A program made the position numbers and the translations under genes. From Parapristionchus giblindavisi (lineage: Eukaryota; Nematoda; Chromadorea; Rhabditida; Diplogasteridae): a DNA stretch of 64,000 nucleotides. Positions 1 to 64,000 of the stretch are shown here, piece after piece (within the stretch, counting starts at the first letter, position 1; each line of letters opens with the position of its first letter). The stretch lies in assembly GCA_943737045.1 (NCBI GenBank), contig CALSFV010000060.1, positions 1 through 64,000 of the forward strand, in the 5' to 3' direction. The notes beneath the pieces were generated by a model. It had not been told where the DNA came from. It worked only from the letters and a program-made list of their open reading frames with translations, and made no database searches.

Positions 1-1078
1 GGCGCCTTTTCCTAAAAAGTTTATTTGGAATCCAATCGATGCGGGAGTGGGCTCAATCGAATCCTTAGCTAATTCTAAGAAACTATTGTCTAGGTGAGTT
101 TTTTGATCAACGGACAACGAAGGCTGGAATCGGGAATTTTCGAAAAAAAAATCACATTTAATTAATTTTCACTATTTCACTATAACAAGCCTACAACTTT
201 TTATTTGCTCAATCGCTTCTAAATATCATAACACATCTTCAGTTTGAAAATCATAATTTTTTAAAAATATGAATAATGCGAACAAATCGTTTTTATAACG
301 AAAATCGTAATTATGGTGTGCACCTACAGTAATCCCTAATCGGTCAATTTGGAAATTTGATAGTTTTAAACATATTTTACCGCTGTTCTTGACTTGGCTA
401 AGGTATACGACTACTCCTCGTCGTCGGAGTGCACCCTTGCCCAGGTGCTGATGTTGATGAAAATTGACATTTTTCGTAAATTGATCACTATTTCGTTGTT
501 TGTGATCCAATATCGATAAAAATTGGATCATTATTCCATTTTACCATCTATACAAACATACTAAAAAATAAAGAGAAACGGTTGACTGCGAAGAAAGTTA
601 TTGCTGAAAAACCAAAATATCATAGAATATTGGCCAGCACTTTACCGTGCAGGTGCGCTCCGAAGTAGTCGTATACCTTAGTCATGTCAAGAACAGCGGT
701 GAAATATGTTTAAAACTATCAAATTTCCAAATTGAGCGATTAGGGATTACTGTAGGTGCACACCATAATTACGATTTTCGTTATAAAAACGATTTGTTCG
801 CATTATTCATATTTTTAAAAAATTATGATTTTCAAACTGAAGATGTGTTATGATATTTAGAAGCGATTGAGCAAATAAAAAGTTGTAGGCTTGTTATAGT
901 GAAATAGTGAAAATTAATTAAATGTGAATTTTTTTTCGAAAATTCCCGATTCCAGCCTTCGTTGTCCGTTGATCAAAAAACTCACCTAGACAATAGTTTC
1001 TTAGAATTAGCTAAGGATTCGATTGAGCCCACTCCCGCATCGATTGGATTCCAAATAAACTTTTTAGGAAAAGGCGCC
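1..1078. repeat. Long foldback (inverted-repeat) element
   Basis: Bases 1 to about 435 reappear as a near-perfect reverse complement at about 648-1078, leaving a spacer of about 210 bp. The arm begins GGCGCCTTTTCC at the window edge and the opposite arm ends with its complement at 1067-1078, so the left tip may or may not be complete. No transposase is visible; the short ORFs in the arms are the same arm sequence read twice. Non-autonomous foldback DNA is the likely class. Confidence 0.85.
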
Positions 1079-1729
1079 AAATCGTTGTGTGGTCACCCCC
1101 TGAAGCGAATTTTCAATTGGAAGCAATTTCCAAGTACCAGTGTACTTCACTCATGGAGCCTGTAATTATCATACATAAAACAGAAAAAAATCATTTTTCA
1201 TCGATACCTCACCTATGTGGATTTTCTCAGATAGCGTGATCTACAATACTACAATATATTAGTTTGAATACATTCCACAGCGTTCTCATGACTTTCAAAG
1301 CAAGAACGACCGCTCAACATACAAACTCTCTCGAATACAATGGTCTCTCCTTTGTCTTGCTTTCGAAGAAAAATGGCTTGGACCAGAATACTGTGATTCA
1401 ATACACGAACAACAGGACAACACACGCGCACAATGATTCTACTTCGGCAATTATATTTTTGATCATCTACCGGGTTCCTCTTCTAATTTCATACTGTTCC
1501 GTAGTTTCTTGAAACGTATGAATATTATTGCTATCTGCCACTCGAAGCGAATGTAGAACCATACGTAGTGTTGCCAAGCGTTCAGATAAGAACCGAACCT
1601 ACTCCCATAAATGTGTTTTAAAAGAAATGAACTAAAAACACTATTTACATGAAGTGTCGGAAGAGAATAGAGAATTGTTGGATAAGGTGTACAGGCCAAC
1701 ACTCCATTAAATTCAATGTAAGGCTATAT

Positions 1730-2260
1730 CACGCGTGTCGCGTAAGAATCGAATAAACGGTGGCACATTGAAAAAATCGAAAATGAGCAGAGGTCATTTT
1801 TTGGTAGTCCATATGGTCCCTAAGACGGGTGCACGAGCTTTTTTGCATATCTTCATTTTCGGCGTCGAGAGACGCCGTCAAACTTTTTTGACGCCGAAAT
1901 TGGCCGACTTTGGAGCTCTGTAGCTCTTCGGGGAGTGGTTTTGGTATCGAGTCATCAACAGAAGAATTTACTGGAATGACCAGGAGAATACATCTGCATT
2001 ATTGGCCGATCGATATCTTTATTAGTATTTTTGTAAATCGATTTTATTGATTGATTCAAAACACAAATCGAAGCCAAAGGATTTCAAAAGCTCAATCGAT
2101 AGAACTCGACGCCAGCTTTTCAATGGTATGCTGAACGTTTTTGTGTCTGGTTGCGCTCGAAAGTTATGAGCATTTCAAGATTTTCTTGATTGAGAAATTC
2201 GTGTGGTTTCCTACACAAACCATCCGGATTGGTTGATGAACTCGCGTGATATTTTTATGA
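1730..2260 (+). mobile_element. Single-arm relic of the CACGCGTGTC foldback family
   Basis: This stretch starts CACGCGTGTCGCG and matches one arm of the foldback at 23863-25468 for about 460 bp, including the shared block GACGCCGAAA near 1890. Only one arm is present. The base context before the tip is ATAT. No coding capacity is evident. Confidence 0.75.
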
Positions 2261-2430
2261 GACCGATGAAGGGATGAAACGTAGTGAAACAAAAACCCTT
2301 CAATGTTCAATGAGCCGTGAATAAGAACTGAACACTCCCATAGGCGGGTAAGCGATCTTTGATCTTTCTAACACATTGTTTCAGACATTACAATTGATCA
2401 GCCATCCAGGAAAAATCGGCAAAAGATTTC

Positions 2431-2502
2431 TGCGTTCGGGGGGAATCGAACCCCCGTCGAATGCTTGGAAGGCATCCATGCTGACCATTACACCACGAAC
2501 GC
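2431..2502 (-). tRNA. tRNA-Gly (anticodon TCC)
   Basis: The reverse complement gives a 72-nt cloverleaf: acceptor GCGTTCG paired with CGAACGC, D arm containing GGTGTAATGGTC, anticodon loop CTTCCAA, and T arm GGGGG-TTCGATT-CCCCC. The internal A and B boxes are intact. It serves GGA glycine codons. Confidence 0.95.
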
Positions 2503-2774
2503 GGTTGGTGTTGTGGATTAGAGAGCGGGCTATACCCTCTCGTCTCTTCTCCGTGGAATAACTGCTGGCAATTAACGACCTCCTCCCTTTATCTCTCTTC
2601 ACTTCTTCTAGCTGGAGGTAATTTCACTTTTATGTAAGCTCATAAAGAACGAAAAGTGCATAGATATGAAAAAAATTCACCACTACACATTTTTCATTGG
2701 TCCAATTTCGTGTATTGAACAAATAATTAAATTAATAATTAATAATATTAATAGATATTTAAGTATGGTATTGT

Positions 2775-2943
2775 GAAATATCTAAAAGTGCTCGAATGGA
2801 CTCAGCGTGGAAAAAGGAAGCATGGAAAGCCGGCAATGAGATGGAGAGATGAATTCGTAAAGGTCGCTGGTCCTCAATTCATGCAAATAGCAAGACACGA
2901 TCGGACTCGATGGAGAACCCTAATGGCGACCCAGCTAAAATAA
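2775..2943 (+). pseudogene. LINE (non-LTR retrotransposon) reverse-transcriptase C-terminal relic
   Basis: The + strand reads RKRGKPAMRWRDEF, then an AxxDRTRW-like stretch, and stops with TAA at 2941-2943. The pattern R-x-G-x-P-x-x-R-W-x-D followed by A-x-x-D-R-x-x-W is typical of the extreme C-terminus of RTE-like non-LTR retrotransposon polyproteins. It is followed by AT-rich TAAA-type sequence, as at a LINE 3' end. Similar tails occur at 5572 and 63068. The 5' part is absent. Confidence 0.65.
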
Positions 2944-3829
2944 CATCTCAATGCTGATAAAGTTGTTTAAATGTAAAAATGTAATATAAATTGTAAAATA
3001 TATAAATATATAGGTTAGCTAATAATTTGCCCTATGGTGCTTCGGCCACTACGTCTAGACATCATAAAGCGTTTTAAACAAACAAGAACAACAATACCAG
3101 CAAAACTAGATACAATTGCATGTGAAATGAGTATATGATTCAGTTTCCTTTCAAACTGTTCAGTAAGGCCACCCACTGTGCCCATCTGTCACCTGTGAGT
3201 CTCAGTCCTTTCATTCTCCTCTGTTCTTACACCACCCTCTATTCAACTCTAGTAGTCGGCACCTTTGATCTCCGTGCCGATCATGGTTTATATATGTCTA
3301 GTAGACAGACACCGGTAATTACCACATCCTCTTCCTTTCTTCTAGGAGTGATGTCTTCCAAAAAGAAATCCTTTCAGAGGAGGAAGGGAGATTTCAGGAT
3401 TTTATGTTTAATTTTTTTGGATTTGTATTTTTGGGTCACGTTCAGAATAAATCTGAACAGGCACGAAGAAATGTTTTGGCAATATGTTTATCTTATAATG
3501 GGTTGTATTTTAGGCAAATTTAGGGTTTTTACCTCAATGGATTGTGTTGTTCTAACATGTCATACAAATACGAATGAGTGTCCCTCATTAACGTAATCAA
3601 GTACATCCCATCCATGGATAGCAACTACTTGAGAATAACGAGGATAAGGAATAAGACCAAGAGACTACTCATTAACAATCTTTATTTTGATACTACTTTA
3701 TGTTATCAAGGAGAATATTGACTCAGTCTTCCAAATAAACCAGTGTTCTTCCACCTCGAAGTGCGGACAATTTTCTAGAATATTTTTTTATTTTCTATTC
3801 ATTGTACATTCCAAATTACTCTTGTAAAG
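2944..3829. other. Intergenic, no supported gene
   Basis: A 153-codon open frame lies at 3135-3596 on the + strand, but its translation shows no recognisable domain, signal peptide or repeat. I see no conserved splice structure or paralogue here and leave the interval unassigned. Confidence 0.5.
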
Positions 3830-4392
3830 ATGATGAACGGAGTGGGTGTTTCGAAGACCAAGTTCAAGCACTACATACCCAGTGAGTTCTTTTCACATTA
3901 CCACTTTTCAAAAAATATAATTTTCGCACAAAAATAACACTTTTTCAGAGCTGAAATTGAATTTAAAAAGTAGTTGATAATCCTTAGTAATGTTGATTAG
4001 TCATAATGAATTTGCCGACAAAAAATCAATAATTTATCTGACACAATCAGTAACGTATCTCCGATGGGGACTTCTCGTATTCATTGCTATCATGTTCGGT
4101 ACGATCGGAATAGCTAAGCTCGAGCAATGGATTGATGGTGAAGATTTTTAATTATTTTGTTTTGATATAACTGAATGTATTGCACAATTTTGACATATTT
4201 CTATGCTTTGTTGTTAGAAAATTGAGAACGAGGCTACTGAAGTTTGCTTCCGAAATCATGCAGTTCATTCCGCTCAACCAAATAATTAAAATTAATCGAT
4301 CGAAAATGTTCTTAGGTCGAACCGAGGTCTTCATTCCAACAGTGAAACCGGTCGATTGGAGATATGTGAGAGCGTTGCCAGAGAAAAAGTAA
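3830..4392 (+). CDS. Small single-pass membrane protein, 92 aa, unrecognised
   Basis: The model has three exons (3830-3881, 3988-4137, 4316-4392), GT-AG introns and consistent phases, giving 92 residues from MMNGVGVSKTKFKHYIP to a TAA at 4390-4392. Residues about 33-52 (YLRWGLLVFIAIMFGTIGIA) form one hydrophobic segment after a basic N-terminus. The C-terminal part (EVFIPTVKPVDWRYVRALP) is soluble. There is no cleavable signal peptide, so a signal anchor or small organelle-membrane protein is possible. I do not recognise the family. It lies 2.2 kb upstream of another membrane-protein gene on the same strand. Confidence 0.65.
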
Positions 4393-4409
4393 GTGTACTC
4401 AAAGAGAAA

Positions 4410-4497
4410 AGGTGTTAAAGGCCCCCGGGCATTTCACTCTCCGCTCTGGCAATGCGGAAAGTGAGAGAGCATTGCCAGATCGGAGTATTTTAAATTT
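4410..4497. mobile_element. Palindromic MITE, TTAA family (copy 1)
   Basis: It carries the family core CTCTCCGCTCTGGCAATG and its imperfect complement CATTGCCAGATCGGAG. It lies just after the small membrane-protein gene. Confidence 0.7.
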
Positions 4498-4899
4498 GTT
4501 TTGACTGAAAAAAATAGTAATAATTTTTTTGGTTAAGATCGAATCACGGTCTGATGAAGAGTCTTCTATCGTCCAGTAACAATTCTACAGATGAAACCTT
4601 TGTCTGACACCCTACGCGGAGAGTTGTCTTGTTAGATTACTAGTTACTTCCTCCAACCATAAAGCAATTCGAATAAAGCTTCTTTTTTGAAGAAAAAATT
4701 ACAGCAGTTTATATTGAGAGATGGCAAACGAAAGAAGATACGAAATCCATGTTATGAAATTCGCAATTTGTTAAAGTGTGTCTCAAGAATGACAAGTTCA
4801 GAGAAAATTTATTTATTTATTACATCAAATAATGACTCTGAGACACTGACTCCATGAAAAGTCACCGAAAAACGCTGGATAGAGTCTAGACGAAGAATA

Positions 4900-6560
4900 T
4901 AAGGGAGTGTTTAGGGGAGAAAATCTAGCGTGCGACTATGTGGGAGAAAATCTAGCGTTTTCCGGGACTACCGTAATCTCAGGTCGTTTCGCTATCGCAA
5001 ACTGATTTCTGACTTTTCCCACTCGTTTTTACGTAAATCTAACTCGTGAGACATTACAAACATAGTTTATTCAGACTTGTAATTTACATCAATAATCCGC
5101 AATAAGGAATATATGAAACAATTAAATCCTAACAATAAACATGATGTTAGAATAACGTTCAAGTCAATAGAACGTGCAAGATAATAATCAATTTCATTAT
5201 GGCGCGATCGGCATATAGTCTGACGAGCAACTCCAGCTTTGTAGCATATTTCTTTGACATATCTGAAAACAAATGCTTGAATAATTAAAAGAAATAAAAG
5301 AAAGAATGTTTTCGTTTACTCTTAAATAAATACAGAGTTCTCGCTGTAGAGCATGGTTGAATGACTGTATGAATGATTTGTTTGTATTGCTTGCTTACCT
5401 GGAGACAACTCCGTGAGATAGTTCGTCTTCATTTAAAGGCCAAAAGCTCTCAAATATACATCAAATTTATATAATATTACTGAGGAGTATAGCAACATCG
5501 AATCTTCATATGCACCTGGAAAATTGTTTTCGAAAATAATTTAAATAAATCAACGTAATACGACAAGTCCGATCGTGTCTTGCAAGTCTTGCAAGACACG
5601 ATTGGACTCATCGGAAACCCCTAATAGCTACCCATCTTACATAACACCCCAATCGGCTGATAAAGTTGTTGTAATGCAATATGATGTAATACGACAAGTG
5701 AAATCATTTTATACCTCGCTCTTGGAGCTGCTCAGAAGGATAATCGATAACAATCTCCAATTCCTCTTCATTTGAATGTTCATCTGCATCTACTTCTTCA
5801 AAATCATCATCTTCCTCAGGATATGCGTCACATACATAGCTGAACAGTACCAAAAAAATGAAAAACAAGAGTTAAAAATGAAAGAGATCGCAAAACTAAT
5901 TAGAATTGGCACATAAATACAGTGATAACTTCTTGCCGGGAATGAATAGGGAGCGAGATTAGCAAGGGGGTGATGTACGATGAGGTCGTTGAACAAATTC
6001 ACAAAAAAAGTCACGAAAACAAGAATTAAAACCGTATATTTAAGGCCTAAAAAATTTAATTCAACGACACGCTGCGCGTACGCAACGCGCGCGAGATCTA
6101 GCGCTTTTCGGGGAGAGAATCTAGCGTCTAGCGCTTTTCGGGGAGAGAATCTAGCGTCTAGCGCTTTTCGGGGAGAGAATCTAGCGGATATGTGTATCTA
6201 GCGGCTATCTAGCTTTTTCCTGGATGTTTTTCTAGCCTAGCGCCTATCTAGCTTTTATCAAGTAGCTTTTCTGTATTTTTCACGATCTAGCGACTATCTA
6301 GCCTTTTTCGGTGACTATTTCGGGAGTCGCTTTCTCAGAGGATGCGGGCATAACGATAAACAATTCACAACCGCGTGCTAACTTGATATACTTGTTTATG
6401 CAATAGAATTTGATATGCAAATCGATTGATTTGCTTGTCTGCTTTCATTAATATAAAAAAATCAGAGATTTTCGGTGTCTTTAGTCATTATTCATATTAC
6501 GTAATCCATTCCTTTCATTCATTTCTAGTCTCCTGCCTGTCTGCAAGCGGTGGTTGCTCG
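4900..6560. repeat. Intergenic repeats built on CTAGCG motifs
   Basis: Clusters of GGGAGARAATCTAGCG occur at 4916-4965 and again at 6098-6190, where a unit of about 30 bp (TCTAGCGCTTTTCGGGGAGA core) is repeated three times in tandem. Degenerate TCTAGC-containing words continue to about 6310. A LINE C-terminal relic (GCAAGACACGATTGGACTC) sits at 5580-5700. I see no gene in the interval. Confidence 0.7.
5572..5700 (+). pseudogene. LINE 3'-terminal relic
   Basis: The words GCAAGACACGAT-GGACTC and CTGATAAAGTTGTT match the LINE tail at 2890-2970. The copy is shorter and out of frame with any long ORF. Confidence 0.5.
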
Positions 6561-6566
6561 TTCTCA

Positions 6567-9500
6567 ATGAACGAACCCATTCGATTATGTGCTCTTCCCG
6601 TAAGTTGATCTTTGCTCTTTGCTTTTTGATCTCTCATGTACTCTTTATAGTCGATCTGACATGGTTCATTTGGGATCAATTGATTTGCATTACTAATCGA
6701 TTATTGATTTTCATTAAATTATTGATTTTTGACATATTCAGGCACTAATGTTAGGTGTTATCTTGTTCATGCTCCCTCCGATCTCGATATCGTACCCGAC
6801 TGTCGAAGGAGGCGTCAACAGCACCGTCAACAAGTTCACAGGCCTAGAGGAGATTGATGTGAGATGAAGACACGTACGCGACGCGTCCCGTCGCGTTGCG
6901 GTTTGGCATATTAAATTATTGACTGTTGCAGTGTGAGGAGGATGGAGGTCTCATGCGAGTTGACGGTGTCCTTATGCCGCTACACAAGTTCGTATGCCAG
7001 ACTGAGAACTGCTCTGACCCGGTCAGTAAAAGCATCATACTTTCTTCCGATAAGGGCCTCGTCCTTACGAGATAAATTGAAAATCTCCGCTCTGGCAAGA
7101 CTCTCACGCTTTATTTATCTACGAGAGAGTGCTACCAGAGCGGAGAGTAAAGTTAACGCGGTTAGCCTTTTGTAAAAAAAAACCAGATGTCGATGAAATA
7201 ATTAGATATCTACCATCACGCTCTCGTACAAATTAGGGTTCCGCATTTGTGCACTATTCGTTCAATTTGTGCAATCGTGCAGAGTCGTGCATCATTTTCA
7301 TTCATCAGCGACATTTAGCGGTCGCTATTTTCAATTTTTTATCGGCATTTTCTTTGTTATATAAATGCAAATTCCACTAAAGCATTGAAAATAGCGACCG
7401 CTAAATGTCGCTGATGATTTAAAATGATGCACGACTCTGCACGATTGCACAAATTGAACGAATAGTGCACAAATGCGGAACCCTAGTACAAATAAAACAA
7501 GTGATTTTTATACGCTCAATATTGACTACTTTTAGACTTCACAATGGACCTCCGGCAATTATAAACCTACTTCCATCAACCAAATCGAATGCATAGCCAA
7601 ACGTGGGTGATCAAGAATATAATTTTATAAATTTTACTTCATAAACTTTTTCTTGATTTTTAAAATTATTTAAATTTTTTCCTGTGGACTGTGTCTTGAT
7701 GAATCGACTCGTGTCTTCCTGTGGGTTATCGGACAGAGGATGCACAGAGGTTGGTCAAAATGGCACTTGATGTTTGTCCAAAAGTTGGAAAAGAAGAGAA
7801 AATCATAGACAATTCTCCTTATTTTGTACATTCTCTCGCCTTTTTTCAGTTTTGAAAAAAAATTGTAATCTTTATGTTTCTCTGAATCATTTTTGTATCG
7901 GCGTTTTCCAAAAATCGAACGCCTTCGTTAATGACGTCACAGTTTCCCGGAAAACAGTTTTCCGTTTTACAACTGTGCACATTTACGTTTAAAATGAATA
8001 CTTTGGAAACTCTGGCTTCTCGATTTTTTGGATTATTCCATGTAAAATTGAATTGTTTTTTTTCTAAATTCAGATATCCATATCTTCGGAGGACGACTTC
8101 AAATGCACAGGCGATCAGCTGCTCACATATACTGGTGACGAACTCAAAGAGGTGCGGCAAGTGCCAGACGGGTTTGGTTAATACCAGACAATTTTTCTAA
8201 GGAATTGACGTTGTCTTCGATCAAGTGCGACCCTACCAGTGGACGTTATCACGGAGTTACTGTGGAGAGCACCGAGGAGGGCGAGATGGGCTTGTTCATC
8301 ATGGGCAAATCCAATATACGATGTCTAACTCCAGGAAGTAAGTTGAGGTTTAGTATCCCATACGTCGTCCCTGATACTCCATGAAATTACTGTAAAGATT
8401 ACGGTAGTCAATGATTATTGATCGATGATTACGGTAGCGTCTTACCGTATCCCTACGGGCACTCAACGTTTTTTAAAGGAGACTCAACGCACTCCAAATT
8501 TTACGCATACGTAGCGAAATGTAACGTTCGGTTACGTATCGGCATAGGCGCGTAATGCACATGTAACGACGCATTAGGGTTGGGGTTTCGATTACAGTAG
8601 TCCGAAATTGACTATTAATAAGTCTGTTAGTGCATGACATTGTAAGGGAATATAGCGACAAATTAAATATTTTAAATAAAATATATTTTTAGCACCATTT
8701 TCGTACATAGCGATACCGGTGATCCTTCTGATATTGGCAATCACTATAACAATTGCAATATTGCTATTTGTAAGTTTTTCATCATTATTAAATTTTACTT
8801 GATCACAGTTTCATAATTATGTTTTCAATTTTGATAGGTTTTCGAATGAGAAGATCGAATTTTGATAGAATGAAATATTTTGAAAATATTCCAATGAAAA
8901 TATTGTTTTTTTGTGAATTTTATATTGATTTGAGTTGTATCGAAGACACCAAAAGATGGATAAGAATAAGAAGGAAGTGGCTGCCTCTGCACCCGTCAAT
9001 CCCATTGATCCTGTTCCTTCTAAAACTACACCGCAACAGGTATTCTTACTGATCTTTGATCTTCAATGGTATTTAAACTTTGATCTTTCCCCAGGAGTGG
9101 TCACTGTGCCGAAACACCTTTCCCGTTTCTCTAGGCATTTATCACTATTAGACTATCTATAAAACAGTTTAGCAAATTTGAATTTTTAAATATTTGATCT
9201 TTGATCTTTTATATCGGATGCTTTGTAGGCGGGTATGGATGAGCAGGAGAAGGAACTGGACATCATAATTGATGATTTGAACACAGTATAATAATAGTTT
9301 AATTTTTAAATCACTATTTTTTTTAATTTTGAAAATATAACCAAAAATTCAGGAAACTAACCCGTCTAAGAGGGGAGCGTCGCTGTTGATGAAAAAATTC
9401 ACGGAAGATGAGAAAAAGGTCTACAAAAGGGTGAGAACACTTTAGTACGTCCCCAGCATTGCGAGATTCTCCGCTCTGGCCTCCCACTGTCACAGACAAG

Positions 9501-10398
9501 AGATGCGAGAGAGTTTGGTCAGAGAGGAGAATTTTAGAAGGAGTAGTAATATCATAGGGGCATAGTAATGTAATAATTGAAATAAGATTTTGAATTTTCC
9601 ATTCTTTTTTTTAAAACATTCTTTTTTTTTCTATATTCATGATTTAAATATTATTTACTTTGCATACTATGAGTATACTTTAAATATGAGAAATATATTA
9701 TATAGATTAGAAGTTGAGTGCATATTTTAGCAAATGAATTTGATGTCCATTCGGGACAAGTACACGCAGATTCTCATCCGCGGTGGTCGAATCATTGAAG
9801 ATTTCACCACGAATGATTTGAGTGAGATTTTGATGTTTTTGATCTTTGATCTTTAATCGTACTTTCCTTTTTCTTATCTATTCTTTTTCTCCCAAATTGG
9901 AAAAAATCACTATTTGGATCGGCAAGGGAATCTGACACAGAATATTTTATTTGTGAAATAACAAGTATCATCATATGTATGATTAATAGGCAAAAAGAAG
10001 GCTGGAACGGAGACCGAACAAAGGGCTGCCAAAATACCGTGAGTTTTTTAAAACTTTTTCCAAGATCCATTGATTTTTGTTCAATAATCTTTGAACTTTG
10101 ATTGTACATTTGCCAAATTTCAGGGCTAACGTTAATGCTGTTCAGAAGAAGGTTGGTGGCGTTGCTGGAGGATCAAACGAAAAAATATATTTCGACTTAC
10201 TTTTATGGTTTTTAAATGATAATTGGAAGAACCATTGTTCAGAAGTCACGAAAGGAGAAAAAATCTCTTCGTTTTACCCACTCTTTCGCTTCTTTTGTTT
10301 TGCTATTTTGCAAAGAATGTGAGAAAAGCTTTGGCAATGTTGAATCACCATAAAACGTGATTTTCATTACTGTTAATATTAATGTATTTCAGGGCTGA
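6567..10398 (+). CDS. Type I membrane protein with cysteine-containing ectodomain, unrecognised
   Basis: Exons read 6567-6599, 6742-6858, 6932-7021, 8074-8151 (or 8160), 8202-8337, 8693-8769, 8956-9039, 9229-9285, 9353-9430, 9731-9821, 9990-10038 and 10124-10151, with a stop after the 10393 acceptor. They join in one frame of about 307 residues. The start MNEPIRLCALP leads into LMLGVILFMLPPISIS, a signal peptide split by an intron. The lumenal part holds about six cysteines (CEEDGG, FVCQTENC, FKCTGD, IKCDPTSG, RCLTPG). YIAIPVILLILAITITIAIL is the membrane segment. The tail is charged, Lys/Glu-rich, with possible coiled coil. The donor near 8151 and the last exon are uncertain; reading through the last donor ends at 10322. 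I do not recognise the family. Confidence 0.7.
7072..7168. mobile_element. Palindromic MITE, TTAA family (copy 2)
   Basis: CTCCGCTCTGGCAAGACTCT faces its complement around ACCAGAGCGGAGAG. It is inside intron 3 of the membrane-protein gene at 6567-10398. Confidence 0.75.
7227..7486. mobile_element. Foldback MITE, about 260 bp
   Basis: The arms at 7227-7340 and 7384-7486 are almost perfect reverse complements, with tips TAGGGTTCCGCATTTGTGCA. The inner part of each arm contains CATCAGCGACATTTAGCGGT. It could fold into a hairpin of about 105 bp. It is in an intron. Confidence 0.85.
7900..7985. mobile_element. Relic of the TGACGTCA palindromic MITE
   Basis: GTTAATGACGTCACAGTTTC and the flanking CCGGAAAACAG match the better preserved palindrome at 17160-17280. 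Confidence 0.55.
8375..8600. mobile_element. Degraded MITE related to the 54574 insertion
   Basis: ATTACGGTAGTCAATGATTA and ACGGTAGCG, then ATGTAACGACGCATTAG, correspond to words in the element at 54574-54775 inside another gene's intron. It is in an intron here as well. Confidence 0.45.
9455..9545. mobile_element. Palindromic MITE, TTAA family (copy 3, degraded)
   Basis: It contains ATTCTCCGCTCTGGCC and a complementary AGAGAGGAGAAT. It is intronic. Confidence 0.6.
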
Positions 10399-11049
10399 TT
10401 CTTACCCACGTCGAATCCGCTGTAGGTTTTGTTTCTTTGAAAATAACTTAATGATATAGACCATACCTTTACTCTGGCCATACTCTATCGCAATCTCCGT
10501 GTATTACATAAAAGAGAAAATATGGCCAGCGTAGAGAGCGTCTAGAATTAGGGACTTCAGCTTTCCTAATATTAAATTGTTTATTAATAATTTTAATAAT
10601 AAATAGAAATAATTAATAATACTTAATATAACAATTGTTGTTCTTTAAGAGACGGCTGAGATCTTCGCTCACTGGCCAAAGATATGACAGACTCCTATGA
10701 CAAGCAACTTCCTTTCTATTATATAGCTGTGATTTATTGTGTGTGAAGAGTGGGACAATAAAGGGATTTTTTGCTTGAGATATTTGTGTTGTTGCGCATT
10801 TTAAGTCACTATTGAAAAAAAAACATCACCACCAAGACGAAAGGGGGATATATAGAGACTAGGTCATGCGGACCATCATAACCCTCCGGTCTTCGCGAGC
10901 CTTAAATGAAGGAATGAATATCTTTACCTTATTTAAACCACTGTCTAGTAAAAAAATAATCTCTTTGCACCGCATAGCCAAAGCTCGTGTTATGGTGAAA
11001 TCGTAATCAAACAAACAGTAAGTTGTTTCTGAAGACAACAAAAGAACTT

Positions 11050-11121
11050 TGGAGGCATGGGGAATTGAACCCCAGACCTCTCGCATGCGAAGCGAGCGCT
11101 CTACCCCTGAGCTATGCCCCC
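11050..11121 (-). tRNA. tRNA-Ala (anticodon CGC), copy 1
   Basis: This is a 72-nt cloverleaf: acceptor GGGGGCA/TGCCTCC (one G-U pair), D arm GCTC-AGGGGTA-GAGC, anticodon stem CTCGC/GCGAG with loop TTCGCAT, and T arm TGGGG-TTCAATT-CCCCA. Six further copies have the same sequence. A short T-rich run just 3' on the transcribed strand can act as a Pol III terminator. It lies about 310 bp beyond the 3' end of lysozyme 1. Confidence 0.95.
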
Positions 11122-11433
11122 GACGAACACTCTCCTCACCGAAACTGTTTTCTCTACCACGAGGCGAAGTTGTAGCAAACGAACATTCTTTCAGTGACTC
11201 AATTTCTTACTTTGTCGTTGATCTCTGGATCATAATATTATCACGCGGATCCTATTAATCGCATAATTAATAGTAAAACTGAGATTTACCGTTATATAAC
11301 TATCAAAATATCTTTTGCTTCTTTAAAAAGAAAGATTTACTAATATCCAATTATATTTGTGCATTTGTATCTTCAATATCATTTATTTCTATATTAATTC
11401 AAAATCTTTATTCTATACAATACACGTACACAT

Positions 11434-13173
11434 TTAGAGGCCAATAGTTCCAGCTACAATGAGCTTATCATCACCAGTAACTCTGTTAGCTCTAATAAGA
11501 TCGGTCTTCTCAACTTCAGCTGATACACTCGAAACTGGATACGAGTCTCTGTTAGCGGTGAAGCCACAGACGGGCTCGAATTGTCCGAACTGCTTCACGT
11601 TGGCAGCATTCCAGTTTCCGAAGGCGCGGAAATCAGCGAAAGTCGCGGGAGTCTCGCCTCCGACTCCCGATCCGTAGACGTTCCAGTACCACAGCATGAC
11701 ATCGGTACCGAGACCGCCGGCGTTGTTGGTAATCTGCTGCCAATCGTAAGAGTTGGTGTAAATTCCGGCACGGACTCCGCGGGCCTGAAAATATTTTCCG
11801 GTTAGTTGACATGATTTTTTAATCGATAAGGGCGTGAGCAAAAGACCAAGAGAAGAGTCTGGACTGATAGGAGTGGGAGTAAACAGATAAGACGGATGAT
11901 AAGACATTGTGTAAGCACGGAAAGGAATAATTACAGGCTTACACCAAGCTAATTTGAAACTCTCCGCTCTGATAATGCTCTCTCGCTTTCTTTATCTACG
12001 ATATATTATGGCTAGAGAGAAAAGTTTCAAATTGCATGTGTGCATTTTACAATTAGTTTGACTGGTGGATTGCATATCAGCAATGCTAATTGAACAATGT
12101 ACGATAAATATTCATAATTAATGCTAGATTAAGTATATATTTTTGGTATGAGATAGGCTAAAACATCAATATTCCGTGATTTGAAAAACTCACGCGAGTA
12201 CGCTGAATGGCGAGGTTGATGAAAGCGAGATTGTTCTTTTGGTTGCTGGGCCAGTTGACTGGAGACGTGGCCTTAAAGAATTATTCATAATGTACATTGA
12301 ATTACTTTGTGGTCTAGCGGTCAGCCAAACTCTACATTACAATGCATTTATTTTTTGAATTTAAAAAAACAATGAATCTTTGCAGTCATTATCATAGTCA
12401 GAGTCAATTTTCAATTGTTAATTGTCATTGTCATTGTCATTACCTGAATCCATAGTGATCTCACTGACACTCCTCCATTCTGGAGGGCGTTGAGTACTTC
12501 ATCGACTTGCTTATCGGCCTTCTTCGATGAGGAGGGGTTGGGCGTCATGTAAACCTCGATTCCGAGACCGGCTGGAAAAGAATTAATATAGTGCTAATGG
12601 TACCGACGGTTCTACTTTGGTACAATTTCCTCTTTTCGGATACAAACATCATTAGTCCGAGATGTCTACCCCCACCTTTCTTGCCACACTTTTTAAACAA
12701 AGAATGCTATGAAATATCTTAGCAATTTCTAGCCAACGAGATCCTTTGACCAAAAATGAATTGTCACCTTGGTAAGCCAGATTGACGTTGGGCACGGCAT
12801 TGGTATCGACGGCTCCGGTTCCATTGGAAACGTATGCACGGATGAAGGTGGTCGCGTATCCACTTGATCTCACACACGAGAAGGCTGAGGAGGAACCCAA
12901 TTGATTGATGTCAATGGCATAGCCATATTTTTGCTGAAAATGGAACAGTTACATCCGACAAAAGGTTGAAAGTTACACCCCCCCCCCCCCATTTGAAACT
13001 CTCCGGCCACACTTTCTCACTTTCTTTGTCTACTAAAGAGTGTGGCCAGATCGGATAGTCAAATTCGCTTGGTGTTTGACTTTAACATCCAAGGAAGCAT
13101 AGTTGATACCGATGAATTATCTTACCGCCGCGGTAGTAGAGGCGAGAGCCGCGAATACGAGAAAAGAGAGCAT
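11434..13173 (-). CDS. GH25-type lysozyme (nematode LYS family), copy 1
   Basis: There are five exons on the minus strand (13126-13173, 12768-12933, 12444-12571, 12194-12271, 11434-11784); phases join to 256 residues. MLSFLVFAALASTTAA is a signal peptide. The mature protein opens KYGYAIDINQLGSSSAFSC, the GH25 strand with the conserved Asp. It continues with GIEVYMTPNPSSSKK, SVRSLWIQATSPVNWP and GVRAGIYTNSYDWQQI, then VMLWYWNVYGSG, typical of the C. elegans lys proteins. Expected role: a secreted intestinal muramidase that digests bacterial peptidoglycan for feeding and defence. Exon lengths match the second copy at 31.4 kb nearly base for base. A paired GATA site and TATA box lie just upstream. 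Confidence 0.93.
11938..12040. mobile_element. Palindromic MITE, TTAA family (copy 4)
   Basis: It reads AGCTAATTTGAAACTCTCCG at one end and AAAAGTTTCAAATT at the other. It is in intron 4 of lysozyme 1. Confidence 0.7.
12985..13072. mobile_element. Palindromic MITE, TTAA family (copy 5)
   Basis: It contains ATTTGAAACTCTCCGGCCAC and GTGGCCAGATCGGATAG. It is in intron 1 of lysozyme 1, next to a C run. Confidence 0.7.
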
Positions 13174-13206
13174 GGCGAGAGGACTGATTGATCTAATCAA
13201 CGATCG

Positions 13207-13240
13207 ACTTTATATACTGATAAGATGGTGTCTTATCAGT
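13207..13240 (-). promoter_or_regulatory. Lysozyme 1 core promoter: paired GATA sites plus TATA box
   Basis: Read toward the gene, CTGATAAGA and TCTTATCAG face each other as an inverted pair and are followed at once by TATATAAAG, about 35-40 bp before the ATG. The same arrangement precedes lysozyme 2. Nematode intestinal genes are driven by GATA factors (ELT-2 type) that bind TGATAA, so gut expression is the inference. Confidence 0.75.
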
Positions 13241-13827
13241 GAATTGTCTCGAATTTGTAGTCGATCTCCATTGTCATCTTCTTCCGGTACAGAAGATTAA
13301 TGATGTGTACTCAAATCAATATACATAGAGAAACGCTGTGAAACGTTTATAATCAACTGTTCTTATGTTATGTTGATTTCACCATAAGCATATGTACAGT
13401 TCCGCACACTAAAGGTATGATTCCTGCTCCCTTTTCCCCTTCCCGTTGAATGAAGTGAATAAATGTTTAAAAAAATATTTCATTAGTTGTTATACCTGAG
13501 TTATCTGATAAGGAAGATATCAGCATAGAAACTAAACATCATTCGTTCACTCTGGTAATAGCTAAATATTTTAAAAAATTGTATTATTTATCTATCTGAT
13601 CCAACATACAACACATCATGTTATATCGCTGTAGATAACAATTTTGGTAAATTGTCATGAATTAAAGAAACATGTACTTGAAATGTTAATTAACTTTTTT
13701 CAGAAGTACAAGATGGTGAGCTGTGGTGCACCTTTACAATTAGTCATCAGTTGTAAACTCTTGTCAGTCCATTAATTGCACAACGTTTGGTAAACATTCA
13801 TCATCTAATTCACAGATCACACCATTT

Positions 13828-13945
13828 AAGCCACACCTCAAGCTTATTTTAAAGCTCTCCGCTCTGGCTTTGCTCTCTCGCTTTCTTTGTTAACGAGAGA
13901 GCATTTCCAGAGTGCACAGTTAGCTCGGGGTGTGCCTTTTAGTTT
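13828..13945. mobile_element. Palindromic MITE, TTAA family (copy 6)
   Basis: It opens CACACCTCAAGCTTATTTTA, has core CTCTCCGCTCTGGCTTTG, and ends TTAGCTCGGGGTGTGCC. The ends are well preserved. Confidence 0.75.
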
Positions 13946-14280
13946 TGTCATAACCACATTCAGCTGTCTCTTCAACAGACAACGAACAGAGAACAGAGAA
14001 ATCGTGTGTGGAATACTAGAAATAGATAATGCCTTCTCTAAATATAATTATTATATGAATCATTCTACAATCTTTACGATGGCGTTTCTTCGACGGTAAC
14101 ACGATAAAACATGATAATTGCACAACGGGATGTCGTCATTAACTTTGTCATTGATTATCCACTATTCAATTTTTTAATAGAAAATTTGATGCCTTTATCT
14201 TTAGAATATCTGACGTGAATTATGCTATATAGCTTTGAATCATAGCAAAGAAAATAGTTTCATGAATTGTTTGATACCGT

Positions 14281-14352
14281 GGGGGCATAGCTCAGGGGTA
14301 GAGCGCTCGCTTCGCATGCGAGAGGTCTGGGGTTCAATTCCCCATGCCTCCA
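14281..14352 (+). tRNA. tRNA-Ala (anticodon CGC), copy 2
   Basis: It has the same 72-nt sequence as the other copies, with intact A and B boxes. It lies in the gap between lysozyme 1 and the receptor gene. Confidence 0.95.
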
Positions 14353-14482
14353 AAGTACTTTTGCTATTGCTGATATTTATCATGAATTTTTGTTCTTCTT
14401 TCGATGATGCGTTCTTGTTTGCAAAGTTTTATTTTTAATCCCCCTTATAATTAATGCTTCATTTATCCAGAAATTTGACAAG

Positions 14483-14626
14483 ATGAACCTCGATTACATT
14501 TTATTAGCAATGAACATCGATCCCAGACTGATGGAAGACATCATGGGTCGTGGAAGAAAAAAAATAAATTTGAGTGTCGTAATTTCCTTGCTAATATTTG
14601 AAGTTTGTAAAATAAAATTGTGAAGG
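14483..14626 (+). CDS. Possible 47-codon ORF, doubtful
   Basis: This is an open frame from ATG (MNLDYILLAMNIDPRLMED...) to TGA, 130 bp after the tRNA. It has no signal peptide, homologue or splice context. It could be chance or a leftover exon; I include it only because the next stretch is otherwise empty. Confidence 0.15.
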
Positions 14627-14770
14627 CGTATAAAAATAATAATAAAACTCGTTAAAGTTTATTAAATTCATGATGGATAAAATAATTCGAGCCCGATTTC
14701 GCTTGAGGTGACACAAAATCGAAGACTAAAGATTAAAAGGAAAAGTTTATGCAGATGTGAGTAATGCTAT

Positions 14771-14884
14771 AAGAATCGTCCTCTGAGGCCGTATCCATGA
14801 ACGATGTCAAATCGTGTACCGACAAACGTGATGTCAGAAGCAGAGGGAGAGTAATGAAGTATGTTTGGAAAACGCCTCCGCTAC
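14771..14884 (-). CDS. Possible terminal exon, 3' of the receptor gene
   Basis: On the minus strand, after an acceptor-like CCGTAG, the frame reads GRSASDITFVGT-like text ending SDITFVGTRFDIVHGYGLRG then RFL and TAG. An AATAAA-type signal follows about 110 bp later. The composition looks coding, but no upstream exon joins it unambiguously. It could be an alternative last exon of the receptor or a separate small peptide gene. Confidence 0.25.
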
Positions 14885-15183
14885 GGTTGTTTTGTATCAT
14901 GTTCGCCGGCAAGCGGTTTGCTAATGTTTATAGCTATGCTGAACGGACCAGAACTAACTAGACAACAAATTGATCAGATATAAAGATAGTGAAAATTATC
15001 ATATATTAAACAATGTAAATTACCAACGACAACTAGAACTGCAAATGCAACGGTACATACAATACTTAAACGAATAATATATAGATAATGTTACCTAGCA
15101 AAAATAGGTTACATAAATTAATGTTAGCAACGTTACCCAATCTAACAGTATAGTTCTTTACCAATTGAGGAGTGTATTTGGTA

Positions 15184-18100
15184 TTATTTTTGATCGGCGG
15201 TTGGTGTAGGCGTCACTTTTGCCTGAAAAATAACTAAATCTGAAAACGAAATGACAGAAAAGGGTATGAAATTAAGAGCAGTGAGCAATTGTTCAATTTT
15301 ATAATCACGAAACCCTGCATATGTTCGCATCAAAGCGAAATCAATATTGATAAGTTGAAAGATTTCAACCGATTGATATGGAGACGAAAAACAAAATGAC
15401 GAATTTTGTTGATTTTTTTAGGTGAATAAAGTAAAACAGCTCACAAAGATTTCTACTATGCCTAGGAAATACTTACTCTATAGATTAATTTCTTCACGGT
15501 TAAACGATGTCCTTTTGTTGTCAAGATCATAGTTAATGAATGCATTATAGAGTGTAGTCCAGCAATACTTGTTGCGATTTGTTGGAATACTAAAGATGGG
15601 CATATTTAAATCATTCACTGGAGTTATTCAGTGAAAACTCATTGTTATTTGATTAAAATACATTAAAGGAACAATACGAAGAACAAAAAAGTGGTAGATG
15701 TGGCAAGTGACGGATATTGTCAAAACGGATTGCGGCAGGGCGTAAAATAGCCATACTTTTAGTAATAATATAATATCTACCTCTAGAAATTTTTAATGTT
15801 AACAACACTAAGCTGTGGTGCACTTTTATGTATGTTTGCTTATCATTTTTCAAATTTCACGACTTTTTGGAAGCAACATAGGCCTCGAATACCTGTGCTC
15901 TCGAATCCAGTATTTAATTGAACGCTGTAGGATACGATTGGAACAAGAATAAACAAAGTCGGTATGGAAGCCTAGAAATCAAATGTAGCATCTGCGGGCA
16001 CTTGTTCCGCAAACGCCCACGCCCCGCCCCCTCCATCCTAGCACTCTGTACTCTCTCATATCTCAATACTCTCTCGCCCTCTCTCACTATGCACTGCGCA
16101 CTCTCTCATATCTCAGCGCTCCCTCGTCCTCTCTCTCGTGCACTCTCTCATATATCAACGCTATCTCGCTCTTGATTAACTAATGACGACCTAGCAAGAC
16201 AATGGCAGGGGTCAATCAAGGTTTATCTCATTCAATTAGTCCAATTATGTCATTATCTCCTTCTCCCGATACTTCTCCCAAGTCGCCTAGTTCGCCAATT
16301 CTGTTCAGCGATGTCAGTTTTGGATCGACCGATTCTCCCATCAAACCTACCGTACCAACGCCCCCGATTCCTAATCCTTTGCCGGCTGGTAGTTGCCCCA
16401 ATTGGGATCATTTATTTCTCATTTTTCCTTCATTAATTACATTACGGATTAGCCTATTCCTTTTATTGATTACCGTTCTATTCTTTTTCATTTATTAACT
16501 ACCGATTTTTCATTAACTACCGATTAGCCTTTTATTGTCAGTCATTACCGATTTGCCTATTTTTTACACTACCGATTTTCATATTCCTTCATTCATTACC
16601 GATTATTTTGTTATTCACTTACTACCGATGAGCTCATTCTTTATTCCATACCAATCAGCCGATTCTTTATTCATCACCGATAACCTCATCCTTGCACTAC
16701 TCTTAATAAATTAATTCATACAACCATTGCAGTTATAGCATGTTCTGGTTAGAGCACAGACATGCAGACAGACCGGGTCACACACGCAGAGGATATGAGA
16801 GAGGAGAGAGCTAGAGAGCGAGAGTGAGCGAGAGAGTGTGTCACATCTAGAGAGTGTGCATGCCAGGATTGTAGTTTGTACGGCCCCCTATAAATAGCGC
16901 TCGGCCTCCTCATTCTTCGCCTCTGATTCATCAGTTGTGCCTCTCTCTTTTGAGAGAATTTTGGCTTGGGGAAGGGACTTCGCGATGGAGTCCCTTCCCT
17001 GCCCCGGACTTCTCCATCTTCTTGGAGAAGTCGCCGAGCAGGAGCCGGCTGGGGCGCACCTCCCCCCCCCCCTCTCGGGGGGGGGGGGGGGGGTGGGGGC
17101 TAGAAGGGGGCGGGGCGTGGGCGTTTGCGGAACAAGTGCCCATCTGCGGCCATATGCAAGAACAACGGGATAACCGTTTTCCGGGAAAATATGACGTCAT
17201 TAGCGTAGGCGGAGGATTTTTGGAAAATGCCTCCGCCTACGCTAATGACGTCACATTTTCCCGGAAAACGGTTCTTGCATACGGCCACTGAAGATATGTA
17301 TATACGTTTTACCTGAAAAATCAATGTTTGCAGCATTCTTCTGTGATAGTTGATAACTGTTTCGCTCATAGTAACTTGATGATGGAGCGTATAAGATATG
17401 TGTGAGCAAATCTAAATGTAAATTTAGATATGATCAGTACGATCTTTACGCACTAAATTCTATCAAAATATTTTATCTTACGAAATATATTATAGATCAT
17501 AGAGAAACTTTCGATCGAGTTTTTTTTTGTTCTAATTGTCGACTTTTTTCGAAGGGTTCTTACCACAATCAAGAAAACAATGCAAAGGAAGACGGAGAAA
17601 ATGCAGAGCAACACGAAGTAGATGACATCGCTTGAGAAGCATACAGCTATTCGTACGATTTCCTCAGGCCAATCCGACATGTTCTATATTATGAAGCGAA
17701 TTGAAAGAAGGGCAATGGTTATGCAAAAATTGCCGCCCTTTTTCGAAAATTGAATGTTCACAATCAGCAACATGAATCGAACCCGCCTCATACCCCAGTT
17801 CACCCGAAGATTCACGACTACGCCAGAAAATTTAAGATAATCGCTTATAATTAGCATAAGATGCTTTTCATAAACGTTCGTGGGTTTCCTTCTTTTCATT
17901 TCAACTATTATCTTGTATCATCATCTTTTTGGTTATTAGGCACAACCCTAGCTAATTTATACTCTCCGCTTTGGCAATTGTCTTTCGCCTTCTTGGTCTA
18001 GAAGAGATTAGCTCGGAGTGTGCCTTATTGTGAATTAGTCAACTTTAAGGTGGTTAGTGTTATCTGATGATGATGCGAAAAAGAATTTAAATAAGCGAAC

Positions 18101-21100
18101 CTCCTTCAAATATTCCCATTCGTCTTCATCATTCAATTGAAGAAGCTGAAATCTAATCTAGAGATGCACATTTGAATAAATTTGTGATCAAATCAATTTG
18201 TATTGTTTTTTAGATGATAGTGTGCTATTTGAGCACAAAATAATTTTCATGTTTTGACGGTATTTATTGCACAAGAGAAGGGTTAACTTTTAAACAGTAT
18301 GCCGGAAGGTTGCATAAAATTAGACCACATCCACTCACTTTGGCATAAACTCCGTGAAGTAAAAAGTAGAGATATAAGCATGCTATGCACATGTATCGTT
18401 TTAAACGTGAGATCTTCCAGGGGGATTCCAGCGGTAACACCACCTGAAATTCATGCACTCTGCAACCCGCTAAAAAATATTTTTTTAAAATTCATAATAA
18501 ACAAGGAGGACTTAGAGTTAAAAGAATAGCTCCCACAACGAAGAACACGCGAATGGACCCCTAGGATAACGCAGATTCACAAGGCTCTTGATATGCAGTT
18601 TTCCCCCACAATATATACAGTACAGCCCGGTCGTGTTTTGTACACATTCTGCGCTGCGCTCCGCTGCGTGGCGCATTTGGACGTTTCACTTATTTCCTTA
18701 CCGTATGAATATTTTTGAATTCTCAAAGTCGTAAGCATGAGTTTCCGTGATTAAAAGTTCTTTTAATGACCAAAGAAACTGAAACAAAATTTTAATTAAT
18801 GAGAGAAAAACAATTAAAAGGTAAATCACACTGGTCCGAAAATGATGGGTACTGAAATTTTTCAAAAATATCTTACGGCGATCGTGCGATCGATACGCAA
18901 TATTACAGTATACCTTTCCAGTAAGTTAATAGTCATTATTTTCGGACCAATGTGATTTGCCTTTTAATTGTTTTTTCTCATTAAAGAAGGGGACCCACGA
19001 GTTTTTTCATGACTAAACTGGCCAGGCAGAACTGTAGATCACATCTCCCTGTATACAAAAACAATTTTCTCTAAAATCTTAGGCGCACAGGAATGTCGTA
19101 ATCCGAGCATAAAGTTCATTGATCCCCCAGGGAAAGGCGCGAGTTTTTGAATTTGAAGGATGCATATAAAGAAAATTGCAAACGAGAATCAAACCCACGT
19201 AGCGCGGTTACTAGCGCTAACCACTAACCACTGAGCTACACGCTCTATGCACCGATTCGTTCATATCTAATAGAGAACATAATGTTCTTCTTGTCAATAG
19301 AGCACTCCAAATCTCGTGGGTCCACTTCTTTAATAAAAATTTTGTTTCAGTTTCTTTAGTCATTAAAAGAACTTTTTTATCACGAAAACTCATGATTGAG
19401 AAGACTTTGAGAATTAAAAAATATACATACGCAAAGGAAATAAGTGATGCGCCCCGCAACGGAACGCAGCTCTGTATGTGTACAAAACACGACCGGGCTG
19501 TACTGTATGCTAATGAACAAAACTAATGTATCTCAAGTATAAACATATGGCAAAGATGAATATTTGAATAGAATAGATGGAAAACTAATCAATAGTTGAC
19601 ATTATGAACCTGATGACGATATAGAAAACAAGCTGCGTATGGTGGAGCGTTGCAGGCTAACATGATTCCCCATGAGAGCTGAGAGTGCAAGATCATAATT
19701 TTTTTGATTAATGTTATTAGTAATGCTCACTGTTTCAGCCATTATGTTCTAGACTGTGAACATCTACTCAAATGTTTTGATTATTTTCTTGCGTTACAAA
19801 TAAATAAATGAACTTACAAAGCCTACACCAGCAGGAACTCCAATGAAATTGAAGAAACCTCGTTCATAAATGCAAGGCAGAGGAAATAGAGTGATATGGG
19901 CAGTAAAGTAATGAAGGTTGACGTCGGTTAATGCAGCAGATATCTAATTACTTAATATTTTTTATTGACTAGGCAGATTTGGCAACTGACTGTAACATAA
20001 AAATATTTTTCCATTAGCTAGGAGCATTTTAAAGTATATTTCGCATTGCATTATGTGGCTCATTTTATGCTCACGCATGTCAATTAAATAATATACAGCC
20101 CCGCAGAATCTCCCTTCGTGCATGTGATCCCGGGGATCCCCGGGATCCCCCCGTGCTCCTCGATTTTTTGTGCTGTGAATATTGAATATCAGGTGTGACA
20201 ATTGTTCCTATTGTTTTCCTGTTTACTTGAACTATTTTATCAAGTAAAGTTTGGAATTTTATCAATTACGTAGCCCGAGAACAAATATTGAAATTATTAA
20301 TTTTTAGCAAATGCCGCGCAAAAATATTGAAGAACTCGCGCACATTCGGCTTTATTAATCTCAAAGTGACTTTTTTCGGCATTTCTATTTCTTAGGATAA
20401 TTTAATTGACAAGCGTTCGAAAATTCCAAATTTTCCTTGATAAAATAGTTCAAGTAAAGAGGAAAACAATAGGAAGAATTGTCACACCTGATATTCAATA
20501 TTCACAGCACAAAAAATCGAGGAGCGCGGGGGGATCCCGGGGATCCCCGGGATCACATGCACGAATGGAGATTCTGCGGGGCTGTATTAGGGTGTTCCAA
20601 AAGTCTTTGCACTTTTTTCATACTTTATATTTTTTCAAATAACAAACGAAGCAACTACATTCAAATGGTGACATACTGTCCACGTTTATGAACAACTATC
20701 CTCCATCTCGTATGCAACTGCATGGCACCGTTCTGGCAAAACTCATTAGGGAGCGAGGCAATCCAAAGGTCGATTTCCCGTTTCACATCTGTCAGACTTC
20801 GGAAGGTTTTCCCTCTGCAGCAAGGCTCGAGAGATCGGAAAGCGTGGCATTCACAAGGGGACAGGTCGGGGGAATACGGCGGATGGGGAAGCCAGCCAAT
20901 ATCTAAATTCTTAAGTTTGACCTGTTCTTGTTAGTTTGATGTGTCTTCGCGTTGTTCATTAAAAGTAATACTTTGCCTCACACAAAGCGACTGAGAAGGA
21001 CTTGGGTCTCTAGAAGGATCTTCTCCAGTTGTTCGCAGAAGGCATCGGTGTTAACAGTCAGCCCCTAAGGTAGAAGTTCGTAATAAACAACACCAAGAGG

Positions 21101-23718
21101 GCAGAAGAAGAATCATGATGACTTTTTCTTTCCATTCGAATTGCGTTTAGGTAAGGGTTTTGCTTCCTTCCAAGCATGCAGCCATTCCATCTTCATACCG
21201 GGGTTGTCGTACAACACCCACTCTTCATCGTGGTAGACAATGTACTTCACTCAATCAGTGGATCGAGAGCGGTCGAGATTTGAAGTAGAGATATCGACTC
21301 GATTTTTAAGCTGTTTTGAGCATAGGACCGAGAGTGCATGGGGGACCAATTAAGGTGCCCTGGGACGAAGGGAAGACCGAATGGGGATGCGATGGATAGT
21401 GGATCGTGGAGTACCATTTGTCTGCTCCAGGCAACACAAGCTCTGCTTCGGCTAACTTCTGTCAGTTCGAAGAACCAGTTTTTCATTTTAGCTGGTAAGA
21501 CGTCATGACCTTGGTTTTTCAACCAAAGAAAAAAGGTTTTTATTGAAATGACGATACCAGGAGAAGACTATTATACGACATAGCGCCCTTGGCTTAATTG
21601 ACTGGGGTAGTTGGTGATACGTTTTTGTTGCAGCCCATTCCGTACGGTGCAATTCAATAAGGACATCTCGAACTTAGAGTAATGGTGTCATAAGTAAAAA
21701 TTTATATCTAGTCGAGGAAAGAGAGTTGGCTAATGAGACTTATAACATTTACTGATCAATAGGCCTTCGATATAGGAAAAATGTCACAAGGCATAACGAT
21801 GGCTCTCAACTGAGAAAGAGGAGTCCAAAGTACAACCATAAAAAAGTGCAAAGACTTTTGGAACACCCTAATACATGGTAATTGTTACTCTAACTTTCAA
21901 CAATTGAGAGTAGGCAACCTTTGTATTCTTCTGAAGCCCTTCCAGAGCAATTTATAACTAATGTAATCGATAACACTGCTAATCCAATAGAAATAATATC
22001 GTTGACATTATCAATAAACATAAATATTCTTAGAATTTCATCGTCGTGTGGAAGCATCTGATGAAATAAATTGAATTATAATGGTCAGCAGCAGATCCAG
22101 GTACTTAAGTGTAACGGATATTTTTTAAAAGAAAAACAGAATCGACAATCAGCGAATATTTTAGGAAAAGCGCGATTTTCTTTCAATTGTTTGAGTGCCA
22201 GCAAAAATAATGAATCTAAAAACGTCAAATCCCAAAATGTGTCAAAAAATTATAAGAAGAGTGGTCTCTACGATCCAAATTGGAGAATTATTAACTTAAG
22301 TGGTAGGTTAGTCTTGCATCATACTCTAATAATCACACGAACATTGCCTGATATAGAGTTTCACCTGCTTTAGTTTAGATAATCAAAAGCAACATATCAA
22401 CACCGTAATCTATTGAAGATGGATTCCTGTGAACGGCTCTGGTACTTCAAAACTAGTAGTTTACTTATAATTCTCACTTGAAGTAGACCTGCAAGACTAC
22501 TTCTAATTAGACGTAAGTTTACGGCGAGTGGTGCATAAAACTGTAATGCATTTCGTCAAATATTCTTTCACTTGTAGAAAACTTGCAGAAAACTTCTAGT
22601 CAGTGAAATAATTAAGTAGACTTCTAGTTTGAAATATCAGAGGGGTGCGAATTTTCGAATTTGAAGGATGAGACATTTATTGAAGGGGACATGGAAAATA
22701 GCAAACAGGGAACGAACTCGTTGTTGCGCGCTTCGCTGGATACAAACTACTGAGGTTATGCCTTCAACATCTCGAATCTAGTAGAGAACTGAATGGCTCA
22801 TCCTTGGCCCAATGTTCTTCATGATAGTAGAGTACTCCAAATCTCCAGGTTTCGTGAGCATAGATTTTCTCATCATTTCCGTATAATAAGTTTCACTTTA
22901 AGAAGTTTAAAATATGACACTTTCACGTGAGATTCGATTTTGTATATTCACGTCCCTCCCCTAGATATGTAGCTCGCCATTAGCACCACTTCATGTGCTT
23001 ATGGGTTGTTGCAAATAATGCATTGTTTTTACAAATAACACTGTTTATGGCACTGTTGGTAAGAAATAAAAAACACAAAACCATGACTAAAAATAGAAGT
23101 AGCGAAAAATATTTTTCACAGAATCTACAAGAATATTTCATATTAGAAATGTGAAACACTAATAAAAACCCATATTTGGCATAGTTGAGTGATATATAAT
23201 ATTATATGTAATGTTTGTTTGAACTTGTAATATTCTGTTTGAGACCAGATGGATGAAGGGAGAAACTTTATAATTCAGACGTTTCGAGGACTATTTCCTC
23301 ATCATCAGTGAGATTGGATACCTCAAACTTGGGTAATTAAAAAAAAAATCATCGCGTATAAGCGATTGCGGTTTTGGCTAGTTTTCAAAGGAACGAATTC
23401 AAGAAACTTAAATGATCCGATAGGGAGTGAGATTATGTAGACAACTGATTATAACATAAATGTTTGAATGATATTATAATTTACATATTTCGCACTACAC
23501 TATTTGTCTCGTTTCGTGAGCATGTATGTCGATTAAATAATATATTACAACAAACTTACAACAACTGAAAGCAGACAACCTTTGTATTCTTCTGAAGCTC
23601 TTCCAGACCAATTAATAACTAGTGCAATTGATAGGATGGCTAATCCAATAGAAATAATACCGTTGATATTATTAATAATTATAAATATTCTTAGAATTTC
23701 ATCGTTGTGTGGAAGCAT
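15184..23718 (-). CDS. Seven-transmembrane chemoreceptor, Srh/Sri/Str superfamily
   Basis: There are ten exons on the minus strand: 23560-23718, 19818-19943, 19610-19678, 18339-18443, 18101-18145, 17482-17683, 17313-17374, 15893-15971, 15477-15589, 15184-15222. Phases join to 332 residues, the normal length. MLPHNDEILRIF starts directly behind TTTCAG. Diagnostic pieces in order: TDVNLHYFTAHITLFPLPCI (TM2), ACFLYRHQ after TM3, VIYFVLLCIFSVFLCIVFLI (TM5), the loop motif MSETVINYHRRMLQTLIFQ, IPTLFILVPIVSYSVQL (TM6) and IAGLHSIMHSLTMI (TM7). MS-x-x-T...L-x-x-Q followed by IP is typical of this superfamily. Such receptors sense odorants or pheromones in chemosensory cilia. The introns are swollen by a mariner, two foldbacks and a GC-rich inverted-repeat element. 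Confidence 0.9.
15988..17150. mobile_element. Inverted-repeat element with GC-rich ends, intronic
   Basis: GGGCACTTGTTCCGCAAACG followed by CCCACGCCCCGCCCCC at 15995-16031 is repeated in reverse complement at 17105-17142. Between them are CTCTCTC-rich repeats (16040-16170 and 16790-16860), a degenerate ATTACCGATT repeat array (16490-16690) and a C-run/G-run pair near 17050-17095. A 98-codon frame at 16202-16498 resembles no transposase. It is in intron 7 of the receptor gene. Confidence 0.7.
16490..16690. repeat. Degenerate tandem array of an ACTACCGATT motif
   Basis: The word (T/C)TACCGATT recurs about eight times at roughly 25-35 bp spacing, separated by TTATTCAT-like filler. Confidence 0.7.
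17155..17290. mobile_element. Palindromic MITE containing TGACGTCA
   Basis: Arms CCGTTTTCCGGGAAAATATG... and their complement flank a short centre; each arm carries TGACGTCATTAGCGTAGGCG. It abuts exon 7 of the receptor gene, ending about 20 bp before the exon. Confidence 0.85.
17939..18032. mobile_element. Palindromic MITE, TTAA family (copy 7)
   Basis: It opens GGCACAACCCTAGCTAATTT with core ACTCTCCGCTTTGGCAATTG and ends TTAGCTCGGAGTGTGCC. It is in intron 5 of the receptor. Confidence 0.7.
18618..19505. mobile_element. TA-flanked foldback element (Tc1/mariner-like ends) with nested insertions
   Basis: The ends CAGTACAGCCCGGTCGTGTT are exact inverted copies flanked by TA on both sides. The arms run about 180 bp (18618-18800 and 19325-19505). 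Inside sits a second foldback (18799-18984, arms AAAACAATTAAAAGG...GGACC) and a tRNA-derived sequence (19137-19330). No transposase remains. It lies in intron 3 of the receptor gene. Confidence 0.85.
19137..19330 (-). repeat. tRNA-derived SINE-like element, family A, copy 1
   Basis: The minus strand contains an A-box-like GTAGCTCAGTGGTTAG and a B-box-like GTGGGTTTGATTC, but the acceptor stem does not pair, so it is not a functional tRNA. Flanks match the degenerate copy at 22643-22860. Confidence 0.7.
20096..20584. mobile_element. TA-flanked foldback element with GGATCCCCGGGATCC block
   Basis: The tips CAGCCCCGCAGAATCTCC are inverted at both ends next to TA dinucleotides. The arms are about 150 bp (20096-20246, 20438-20584), each carrying alternating GGATCCCCGGGATCC. 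A mariner has inserted at its right-hand TA. Confidence 0.85.
20587..21871 (-). mobile_element. Mariner element, inactive
   Basis: Inverted ends TTAGGGTGTTCCAAAAGTCT are flanked by TA. The minus strand encodes a decayed mariner transposase: VYHDEEWVLYDN, GVVYYELLP, LTVNTDAFCEQLEK and WLPHPPYSPDLSPCE, the last being the block carrying the third catalytic Asp of the DD34D triad. In-frame stops follow KKSS and ELLP, so it cannot make transposase. It inserted about 27 bp downstream of the duplicated receptor exon. Confidence 0.9.
21899..22057 (-). pseudogene. Duplicate of the chemoreceptor first exon, broken donor
   Basis: This is 159 bp, the same length as exon 1 at 23560-23718, and still open: MLPHDDEILRIFMFIDNVND... 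ending YKGCLLSIV. The splice donor has changed from GTAAGT to GAAAGT, so it can no longer join exon 2. Upstream sequence to about 22440 also matches the region upstream of exon 1, so this is a tandem duplication remnant. Confidence 0.85.
22643..22860 (-). repeat. tRNA-derived SINE-like element, family A, copy 2 (degraded)
   Basis: It shares CGAATTTGAAGGATG at one end and AGAGTACTCCAAATCTC at the other with the 19137 copy. The tRNA part is badly eroded. Confidence 0.55.
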
Positions 23719-23862
23719 CTGAAATGGATAGAAATATTATGGTCTTTGATCAGTGACAGATCCGGGCGCTTAAGCGTATTTAAATTATAGTATTTATTTA
23801 TCTTTTTTTGTAAGTGATATTTTTATCAGCAAAATTATACCTATGATCGACAATCAGTTTAT

Positions 23863-25468
23863 CACGCGTGTCACCGAAGAATCGAGTAAAATCCGGGGGT
23901 GGTTGGCACATTTTTCGACCCCCACATATTAATGCATTTTTCGGTAGTCCATAGGGTCCCTAACAAATTGGCAAGAGCTTTTTTGCATATCTTCATTTTT
24001 GACGTCGAGAGACGACGTCAAACTTTTTGGACGCCGAAAATTGCCGACTTTGGAGCTCTGTAGCTCATCGGGGTATGGTTTTCGTGTCGAGTGGTCAACA
24101 GAAGGTTTTCCTGGAATGACAGGGAGAATGCGCCTGCATTATTGCCAGGTCGATATTTTAATTAGTATTTTTGTAAATCGATTTTGTGATAGGGTTAAAA
24201 GCAAAAATCGAAGCCGAAGGTTTTCAATAGCTCAATCGACTAATCTCGACGAGTGGATTTCAACGGTATACTGAACGTTTTTGTATGTGGTTGCGCTCGG
24301 AAGTTATAAGCATTCCAAGATTTTTTTGACTGTGAAATTTGTGTTGTTTCCAGCACAAGCCATCCTGATTGGTTGATAAACTTTTCTGTCCACCTTCCAA
24401 GCAACTATCTGTAGTGTAGTGGATAAGATGTCGGCGTTTACTTTTGACGGTCAGGGGTTCGATCCTCCTAGCCGCAGTGATCTTTTGCTGGTTTTCCTTT
24501 TGTTGGAATTGAAAGAACTAATAATGAATTTACAAGTGCCAATTGAAATGTTTGTGATTATGAAACAAAGAAAAGAGAGTACACTTTAACTTATCAGTAG
24601 GTGTAAACTATAACAGGACGAGAAAGAGAAGAGTTGTGGATGAGTCGGGGGACGCTGGACGATGAGGGAGGAGGGAGAGGATGAGGACGAGAAAATTTTT
24701 GGACAACTCGAAGATGAATGTTTTATGTTTTAGGATGGTGGTCGAGGAAGAGCGTGATGAAATATTCCTATGAATTTGAAACCTCTTTGTTGTCATACTG
24801 TAATTTGCATTCAAAGTGATTAATAGTCATTGATTGGCTATGATTTATGAATTGAATTATGGAAATGAATATTCAAAAGTTATCAAAAATAGCTATGAGT
24901 TGTACTAGAACAACAGTAAAACTAATGAGAATGGGCGAATTGTTCATACGAGGCAGAAGAGTGGGTAGATCACTGGCTGCGTCTCTCTTCTCTCGTGTGA
25001 TCCCACGCAATGAAATATCTTGAAATGCTCATAACTTCCGAGCGCAACCACATACAAAAACGTTCAGTATACCGTTTAAATCCTCTCGTCGAGATTAGTC
25101 GATTGAGCTATTGAAAACCTTCGGCTTCGATTTTTGTTTTTAACCCTAACACAAAATCGATTTACAAAAATACTAATTAAAATATCGACCTGGCAATAAT
25201 GCAGGCGTATTCTCCTTGTCATTCCAGGAAAATCTTCTGTTGACCACTCGACACGAAAACCATACCCCGATGAGCTACAGAGCTCCAAAGTCGGCAATTT
25301 TCGGCGTCCAAAAAGTTTGACGTCGTCTCTCGACGTCAAAAATGAAGATATGCAAAAAAGCTCTTGCCAATTTGTTAGGGACCCTATGGACTATCAAAAA
25401 ATGACCTCTGCTCATTTTCGACTTTTTCAATGTGCCACCGTTTATTCGAACCTTATGCGACACGCGTG
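23863..25468. mobile_element. Foldback transposon, CACGCGTGTC family, 4-bp target duplication
   Basis: The ends CACGCGTGTC are inverted and flanked by TTAT on both sides (23859-23862 and 25469-25472). Arms of about 460 bp enclose about 690 bp that includes a tRNA-like segment. No transposase is visible. The duplicated receptor upstream region at about 22150 supplies a paralogous site without the insertion. Confidence 0.85.
24412..24482 (+). repeat. tRNA-like pseudogene inside the foldback
   Basis: TAGTGTAGTGGATAAGA resembles an A box and GGGGTTCGATCCTCC a B box, but the acceptor arms and the T stem pair poorly. It is probably a SINE head or a dead tRNA. Confidence 0.4.
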
Positions 25469-26405
25469 TTATACTTTATCAAAAGCGCGTTTTCGTTCGA
25501 TTGTTTGTGCGTCAGATATAAATATTCATTCTAAGAAGTCCAAAAGTGTCACAAAAATTTATGGGTTTTCAAAGAAAATTGGAGAATGATTAAAAGTGAT
25601 AAACAATGACATTATTTCTACATTCTATAATAACAAAAACACCGGCTCTTGCCGTGTTTCACCTGCTTAATATTAGACAATCCGAAGCAATTATTAGCAC
25701 AATATCAACTAAAGATGGAGAACCGTTAACATATAAGGAAACCTCTAACATCGTCAAACAAACATCGCACCAGCGAAGTTATTGCATCACTCCCATTCTG
25801 TTATTTCCCTTTATGATGATGGTAGATGGATAAATTGAAAAAATATAAAGGGAGGACGTAATTGATGTGTGACTTCTTTGACCAGACACTATTACGATAA
25901 TATAGTGTATAAGCTGAAAGGTGGTTAGGCAATGGGTTGCTACATGCGTTCTGTGATAGACGTGTACCGCTCCCGTATCATCAAGACCAGGGGAGGCAAA
26001 CTCGAGCTGTGATTGTTTTGTAAAAATTCCCTTATAATTGAAGATTGTCCAATAAAGATTTGAACGGAACTCGATTTTTTGGAGAATACTATTCTGTTTT
26101 TACGGTGCCACCATAAATATTCCTCAACCCTAATTATTCCCCATCCAGTTAGGCCTGATTTCACGCCGGAATTCTAAATGCGAACCTGAAATTAAACCTA
26201 ATCGTGACCTAAATTCAGACCGATTTTTCGTATGGCCTGATTTTAGACCAAAATCAGACACCCCCAAATTTCGGTGGGCTCTCAATTTGTCTGCGTCTGA
26301 TTAATGACAAATTGGGTAGTAAAACTAGCTTGAGGTGTGTCTATAAGAAGACTGGAATCGATAGTACATAGATAGTCATAGAGCAATTGTATTTGATTTC
26401 TGCAG

Positions 26406-29056
26406 GATTGCAAAATCGGCCTTTGTACTATTGATCATTACGTGGATTCTGCTAATTTCTTTGTTTCTTAACAAGGTTAACTAATGAAATCAACAATTTA
26501 CATATTAGAACGAATCATTCTCAACCATTTCGTGTCTCGACCATTTCATTCATTTCTAGTACTTCCCATCGAGAGCTGCGGTCGTTGCGCTCTCATCCTG
26601 TAAGTTCCTTAGTATGAGATCGTGATATTTGATCTTTGATCTCTAAATTAGTTCTAGAGATGAAGAAATCGAACCAGAGTAAAGTGACACGACATAAATC
26701 CTCGACGTCGTCGCAAGTTTCTGCCGTTAGTCGGTACGGTATCACTGGTTACGGTATCGCGTACACTCTGCGTCTCTAACCATCGCTGGTATCTATGTAA
26801 CTCTTGCAGGAAGTCTACAGTATCCAGATCTACCCTATCCAAAGTGAAGGTTGCTGATACATCATCAGTGGCGACCAGTGTTCAAACCCAACATACAGAC
26901 GTGCAAGAAGATAGACACAAAGGGAGCGATGAAGATAAGATGATGTACGATGTAAGTACAAAAATCAAAGATCAAGGATCTAGAGATCAAAGATCAAAGA
27001 TCAAAGATCATTTCAGAAAATAGGCAAGTCCTTGGCTACCAAAAGCTACTATCACGGATTCATGCCTAGAGAAGATGTAGAGGCTTCGATGAAAGCCGTG
27101 GGAGACTTCATTCTGAGAAGATCATCGGTTTGAATGACCAAAGATCAAAGATCAAAGTTCAATATTTAATTTTAGGTGAACGGTAAATCTGCATTCATTC
27201 TGAGTGTGAAAGTAATGACCGCATCGAAAGACGCAAAGCACATGTAAGTATCTATCTCTGATCTTTGATCTTTGATCTCTTGATATCTTTAGGCACATCC
27301 GTATTGGATTCAAGAACAATGCATGGAGTATAGCGGAGGATGTGACACGAGTTCGTATTCACGAATTGATCTTTGATCTTTGATCTTTAATCTTTACAGG
27401 CGAATCTGACTACGCTCATGACGTATTATCAATCTCACCCATCAACCTTCTCGACCGCTCCTGGGTACTATCTCTCGTCTAGCTATTAGCATTGATTGAA
27501 TATTCAGTCCGCTCCTCAAGCACGGTGTGCCTCGACCGGAATTCTACATTCTGCATGAAAATATCGACATTGGAAAGGAGATTGGAAGTTCGCGCGATCT
27601 TTGATCCTTGATCCTTGATCTTCGATCTTTGATCCCCAATGGTTTCAGAGGGTGCCTTCGGTACGGTTCACGTTGGATCACTGAGGCGCGATAATGACAA
27701 GATTGACGTTGCTATCAAGAAGATGAAAAACGATAAGATCGCTAAGAAGGATCTCATTGAGTTCTTCAAGGTTTGATCTTTGATCTTTGATCTTTGATCT
27801 TTGATCTTTGATCTCTATCAGGAATGTCGTCTCATGCTCCGTTTCAATCACGCAAATGTCGTCAAAATCTATGGCGTCGCACCCGGAGACACACCTGTGT
27901 TGATTGCACTGGAACTGGCGAGTGGCGGATCTCTGAAGGTATACGGTAGCTTGTCTTGGCAAATCAAAGATCAATTTTAGAGCTACTGTAAGAAAAACGA
28001 TCCATCTGTGGAGCAGATGACGAACTTTGCCAAAGATGCCTGTAAAGGCATGCACTATCTGCAATGTGAAAAGGTAACGATCGAAATGTATGGGGAAAAA
28101 ATAATTAATTATAGGTCATACATCGTGATTTGGCCGCACGCAATTGTCTGCTTGGACCGAAAAACGAAGTGAAAATTTCCGATTTCGGTCTGTCCCACAT
28201 GGGAACGACATTAGAAGTATGGTATCGAGATCAAAGATCAAAGATCAAAATGAAATTTATTCCAGTTGACGAAGATGACGAACGTCCCGATCAAGTGGCT
28301 ATCGCCTGAAACTCTCACAAAGGTGTGTGGTAAACCACAGCGCGGGTAAATTATACCCGTGCGGGGTTAACCATTCTGGTTCAGGGTCGTTTCTCGCACA
28401 AGAGTGATGTATGGTCGTACGGTGTGCTTCTGTGGGAGATCTTCACCAAGTGCGCCACTGATCCGTTTCCTGGCATGACGAACAAGGAAGCCCGAGTGAA
28501 TGTGAGATTATTATCTAATCGATAACCATAATCAATAAATCAATATTGTCGTCAGATACTCGAGAAACGTCCACCGATGGATCCAATTCCATGTATGCCT
28601 GACGTGGTCAAAGAGACAATGGCTATCTGCTTCACATTTGTCAGTTTCAACTTTGATTCGTAGAAAACTATAACAAAGTATACCAAATTGTTCATTTGTC
28701 GAAAGTTTGCAAAGGAAAGAGCTTCGGTTGCTTATTTGTTCGTCGGGGGCATAGCTCAGGGGTAGAGCGCTCGCTTCGCATGCGAGAGGTCTGGGGTTCA
28801 ATTCCCCATGCCTCCAAAGTTCTTTTGTCTTTTTTTTAAATTTGAAAGTAATTTTAAGCACTCCGCTCTGGCTCTACTCTCTAGTTTTCTTTATCTATGA
28901 GAGACCGTTGCAAGAGCGTGGAGTAAAATTATCTAGGATGTACTTTTAAGTTACGTTTTGCAGGATGAGGAAGATCGTCCCGACTTCACGGGTGTCATGA
29001 GGAAGCTGATTCCCGATGCTAAATTTGTCCTGTCCGAGTATATCTCCAAAGTTTAG
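26406..29056 (+). CDS. SH2-domain tyrosine kinase (Fer/Fps-like nematode family) with an N-terminal membrane segment
   Basis: Exons: 26406-26475, 26560-26599, 26652-26733, 26810-26951, 27017-27127, 27176-27243, 27293-27350, 27400-27464, 27508-27587, 27649-27770, 27822-27938, 27981-28073, 28115-28216, 28266-28322, 28385-28501, 28556-28639, 28964-29056. All phases agree (about 500 aa). [19 protein letters not shown] exon 1 is hydrophobic; the true first exon upstream was not found, and an internal ATG at 26660 could start a soluble form. SH2: [19 protein letters not shown] (phosphotyrosine-binding Arg), ILSVKV. Kinase: [48 protein letters not shown]. The activation loop has no tyrosine. tRNA-Ala copy 3 sits in the last intron. 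The role is inferred to be substrate phosphorylation near the membrane. Confidence 0.9.
28745..28816 (+). tRNA. tRNA-Ala (anticodon CGC), copy 3, intronic
   Basis: It has the standard 72-nt sequence and lies in the last intron of the tyrosine-kinase gene on the same strand. Its 5' flank (GTTCATTTGT...GCAAAGGAAAGAG) resembles that of copy 4, pointing to local duplication. Confidence 0.95.
28852..28958. mobile_element. Palindromic MITE, TTAA family (copy 8)
   Basis: GCACTCCGCTCTGGCTCTAC faces AAGAGCGTGGAGT. It is in the last intron of the kinase gene, between the tRNA and the final exon. Confidence 0.65.
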
Positions 29057-29780
29057 ATTAATGCACTGACAATGACAAATAATCTAGTGTGATAAAGACG
29101 TCGTTGGCGATAAATATATGAGAAAGATCAAAGATCACAGATTAAAGATCAAAGATTAAAGATCAAAGAAGGCCAAAGACAACATGGAATGGAATGCATA
29201 TGTGAACAAATTAAATGTAGAAGGTCAAACGAATAAATAGATACGTATACATTAGTGATCATTCGTGCAAATGCACGGCTGGTACGAGAAGCAAAGGAAG
29301 TCGTGCTGTACGAATTCAACTGCGTCGTTTATTGAGCCTTTTAGCGCTTATGAAGCTATTGGATTCTAAAGTCAAAAAAATTGCGAGGACATATTGATTT
29401 AGAAAATCAGTGGCGTAACAAAGTATAGATATTATAGAATTACAAAAGTTTTGCACACACCGCGCCAAATGCCGAATATAGTAAACTTCTCCACCGTTGA
29501 GAAAAACGCACTCCAAATTTTCGGAAGGTTTTTTCGAACGTTTTTTCAATGCATATAATTTTATTTTTATTGAATGTCCTGTGAAATGATGAGGAAACGC
29601 CATAAAATTCGATAAAACTAGAGAAAATGGTATGTCGCGCGAAGATGTGGGCGGAGTCTGAATATTGCGCGGCAATCAGCGGAATTTGTATTGTTCGGAC
29701 AGTTTTAATTCTATAATACCGAACAGTTCATTTGTACAACTTTGCAAACGAAAGAGATTCGGTTGATCCATTGTGCATCG

Positions 29781-29852
29781 GGGGGCATAGCTCAGGGGTA
29801 GAGCGCTCGCTTCGCATGCGAGAGGTCTGGGGTTCAATTCCCCATGCCTCCA
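29781..29852 (+). tRNA. tRNA-Ala (anticodon CGC), copy 4
   Basis: It has the standard 72-nt sequence with intact internal promoter boxes. The 5' flank carries CAGTTCATTTGT and GCAAACGAAAGAG, as at copy 3. Confidence 0.95.
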
Positions 29853-30139
29853 AAGTTCTTTTGTCATTTTTAGAGCGGCTCATGATAACAATGTGATTAC
29901 GTAGTTTTGTTTGTTTTTGTTTGTTTTTTTTGTTGTTTTTTGTAAGGTTTTTTTTAGCAGGATTCAAGAGTTCATCGCAGGAAATTAAATCAGGGGGAAT
30001 AAAAACCGTGCAGCGCCAATGTTTAGGGAAATTATTCAAAGTCACCATATTCCATATCTGAAGCATACCTTTCTGCAGCGAATATCCACCGTAATTCGTT
30101 TCAATCGACAAATTTCCGCCGTTTCTAGTTATCGAATGC

Positions 30140-31290
30140 CTTTTTTCAATTTTCATTCGGGCTATCAATTTTTGGCTTATATGAGGACGTTTGCGTAAGA
30201 GTCGACTAAAATATTTGAAATCTGGCACTGTCAAAAAATTAAATTTTGGGGATCAAGGGTGCTAATGACGATGGTCAAGTTCATTTTTCACCTAAAGACC
30301 TCATTTCTCCACTTATAACTTCTTTCGAAGAACTCGAAACTTTGTGAAACAATAGTAAACTGCCATCTACTATATATAGAAGACATCTGGCTGTTAAACA
30401 TAATGGAAATTGATATGAGCAGGTACTTCCTATATCTCAAAAAATGTGAAAAATTGATTTTCGAAATTTCTCAAAATTCAACCGATCGAGCTCATACTCG
30501 GTCAGGTTTTGTATCACTCATGTACTATTATCTCTGCAAAGTTTTGAGCGTATAGCAACACTGAACACAAAGTTATGACATTTTTGCCCAAATTCAGGGG
30601 TGTCGGAAATTTCGAATTTCTCAAAGGAATGCATTAACCCGAAAGGATCGCATGTTGGAGTCTACTCCTCAGTAAATGTTGTTCATACACTGTTAACAAC
30701 AAGTCACATAAAAATCCCGCTGAGGAAATAATTATCGCTGCGTAAGTATAGAGGAGTTCCAGGATCGCTACACAATACAACGACGACGAATCATAACAAC
30801 GGGAGTAGGATATGATGTCCACAAGTAAGTACTATAGTATCCTGCCAAAACATGAGCCCGATTGCTGATCTGAGTCAAAAGTTATGAATTTTCAAAATAA
30901 TTATCGAATACTTTTGGCTGCTACTATATCTCGCTAAAAATACATTTGCCTTTGAGAGAAATTCAAATTTCGAAAATTTCTGAATCTTTTTCATGAAAAA
31001 TGAATTAGACAGACGTGATCGTCATTAAATTCTGCCCCTAGGGGCATAGTGTGCAGTTTTTAGTACCATCGGTTGAGGAGAAAAAACTGAAAACGCGATT
31101 TCAACGCGACGTCGTCTGGCCTCAACGGTGGCTTTAGGTGAAAAATGAACTTGACCATCGTCATCAGCACCCATCAGAACCCTGATCCCCAAAATTTAAT
31201 TTTTTGACTGTGCCGGCACTTAGTCGATTCTTACGCAAACGGCCTCATATATTTTCAACTTTTGAAAAAAGCTGAAACATACGAGACGTT
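30140..31290. mobile_element. Foldback element of about 1.1 kb
   Basis: The arms at about 30160-30298 and 31131-31275 are inverted copies sharing GACGTTTGCGTAAGAGTCGA, AATTAAATTTTGGGGATCA and GATGGTCAAGTTCATTTTTC. The central 830 bp is AT-rich with no coding signal. Confidence 0.75.
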
Positions 31291-31398
31291 TTTCAGCTTA
31301 TGTTTTGAGTGTCACCGCGAGTACCATGTCTATCATTTTATACAAACAAACAAAACGTTCTGATCACTTTATCTGTTATCACTAATAACATGTACAGT

Positions 31399-33689
31399 TT
31401 AGAGTCCGATACTTCCGGCAACGATAAGCTTTTCATCTCCGGTTACTCTGTTGGTTCTGAGGAGATCGGACTTCTCCGCGGACACTCCAGACACGGGATA
31501 GGAGTCTCGGTTAGCAGTGAAACCGCAGACGGGCTCGAATTGTCCGAACTGCTTCACACTGGCAGTGTTCCAGTTTCCGAAGGCACGGAAGTCAGAGAAA
31601 TCGGGGGAGGATTCTCCGCCGGTTCCCTGTCCGTAGACGTTCCAGTACCACAGCATTACGTCAGTTCCGAGACCGCCAGCGTTGTTGGTGATCTGCTGCC
31701 AATCGTAGGAGTTGGTGTAGATTCCGGGGCGGACTCCGCGAGCCTGAAAATCCCGGGAATCACAGTCGCACAGTACATTTCCTTGCAATCATCATATCCC
31801 TTATCTGTTAGAATTAGTGATACCCATAATAATTTAACGTAACCATAATAACCAAAATAATTTAACTTTTTTTATACAAGAGAAATTACGGTGTTCTTTG
31901 TATTATATGTATTGAATAAATAAGAGGGAAAATACTGTGATATCTAGACCACAGCTTTGATACTCTTACAAAAGTGCGGTTTTTGTTGGTTCAGGTATGA
32001 TGAAGGGCCTTTTTCCTTCTCATGCGGTGTTACATTTTCAAAACGTGTGCACGCCGTAGCCTCCGCCGTAACTTCTTCGTAGCATCTCCGTCGTTACGGC
32101 GGAGGTCACGGCGTGCGTACGTTTTCAAAATGTAACACCGCATTACAATTTGCATTTCAGTTATCTGTCAGAGTAAATAACACAATTCAAGGGCCTTTTC
32201 CGCTTTACAAACATCACTCACACTCCACGTCACGATCGTGATCATTTAATGGTGGTTAATTTATAAGATAAGAAGACTGATGACAGTGCTGATTCAATTG
32301 ATAGATACTTTTCGCTACACTCAGAGGAAACTTTGAAATGGCCACTAATCAAGGAGAAAATCATTAATGGCACACCCGAGCTAATTTTACTCTCTAATCT
32401 CGCAACACTCTCACATAAACAATGAAAACAAGAGAGGATTTCTAGAACGAAAATTTCCAAATTAGCTCGGAGTGCACCTTTAACTCCAATTAGAGAGAAT
32501 GTGGAATTGGCTTCAGAATAACTGGACTACCTCATTTTAGGTGTTCGGAAAAACTAATTTTGTGAAATATTTGAAGTATTGATTCAGTAAACTCACGCGA
32601 ACTCGCTGGATGGCAACGTTGATGAAGTTGAGGTTGGAGGCCTGGTTGTTGGGCCAGTTGACGGGGGAGGTGGCCTGGAATTGCAGACTACAATAGAAAA
32701 ACATGATTTATTGTTTAGAGATACGAACCATGTTTCCCGAACCAATTATTGTGTGAACATGTTGAACAAAAACTGCGTTCAGTACGGTGACAAATGCTCT
32801 ACTTTCTGCCATTTTTTGCCATTAGTAAATGTCCATTGCCATTACCTGGATCCAGAGAGTTCTGACTGAGATTCCTCCATTCTGGAGAGCAATGAGCGCC
32901 TCGTCCACTTGCTTGTCGGCGGACTTGGACGAAGAGGGATTGGGGGTCATGTAGACCTCGATACCGAGACCGGCTGGAACGAATCGACAATTACAATCAC
33001 ATAACTATGGAAAATCCATCTGATAACAACTACACCTCACACAGAACAAGAAATATTCTTTGGTTTGGGTCTTTGGGTAAAGGTTTAGGCTAATTTTACT
33101 TTCCGCTTTGACAATAATCTCTCGCAGACAATGGAAGCGAGAGAGTATGGCCAGAGCGGAAATTTTCAAATTAGCTCGGGGTTTCACTAAAAATCGTGTG
33201 ATACTGTAATGGTACGGTAATGAACCTTGGTATGCGAGATTGACGTTAGGCACGGCATTATTGTCGACTGTTCCGGTTCCATTGGAAGTGTACGCACGAA
33301 TGAAGGCGGCCGAGTATCCACTGGATCTCACACACGAGAAGGCTGACGAGGAACCAAGTTGGTTGATGTCGATGCCATAGGCGTATTTTTGCTGAAAATA
33401 TCGATTTTGCCGCCGGTTGAATCTTTGCAATCACTCTCTTCATTGGCATTTTTATTGAGAAAGTGATTTGTTGAAATTATATTTGTTGAAGAATAAATAA
33501 AGGATAATCACAAAGGCAATCCCGAGAATGATTTTATATTATCCATGAAGCACATCTCAACTTCCAACCTCTGGCTCACTTTTACATACACTATAGTTTT
33601 GAAACTAAAAAAACATAAATCGAAAATAAAATCAAGCTTACCGCCGCGGTAGTGGAGGCGAGCGCCGCGATAAGTAGAAGGTACAGCAT
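31399..33689 (-). CDS. GH25-type lysozyme (nematode LYS family), copy 2
   Basis: There are five exons (33642-33689, 33226-33391, 32846-32973, 32597-32674, 31399-31743), 254 residues, with four of the five exon lengths identical to copy 1. Signal peptide MLYLLLIAALASTTAA. The mature protein starts KYAYGIDINQLGSSSAFSC with the conserved GH25 Asp; GIEVYMTPNPSSSK, GVRPGIYTNSYDWQQI and VMLWYWNVYGQG follow. It differs from copy 1 mainly in the C-terminal exon, where two codons are missing. Two TTAA MITEs and a palindromic MITE lie in its introns. Expected role: secreted gut muramidase. Confidence 0.93.
32024..32145. mobile_element. Palindromic MITE with GTTACATTT ends
   Basis: GCGGTGTTACATTTTCAAAA is inverted at the right end, with CGCCGTAGCCTCCGCCGTAA in the arm. 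Elements with the same design occur at 47528 and 49829. It is in intron 4 of lysozyme 2. Confidence 0.85.
32366..32484. mobile_element. Palindromic MITE, TTAA family (copy 9)
   Basis: The ends TTAATGGCACACCCGAGC and TCGGAGTGCACCTTTAA preserve both TTAA tips. Confidence 0.75.
33080..33190. mobile_element. Palindromic MITE, TTAA family (copy 10)
   Basis: It contains GGCTAATTTTACTTTCCGCT and GGCCAGAGCGGAAATTTTC. It is in intron 2 of lysozyme 2. Confidence 0.7.
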
Positions 33690-33721
33690 GATCAGACTGT
33701 GGACTGATTGAATAGATCGAC

Positions 33722-33750
33722 GTTATATATTGATAAGTCTTATCAGCTTA
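33722..33750 (-). promoter_or_regulatory. Lysozyme 2 core promoter: inverted GATA pair plus TATA box
   Basis: TGATAAGTCTTATCA at 33731-33745 is a near-perfect inverted GATA pair directly upstream of TATATAAC on the minus strand, about 35 bp before the ATG. The layout equals that of lysozyme 1, but the two GATA sites are closer together. Confidence 0.75.
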
Positions 33751-33939
33751 TTGATCGATTAACATCCTGAGCTCTTCTTTTCCTCATAAAAAGATGAGTG
33801 GGCAGGGAGTGAATTTAATCATGATAAGTGTTTCGATGACATTTCCGATATGGTAAACAGGATCAAACATGAACAGAACATTCTAGAATCAATTATTGTC
33901 CGTATAAAATTCACATACTTGTGTAATTCTATTTTATAC

Positions 33940-34050
33940 TCGCGGGGCACACCGTTCAATCGCGAGGTGTACAACGTGAGGTATATCGCGGGGTAGAACC
34001 TTTATACGAGGTACCCCGCGAACTGTGGCCTCTAGACGGGGTGCCCGTAG
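33940..34050. repeat. Imperfect repeats of CGCGGGGYAC / CGAGGTGTAC words
   Basis: CGCGGGGCACACC, CGCGAGGTGTAC, CGCGGGGTAGA, GAGGTACCCCGCG and GGGGTGCCCG cluster in about 110 bp, partly in inverted order. The function is unknown. Confidence 0.45.
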
Positions 34051-34389
34051 AAATACAACGTGGATGTGCTATTATCGTATCAAATAAACAAATGTATTTC
34101 ATACGGGAGATACTAAAAGGATTAGCAAAACAACGTGTTCGATATGGAGATATGGAGTAATTAGAAAAATGGGCGTGGTCATCGCAATCACTATATCATG
34201 TTATCCACAACTTCCTGTTTTGTTATGATTGATTTACCTAATTAAACCGACTTACACAGATTCATACCGATGAATAAGAACGTGTTCTGGAGTTTACATT
34301 TCTCTAACAGTAAAGGTATTTTTGGTTTGCGTTTTTCGAATACAAGAAGGCACGAAATGTTCCATCACTTTATCTATTTGTACGAAAAT

Positions 34390-34690
34390 AAATACAGCTT
34401 AGAGTTCGACGCTTCTAACAACGAATTTTCTATCATCAGATCAGCACTGTTGGCTCTGATACCATCCACTAACAATCGATCAATCGAACCACCCTTCAAA
34501 ACTTCATTGTCAGATTGCTCGAACCAGTTTCCGAAGGGACTGAGATCGGCGAATTTGTCGTAACTCTCGCCAGTCTCTCCCATCCAGTGCACATTCCAGT
34601 ACCACAGCATGACATAGGTACCGACATCTGTTGGTAAACTCCTGCCATTTACTTGGAGCAGGGACGTACGCCTCGAGCCTGCAAATGTAA
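34390..34690 (-). pseudogene. Lysozyme last-exon pseudogene
   Basis: The minus strand begins ARGVRP as in the last exon of both intact genes, then loses several bases, meets a TAA and shifts frame. The later part is still readable as YVMLWYWNVHWMGETGESYD and FGNWFEQS. No upstream lysozyme exons are present. It is a decayed third copy, next to tRNA-Ala copy 5. Confidence 0.85.
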
Positions 34691-34805
34691 ATCGAAGTAC
34701 AGTGAGGGACTGTCCGAGCACAAATTCTTTTCCATATACATGTAATAACATCCATGGCAGTATTCCAAATTATATTACAGTAAAAACAAAAAGCCAAAAG
34801 GACTT

Positions 34806-34877
34806 TGGAGGCATGGGGAATTGAACCCCAGACCTCTCGCATGCGAAGCGAGCGCTCTACCCCTGAGCTATGCCCCC
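34806..34877 (-). tRNA. tRNA-Ala (anticodon CGC), copy 5
   Basis: It has the standard 72-nt sequence, on the minus strand, 115 bp upstream of the lysozyme pseudogene. Confidence 0.95.
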
Positions 34878-35552
34878 GATGGATAATAGCTCTCTTCATT
34901 CAGTTTTCATATCACACAGTATTTCAGGAGCAAATGAGAAATGTCAACGTTGCCTATATCTATCTCAACTTATCAGTTCCCATAATCTCTTATAAGATTC
35001 TTCAAAGATGTCTCTAGCCTCTCTCAATCTAGAATTCTCATATTTTCAACTGAAGATAGATCTTTACAGGAATTGACTGATCTTTGATGTTTGGATGTTT
35101 GTATTTTTTTAATGAGTTGACAAAGTTAATATGCTATGATATAATTTAAGCAAAACTAAATCTTCAATTGAAGAGATAATGCCAGAGGAAGAGAGGATAG
35201 AGATCAAGTGTTGTTCGTCTATGATAGATCTGATAAGAGATTATGGGGACTGATAAGTAAAGATAGCAGAATAACAAAATGTTGATAGCCTTGCACGTTT
35301 TGTTTTTTCGTCCCTTACTATTCTTTATTTTACTTTTACAGTATCTTTCAGAATCTTTTTTTAATATAAACCGACCATGAAGATTGAGAACTTTGTTCCA
35401 GTTCAGTTAGTATTAATACGAAATGAACTGGAACAGAGTGCTCAATCTTCTAATGTTAATGAGCCAATTAATGAGAAAATGAATTCGAAATTTCTTAGTT
35501 GTGCTTGCAATATTGTGTGATGTGAATGATGTGATGAGAGCGATTATTCATC
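34878..35552. other. Intergenic with inverted repeats
   Basis: CTTATCAGTTCCCATAATCT (34969) pairs with AGATTATGGGGACTGATAAG (35238). A second hairpin pairs AGATTGAGAACTTTGTTCCA (35383) with its complement near 35430-35450. No coding region is supported. Confidence 0.5.
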
Positions 35553-35624
35553 GGGGGCATAGCTCAGGGGTAGAGCGCTCGCTTCGCATGCGAGAGGTCT
35601 GGGGTTCAATTCCCCATGCCTCCA
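35553..35624 (+). tRNA. tRNA-Ala (anticodon CGC), copy 6
   Basis: It has the standard 72-nt sequence, 470 bp upstream of the first member of the three-gene ectodomain family. Confidence 0.95.
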
Positions 35625-36091
35625 AAGCCCTTTTGCTTTATATGTTTTATTGTAATAGATTTTGTGGACTAGTGCCAAGGATGTTTCATAATTTCATTAT
35701 ATGCTAAAAAGAGTTTGTGCTTGAGTCCCTCAGGAATGTCCCTTGCAACTAGGGAAACACCATGTTCCATTTCAAATCCAATAACAGATTGTGTAAGACA
35801 AGATCAAAGTACTCGCCGTCTGTTCAAAATCCCAATATCTGATCGAAGATTGTTGATACGATACAGTGATAACTAGCAAATGTCTGCCGTTCTGCACGGA
35901 GATTGTTACCTTCCAGACTTTCCCGTTAGGAACTGTTTCTTCTTTGTCTATATGGCACGAGAGTATTACGAGATGTTGTTTAATGATCTTTTGTTCTTTG
36001 TAATGTGCTAAATTGACTATACAGTCTTCAATTTGCATATTATTCAGTTGTTTCTTTGTGTTCATATTTGTAAAATAGTGAGGATTTCAGG

Positions 36092-39000
36092 ATGAAAACG
36101 ATCTTTCTTCTCATTTTTCTTCCCAAAATCTTCTCCAATTCGTTGAGAAGCGCCGATGAAAATGTCGACATTACAAAGTAGGTTGTAGTTTGATCAAGAG
36201 CATATTTTGCTTGAATTTAGTTTGATCTTTAATCATTCCAGTCCTGCTTGGGATCGCTCTATGAACGAATTCGCCCGACGTCGCCTTTTCGTCGAACTAA
36301 TCGATACTATCTCGTGAGTTCAGTCTAGAGAGACCAAAGATCAAAGATCAACTTGAGGCTGAAAGCCCCCTTGGCGCATGAGATCATCAATATCGACATC
36401 AATCGAGGATCGAATGACACGCAATATTCCGACTTTATCAGCAGAGTCAATGAACTCTACCAGTGTGTGACAGGTGGTTATCATTTCACTAACTTTTTTA
36501 CATTATTGTGTCAACTGATTTCAAATAGCAAAACATTATGTTGTGAACTGGTAGCAACACAATTAAGTAAATAAATAATTTAACTCACAAAAGTGATATG
36601 TATGCACGGTTTTACTATAGTTTGTAACAATACTACTATTAATTCACGGCGGTTCAATGAAGAGAAATCCCTACATTTAACTTTGGCTTGAAGGCTCTTG
36701 CATTACGAAAAATCGGCAAAGTTGATTTGCACTGGGCGGGATTCGAACCTACGAGGTTCGGATCGCTAAACAAAAGCTCTATCCACTAAGCCATCTCGGC
36801 ATGTCTTGCGAATCGTAAAACTCGATGATAGGTCTAGTCAGAAGCGAGCGCCCAGATATACCGTAATCAACTTTCGCGCTGGGAGAACCTAGATGTTTTA
36901 CTGCTTATCATCACTCAGTTTGCGATACTTTCTTTCTCAGGCAAGAGCTTCTTAGTTACTATCATTGAGCCGCCGTGTAATTTAACGTGCTTCATGGTGT
37001 TGATGAATATGAAATGTCTCTTCCAGAAGCCGTCGATCCAGGAATGTCACATTACAACTTCACTGTGTACGTGATTCGTTCTTTAGCTGTTTTGTGTTTC
37101 CTTGTTCCACATATATTTGTAGTTTGATCTTTGATCTGTTCATGCGATCTTTGTAGCGATAACGAAACTGCTATATCGCTAAAAAACGAGAACGATGGAT
37201 ATTTGTTGAAGAGAATTGTTCGATTGACCGGGATGGAGTTTGATAAGGTTAGGGATTCAATAGAAATACCATAGTTCACTTCATCACCTTTTGGACAGGA
37301 CACGGAACGGTAACACCATTGTCACCGCATTTTCAGTAATGACTCAAATTCAAATTCACTTAGCATATCAGACTTAAAGCGAGAGTGACCTCACTCAATG
37401 GCCTCTTCATTGTGCACACTCTTTCTCTGTTCTCTAACAACGAGAGAGCGTAGACCTTTGAAGAGGTCGTTGACAAAGGTTTCCGTCCCTTTAAGTCATA
37501 TGAGTAATACGATTAGCATCATCCATCTCTGTAGGGATTAGCCATCACTCCTGTGTTAGAGCAATGACTAGCCCCAACATAGTAGTTTCTGAACATTTCG
37601 ACTTCGATTATCAGTCATGAAATTACAGATTCATCGTCTCACCCTCTACTCTTGCTCTGTCGATATCGATAACTCTATCGTAAGTTTAGTGTAAGACTCA
37701 CTGATTTATTATACTGGTGATGGACAGATCGCATGAGAACAGTTGTTCATCGTCAAACTTGTATTACATTTTAGCTTCGCTTGCAAACGATCGAAGAGGG
37801 TACTGAGCTGAAGTTCGGATGGATTGTCGAGGTGGGCACAATTTAATTATCTGTCCCGAGCTATTTTGAATCTCCGCTCTGGCAATGCTCTATCGCTATC
37901 TTTGTTGTTGTCGAGAGTCGTCGAGAGTTTGTCGAGAGCGCTTTGCCAGAGCGGTAAGTAAAATTTTCGAGGGGAGGGTGTACCCTTACAGGGAGCGTTA
38001 CCTCACTCAATGGTCTCTTCATTGCGCACACTATTCATTTGTTCTCTAACAACAAGAAAGCATTGCGCGTCGAAGAGACCATTGACAGGGGTTACGCTCC
38101 CTTTAAATTTCGTCCCTCAGAAACTGACTCCTTATTTTACATAAGAACTGGTTTTTTCGGACATTCATTATTACTTCTCACATCGATAACAATAAAGGGT
38201 TTGGAAACGAACTGAAATCGTATCATTTTTAGCGCAAATCATTGGGTCGTTTCATCGACAAGCCCAATCTCGTCTTTCAAACCGTCCAATTCCACACAAA
38301 CTTCACGTATATCGATGGAAATCGAGGAAAGAACGTCGATGTCAGAAAGGGATACGATAAGAATGGAGTGAGTCTATGTAAATTGTCGTATTTTTTTATC
38401 GAAAAAATAATGATGATCTCTTAATTATTTTTTGAGAGAGAACTTGGGCCAGCAAGTATCTAATTGGCATGTTGTTTAATACATTATCCCATAATCAGAC
38501 TCTTGAGTGAATTTGATTACAACCTTCAAAAATCTGCACATCTATGCAAATACGCTATATATTGGAATTCTATTACTGTAGAATCGGAGAAATGAGTAAT
38601 CTTCATTTGGCAGATATGTAAATGTTGTAGATCTTAAGTGAGACCAGTGTGATAATAAAGAAAAGAAAGGTTGAGTATGCTTTATTCGGACACGTTTCAT
38701 GAATCGATGATCACCTTATTGAAAATAATAACCGTTACTGAATTTGCACTGTTTTCCTCATTCAGAATATCGTTTGGACTCCAACCAATCGTCCTACATT
38801 CTCTATCGACAGACACTATTCCCTCCTTATCCCGCAAGAGCTTCGCCATAATTTTGTCCATTCGACTCCCACCGCCAACGGGATATTGATCGCTACGACG
38901 AGTACGGTGAGGTGACATTACAGTATGTTATGGTTACGGTAAGATTGGGCAATTTGAGAAAAAATCGCCATTTCTTGTAGGTACTGTCGATAAGGACACG

Positions 39001-40497
39001 TTCTGGGGATATTAGATATCCTCTAAGTAGCAGACATGTTTACGTCCAATGTCTACATAATGAGATGTGAGTGAATTGAACACAACGAGCTAATTTGGCT
39101 CCCCCCCCCCCTCTGGCTACACTCTCTCGCAGACATAGTAAGCAAGAGAGATCAGAGGGGAGATTAAATTTAGCTTCGGGAGTCTTTTTAAATGATCTCA
39201 CAATTCGGAAATGAACTACGTCATATTGCTCGATTCTTCGTCATAACACCTCACAAATATCCCTTTGAAACGAATTGTATTTCAGAATCCTCATCGGCGA
39301 CGAATCCATCCCGTGCATGGGAGGTGATGCTCGCGTCGTCGAACAATTGACACCATCATCGACTACGTCATCTTCATCGTCAGCCAAGGATTCCGATGAG
39401 ATCGATACGAGTACGGTAGTGACCAAAATACATCATGAAGTGAGCATTTTTCATGAATTATCAACAATATTTCACATGCAATCCGCGCAGTCTCTCAAAT
39501 TATTGTTTAATTGTTTGTAGCATTAGAGTGCGAATCGCAAGCCATTAACCATTAACCATTAAGTCCATTAACTTAGTGCAATCTACCTAGGCTTGATATT
39601 TTAGGTGCAACGGGAAACCGCCAAGGCGATAACAGCGATCAAAGTTGTTCCTCGTGACAATATACAATCGGTCAGTAATTGTAACTGAAAGTTTATATTT
39701 CCTTTGCGTATAATTATTGGGCATTATCACATTAAACCACAATCGAAAGCAGTTCAATAGCTTTTTTATTTCCGTGGTTTTACTTTCTATTTATGTTCTC
39801 TATAACAGAATGATTCACTGATAGGGGATTTATGAGTGATAAGTATGATCTGAATTTTGATTAAAAAGTGATTGGATAATATAATTTCAGCCAGATTCCA
39901 TCCTTTCGAGCTCATCTTTGTGGATAGTCATGGCCAGTGCCCTTGTCCTCGGATGTTTCGTCAATGCTATCAAGGTCCTATTCTTTCTTTATTTATTTCC
40001 ATCACAAGTAATGTGAGAGAACAGTTATGTAAAAATCATGGGTTGATGGAGGTCCGTCGCGTTGTCGGAGAACCGGGAAATCGGGAATGGGGCATGCGGA
40101 ATTATAAATCACGAAGATGTGGGGACAAGAGAGGCGATTCATGTTATGTTTCATACGGAATACATTTGTCTTATTGCCCATGAAAGTGTTAATATCTTTC
40201 AAGTCTTTTGTGCATAATTTTCTATTTCATAATTCTTAATATGCATTTCTATTTCATAACATATAATTTTCAGCTGTGGGGTGGTCGATCGAGGCGAGAT
40301 CAGTCAGATAATGAGAGGATCATCGTTGTGAAGTTGGGCGAGCCACCGAGAATCAAGACAAGGGGCGGAGATGGTATCTATTTTATTTTATTCAGTTCTA
40401 ACAATAAAATATATTTTTGATTTTCCTCATTTCAGAAGACTTGAAGACGGTCAGCTACGATGAAATCCCGAAGAGTGAGCTGTCAACACTATTGTAG
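36092..40497 (+). CDS. Type I membrane protein, four-cysteine ectodomain family, member 1
   Basis: Fifteen exons: 36092-36177, 36242-36313, 36358-36473, 37027-37066, 37157-37247, 37629-37679, 37775-37831, 38233-38367, 38766-38906, 38981-39066, 39286-39439, 39605-39670, 39891-39974, 40274-40373, 40436-40497; 446 residues, all phases consistent. TTTCAGG precedes the ATG. MKTIFLLIFLPKIFSNS is the signal peptide. Cysteines in LYQCVTG, LYSCSVD, YVQCLHN and IPCMGG align with those of the two paralogues. A Ser/Thr-rich stalk precedes LWIVMASALVLGCFVNAI (membrane), then a basic tail ending KSELSTLL. Member 3 has the same exon count. I do not recognise the domain. Confidence 0.9.
36650..36812 (-). repeat. 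tRNA-derived SINE-like element, family B, copy 1
   Basis: The minus strand has GAGATGGCTTAGTGGATAGA (A-box-like) and GTAGGTTCGAATCCCG (B-box-like), followed by a tail shared with 47027-47190, including CATTTAACTTTGGCTTGAAG. The acceptor arms do not pair. It is in intron 3 of family member 1. Confidence 0.75.
37376..37499. mobile_element. TTAA-flanked palindromic MITE, second family (copy 1)
   Basis: It opens TTAAAGCGAGAGTGACCTCA and ends CGTCCCTTTAA; CACTCAATGGCCTCTTC is partly mirrored by GAAGAGGTCGTTGAC. It is intronic. Confidence 0.65.
37853..37980. mobile_element. Palindromic MITE, TTAA family (copy 11)
   Basis: It contains CGAGCTATTTTGAATCTCCG and GCCAGAGCGG, with an internal GTCGAGAGT triplication. 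It is intronic in family member 1. Confidence 0.65.
37988..38107. mobile_element. TTAA-flanked palindromic MITE, second family (copy 2)
   Basis: GGGAGCGTTACCTCACTCAA is inverted as GGGGTTACGCTCCCTTTAA at the right. It adjoins the previous MITE. Confidence 0.65.
39084..39192. mobile_element. Palindromic MITE, TTAA family (copy 12, with C run)
   Basis: It contains GAGCTAATTTGGCTCCCC, then CTCTGGCTACACTCTCTCGC, and ends AGCTTCGGGAGTC. It is intronic in family member 1. Confidence 0.6.
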
Positions 40498-41073
40498 ACC
40501 TTGAATCATCATTTGATAATCATATGACATTGTACATTTATGATTCTTATTCTTATTCTTATGATAATACAGATTCAGTGGAAACACTGCTTATTGTTAG
40601 CTATTCATGACAAAGAGTTTTTAACTGTAACTGAAACTGTTGCACATTTATCATTGAGATCTGGCCCATTGCGTGATAGTATATCGATGTGATTATATCG
40701 ATGATGAATTGAATTCTACATTCGTTCAATATTGTACCAAAAATAAGGGACAGTATGTAGTATGATTATGGTTATGATTATCGGCGATCGTGCGGGATTT
40801 TAATAGAGGGGAAGTGGGCGGGGGGGGGGGGTGTAAATTGATTGCACAAAGCTGTACGTTCTAACAATAAATCGAAATAGAAACACCAGTGTTCCTGAAA
40901 CATTACGCCATCAGTAAGTCAACGTATATCGTATATGGACCATGATCATACGCATTAATCAAACGCATCACAGCGGTTGATGAACTTCGTTCTTATCACT
41001 CGATCAGGCCCAGCTGTGTGCCTTATTTTATATTTAAAAGATAGAATCTTCGTGTATGCAAAGGTATTTATCG
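40498..41073. other. Convergent intergenic region
   Basis: It separates the 3' ends of family members 1 and 2, which face each other. It contains a G run at 40818-40832. I see no gene. Confidence 0.6.
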
Positions 41074-44000
41074 TTAGAAATTAAGTATATTAAACATAAT
41101 ATGGGAGTTGTTACTGATCTTCGCTTCAGAGAAGTGAGTGACGGTTTCGGCCGACTGGAAATGGGCATAAATTTCAATTAAAATAGTGTTCTCGTTGTAG
41201 TTCAATTTTATTGCAAATAGTGTAGATCTGTTTTACTCTAATTTCAGAAGAATTTGTTGTAGGAGAAGAGAAAAGAACGAAAACATATTACCACAATATA
41301 CTATAATATAATATAAATAATCATAAAATATAGAATAAAATAAAATTATACCTGAGGAACTAGTGGTTCAATGTACAGCTCACTGCTTTCATCGACCATC
41401 TCCCATTCCGAAGGATCGACGACCTAGAAAGCGAATATATTTACACAGACAACCTAACGGGACATTACAACCTTTAATTCATATATCCAAGCAAAAAGAA
41501 ATAAATAAATAATTTTTTTCTCGCTTTATTTATCATCTTAATTTTGAATCTCATCCGCAAATCACTACATACATAACGTCATAGTTGGAAATGGTTTCTT
41601 AACATATCGAATAAACGCTGCTGAAATACCTGTTGAATCTCAGGGTTCTTTAGTCCTCCATCACACATTACGGTATCGTTGTCGATGTGAATTCTGAATT
41701 TTGTAGTCATTTTAATGTCTTAAAATATTTTTCCATTCCATCGTACTGCGAGGCACGATATTAGAGAAAAGTGCTGCATTTTCTCTCTATCGAATTCGTA
41801 TAATAATATTGTTTTCAAAACACTATTTATCAATATTAGATAAACAGTATTCATAATAGGGTGTTCTTCTTTCTTTAGTAATTCTTCCTTCATCCCTTAA
41901 CGTATAGAGAACAACAAGCTTTTTTTTTGCGTCACGTTTTCGCGAACACCGTTGAAGCTAGCGACCTGCGGTTTGCGGCATTAGATTCAGCATCGGCGAA
42001 TTAAGAAAACTTTCGGACAACTTTTTGAAAAAATGCCTAAAACTCATTTAATTATCGATTGAAGCGTTAAACGGTCAAATGCCCTTATTTCCGAGATTAT
42101 AGCTTTAAGCTTGTGTTTTTCTGCGTACGTTTACCAATTAGCATACGGGGAACACGATGCGAACAACCTCCGATCGCAATTTCATCGATTTACGCCTTAA
42201 TTTTGCACTTAAACATTTTACACGCGACGCGTCGCACACGCGTCGCGTGTGCTCGCTTCATTCGAAAGAAAGCCAATTCAATCGTGGGGTTTAGTGCTAA
42301 ATTCTTATTTCATTTCTTCATTCATAGTATTCATATCATCACTATACCTTCAGGCTATCCCTGGATGGGGGCCATTACTATAATATAGTATTATCCCATA
42401 TGTATAGAAGTTAAATAGCGTTTTTATTCACGTCACGTTTTCACGAACACCGTTGAAGTTAGAGCCATGCGGTTTGCGGAATTAGATTCAGCATAGGCGA
42501 ATTAGGTAAACTTTCGGACAACTTTTTGAAAAAATGCCTAAAACTCATTTAAATATCGATTGAAGTGTTAAACGGTCAAATGCCCTTATTTCCGAGATTA
42601 TAGCTTTATGCTTGTGTTTTTCTGCGTAGGTTTACCAAATGACATACGGAGAACACGATGCGAACAACCTCCGACCACGCTCACATCGTTAAGACGTGCA
42701 AATTAGGCACAAACGAAAGCGTGTTCATTCATTTGACCTAACGAACCACTCATGACCTAACGAACCACTCACTGCACCACGCGTTGCGTATGGGTCAGCG
42801 TCGCTTTCGAAATCTTTCACTAAACATTTCGTAGCTTTATGAATTGTGCTTTCGCGTTTCATTTAACGTTTTACGATTCATTAATTCTGATAGTTCATCT
42901 TATCTATGTATGCATCAGCGTGCGTGACTTTCGAAATCTTAGCTTTAGTTCCTTTGATACTACTCTGATACTACTATTGATACGTGATACTACTCTGGTG
43001 TTTAAATCCTTGCATGATCACGAATAGAAGTATAATCATGCATGATTCGACATTCCATGCATGATCATGCATGGAATATCCGTGGTTCGTGATCATGCAT
43101 GGATCTTCCGTGTTCATGCACGAATTTTCCGTGGTCATGCATGGAATGACAGAATCCATGCATGATCTCGGATAATCCATGCATGATTCGAGTATATTCC
43201 ATGCATGATCATGCCATTAATTGCACGAATTTTACTTGGATCATGCAAGGATTCAAACACCTGAGTATATTTGTCTACTTAAAGATTCTATCGATTCAGT
43301 TACCACTCACACTTAGCAAAGTTCATTTAGTTAAGGTAGTGTTAGCGTTAGTTCTCGTGACACTATATTGATCTACTTATACATTCTATTGATACAGTTA
43401 CTATTCATTTAGTTAAGGTATTCTTAGCATAATCTTAGCAACTTTCCATATATATAGAAGTTCATAAGCCTTTTTTGGGGCAGCTCAGTCCTCAGCTACC
43501 ACTGAAGATAGACCATGCGGTTTTCGGCATTAGCTTCAGCATAGGCGAATTAGGTAAACTATCGGACAACTTTTTGAAAAAATCCTACAACTCATTTAAA
43601 TATCGATTGAAGTTACAAACGTTCAAATGTCCTTTTTTCCGAGATTATAGCTTTATGCTTGTGTTTTTCTGCATAGGTTTACCAAACGGCATAAGGAGAA
43701 CACGATGCGAACAACCTCCAACCACGCTTACATCGTTAAGGCTTCCAAATTAGCTAAAAACGAAAGCGAGTTCATTAATTTGGCCTAACTAACCACTCAC
43801 TGCGTTGCGTATGCGTCAGCGCGTTTCACTTTCGAAATCTTTTCCTAAAAATTTCGTCCAATTATGAATTGTGCTGTCGCGTTTCATTTAACGTTTTACA
43901 ATTCATGATTCTGATAGTTCATCTTATCTACGTACGCGTCAACGTGCGTGACTTTCGAAATCTTAGCGTTAGTTCTACCATACAGGGTGCGTGATAATTA

Positions 44001-47000
44001 CTTGGACTCGAACTGTTATCTGTATCTCCCCTTAGAACGCGAGTTGAGCAACCAGTCTAATACCATTATTTATTCAATTCATTAGCAACAAAAGTATGTC
44101 ATTGGATTTCGATATGCCCCCTTTTCGCGTTAATACAAGCCCGTAGGAACTTCTCGAAGGCGTTTTACGGAGGTAGTTGTCGTTGAGTTTGCTCCATGCT
44201 CGGAGGGAAGCCGACTTCAGGCTTGCCAGAGTCCAGTACTTGGTAGTAAAGATCTTGCTCTCCAGAACCCCCGGCACTGAGGTTCAGGGGATTCAAGTCA
44301 GGTGAGATGGGGTCATTCCTTGGGAGTGATGTTTCATTCCTTAGGAGTGATGTTGTCGGGAATGTTCTCACCAAACCCCTTGGTCTTGGCTTTGGCTGTT
44401 TCCTCCGCCCTGCTGCTGAGTCCAAAAGCTCCGACAGAAGTGAGAGTTGATCCAGGGGAAGATTGTGGCTTTCAGGATGTAATTGATTTAGTAGTTCTGG
44501 TTCATCTCCCCCTGGGCTCACATAGACTAGAGGTATCCGACCATTGGAGATGAAACCCGTAAATACCTTCCCATAGGCAGGATGCGAGGTTGACCGGTGA
44601 TGCCACCCAGTTTGGTGGATTCCTTGTCATCGTGAGTGATGATTGTGCTGTTCAGAGAATTGATCTCACAATCGAGGTTGAAGAACTTTTTACCAACAAA
44701 GGAAGCAGTGAAATGTTCGTAAATGCGACACCGGTCAAGAAGGAAAGGGTGATCGCATTATGCGTAGATTGATCAGTGTTGGGAAATATCGATTAGCTGT
44801 GAGTGGACACATACGTGGGCAGGCATTGCCGCTGGAAATGAAAACCGGGGGGTCGGAAGCAAAAAATGGAGAATTTATACGTCATTTTGAGATTTTTTTT
44901 TGGAAAATCGGGGGTCGGGTGCCAAAAATCAGGGGTGTATTGCCGCTAGCGGCAGTGGTGCCCACGTATGAGTGGACAACCGGATGCAATCGAGTCCAAG
45001 TAATTTTCACGCACCCTGTACATACTTAGCAAAGTTTCTTTAGTTAAGGTTGTCTTCGCGTTAGTTCCCGTGATGCTATATTGATCTATAGATACTTATA
45101 CTTAATGATTCTATCGATTCAGTTACCATTCATACTTAGCAATGTTTCTTTAGTTAACTCAGGTGTTTGAATCCATGCATGATTCAAGTAAAATGCGTGC
45201 AATTAATGGCATGATCATGCATGGAAAATACTTGAATCATGCATTGATTATCCGTGATCATGCATGGATTTCAACACCATAGTAAGGTAGTCTTAGCGTT
45301 AGTTCCCGTGACACTATATTGATCTACTTAAATATTCTATCGATTCAGTTACCATTCACACGTAGCAAAAGTTCCTATTTAAGGTAATGTTAGGGTTAGT
45401 TCCTGTGATGCTATATTGATCTACTTAACGATTCTATCGATTGAGTTACCATTCATACTTAGCAATGTTTCTTTAGTTAAGGTAGTCTTAGCGTTAGTTC
45501 CCGTGATACTACATTGGTATACTTATTCATTCTATCGATTCAGTTACCATTCAGACGTAGCAAAGTTCCTATTTAAGGTAATCTTAGCGTTAGTTCCCGT
45601 GATACTATATTGATCTACAGGGTGCGCCATAATTACCCGGACTGTTGTCTTCATATGAATCTCCCCTTGGAAATGTGACCTGAGTGATATGGTTCAAGGT
45701 AAAGCTTACCAAGAATATGGGTAGCACTAATGTACTAACGAATCTCGTTGTGGTCTCTTTTAACCCTGACACAGGCCTTGAGTCTCTTCTCATATGCGAC
45801 TGCCTATTCCCGCGAGCAATTGTCATTGAGTTCGTCCCATGCCTTGAGAAGGGGAGCCTTGAGGGAGTCGAGGGTCTGGTGCTTGGTAGAGGACATCTTG
45901 GCCTACCACTCCTCCAAACACTTCAGTCGAGGAGGTTGAGATCGGGGGAATTAGGAAGCCATTCAGTGTGATGAATTTAGCCGAGTTCATTTGAAAAAAC
46001 CACGACTGGGTGAACTTTTTCATGTGATTGACGACAGAATCTTACTGAAAGATCTAGCGGTCATGATCGAAGTGGGTATGGTATCGGAGTAAAAGCGCGT
46101 CTTGGAGGATGTGCTTGGTATAATACGCCTTATTGATCTAGATGCATGGAGTGGCAAAAATGAGAGTGGACTTTCAAGTTGGGCAAACAGCAGCTAAAAC
46201 CTTGGCTTATTGTGGATGATTGATATTAACCATGACCCCCGCTCTCTTATAGGATTCTTCAGGATCAGAGGTAATTATTCTGATGTTCTTGATATTCAGG
46301 TTGCTTTCGAAGGTAAGATATTCTTATCGCTGAACCATAGGTGGGCACGTTTGGGGAAAGGCTATGCGCAAACCGGGGAAGGGTAAGGCAAGGCTGTGCG
46401 CATGGCTATTTTTTGACGAATTCGACTGGAAATTGTCCGATTTTCGCGAGGCAAGGCTATGCGCAAGTCCCCCATGAGAAGACAAGGCTCTGCGCAAAAA
46501 ATATTCGTTTTCGCTGCGCCCACCTATGCGCTGAACATCGTTCTGAAATGCGCGGACCTGGCGCAACGCTGAAACAGTTGAGGGTGCCGTTCTCAGCTGT
46601 GCTTGATCTGCCGTTCATTCGGTTCATACAGTTTACGATACTTGCAACGGGGAAGAGTCAGCAGAGACTTGAGAAGATGACGAACGGAAGTGTTCGAGAT
46701 ATCGAGAGTCGCGATGCTCCTCTTGCGCTTTCGAAACACAATCTTTCGGGTAGTAGCGGAGGAAACTGAGATCGGTCTACCTCTGTCCGGACGTTCCTCG
46801 TTAGTACCAAGATTTTGATACCTGATACCGGTATCGCATACATCCGACTCGTGAACGCCGAGCTGATGAACGATGTCATTTTGTTGTTGTACACTTGAGA
46901 ACATTTTGTTCTTGTACACTTGAGAAGTCGTTGTCGATATGACTTTCTCATTACTAGAAGACTTGACTAAATGACTTAAACCCTTGAATAGGCCAATGAT

Positions 47001-49967
47001 CACTCGTTATGATGCTACAATAGGGGTTGCACGGCGGTTCATTGGAGGGAAAACCCTACATTTAACTTTGGCTTGAAGCCTCCCGCACTACGAAAAATCG
47101 GCAAAGTTGTTTTGCACCGGGTGGGATTCGAACCCACGAGGTTCGGATCGCCAGACAAAAGTTCTAACCACTAAGCCATCTCGGCATGCTACATAACTCG
47201 TAGAAATCGATGATGAACGCATTTGGGGGAGGGACCGCAGCGCGTCGTTGAGCGCGTCGCGTCGCTCCCTCCCCCTACGCTAACTATTACCGTATATAAT
47301 AATGAACTTTCGTGGTAAGACATTTGTTGAACAATTTATCCTGATTTTTGAAAACTGCGAGTCGCTCTTAAATCATAATGGTGAAATCAGTCCGGGTAAT
47401 TATGGCGCGCCCTGTACATAAAGACTATATTGATTCAGTTACCATTCATACTTAACAAAGTTTCTTTAGTTAAGGTAGTCTTAGCGTTAGTTCCCGTGAT
47501 AATATATTGTTCTACTTATTCATTCTATCGATTGTCTTATGCACCGTTACATTTGCCTTACGTACTTACGCCGCAACCCCTCTCCGCCGCGTCGGACATG
47601 CGGCGGAGGGGGTTACGGCGTAGGCACGTAAGGCAAATGTAACGATGCATTAGCGTTAGGTTCCTGGACACTTTATTGATCTACATGAAGATTATATTGA
47701 TTCAGTTACCATTTATACTTAGCAAAGTTTCTTTAGTTGAGGTAGTCTTAGCGGTAGTTCCCGTGATACTATATTGTAGTTTATAATAATAGTAATATAT
47801 TTATCGCATCTTGGAGAAGAGAGAAAAGAGAACAATAAAAATACATATCACGCCTGTCACGAGAGAATCGACCTAACAATCGGAATTGAGAAAAATTACA
47901 AAACAAGTTCTCTCCAGTTTTATTCTTGTTTAGGCATGTCCTACCATCCACCAAAGTGCTATTGTGTAAATTTCATTCTGGGGCTCCCTACACCGGGTCG
48001 GTAATCCGGGAACCCAACTTTGAACTCAAATATCTCGGTTCAGGTGCGTTTCTGTGAAAAAAATGCACGGGGGAAACCCCCGCTATTTTTCCGTGCTCTA
48101 TCGATCTAAACAAACCAGAGTTCACGAAAGTGCTTCCGAACAGCGCTACACTCTAGGCCATATTACTCGAAACCTGTCGATTCGGCGCGGACGAGCCTGA
48201 AATATGTTATGTAACTTTTCGAGGGCTACAAAATGAGTGGTTTACGAAAAAATATGTTAATGCGTTCGTATGGTTCATCCCCTTGTTAATTTCCTGGAGA
48301 TTTGAAGTCATTTTCACCCAACCACAATCTCTCGTTTCACACACTCTCTCGCCAATTCTTTTCATTCCATTCTACACCACACGATCTCGAGCGCGCGGTG
48401 CGGAATGAAACATATCGTTTTCTCCCTCCTCTTCCCTGTATTTCTTTCACTCTCCGGCGAGAGTGTGTGAAACGAGAGATTGTGGGTGGCGAAAATGACT
48501 TCAAATCATCAACCATACGAACGCATTAACGTATTTTTTTCGTAAACCACTCATTTTGTAGCCCTCGAAAAGTTACATAACATATTTCAGGCTCGTCCGC
48601 GCCGAATCGACAGGTTTTGAGTTATATGGCATAGAGTGCAGCGCTGTTCGGAAGCACTTTCATGACCTCTGGTTTGTTTAGATCGATCGAGCACGGAAAA
48701 ATAGCGGGGGTTTCCCTCTGGCATTTTTTTCACAGAAATGCACCTGAACCGAGATATTTGAGTCCAAAGTTGGGCTCCCGGATGACCGACACGGTGTAGG
48801 GAGCCCCCACGTTAGTTCAATCATAAGAGAGTCTGTACAATAGCCGGGAAATAGGAATTATCTCAAAATGAATAATTGTGTACGAAATATATGGTATGGT
48901 CTACGCATACAGCGCCTATAAACAGTAGGTGTATTCAAATTGCGACAACCGGACTGGAAAAATGATCAGCGCGTAAGTTCGAAATAATGTGAGTAGAGAA
49001 GGGAGGGAAGGGTGATCGAAGCGTGGCGCATTGGTAAGATGGCCGCCTCTCCTCCCAAAGGGTACGGGTTCGAATCCCGACCGGAGATTTCACTTCATCC
49101 CTTATTGTACACTCTGAACTAACGTGCCCCAGAATGATATTTACACTATGACACTTTGGGGGATGGTAGGACATGCCAAGAGGTACCGAAAACTGATGAT
49201 AACTCATTTCATGTTTTTCGCCCCAATCCGAAAAATAGCCATTTTAGGTCGATTCTCTCGTGACAGGCGTGATATTAAGACAATTAAGATATAGATATAG
49301 ATATTAAGAAGTTGCGACGATATAGTTGAAATTACTTGATTGCAACTTTTACAGAATTTCTAAATACGTGAGGAGAGGTCGATGCTACAATAGTTAGATC
49401 TATATTGATCTACTTAAAGATTTTATCGATTTAGTTACCAATCACACTTTGCAATGTTCCTTAAGTTAAGGTAGTCTTAGCGTTAGCTCCCGTGATACTA
49501 TATTGTAGTTTATAATAATAATAATAATAATATATTTATCGCATCTTGAAGAAGAGAGAAAAGAAGTGAGAAAAGAGAACAATAAAAATACATATTAAGA
49601 CAAGAAGTTGCGACGATAGAGTTGAAATTACTGGATTGCAACTTTTACAGAATTACTAAATGCATGAGGAGAGGTCGATGCTACAATAGTTAGATCTATA
49701 TTGATCTACTTAAAGATTCTATCGATTTAGTTACCATTCACACTTAGCAATGTTCCTTTAGTTACTGTAGTCTTAGCGTTAATTCCCGTAATACTATATT
49801 GGTCTACTTAAACATCTTCCTTATCAATTGTTACATTTGCCTTACGTGTCTACGCCGTAACCCCCTCCGTCGCGTAGGACAGGCGGCGGAGGGGGTTGCG
49901 GCGTTGACACGTAAGGCAAGTGCAACAGTGCATCAGTGCATTAGCGCTAAACAATTACCATTACCAA

Positions 49968-50017
<50 letters not shown>

Positions 50018-52280
50018 GGGGGGGGGGGGGGGGGGGGGTTCGGGGGGTTTCCCCCCGATAGTCGCGCCGTTAGGCGCGGCTAGTCTTCTTATAGATAACT
50101 CGAGATAGTCTCACATGTACTCGATAAATTCATACCCTGTCAAGCCACAAGAGACATGAAAATGATTGGACGTTAACGGAATAATGGAACGGTTTGCCAC
50201 ATCTCGAGCTCGAACGATTTCCTATTATTTCGTATAAATTTTATAGCAAAAAAAGTAAAATCGTTATCGTTTTAAAAGTGAAACATTTCGACGAGCCATA
50301 TTAGCACGGTTAATTTAAGTTGAATGGATGTCATACCTTATAGGTAGTGAATACCAATATTCCTTCCTTTGTATTTTGCAGTTCCATAATAGGCGTGTCC
50401 TCATTGATTTCCTTTAAGATTTGGTCTTCAATGGAGAAGACAACTCGAGGAGAAGGAGAATATACGTCTTCCTTAATTCCACGCGAAATTTTTATTCAAT
50501 GCATTTTTTAAAAATAATAGAATTCATTTATTTTTGGCTTTTCGTTAAATTGTTCATATAATATTATTGAAATACACAGTATAAACGGAAACTCGATAAT
50601 ATGTTTTACGAAAAATCGATAATAATCTTACCCCATCAGGATTAGTCGATCTCTCCACATCGGATATATCTCCAGTCTCGTAATCGATGAATGAATAGTT
50701 TGTGTAATATTTCAATATCATGTATTGATAGTTAATGATACGAGGAAGATATGTACGCTGTAAGGATTAATGAATACGTGATATCAAGTACGAACGAGAA
50801 CGAATTATTAAAATAAGTACGCATCTTTTAGTTAAGCTCTTTCAAAACAGAAAATATACACGACAGTCTTTGCCAAAAACATTTTGGGTTAATTAATTTT
50901 CATTGTTGTTTAGATACAAATCTCTGCTTACTCTAACGATGACTCCGCTACGCTTCTTCGGTTCCTCTACATAAACTAGACGTATCTGAAAAAGTTGATC
51001 TTTGATCTTTGATCGTCGTCATTCTTACCTCTTTTGGCGTTTGCGTGTGTGTACACGCAATGATGTTTGAGATCGGGATCTATAAAACATTGATCAATAT
51101 TTTTTCATCTTTGATCTTAATAATTGACAGTCTAACCTTATTTTCTCCAATCTCTATTATATTGGCAACGATTCCTTGAAGAATTGAAGTAGTAAGGTGA
51201 ATATCTCTGAAATTTGCACTTTTTTCAAACTTATTTTAAATTATTATAGCTTTGATTTTTTTTTCAATGAGTTCAGGCAAGTGATTGAAATATTATTTTT
51301 TCAAAAATCAAACTACTAAATTTACTTACGCAGGTATGCGTAGTATTTCACCGTCGTATTCGATGTCTCCTGCAATTAATCAATGATCGCAAATGAGACA
51401 ATCAATATTTTTTTAAATCAATATTTTAATATAAATTAAACTTACTCTCTTCACACGTAATATTGAGGTGTAATGAGATTTTACTGAACAAAAAGTCGAA
51501 GAAATAATCATCAGCGGTGGCCGCTATTTCAATGGTGAAATATTTCGCCCCGAGAATCAACGTTTCACTTAAATTATTTGATAAATTGATTAAGAAATTT
51601 ATTGAAATTTATTATATTCAATTTCTGCCAAACAAATCGGTTATTTCATTTAAAAAAAACACATGTTAAAATGTTTTTAAAGGTGGTGTCCGGGCAATAT
51701 TTTCGTGAACAAACTGTGAAGACAGAAAGATAGCAAAAGTTATTCTGCATACCTTACATAAATTAGTTTATGCTAATTTAGCTTATTGATCGCTAGAATC
51801 ATGAATGAATCCATGCTTGATGTACAGGCAAAGGCGCGAAATTTTGAAAATAGGGAAGTTCAGCAATAGGTTTCGAACCCGCGACGTTACGCTTACTAGT
51901 GAACACTTTTACCACTGCGCTACGGGATTGATGAATGGTCGTGCTAATTTCTCGCATATCACTTGTCCCTTGCATAATAGATATGTTATACATTTGCATA
52001 GACATTCTATGGCCTCCATCTTTAAAGACGAAAATCATACTTCACTTCCTCAGCGACTTCCACATAGAAACGTCGATTCTCCAGTTCACGGTGAGCTTTT
52101 TCGTATCGAGTCCTGAATTAGCATCGTAATCCATGTATCTTCACTTTAATTTTATCTATTCAAAACGAGATAAAAGACTAAAAGGTACTCGAGTCCTCTT
52201 CCATGTCTCCTATTGTTTTGTAGATCTTTCGATTGAGCTACGATAGCAATGAGAAGAAGAGGAATAAACCATAGCTTCAT
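41074..52280 (-). CDS. Four-cysteine ectodomain family, member 2, lacking membrane segment and tail
   Basis: Thirteen exons on the minus strand: 52189-52280, 52041-52112, 51446-51567, 51330-51369, 51137-51206, 51029-51079, 50932-50985, 50632-50757, 50337-50471, 50136-50221, 41630-41693, 41352-41423, 41074-41154; 354 residues. Exons 2-12 equal those of member 3 base for base in length. Signal peptide MKLWFIPLLLIAIVAQS. Cysteines in NITCEES, IIACTHTQ, HVSCGLTG and VMCDGG are kept. After SAETV the last exon diverges and stops at HIMFNILNF, so the transmembrane and cytoplasmic exons of member 3 are missing; a secreted product is inferred. Intron 10 is 8.4 kb against about 210 bp in member 3. Confidence 0.88.
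42990..43268. mobile_element. MITE with expanded GATCATGCATGGA units, copy 1
   Basis: The ends ACTCTGGTGTTTAAATCC and GGATTCAAACACCTGAGT are inverted. The interior repeats CCATGCATGATCATGCATGG-type words about ten times, alternating in orientation. A shorter relative is at 45154-45285. Confidence 0.75.
43262..43440. repeat. About 100-bp minisatellite, first segment
   Basis: The unit contains TCGATTCAGTTACCATTCA, TTAGCAAAGTT, TTAGTTAAGGTAGT and CGTGAYACTATATTGATCTA. Further segments lie at 45022-45153, 45285-45615, 47417-47530, 47648-47775, 49390-49500 and 49690-49815, separated by transposons. Confidence 0.85.
43983..45018 (-). mobile_element. Tc1/mariner-like element, degraded
   Basis: Ends CAGGGTGCGTGATAATTACT and CAGGGTGCGTGAAAATTACT are inverted and flanked by TA. 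The minus strand keeps SPDLNPLNLS, then in a shifted frame SKIFTTKYWTLASLKSASLR and AWSKLNDNYLRKT, the C-terminal part of a Tc1-like transposase. Frameshifts make it inactive. Confidence 0.85.
45154..45285. mobile_element. MITE with GATCATGCATGGA units, copy 2
   Basis: ACTCAGGTGTTTGAATCC and GGATTTCAACACCATAGT form the inverted ends; the interior has three GATCATGCATGG-type words. It interrupts the minisatellite. Confidence 0.75.
45618..47414 (-). mobile_element. Tc1/mariner-like element, degraded, with a SINE inside
   Basis: Ends CAGGGTGCGCCATAATTACC and CAGGGCGCGCCATAATTACC are inverted, flanked by TA. The minus strand near 46590-47000 reads SHLVKSSS..., RGRPISVSSATTRKIVFRKR and SVRHLLKSLL, the DNA-binding N-terminus of a Tc1-like transposase. 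SPDLNLLD and AYEKRLKAC-type text near 45760-45950 is the C-terminus. Stops and shifts are present. A family B SINE is inserted at 47027-47190. Confidence 0.85.
47027..47190 (-). repeat. tRNA-derived SINE-like element, family B, copy 2
   Basis: It has the same order of words as copy 1 at 36650, with GTGGGTTCGAATCCCACC as B-box-like stem-loop. It is inserted inside the Tc1-like element. Confidence 0.75.
47528..47652. mobile_element. Palindromic MITE with GTTACATTT ends, copy 2
   Basis: GCACCGTTACATTTGCCTTA is inverted as GGCAAATGTAACGATGCAT; the arms meet around CCGCCGC. It interrupts a minisatellite unit. Confidence 0.85.
47849..49271. mobile_element. Foldback transposon, CACGCCTGTC subfamily, 4-bp target duplication
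   Basis: Ends CACGCCTGTCACGAGAGAAT are inverted and flanked by ATAT on each side (47845-47848, 49272-49275). The neighbouring repeat at about 49580-49600 shows the site without the insertion. Nearly the whole element folds back (47849-48360 with 48450-49271). The right arm carries a further insertion at 48808-49126. No transposase is visible. Confidence 0.9.
48808..49126. mobile_element. Insertion with CACGTTAGTTCA inverted ends and a tRNA-like promoter
   Basis: CACGTTAGTTCA opens and TGAACTAACGTG closes a 319-bp insert flanked by CCCC duplicated from the target. The opposite foldback arm lacks it, which fixes both boundaries. Inside, GTGGCGCATTGGTAAGATGG and GGGTTCGAATCCCGACC resemble Pol III A and B boxes. 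Confidence 0.85.
49829..49945. mobile_element. Palindromic MITE with GTTACATTT ends, copy 3
   Basis: TTGTTACATTTGCCTTACGT faces ACGTAAGGCAAGTGCAAC, with CCGTAACCCCCTCCG and its complement inside. Confidence 0.85.
49968..50037. repeat. AT dinucleotide tract followed by a G run
   Basis: About 45 bp of (AT)n is followed by an uninterrupted run of about 23 G, then CGGGGGG and CCCCCC. This is a low-complexity tract in intron 10 of member 2; sequence length here may be an assembly estimate. Confidence 0.9.
51828..51945 (-). repeat. tRNA-derived SINE-like element in intron 2 of member 2
   Basis: The minus strand has CGTAGCGCAGTGGTAAAAGT and CGCGGGTTCGAAACC as A and B box candidates, with GGCGCGAAATTTTGAAAAT at the far end as in family A. 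The acceptor arms do not pair. It is absent from the corresponding intron of member 3. Confidence 0.65.
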
Positions 52281-53504
52281 CCTGAAATCGATATTTATTC
52301 TTATGCCATATCAAAAGATTTGCATTCTGATGGAACAGAGATAGAAAGTAAAATTATTACAAGAATGCCCGGAAAAGTTGATAAAATCCAGAGAACTAGA
52401 GAACTGATATCAAATACAGAAACATGGGGATTAGGTTTCGATTTACATACTCTTATAAATAACAAAAATTTTAATCGATTTCGAGTCAAAAGGGATGATG
52501 CGATAAGGATGAACGGATAGAAGAAAGATGATATTAGTGAGGAGGGAGATAACGGAGATAAGCGCATATCATCAATAACAATCGATGGATTTCTTTCTGA
52601 TATCGTCCTTTGATCAATCGATAGTCCGATATTCCCGTTCATTACAATACAATACAATGTCCTTTACCAAGCACGGATAGGAAACGGTTCCCAATAAACG
52701 ATTGATAAGTGTGAGCGCGGAAGGAACAAGGGGGATTTTTATCTCGAATAAATCTTTTATGAGCAAGTATTGGCCCGTTAACTACACCAACTTTCATTCA
52801 AACAATACAGTCCAGCCCTGCCCTGCCTAAACGCGGTACGTTGAGCAAGATGCGTGATACCTATGCCGTCTTTCGTTTTAACAAACAATGTATATACACA
52901 TATGGTTGATCTTTGATCTTACTTAGTCTACATATAAAGAAGACCTGCACTCCCCTACCTCTTCTCCCTCCCCAATTCCTACCACCCACTTTCCCGATTC
53001 TCTTATTCACTTATTTATTCTTCGTTTCAAATGTTGTCACATATTTATTGGATGTATGATAAATAAATAAATAAATAAACATATATGGACGATATCTGCG
53101 CTTGGTAGAGAACATTGTATTGTATTGCATTGAAAGGGTATACCGGTCGATCGATTGATCAATTTGATAGAAAGAACGATATCAGATAGAAGCTCAGTGA
53201 TTGTAATATCGCTTATCTCCTCGATCTCCCAACTTCCAGCATATTTCCCCCACAATCATCTTCTTCTACTGTCCGTTCATCCTTATCATATACTTTTACT
53301 CCTGGTCATTTGACTTTTTGTTGCTTTTTTATTATTACAATAACGTCTTTCTAAATCTCCGTGTGTCTGCATTTGGTACTGGTTCTCTAGATTTTATTAT
53401 CTTTCCAGTCATTCTTATAAACAAAATTCATTTCATGTCAATTCAATCTTTATTCATTCTGATATCTTTTGACAAGAAAAATATAAATAAATATCGATTT
53501 CAGG
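52281..53504. promoter_or_regulatory. Shared divergent upstream region of members 2 and 3
   Basis: Both genes start from this 1.2-kb gap and point outward. The two halves are partly inverted copies: GCTTGGTA-AGGACATTGT at about 52640 matches GCTTGGTAGAGAACATTGT at 53102. Each start is preceded by AAATATCGATTTCAGG. The symmetry axis lies near 52700-53050. Confidence 0.7.
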
Positions 53505-56500
53505 ATGAAACCATGGTTTCTTCTTCTTATTCGCATTGCGATCGTAACTGAATCGAAGGATTTACAATACAATAGGAGAGATAAAAGGGGACTGGAGATT
53601 CCACTACAAGAAAGGTGTCTCAACTATCGAGTTTTACTCTATTTTGAAATATTTATTGGAAAATCAATGTGCAAGCAAACAAGATCAGATCAGATTGTAA
53701 GATCAGTAAAAATATGATCCAATTCAGGACTTCATACGAAAGAGCCTATCGTGAACTAGAGAATCGTCGTTTCTATGTGGAAGTCGCTGAGGAAGTCAAG
53801 TAAGTATTTTCATTCCTTTTAAAAACATTATAACAAAAGTTTTATGTACGAAATGACCCTTTTTTTTACAAATTTAAGGGATACATTGATTCTCGGGGCG
53901 AAATATTTCACCATTGAATTATCTGCCACCGATGATGACCATTTATTCGACTTCTTGTTGCGTAAAATCTCATTACACCCTTTTGTTACTTGTAAAGAGA
54001 GTAAGTTTACGTATTGATTGTCCAAATATTGATTTTTGAATGATTTTATCGATTTTATTTTACTATTCAACATGGGCTTTTGAGTTATGCTTTGCCCGGG
54101 AAAAAGAGGCAATTGGTATCCCTTGAAATCATTGATTTATTACAGGAGATATCGAATTCAACAGTGATATTCTACGCGTACCTGTGTGAGTTAAAAAATT
54201 AGACTTTTTAAAATTCAATAATTACTTAAAGTCAGTTGTTCAAATTTCAGAGATATTCACCTTACTAATTCAATTGTTCAAGGACTCGATGACAATTTAA
54301 TTGAGATTGAAGAAATTAAGGTTAGACTGTCAATTATTAAGATCAAAGATAAAAAATATTGTTCGATGTTTTCTAGATACCGATCTTCAGCATCATTGCG
54401 TGTACACACACACAAACGATTAAAAAGGTACGAACAACGAGGATCAAAGATCAACGATCAAAGATAAATATTTTCAGATTCGACTAGTTTATGTAGAGGA
54501 TCCGACGACACGTACTGGGGTCATCCTTAGAGTGAGTGATTACACCATAGATTCATGCCTATACTAGCAATTACGTGCATCGTTACATTGCTTAATGGGC
54601 CTACACCGTAACGCCGTCATTTCGCTACTTATGGGTGTATGCGTTGGGTCTCGAGTGGAAAACCATGATAAACCATGAAATAACTGCAAAAAGTTATGGT
54701 AGTCAACCATTATTTTTGGATTGTTACGGTAGCCGTATACCAATTGACCCCCCCCCCCTTGGGTTTTTCACTCGAGATCCAGCAGAATCCAAAAACTCGT
54801 TACGACGTAAGAGCAAATGGGACGCCGCAACAATAATTAAACCAAAATATTTTTGGCAATGATTGTCGTACGTGTTATGCATGAGAATTACTAAATACTC
54901 TTTCGACAATTCGTTCTCGATAGCATGGTATCTTTAATTCATTCTTACAGCGTACATATCTTCCCCGAATCATTAATAATCAATATATGATGTTGAAATA
55001 TTACACAAACTATTCATTCATCGATTACGAAACTGGAGAGATATCTGATGTGGAGAGATCGACTAATCCTGATGGAGTAAGACATATTATGGATTTTTGC
55101 CAGGATACATTACACATTGATTTCTCATTCATATGTAGTGTATATTTTCTTAATTAAACATTCAGTACTTTACGTTTCTATGGTGATATCATAAAATGAC
55201 AAAACAGAAAAATTAAACATAAGTGAGACATGATGAAAAGATGAATTTTAATGATTTTTAATCTATAAAATAATTTATTATTGGAATTAAGAAAGACGAA
55301 TATTTGCCTTCTCCTCGAGTTGTCTTCTCTATCGAAGACCAAATCATAAAGGAGATCAATGAGGACACGCCTATTATGGAGCTACAAAATACAAAGGAAG
55401 GAATATTGGCATTCACTACCTATAAGGTACGACACCCATAGAAATTAATCTTCAGTACTTTCCCATTGTGTTTAAATTTTTATTATAAGTTAATTCTAAA
55501 CTTATGACAATTTGATTTTTTTTTGTTATAAACTTTATATGAAATTATAGCAAATCGTTCGAGCTCGAGATTCGACAAACCGTTCCATTATTCCGCTAAT
55601 GTACAATCATTTTCATGTTTCTTGTGGCTTGACGGGGTATGAATTTATCGATTTTTATAAATTTAATTATTCAACTTTACGGAAATATTTTAAATCAGTA
55701 AAATGAGTCTAATATTTAGAATTCACATAGACCATAATACTATATGAATTCGATTGAGAGAAAACTCATCACTTTTCTATAATATCGTGCCTCGCAGTAC
55801 GATGGGATCGAAATATTTTAAGACATTAAAATGAGTACAATATTTAGAATTCACATCGACAAGGATACCGTAATGTGCGATGGCGGACTAGTGAACCCTA
55901 AGATTGTACAGGTATTGTCGTTTTACCCAAATGTTGAGCATATGAATGTATTAATTGGTAAATCATGTAACCAATTGTGCGTTCAATAAAGATGAACATA
56001 ATGATAATGATAACTTATTTCTTCAATTGACCGCATCTGGGAATAGGATGGATAAAATGTGCTTTTTGCCATATCGGACTCCTTCCTTCAGATAGTCGAT
56101 CCTTCGGAATGGAAGACGCTCGAAGAAAGCGGTGAAGTGTATATTCAGCCGCCAGTTCAACAGGTATATCATATTTTATTGTATAGTTACTATTATTATA
56201 TATTATATTTTCCATATTATATTATTATTACGATGTGTTCGTACTTTTCTCTTCTCATAAAACGAATCCTGTGCAAACTTGAGGAAAATTACAGATCCAC
56301 ACAGCTTATTGTTAAAATCAAATCGGATTTCCAACGATAAAAGTATTTTAATTGAAACTCCTGTCTATTTCCAGTCCGCTGAAACAGTTGCCAGTCAAAT
56401 CTCTGAAGAAAAACCCAACGAAGAACAAAATTCTAAAGAGGTGAATTATCACTTTCAAAAATTTAATTAATATCAAATAATTTAGAATCCGACTGAAATG

Positions 56501-57018
56501 TCTCAATGGAAGATCAATCTCATCATAATTCTCTGTATCGGCATAGTTCCTCTTGCATTTTACGTTGGCTGTAAGCACAAGGTACATTTTTGTTGTAATT
56601 TTTCTTTAAAAAAACCTTTCTGAAGAAATCGTTCTTTCTAATCTATGGTAGACAAGGAAAATGAGGCAGTGTCAAATGGATAGTTTCAAACATCATTGAT
56701 TTTCAGTGGTTGCCAGACTGCAAAGAGTGCTTGAACGACCTCGAGTGCCTGAAGAAAACCGATGAAGATCCGAATGTGGATAAATCGGGAAATACCGATC
56801 CGACAAAGGACACATCGATTGAGCTCACGCCGGTCTCGGCAACTGCTACGACTGAACCCGAAGCTGACGTCATTCAGGTTCAGGGTGAAACCACCCCTGA
56901 AACTCGAGCTTCTGTTGAGGCCGAACCCGAGACCGAGACAGAACCGGGACCGGCACAGGTTCAGAAGACCGACTCCGAGAAGAGCAAGAACTTCGAGGTC
57001 TCCAAGGTGGATGAGTAG
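53505..57018 (+). CDS. Type I membrane protein, four-cysteine ectodomain family, member 3
   Basis: Fifteen exons: 53505-53614, 53728-53799, 53879-54000, 54146-54185, 54251-54320, 54377-54427, 54478-54531, 54951-55076, 55292-55426, 55551-55636, 55848-55911, 56092-56163, 56375-56440, 56486-56581, 56707-57018; 491 residues in one frame. Signal peptide MKPWFLLLIRIAIVTES. The ectodomain contains FVTCKE, IIACTHTQT, HVSCGLTG and VMCDGG. INLIIILCIGIVPLAFYVG is the membrane segment, followed by CKECLNDLEC and a long Glu/Thr/Pro-rich acidic tail with alternating E-T-E-P words, likely disordered. Exon 1 reads 18 nt past the donor used by member 2, where GT has become GA. The family is unknown to me. Confidence 0.92.
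54574..54775. mobile_element. MITE-like insertion in intron 7 of member 3
   Basis: GTGCATCGTTACATTGCTTA at one side, and CTCGAGTGGAAAACC mirrored by GGGTTTTTCACTCGAG, mark a palindrome-rich insertion. The matching intron of member 2 is much shorter, so insertion or loss followed the duplication. Confidence 0.55.
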
Positions 57019-57733
57019 TCCTCTTGAGCTCAGCAATCACAATCATATAATGTTTAGTATTCTTTTTTTTCTAATAATAAACATCTTGCATACAGGAGCA
57101 TTTTAGTTTTCAAATAGAAAACAGGCAGTGCTGTCAGTGAATCTGGAGTTGCGTAATATAGCGCAATGGAGTTGACTATGAGAGCGAGGACATATCATGC
57201 AGTATTTCACTAAGTTTGGTGTTTCGGACAATCTATTAAAGGGACCTGGCATCCAGAAAATTCGATTCGAAATAGTTAAAATAGTTGACCTCATGTTGAT
57301 AAGCTTGAAAACGGGATCAGAAATATTTATTTGAAAGTTTTAAACAATATTTTGGTAAGAAGTTGAGTAATTATGAAAAGGCTCAAGCTGAATGGAGCAG
57401 ACTGTAGATTTTTAACGACACCGTTATCCTTATAATTTATGTATTTCGAAACAGAATTTAAAGATCTTTTATATGAGATCAACTTGTTTCTCGTCTCCAT
57501 GATTCTTTAACTCTTATGAACACGTTAATGTCCTTGTCGCACCGTCATTTATCGACCTCTCGTACTCAAATAATAATATCCTAATGTGGTTTGCGATAAG
57601 TACATGAATAAGTGCATATGATTATAATGTTTATCGGAACCCTGCACAAGTAGGAAAGATTACAATTGACGTAAAATATGGAGAATAAAAATACAGAGAT
57701 CAAAGATCAAAGATCAAAGATCAGTCTAAAACT

Positions 57734-60700
57734 TCAACTGCACCGACACCGAGATGGCTTCTCGATATCTTCTCTGAAATTATTTTTCCTTATTTATTTT
57801 AAATTAAAAATATTATTGTGATGTTTTTTTGCTGTGTGAAAAAAATATTCAAGACACATTCGATCTACTAGATGTATCCCTAATTTTCCGTTACATAACT
57901 AAAACATATTTTTACTTACGGTTCGCTCAATTTCTCCTTTTTCATGTCACCATTATCGATGCTCTTGATCTCGGTGATCTTTCTTTGCAAAATCTTCTCT
58001 TCGCCCTCTGAAAATAATGGAATCAAAATAGAATATTGCTTGTACCACGTCAACAAAAAATCATATTGTCAGACTCTAGTCTTGCTGTTCCTCACACATT
58101 TTTTTTCTTTTTTTTGTAAAGAGTAAATCTAAATCCCGTTGTTCAAGCCACAGTCCTGCGTCCTGCGGGAGATCAATGCTAGGCCATAAGGCATAATGTC
58201 ATAAGGTCTGGATCTTCGAACGCAATGAATCATTTTCGGACGATATTTATACACGTACCTCTTTTCTTTCGATCAGAAAAACCTTTTCGCATGTTGTAGA
58301 GCACCCACGCGAACGTCTTCTGAAATAAATCTTATAGTACTAATGAAACAGGAAAGCCACATTTCAACTCTGTTTCCAATAAGTTCATTTAATTTAATTT
58401 ATCATTAAGTTAAATTTTGCACCGCATATTATATTAATCTTGAAGATCTTGTGTGTATAACCAAGCTATATTATGGCAACAAGATAGCAACAAAAACTTG
58501 GCTGATTGTTTTCCTATTCGTCCACGAGATAAGCGTCATTAAAACCGTTCTATTATTGCTTTGTTCACATTTGTGTAATTAAGTTGTTGACTCGTTCTTC
58601 ATATAAAGCGAACATGCCGCCAACTTATCCTATTTTTGCGCAATTACATATTTCAAGGCAATTGCTCGAAACATTATTTACTGGAAAACGATAAAAATAG
58701 AAACAGATCACATACGGGAAACAAGTCACGAGCTAGTTTATTACAATCCAATTATATTTCATAATATTGAGCTGATGCGAAGCGCATAAAAATAGATTTG
58801 ACTGGCGTCATATAAAATGAGAAACTAAATATTTCCTACCGCATTGACGCTGGGTAACATAATAATAATATTTAATAATATTTATTTATGTGGTGACAGT
58901 GGCGGAAAACAAATACAAATAGGGTGAAATCTATAGTGCACATAAAAAATACTATGTCGCAACTGTGGCAACATAAGACAGTGCCTCTAATACGCGATTT
59001 CAGTATTGTTTTCTATTAACTTCTACTTTTTAATGGACTGATTTCTGAATTCTACTTGTTCAAGTACTATCAAGATATAGAAAATAGGCCGATGAACAAA
59101 CGAAAAACGACAGTTATTGATTCCTGACTAACCGCATAAATTTGATAAATATATAATATTTTTGTGTAATATCTGAGAATGGTTCGACGAACTACGTGAA
59201 TGCAACCGGGATGTTCATCAACGAACCTCAAAGTGATATGCCAATTCAGCACTCTTGTCCGGCTCTGTGTAGTAAGTCTTCATAGATTCGTGAAGGGCCT
59301 CCGAGAGGCAGACCTCAAAAGATCAAAGATCAAAATAATTCTGGCATAGAGTGATAACGGAAGAAGCATACCATGAAAATCTCCCAAAACGCCGAGTTGA
59401 AGCCCTTCCCAACGAAGTCGATGTGTCGTGCACCGAGTGCCTGCGATTATATTTTTCTCGTTATGAAATCAAAAATTATGTAATCTGAGATTATCGATTA
59501 CCTGAGCACATCGCATAGTGTTCTCTTCCTCGAGCTGCTCAGTGACGATCTACAAGTAAGCATTTTGTGTCATGAATTATGTGGGGGCATAGCTCAGGGG
59601 TAGAGCGCTCGCTTCGCATGCGAGAGGTCTGGGGTTCAATTCCCCATGCCTCCAAAGTTCTTTTGCTCTAATGATTTGCGTGGAATATCCTGTGAAAAAT
59701 TTATGTGTTCAGCATTCCTCCTTTCTCAGTTTGTACGATATTTTCCCTACAGTGCTGCCTCAAATATTTACCTCGCCCAACTCACCAATTTTGTGAAAAA
59801 ATCCTCAATAAGTGTATAAAGATTTGAGAACGACACGACCTCTCCCGCATCTTGATTTAGAGGAATACCAAAGATTTGCTGCAATAAGTATAATCACTAC
59901 GATACATGCGATGTAATCAAGAAATCTATATTTTTAATCAATATTTCATATTCGAAACAAGGATTCTCTCCCAACTTATGAAACTATAACTAATTACCAC
60001 GTCTTTCGCCCATAATATATCTGTTTTCGATTAAATTTGCCCAATTAAGGACACGCAGACTTTATTATTTAGTTATATTAGGTACTCTTCAAGAGTATAA
60101 ATAAAAAGTGAAAAGCAATTAATCATCTGGTCTTCGACGCGTATTCATAGGAGTTTTCTCATTTTGAAGTTTGCACGCTCCCCCCTGACAAGTCAGCTGT
60201 GGCGATTCATGGAAACGGGGAACTTATTCCCGGTTTTCTTCCCGGTCCCAGCATTGCAAGAAGCTATTTATCATATGACATATGTATCAATGATCGGCTC
60301 CGGAACAGTTGTCCATAATTATAATACAGTTATGACCAGGTGAAACATAATTGCATAGAAAGTCTAGCCAATGAGAATGAGAAACAGCGAAAAACTATCG
60401 CATTATGAAGATTATCAAAGCATGAAGCATACTGTAGAGGCGCTCAGATTATGGAGCCCCTTTATAGTCTGTAGTCCCCCTCTGCCCTCTGCCAAAAGGC
60501 TAAACGATTTGTTTTGGCCGTACATTGCTAAATACAGTAAGTTGTTCTATGTGCACTTCCGGTACACATGGAAATGGAATCGTGTTTTGCAAAATTTTGG
60601 CTAGAGGCAAGGAGGAACTAATTGCCATCGAACTATTCCAGTTTTGTTCTTTACTCTTCTGGTACAGCGAACATAACAAGAATTTTAACTGGTCGAAAAT

Positions 60701-61371
60701 TAATGAAAGAGACGCAAGGACAAAGCGAGAACTTTTATTGCACATCCAAAATAGCCTCGTTAACGTATTTTGCTAAATGGTCGACTATCAACAGTTAACA
60801 CTGATTAGAAATAGCTCGCAGGAGTGCAATAACCTCTACCTTACCGATCATCGAAAGGTCGTTTTATGGAAGGTAAAAGTAAATTTAAACCCCATTATTC
60901 AAAGCACACCAAGTCCTGCCGGAGATCATTGCTGGGCCAGTGATAATTACAGTGGTGCATTGTAATATTTTATGGATGAAGGACATCTTATTGACCTGCT
61001 AGATGTGTAATTTTAAAGAAAATGGAGAAGTCCAAAATCAGAAAATCACTTCGAGACTGACCTTTATGGACATACTTCGGTTGGCGGATCCCACCCACGC
61101 CTTCTGGAACAGCTTGGGGTCGTGTTCCAGTACGCTGTTATTAATGAATGATTAGAACGAGAGGTATAAAAATTAAATTAACTCTCAACGACTTCGATTA
61201 TCAAAGAACCATTTTTGATAGATTTGACAAATGAAAATAGTAGCAACAAAAATGATTTTGATATTATGATATTTGGTACCTTTTCCATTCTTTGATCACC
61301 AATTTCTTCGTTTTAGACTCAAGAGGATCCGCCTCACCGAGTGCCAATGGGGACGCGTGATCCTTGACCAT
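57734..61371 (-). CDS. Nematode globin
   Basis: Nine exons on the minus strand: 61280-61371, 61062-61134, 59786-59878, 59502-59549, 59372-59440, 59227-59313, 58259-58319, 57920-58007, 57734-57773; 216 residues, phases consistent, ATG 2 nt behind TTTCAG. A helix: KKLVIKEWKR. B/C: LEHDPKLFQKAWVGSANRSM then IFGIP. F helix: QALGARHIDFVGKG, whose His is the expected proximal haem ligand. G/H helices: FNSAFWEIFMVCLSEALHES and TFAWVLYNMRKGFSD. Both ends extend past a simple globin fold, and the lysine-rich C-tail ends in a CRC motif. Nematodes have many such globins, several neuronal; oxygen or redox sensing is an inference. tRNA-Ala copy 7 interrupts intron 3. Confidence 0.9.
59583..59654 (+). tRNA. 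tRNA-Ala (anticodon CGC), copy 7, antisense in a globin intron
   Basis: It has the standard 72-nt sequence, 33 bp from globin exon 4 and on the opposite strand to the globin gene. Confidence 0.95.
59890..61060. other. Long globin intron 2, nothing recognised
   Basis: Several open frames of 60-83 codons occur on the + strand (60371-60965) but show no domain or splice logic. AGTCCTGCCGGAGATCATTG near 60913 resembles a word at 58152-58175 in another intron of the same gene, hinting at a small dispersed repeat. Confidence 0.5.
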
Positions 61372-61459
61372 TTCTGAAATATTACTTTAATTATTTGTTT
61401 TATTTTTAAAATATCTAAGCTTTTGACAAAAGCTTATATATGTTATCGAAAATGACTGG

Positions 61460-61580
61460 AAGTGGACACATCCGATATTATTTTGCTCCGCTCTGGCAAC
61501 ACTCTCTCATACTCAAAGAAAGCGATAGAGTAATTCCAGAGCGGAGTTTCAAAATAGCTCAGGATGTGCCTTTATAACTG
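61460..61580. mobile_element. Palindromic MITE, TTAA family (copy 13)
   Basis: It contains TTTTGCTCCGCTCTGGCAAC and TTCCAGAGCGGAGTTTC, ending ATAGCTCAGGATGTGCC. It lies 90 bp upstream of the globin start. Confidence 0.75.
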
Positions 61581-62457
61581 TTAAAATCGTGTCAACTACA
61601 GATCTACGGAATACTGTAATGGCTATAAGTAGGAAATTGAACGGATATTGAACTGGCGATTGTTAGACGTCTCGGAAGTAATATTAAATATAGTATTAGC
61701 GTAAATAAGGTTAGTGACGGAAACAAATGTACCCAATAAAGTTCATCAACTAAAAGAGGAAAATACTTAATCAAGGATATTATGTAGTCAGTTTTATACA
61801 GTCTAATATTCTACGAGCATAGGTCGTATATAACGACGCAGGAACAATTTAAACGAATTAATTTAAATAATTGTAATTAGTAATTAGTTTAACCTTATTA
61901 TAATAATGCATAGTTTATAATCAAATAATTTTAATCGGAATTAAGTAGTGTTTATATTAGCTTTTTGCACATAGCGCTACTGTAAACATAATAATTAACA
62001 AAGTTTGAATGCGTTCTTTTATCTTGCGATCTCTGTTATTATATACTAATATATGGTGTTTCTCAGTTGCTTTGTGTTGCAGATAAGAACACGCAAATCA
62101 CCTAGAATCGAGAGATCACTTCAACGCCGCAGAGATATAATTATCACGTTGCAAGAAACTACCTACGTGAGAAATGGTGGATATCGAAACGATAATTATG
62201 CGTTTTCATCTGATATTCTGACATAGTGCTCGCTCTCTATAGAAACTTTACAACGGTTTATGGTCAGACACCTTTCATGCTAACAAGGCTATAGTTTCCT
62301 CTGACGTTGATAAACAGGGAAGAAATGGAAATATCGTGGTATAATCAAAAAAATCTAACTAATATGATTACTACAGCGATAATACTATAGGTAAACCGAC
62401 CTTATTAGGACCTTAACCGACCTTATTAGACCTTAGGCATTCTTATTCGGCGCACTG
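61581..62457. other. Intergenic, nothing recognised
   Basis: AT-rich sequence without open frames, palindromes or tRNA-like signals that I could support. Confidence 0.5.
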
Positions 62458-62739
62458 TTACTTGCCGGTCGGTTCGGAATTTGAGCTCCGTCTTTTGAAT
62501 CCCTGCCAAGCCGGATTGGTCACCGTGGCAGTGTTGACCATGTTCATGGCTGTTCTCACGCTTGCTACACTCAACTGTTTAACGCTGTGCAAGGACTCGC
62601 GGATCACGGAGTTGGAAAACGCCCTAAAGGGCCGGCCTATCACGCGATGGAGCGATTCCTTCAGCAACGCAATCGGTGTCAACTTTCTCAGCGAGGCGAG
62701 GAGTAAGAAGTGGAGCGCTATGCATATCAGAGCTCTCAT
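62458..62739 (-). CDS. Possible small secreted protein, 93 aa
   Basis: This is a single-exon frame from ATG (MRALICIALHFLLLASLRKL) to TAA. The first 16 residues resemble a signal peptide, though a basic LRKL follows closely. The rest is Ser/Arg-rich, with no domain or paired cysteines. The opposite strand is also open here but lacks an ATG start. There is no supporting splice or paralogue evidence. Confidence 0.4.
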   Translation of the reverse strand: MRALICIALHFLLLASLRKLTPIALLKESLHRVIGRPFRAFSNSVIRESLHSVKQLSVASVRTAMNMVNTATVTNPAWQGFKRRSSNSEPTGK

Positions 62740-62811
62740 CCCTTGACCTCTAGATAAATGTGTTCAAATCGTAAATCGATCGTAAATCGTAATCGTAAAA
62801 CCGACCGTATA

Positions 62812-62928
62812 CGAGCACACCCCGAGCTGATTTGAAACGCTCCGCTCTGACAACGCTCTCTCGCTTCCTTTGTCTACGAGAGAGCGCTGCCAGAGCGGAG
62901 AGTATAATTAGCTTGTGATTTTAAGCTT
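62812..62928. mobile_element. Palindromic MITE, TTAA family (copy 14)
   Basis: CACACCCCGAGCTGATTTGA opens; core CGCTCCGCTCTGACAACGCT pairs with AGCGCTGCCAGAGCGGAGAG. It is among the best preserved copies. Confidence 0.85.
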
Positions 62929-63067
62929 TCGGAGAAAAAAGAAAAAAAAAAGAACGACTGTAGGTCTCAAATGTGTTACGAACACTGTTATGATCGACAC
63001 GACGCAGAAAACAATTAGAGAAAGATGAGAGAAACTCTTATCGCTTATCTTCACTTGATCCTGACAG

Positions 63068-63236
63068 ATGGTCGAGAAGAGTGTTGGAATGGCACCCACA
63101 AGGGCCAAAGCGATCAAGAGGAAGACCCGAATTGAGATGGAAGGATGTATTTGTGAAGATAGTCGGGCCAGGCTTTATGAACGTTGCCAGAAACACGGAT
63201 CAATGGAACCATATCATGTCACTACAGATCCGGTGA
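63068..63236 (+). pseudogene. LINE reverse-transcriptase C-terminal relic
   Basis: The + strand reads RVLEWHPQGP..., then RGRPELRWKDVFVKIVGPGF and ARNTDQW before a TGA. It matches the 2775 relic in order of motifs and is likewise followed by repeated AAATGTAAA. Only the polyprotein tail survives. Confidence 0.75.
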
Positions 63237-63427
63237 CCCACCGCTTAGTTGATCTCGATAAAGTGTTTAAATGTAAAATGTAAAATGTAAATGAGAGAAA
63301 CTCGAGAGACCTACGGCACAGAAATAAATAAGGAAAACGAGAAACTCGAAACCTTTCGCACAGAATAACGAAGTAGCACAGCGTGTCAGAATAAGGGGGG
63401 AAAGCGGATCTTCAGTTTGAACTGTTA

Positions 63428-63540
63428 AAGTGACACTCCGAGCTAATTTGAAACTCTCCGCTCTGGCCACACTCTCTCGCTTTATTTGTCTGCGAGAGAC
63501 TACTGTCAATGCGGAGAGTAAAATCAGCCCTTTATAATTG
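63428..63540. mobile_element. Palindromic MITE, TTAA family (copy 15)
   Basis: ACACTCCGAGCTAATTTGAA opens, then CTCTCCGCTCTGGCC; the right arm is weaker (AATGCGGAGAGTAAAATCAG). Confidence 0.8.
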
Positions 63541-63885
63541 TTGCCAGCGTACTTATCAACATAGAGACAGTATGTACAACGAACAGAAGGGCACAGACGT
63601 AGGTTGCGATTTGCATACGCGCTTTTTCGTCTTTTCAATTTTCTCCGCTCTCTAAAAAATGCTGAATGAGTAATGAAAGAGTCAATTTCCAATTACAGTC
63701 CTAGTGAAATGAGAAAAGTAGATCAGAATGTATGACGTTAATTGAATACAATTAAATGTAAAAAATAGTGGTAAAAAAGAGAGAAAAGAAACGAAAATAC
63801 CGTAATAGTCTAAAGGGAGAACAACTACATCTTGCGTTATAAACTGATAGATGTCTAGTAAGTATTGTAAGCGATGAAGATACCA

Positions 63886-64000
63886 TTAAAGACACACCCC
63901 GAGCTGATGTAAAACTCTCCGCTCTGGCAAGCCCTTTCGCTTTCTTTGTCTATGTGACAGCGCTGCTAGATCGGAGAGTCGGCTCGGGCGTGTCTTTAAA
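63886..64000. mobile_element. Palindromic MITE, TTAA family (copy 16, complete)
   Basis: TTAAAGACACACCCCGAGCT at the left and CGGGCGTGTCTTTAA at the right give both intact ends with TTAA tips. This copy best defines the family termini. Confidence 0.85.

Follow-up and report, generated by a model that had tools for sequence, protein, structure and literature searches.

A head-to-head gene pair of Parapristionchus giblindavisi in which one copy has very probably lost its membrane anchor through an internal deletion

Two neighbouring genes of the nematode Parapristionchus giblindavisi, here called M2 and M3, are head-to-head paralogues with unlike ends: M3 is predicted to carry a membrane anchor and M2 is not. 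How did the two copies come to differ, and is the shorter one a working soluble protein or a gene in decay? The window analysed, meaning the whole stretch of DNA considered here, comprised 64 kb from the start of contig C60 in a genome of 251 Mb and 703 contigs, and the gene models were built by hand from the sequence alone. Three adjoining genes of one family were recognised. M1 (36092–40497, plus strand; hand-built model and alignment) is a distant paralogue of 15 exons and 446 aa, with its transmembrane exon 13 at 39891–39974. M2 (41074–52280, minus strand) has 13 exons and 354 aa and no transmembrane exon. Its exons 1–7 lie at 52280–52189, 52112–52041, 51567–51446, 51369–51330, 51206–51137, 51079–51029 and 50985–50932, and its exons 8–13 at 50757–50632, 50471–50337, 50221–50136, 41693–41630, 41423–41352 and 41154–41074. 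M3 (53505–57018, plus strand), the predicted membrane-anchored paralogue, has 15 exons and 491 aa; exon 14 (56486–56581) holds the transmembrane segment, and exon 15 (56707–57018) encodes an acidic cytoplasmic tail of 103 residues and the stop codon. In all three genes alike the ATG was located one base past TTTCAG, which looks like a trans-splice acceptor. By tblastn at E 1, no further member of the family was found in the rest of the window or in C60:64001–184000. The window also contained eight tRNA genes on both strands (Rfam; starts at 2431, 11050, 14281, 28745, 29781, 34806, 35553 and 59583), seven of which scored alike at 67.6 bits; those at 35553 and 59583 were, by eye, apparently identical tRNA-Ala genes.

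The family was compared with protein and domain databases. Pfam gave no match above cut-off for M3, the sub-cut-off scores being 15.5 bits for THOC2_N and 13.6 bits for Ski7_2nd (cut-off 27 each), and no match for M2 and M1. In PDB, no match was found at E 5 for M1 and M3 residues 1–334. A protein-database search, which requires shared 5-residue words and similar length, yielded 6,453 candidates for the M3 query, none of them at E 1e-3, and 7,991 scored proteins for the M1 query, none of them significant. These blank searches are meaningful because the same database gave 24 proteins, Pristionchus first, for a lysozyme of the window. The control gene (~31400–33400, minus strand, spliced by hand) was recognised as GH25 at 35.3 bits, with best named matches in Pristionchus fissidentatus, P. 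entomophagus, P. pacificus and P. mayeri at 72%, 69%, 65% and 64% identity, respectively, which places the source of the DNA within or close to Pristionchus. At least two GH25-type lysozyme genes were present on the minus strand of the window, at 11434–12948 and 31400–33430. The family of M1, M2 and M3 seems to be undescribed and without a name.

A preliminary description of this DNA had proposed an inverted duplication with exons 2–12 equal in length and close in sequence, and comparison of the two models bears this out. In both M2 and M3, exons 2–12 measured 72, 122, 40, 70, 51, 54, 126, 135, 86, 64 and 72 nt, with equal phases, and the proteins were identical at 260 of 347 aligned columns (75%; blastp E 0.0). 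All 12 introns of M2 and their 12 counterparts in M3 had GT...AG borders, having been selected as such when the models were built, and the frame was kept through all 12. Among the 16 inverted-repeat pairs in 38000–60000, 13 joined M2 to M3 (80–91%; I2–I6, I8–I14 and I16). Exon 1 differed in length by 18 nt because the GT donor of M2 is absent in M3, where the next GT is used further on, in frame; this donor shift (M3 53597–53614) amounts to six extra residues. Intron 2 of M2 (51568–52040) measured 473 bp and its M3 counterpart 79 bp, and M3 intron 10 contained at 55680–55745, by eye, a partial repeat of the exon 11 acceptor region and of the beginning of that exon. A false palindrome introduced during assembly was ruled out, as 138 of the 984 coding sites (14%) differ between the two genes, too many for such an artefact. 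The dS between M2 and M3 was ~0.29.

The two genes had further been described as diverging from a common 1.2-kb region, and this holds for the spacing and in part for the homology. Between the ATGs lie 1,224 bp (52281–53504), and ~410 bp on each side, at 52281–52690 (minus strand, M2) and 53093–53504 (plus strand, M3), are homologous to each other, with a local alignment score of 138.5 vs a maximum of 25 in 200 shuffles. The homology is confined to these outer parts; the centre of ~400 bp (52691–53092) aligned without clear homology between the sides. M1's upstream DNA showed no likeness to that of M2 or M3 (local scores 17.0 and 15.5, within the shuffle range). As a hypothesis, the homologous flanks could serve as mirrored promoters. 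In the first step of the history of the pair, an ancestral gene encoding a type I membrane protein would have been copied in inverted orientation, along with 410 bp or more of its upstream sequence.

M2 and M3 are homologous over only part of their frames, namely exons 1–12 and the start of exon 13, and their ends are unlike. M2 ends at 41074 within exon 13 (41074–41154, minus strand), before the transmembrane and acidic-tail exons, as had been described; both exons are present in M3. The divergence begins at the word CTCTGAAG, placed by script at 41124–41131 (minus strand) in M2 and at 56401–56408 (plus strand) in M3 exon 13. Past this word M2 no longer resembles M3 exon 13; its match from 41120 onwards is instead the M3 3′UTR from 57027. 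The homologous M3 stretch (57027–57127, plus strand) covers both the coding tail and the 3′ end of M2 (blastn, 75 of 103 columns, E 1e-13). The local score of the alignment was 39.5; 1,000 dinucleotide shuffles reached no more than 18.5, and the 2,963 controls from the window no more than 20.5. In M3 a second word, CTCTTGAG, was located by script at 57021–57028 (plus strand) in the 3′UTR and matches the word at 56401 at six of eight bases. The two words are 620 bp apart and flank the stretch of ~0.62 kb that is missing from M2, marking its left and right ends.

Since the M2 tail can be aligned to the M3 3′UTR, its truncation is explained by a deletion. M2 also keeps DNA homologous to the M3 3′UTR beyond the gap, and therefore the whole gene was duplicated and the stretch lost later. 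A simple premature stop in M2 exon 13 was likewise ruled out by the homology of the tail to the M3 3′UTR. The coding end proper to M2, from ~41120 onwards, is formerly non-coding DNA by the same homology and its controls; the final ~14 residues and the stop codon are read from it. In the second step, M2 would have lost ~0.62 kb from the interior of exon 13 into the 3′UTR, and the transmembrane and cytoplasmic exons with it; in the third, the frame of the ectodomain would have been fused to the former 3′UTR, running on there for ~14 new residues to a stop codon. M3's AATAAA at 57076 corresponds in M2 to GATAAA, which lies one base past the stop codon, and M2's own 3′UTR may be very short.

The same alignment gap would in principle arise if the short form were ancestral and an insertion separating exon 13 from the 3′UTR had brought exons 14–15 into M3. 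M1 bears on the direction of change: although it is only 23–25% identical to M2 and M3, its own transmembrane exon matches that of M3 in position and phase, and it, too, encodes a cytoplasmic tail; loss in M2 is therefore the likelier direction. A double gain of like-placed and like-phased exons is less likely than one deletion, and we consider an ancestral short form very improbable. The layout of M1 as outgroup, taken with the homology of the M2 tail to the M3 3′UTR, thus agrees with the preliminary claim that one copy lost its anchor. We hold the structural history, comprising the inverted duplication, the deletion of ~0.62 kb and the UTR-derived tail of M2, with high confidence.

Hydropathy was calculated on the Kyte-Doolittle scale over 19 residues, and segments above 1.2 were counted. 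M3 had one such segment, at residues 366–384 (2.46), and M1 also had one only (2.06). In M2 the values above 1.2 were found at the N-terminus (1.34) and at residues 111–129 (1.26). By eye and by hydropathy the start of M2 resembles a signal peptide; the N-termini of M1 and M3 were weaker, below 1.2, and that of M3 contains an arginine. Of the four ectodomain cysteines, three shared their alignment columns across M1, M2 and M3, as did one N-glycosylation site. N-glycosylation sequons at M2 residues 55, 90, 288 and 343 were without counterpart in M3, and the one at 343 falls in the UTR-derived tail.

An anchor could be restored to M2 by a hidden or alternative 3′ exon, as exon 13 contains possible donors (e.g. 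TCA/GTAACA) and unspliced minus-strand frames downstream of M2 have stretches that reach 1.39–1.56, compared with 2.46 in the real M3 segment. We scanned splices from three GTs of M2 exon 13 to 28 AGs down to 40300, and no in-frame product contained a segment above 1.5. The DNA past M2 is moreover short and soon gives way to the end of M1, whose stop lies at 40497. The scan of the genomic sequence thus argues against a hidden membrane exon downstream, in line with the preliminary description, whose counter-scenario was continued splicing of M2 into a membrane segment, and we regard such an exon as highly unlikely. By hydropathy and the downstream splice scan, then, M2 is predicted to be without a membrane anchor, and its ectodomain is homologous to that of the membrane paralogue M3. 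The best-supported reading is that M3 and M1 are membrane proteins and M2 a soluble version of the ectodomain.

Intron 10 of M2 (50135–41694) measured 8,442 bp, and its M3 counterpart 211 bp. Most of this length was taken up by a Helitron-like insertion of 8,191 bp (41893–50083, plus strand), without which the intron would measure ~250 bp. The insertion starts with TC, ends in CTAG after a GC-rich hairpin and sits in an A/T target, which was present at all three copies compared for both flanks; we take the TC start, the hairpin with a CTRR end and the A/T target to be the signs of a Helitron. Autonomous Helitron copies are marked by a Rep/helicase protein, and the present copy may be non-autonomous. 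Copies on contigs C8 (~711.0–719.4 kb) and C278 (~477.7–486.9 kb) were 99.58% and 99.75% identical to it over 7.9 kb, and the insertion is therefore recent. An older copy of the element, ~96% identical, was located at C278:161–173 kb, and tblastn recovered no M1–M3 exons in 80 kb around the C8, C278 and older copies. The element carries other repeats, among them 273-bp inverted arms (47980–48252 and 48535–48807) and transposase-like frames, and two of the frames in intron 10 look to us like mariner transposase relics. Pfam returned nothing for the three intron 10 frames searched, a weak test in that a lysozyme fragment run alongside also gave nothing. That intron 10 harbours a host gene was ruled out, as its longer open frames sit in sequence also present on other contigs.

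The insertion raises the possibility that M2 is a recently failing gene, which first lost its anchor and was then hit by a transposon, its open frame reflecting only how recent its death is. The recent growth of intron 10 to 8.4 kb, against 211 bp in M3, would fit such a course, as would the reading of M3's AATAAA as GATAAA in M2. The insertion is intronic, however, and leaves both splice sites intact, and the M2 frame is open with all 12 introns GT-AG. Simulated neutral drift along a branch of 0.145 per site left the frame with a mean of 4.8 stops; with indels assumed to arise at 0.1 per substitution, it also left a mean of 11.5 frameshifts, and not one of 2,000 runs escaped both. Over exons 1–12 the dN/dS between M2 and M3 was 0.42 (bootstrap 0.29–0.63), which is weak evidence alone because a neutral M2 beside a constrained M3 gave values no higher than 0.42 in 8, 24 or 57% of simulations, depending on the setting (150 runs each). 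Exons 8–9 had a dN/dS of 0.15, with 8.5 non-synonymous changes compared with ~27 expected if M2 were neutral (P 2e-5). Outside these exons the 78 changes, compared with 74–87 expected, fit a neutral M2, in keeping with a failing gene. When residues were polarised by M1, 11 were derived in M2 and 12 in M3, 61 of the 84 differing columns being uninformative on direction; a neutral M2 predicts that at least 71% of derived residues lie in M2, and the observed split, without excess in M2, had a P of 0.014 or less. M2 accordingly looks constrained, most clearly in exons 8–9, and this constraint may in part be older than the deletion. With strong constraint in exons 8–9 and no surplus of derived residues in M2, we consider a gene in recent failure unlikely.

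Taken as a whole, duplication, deletion and retention of M2 by selection as a soluble secreted ectodomain form the best explanation of the locus, to which we give a probability of roughly 70%. In the last step of this history, M2 would have been retained by selection acting at least on its central ectodomain (exons 8–9), most likely as a soluble secreted ectodomain. Considered singly, the proposal that M2 is a soluble, secreted form of the ectodomain appears quite probable. What such a protein would do is a separate matter. The preliminary description cast M2 as a presumed decoy, in which case it would compete for a ligand or partner that M3 (or M1) also uses; as such, a role as decoy or competitor of M3 is possible but doubtful. 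An independent secreted role, or a pairing of M2 with M3, is at least as likely as competition, and we give it somewhat less than an even chance. The 25% divergence of the two ectodomains and the sequons at 55, 90, 288 and in the new tail of M2, absent from M3, would favour a job of its own, and a ligand common to M2 and M3 is itself only a hypothesis. The most conserved part, exons 8–9, is on the other hand shared and constrained, which would fit a shared partner too. In its fullest form the decoy proposal would describe a Pristionchus-lineage membrane receptor family, lacking recognised relatives, with a genomically fixed soluble antagonist encoded head to head with the receptor. The C-terminus of the antagonist would derive from the receptor gene's 3′UTR, and, the upstream DNA being duplicated in both, the ratio of anchored to free ectodomain would be set by two mirrored, separately tunable promoters; this is an improbable model.

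The literature on soluble paralogues that arise by transmembrane loss, on inverted or chimeric nematode duplicates and on Pristionchus orphan genes provided analogies only. Soluble decoy receptors with genes of their own exist, such as human DcR3, and ligand binding has been demonstrated for them. M2 resembles these decoys as a predicted anchorless, ectodomain-like protein beside a membrane paralogue, and differs from them in that its ligand is hypothetical. Horse CEACAM1 has secreted paralogues (PMC5856374), and there, too, duplicates of a membrane receptor are secreted once the transmembrane part is out of use. They differ from M2 as vertebrate immunoglobulin-type receptors that become secreted via stop codons, alternative splicing or absent exons; a sequence relation of M2 to horse CEACAM1 is not expected.

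Closer parallels are found in nematodes. One study describes fog-2 and ftr-1 of Caenorhabditis elegans as a partial duplication in which the 3′ end of fog-2 was recruited from non-coding DNA (PMC3449122). Like M2, fog-2 is, on that account, a nematode duplicate with an altered 3′ end whose last coding part comes from non-coding DNA. Unlike M2, it drew its end from a new neighbourhood, whereas the M2 end would derive from its own 3′UTR via an internal deletion that removed the anchor. M2 resembles a partial duplicate in effect, and in origin reflects a later deletion rather than an incomplete duplication as in fog-2. Pairs of adjacent inverted copies are described as common among newborn nematode duplicates (PMC2728529), and the young pairs of C. 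elegans are, like M2 and M3, adjacent, inverted and structurally different from each other; they are newborn, whereas the dS given above places M2 and M3 at ~0.29. Pristionchus orphan genes include genes of mixed origin (PMC6643871). They share with M1–M3 the lack of recognised relatives, and some were built from formerly non-coding DNA; M1–M3 differ from them as a multi-exon membrane family in which a non-coding origin applies only to ~14 residues of M2.

Nematodes thus already offer examples of adjacent duplicates in inverted orientation and of recruited 3′ ends, and M2 is a combination of known kinds; that it draws on its own 3′UTR following an internal deletion is a neat detail and not a new kind. 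Its value lies in being a readable case, outgroup paralogue included, of a membrane protein that would have turned soluble in one step, along a route in which an internal deletion couples the coding sequence to the gene's own 3′UTR and yields a short tail and a stop. If it is true that M2 is secreted and competes with M3, the pair would provide a genetically accessible nematode system for the origin of decoys.
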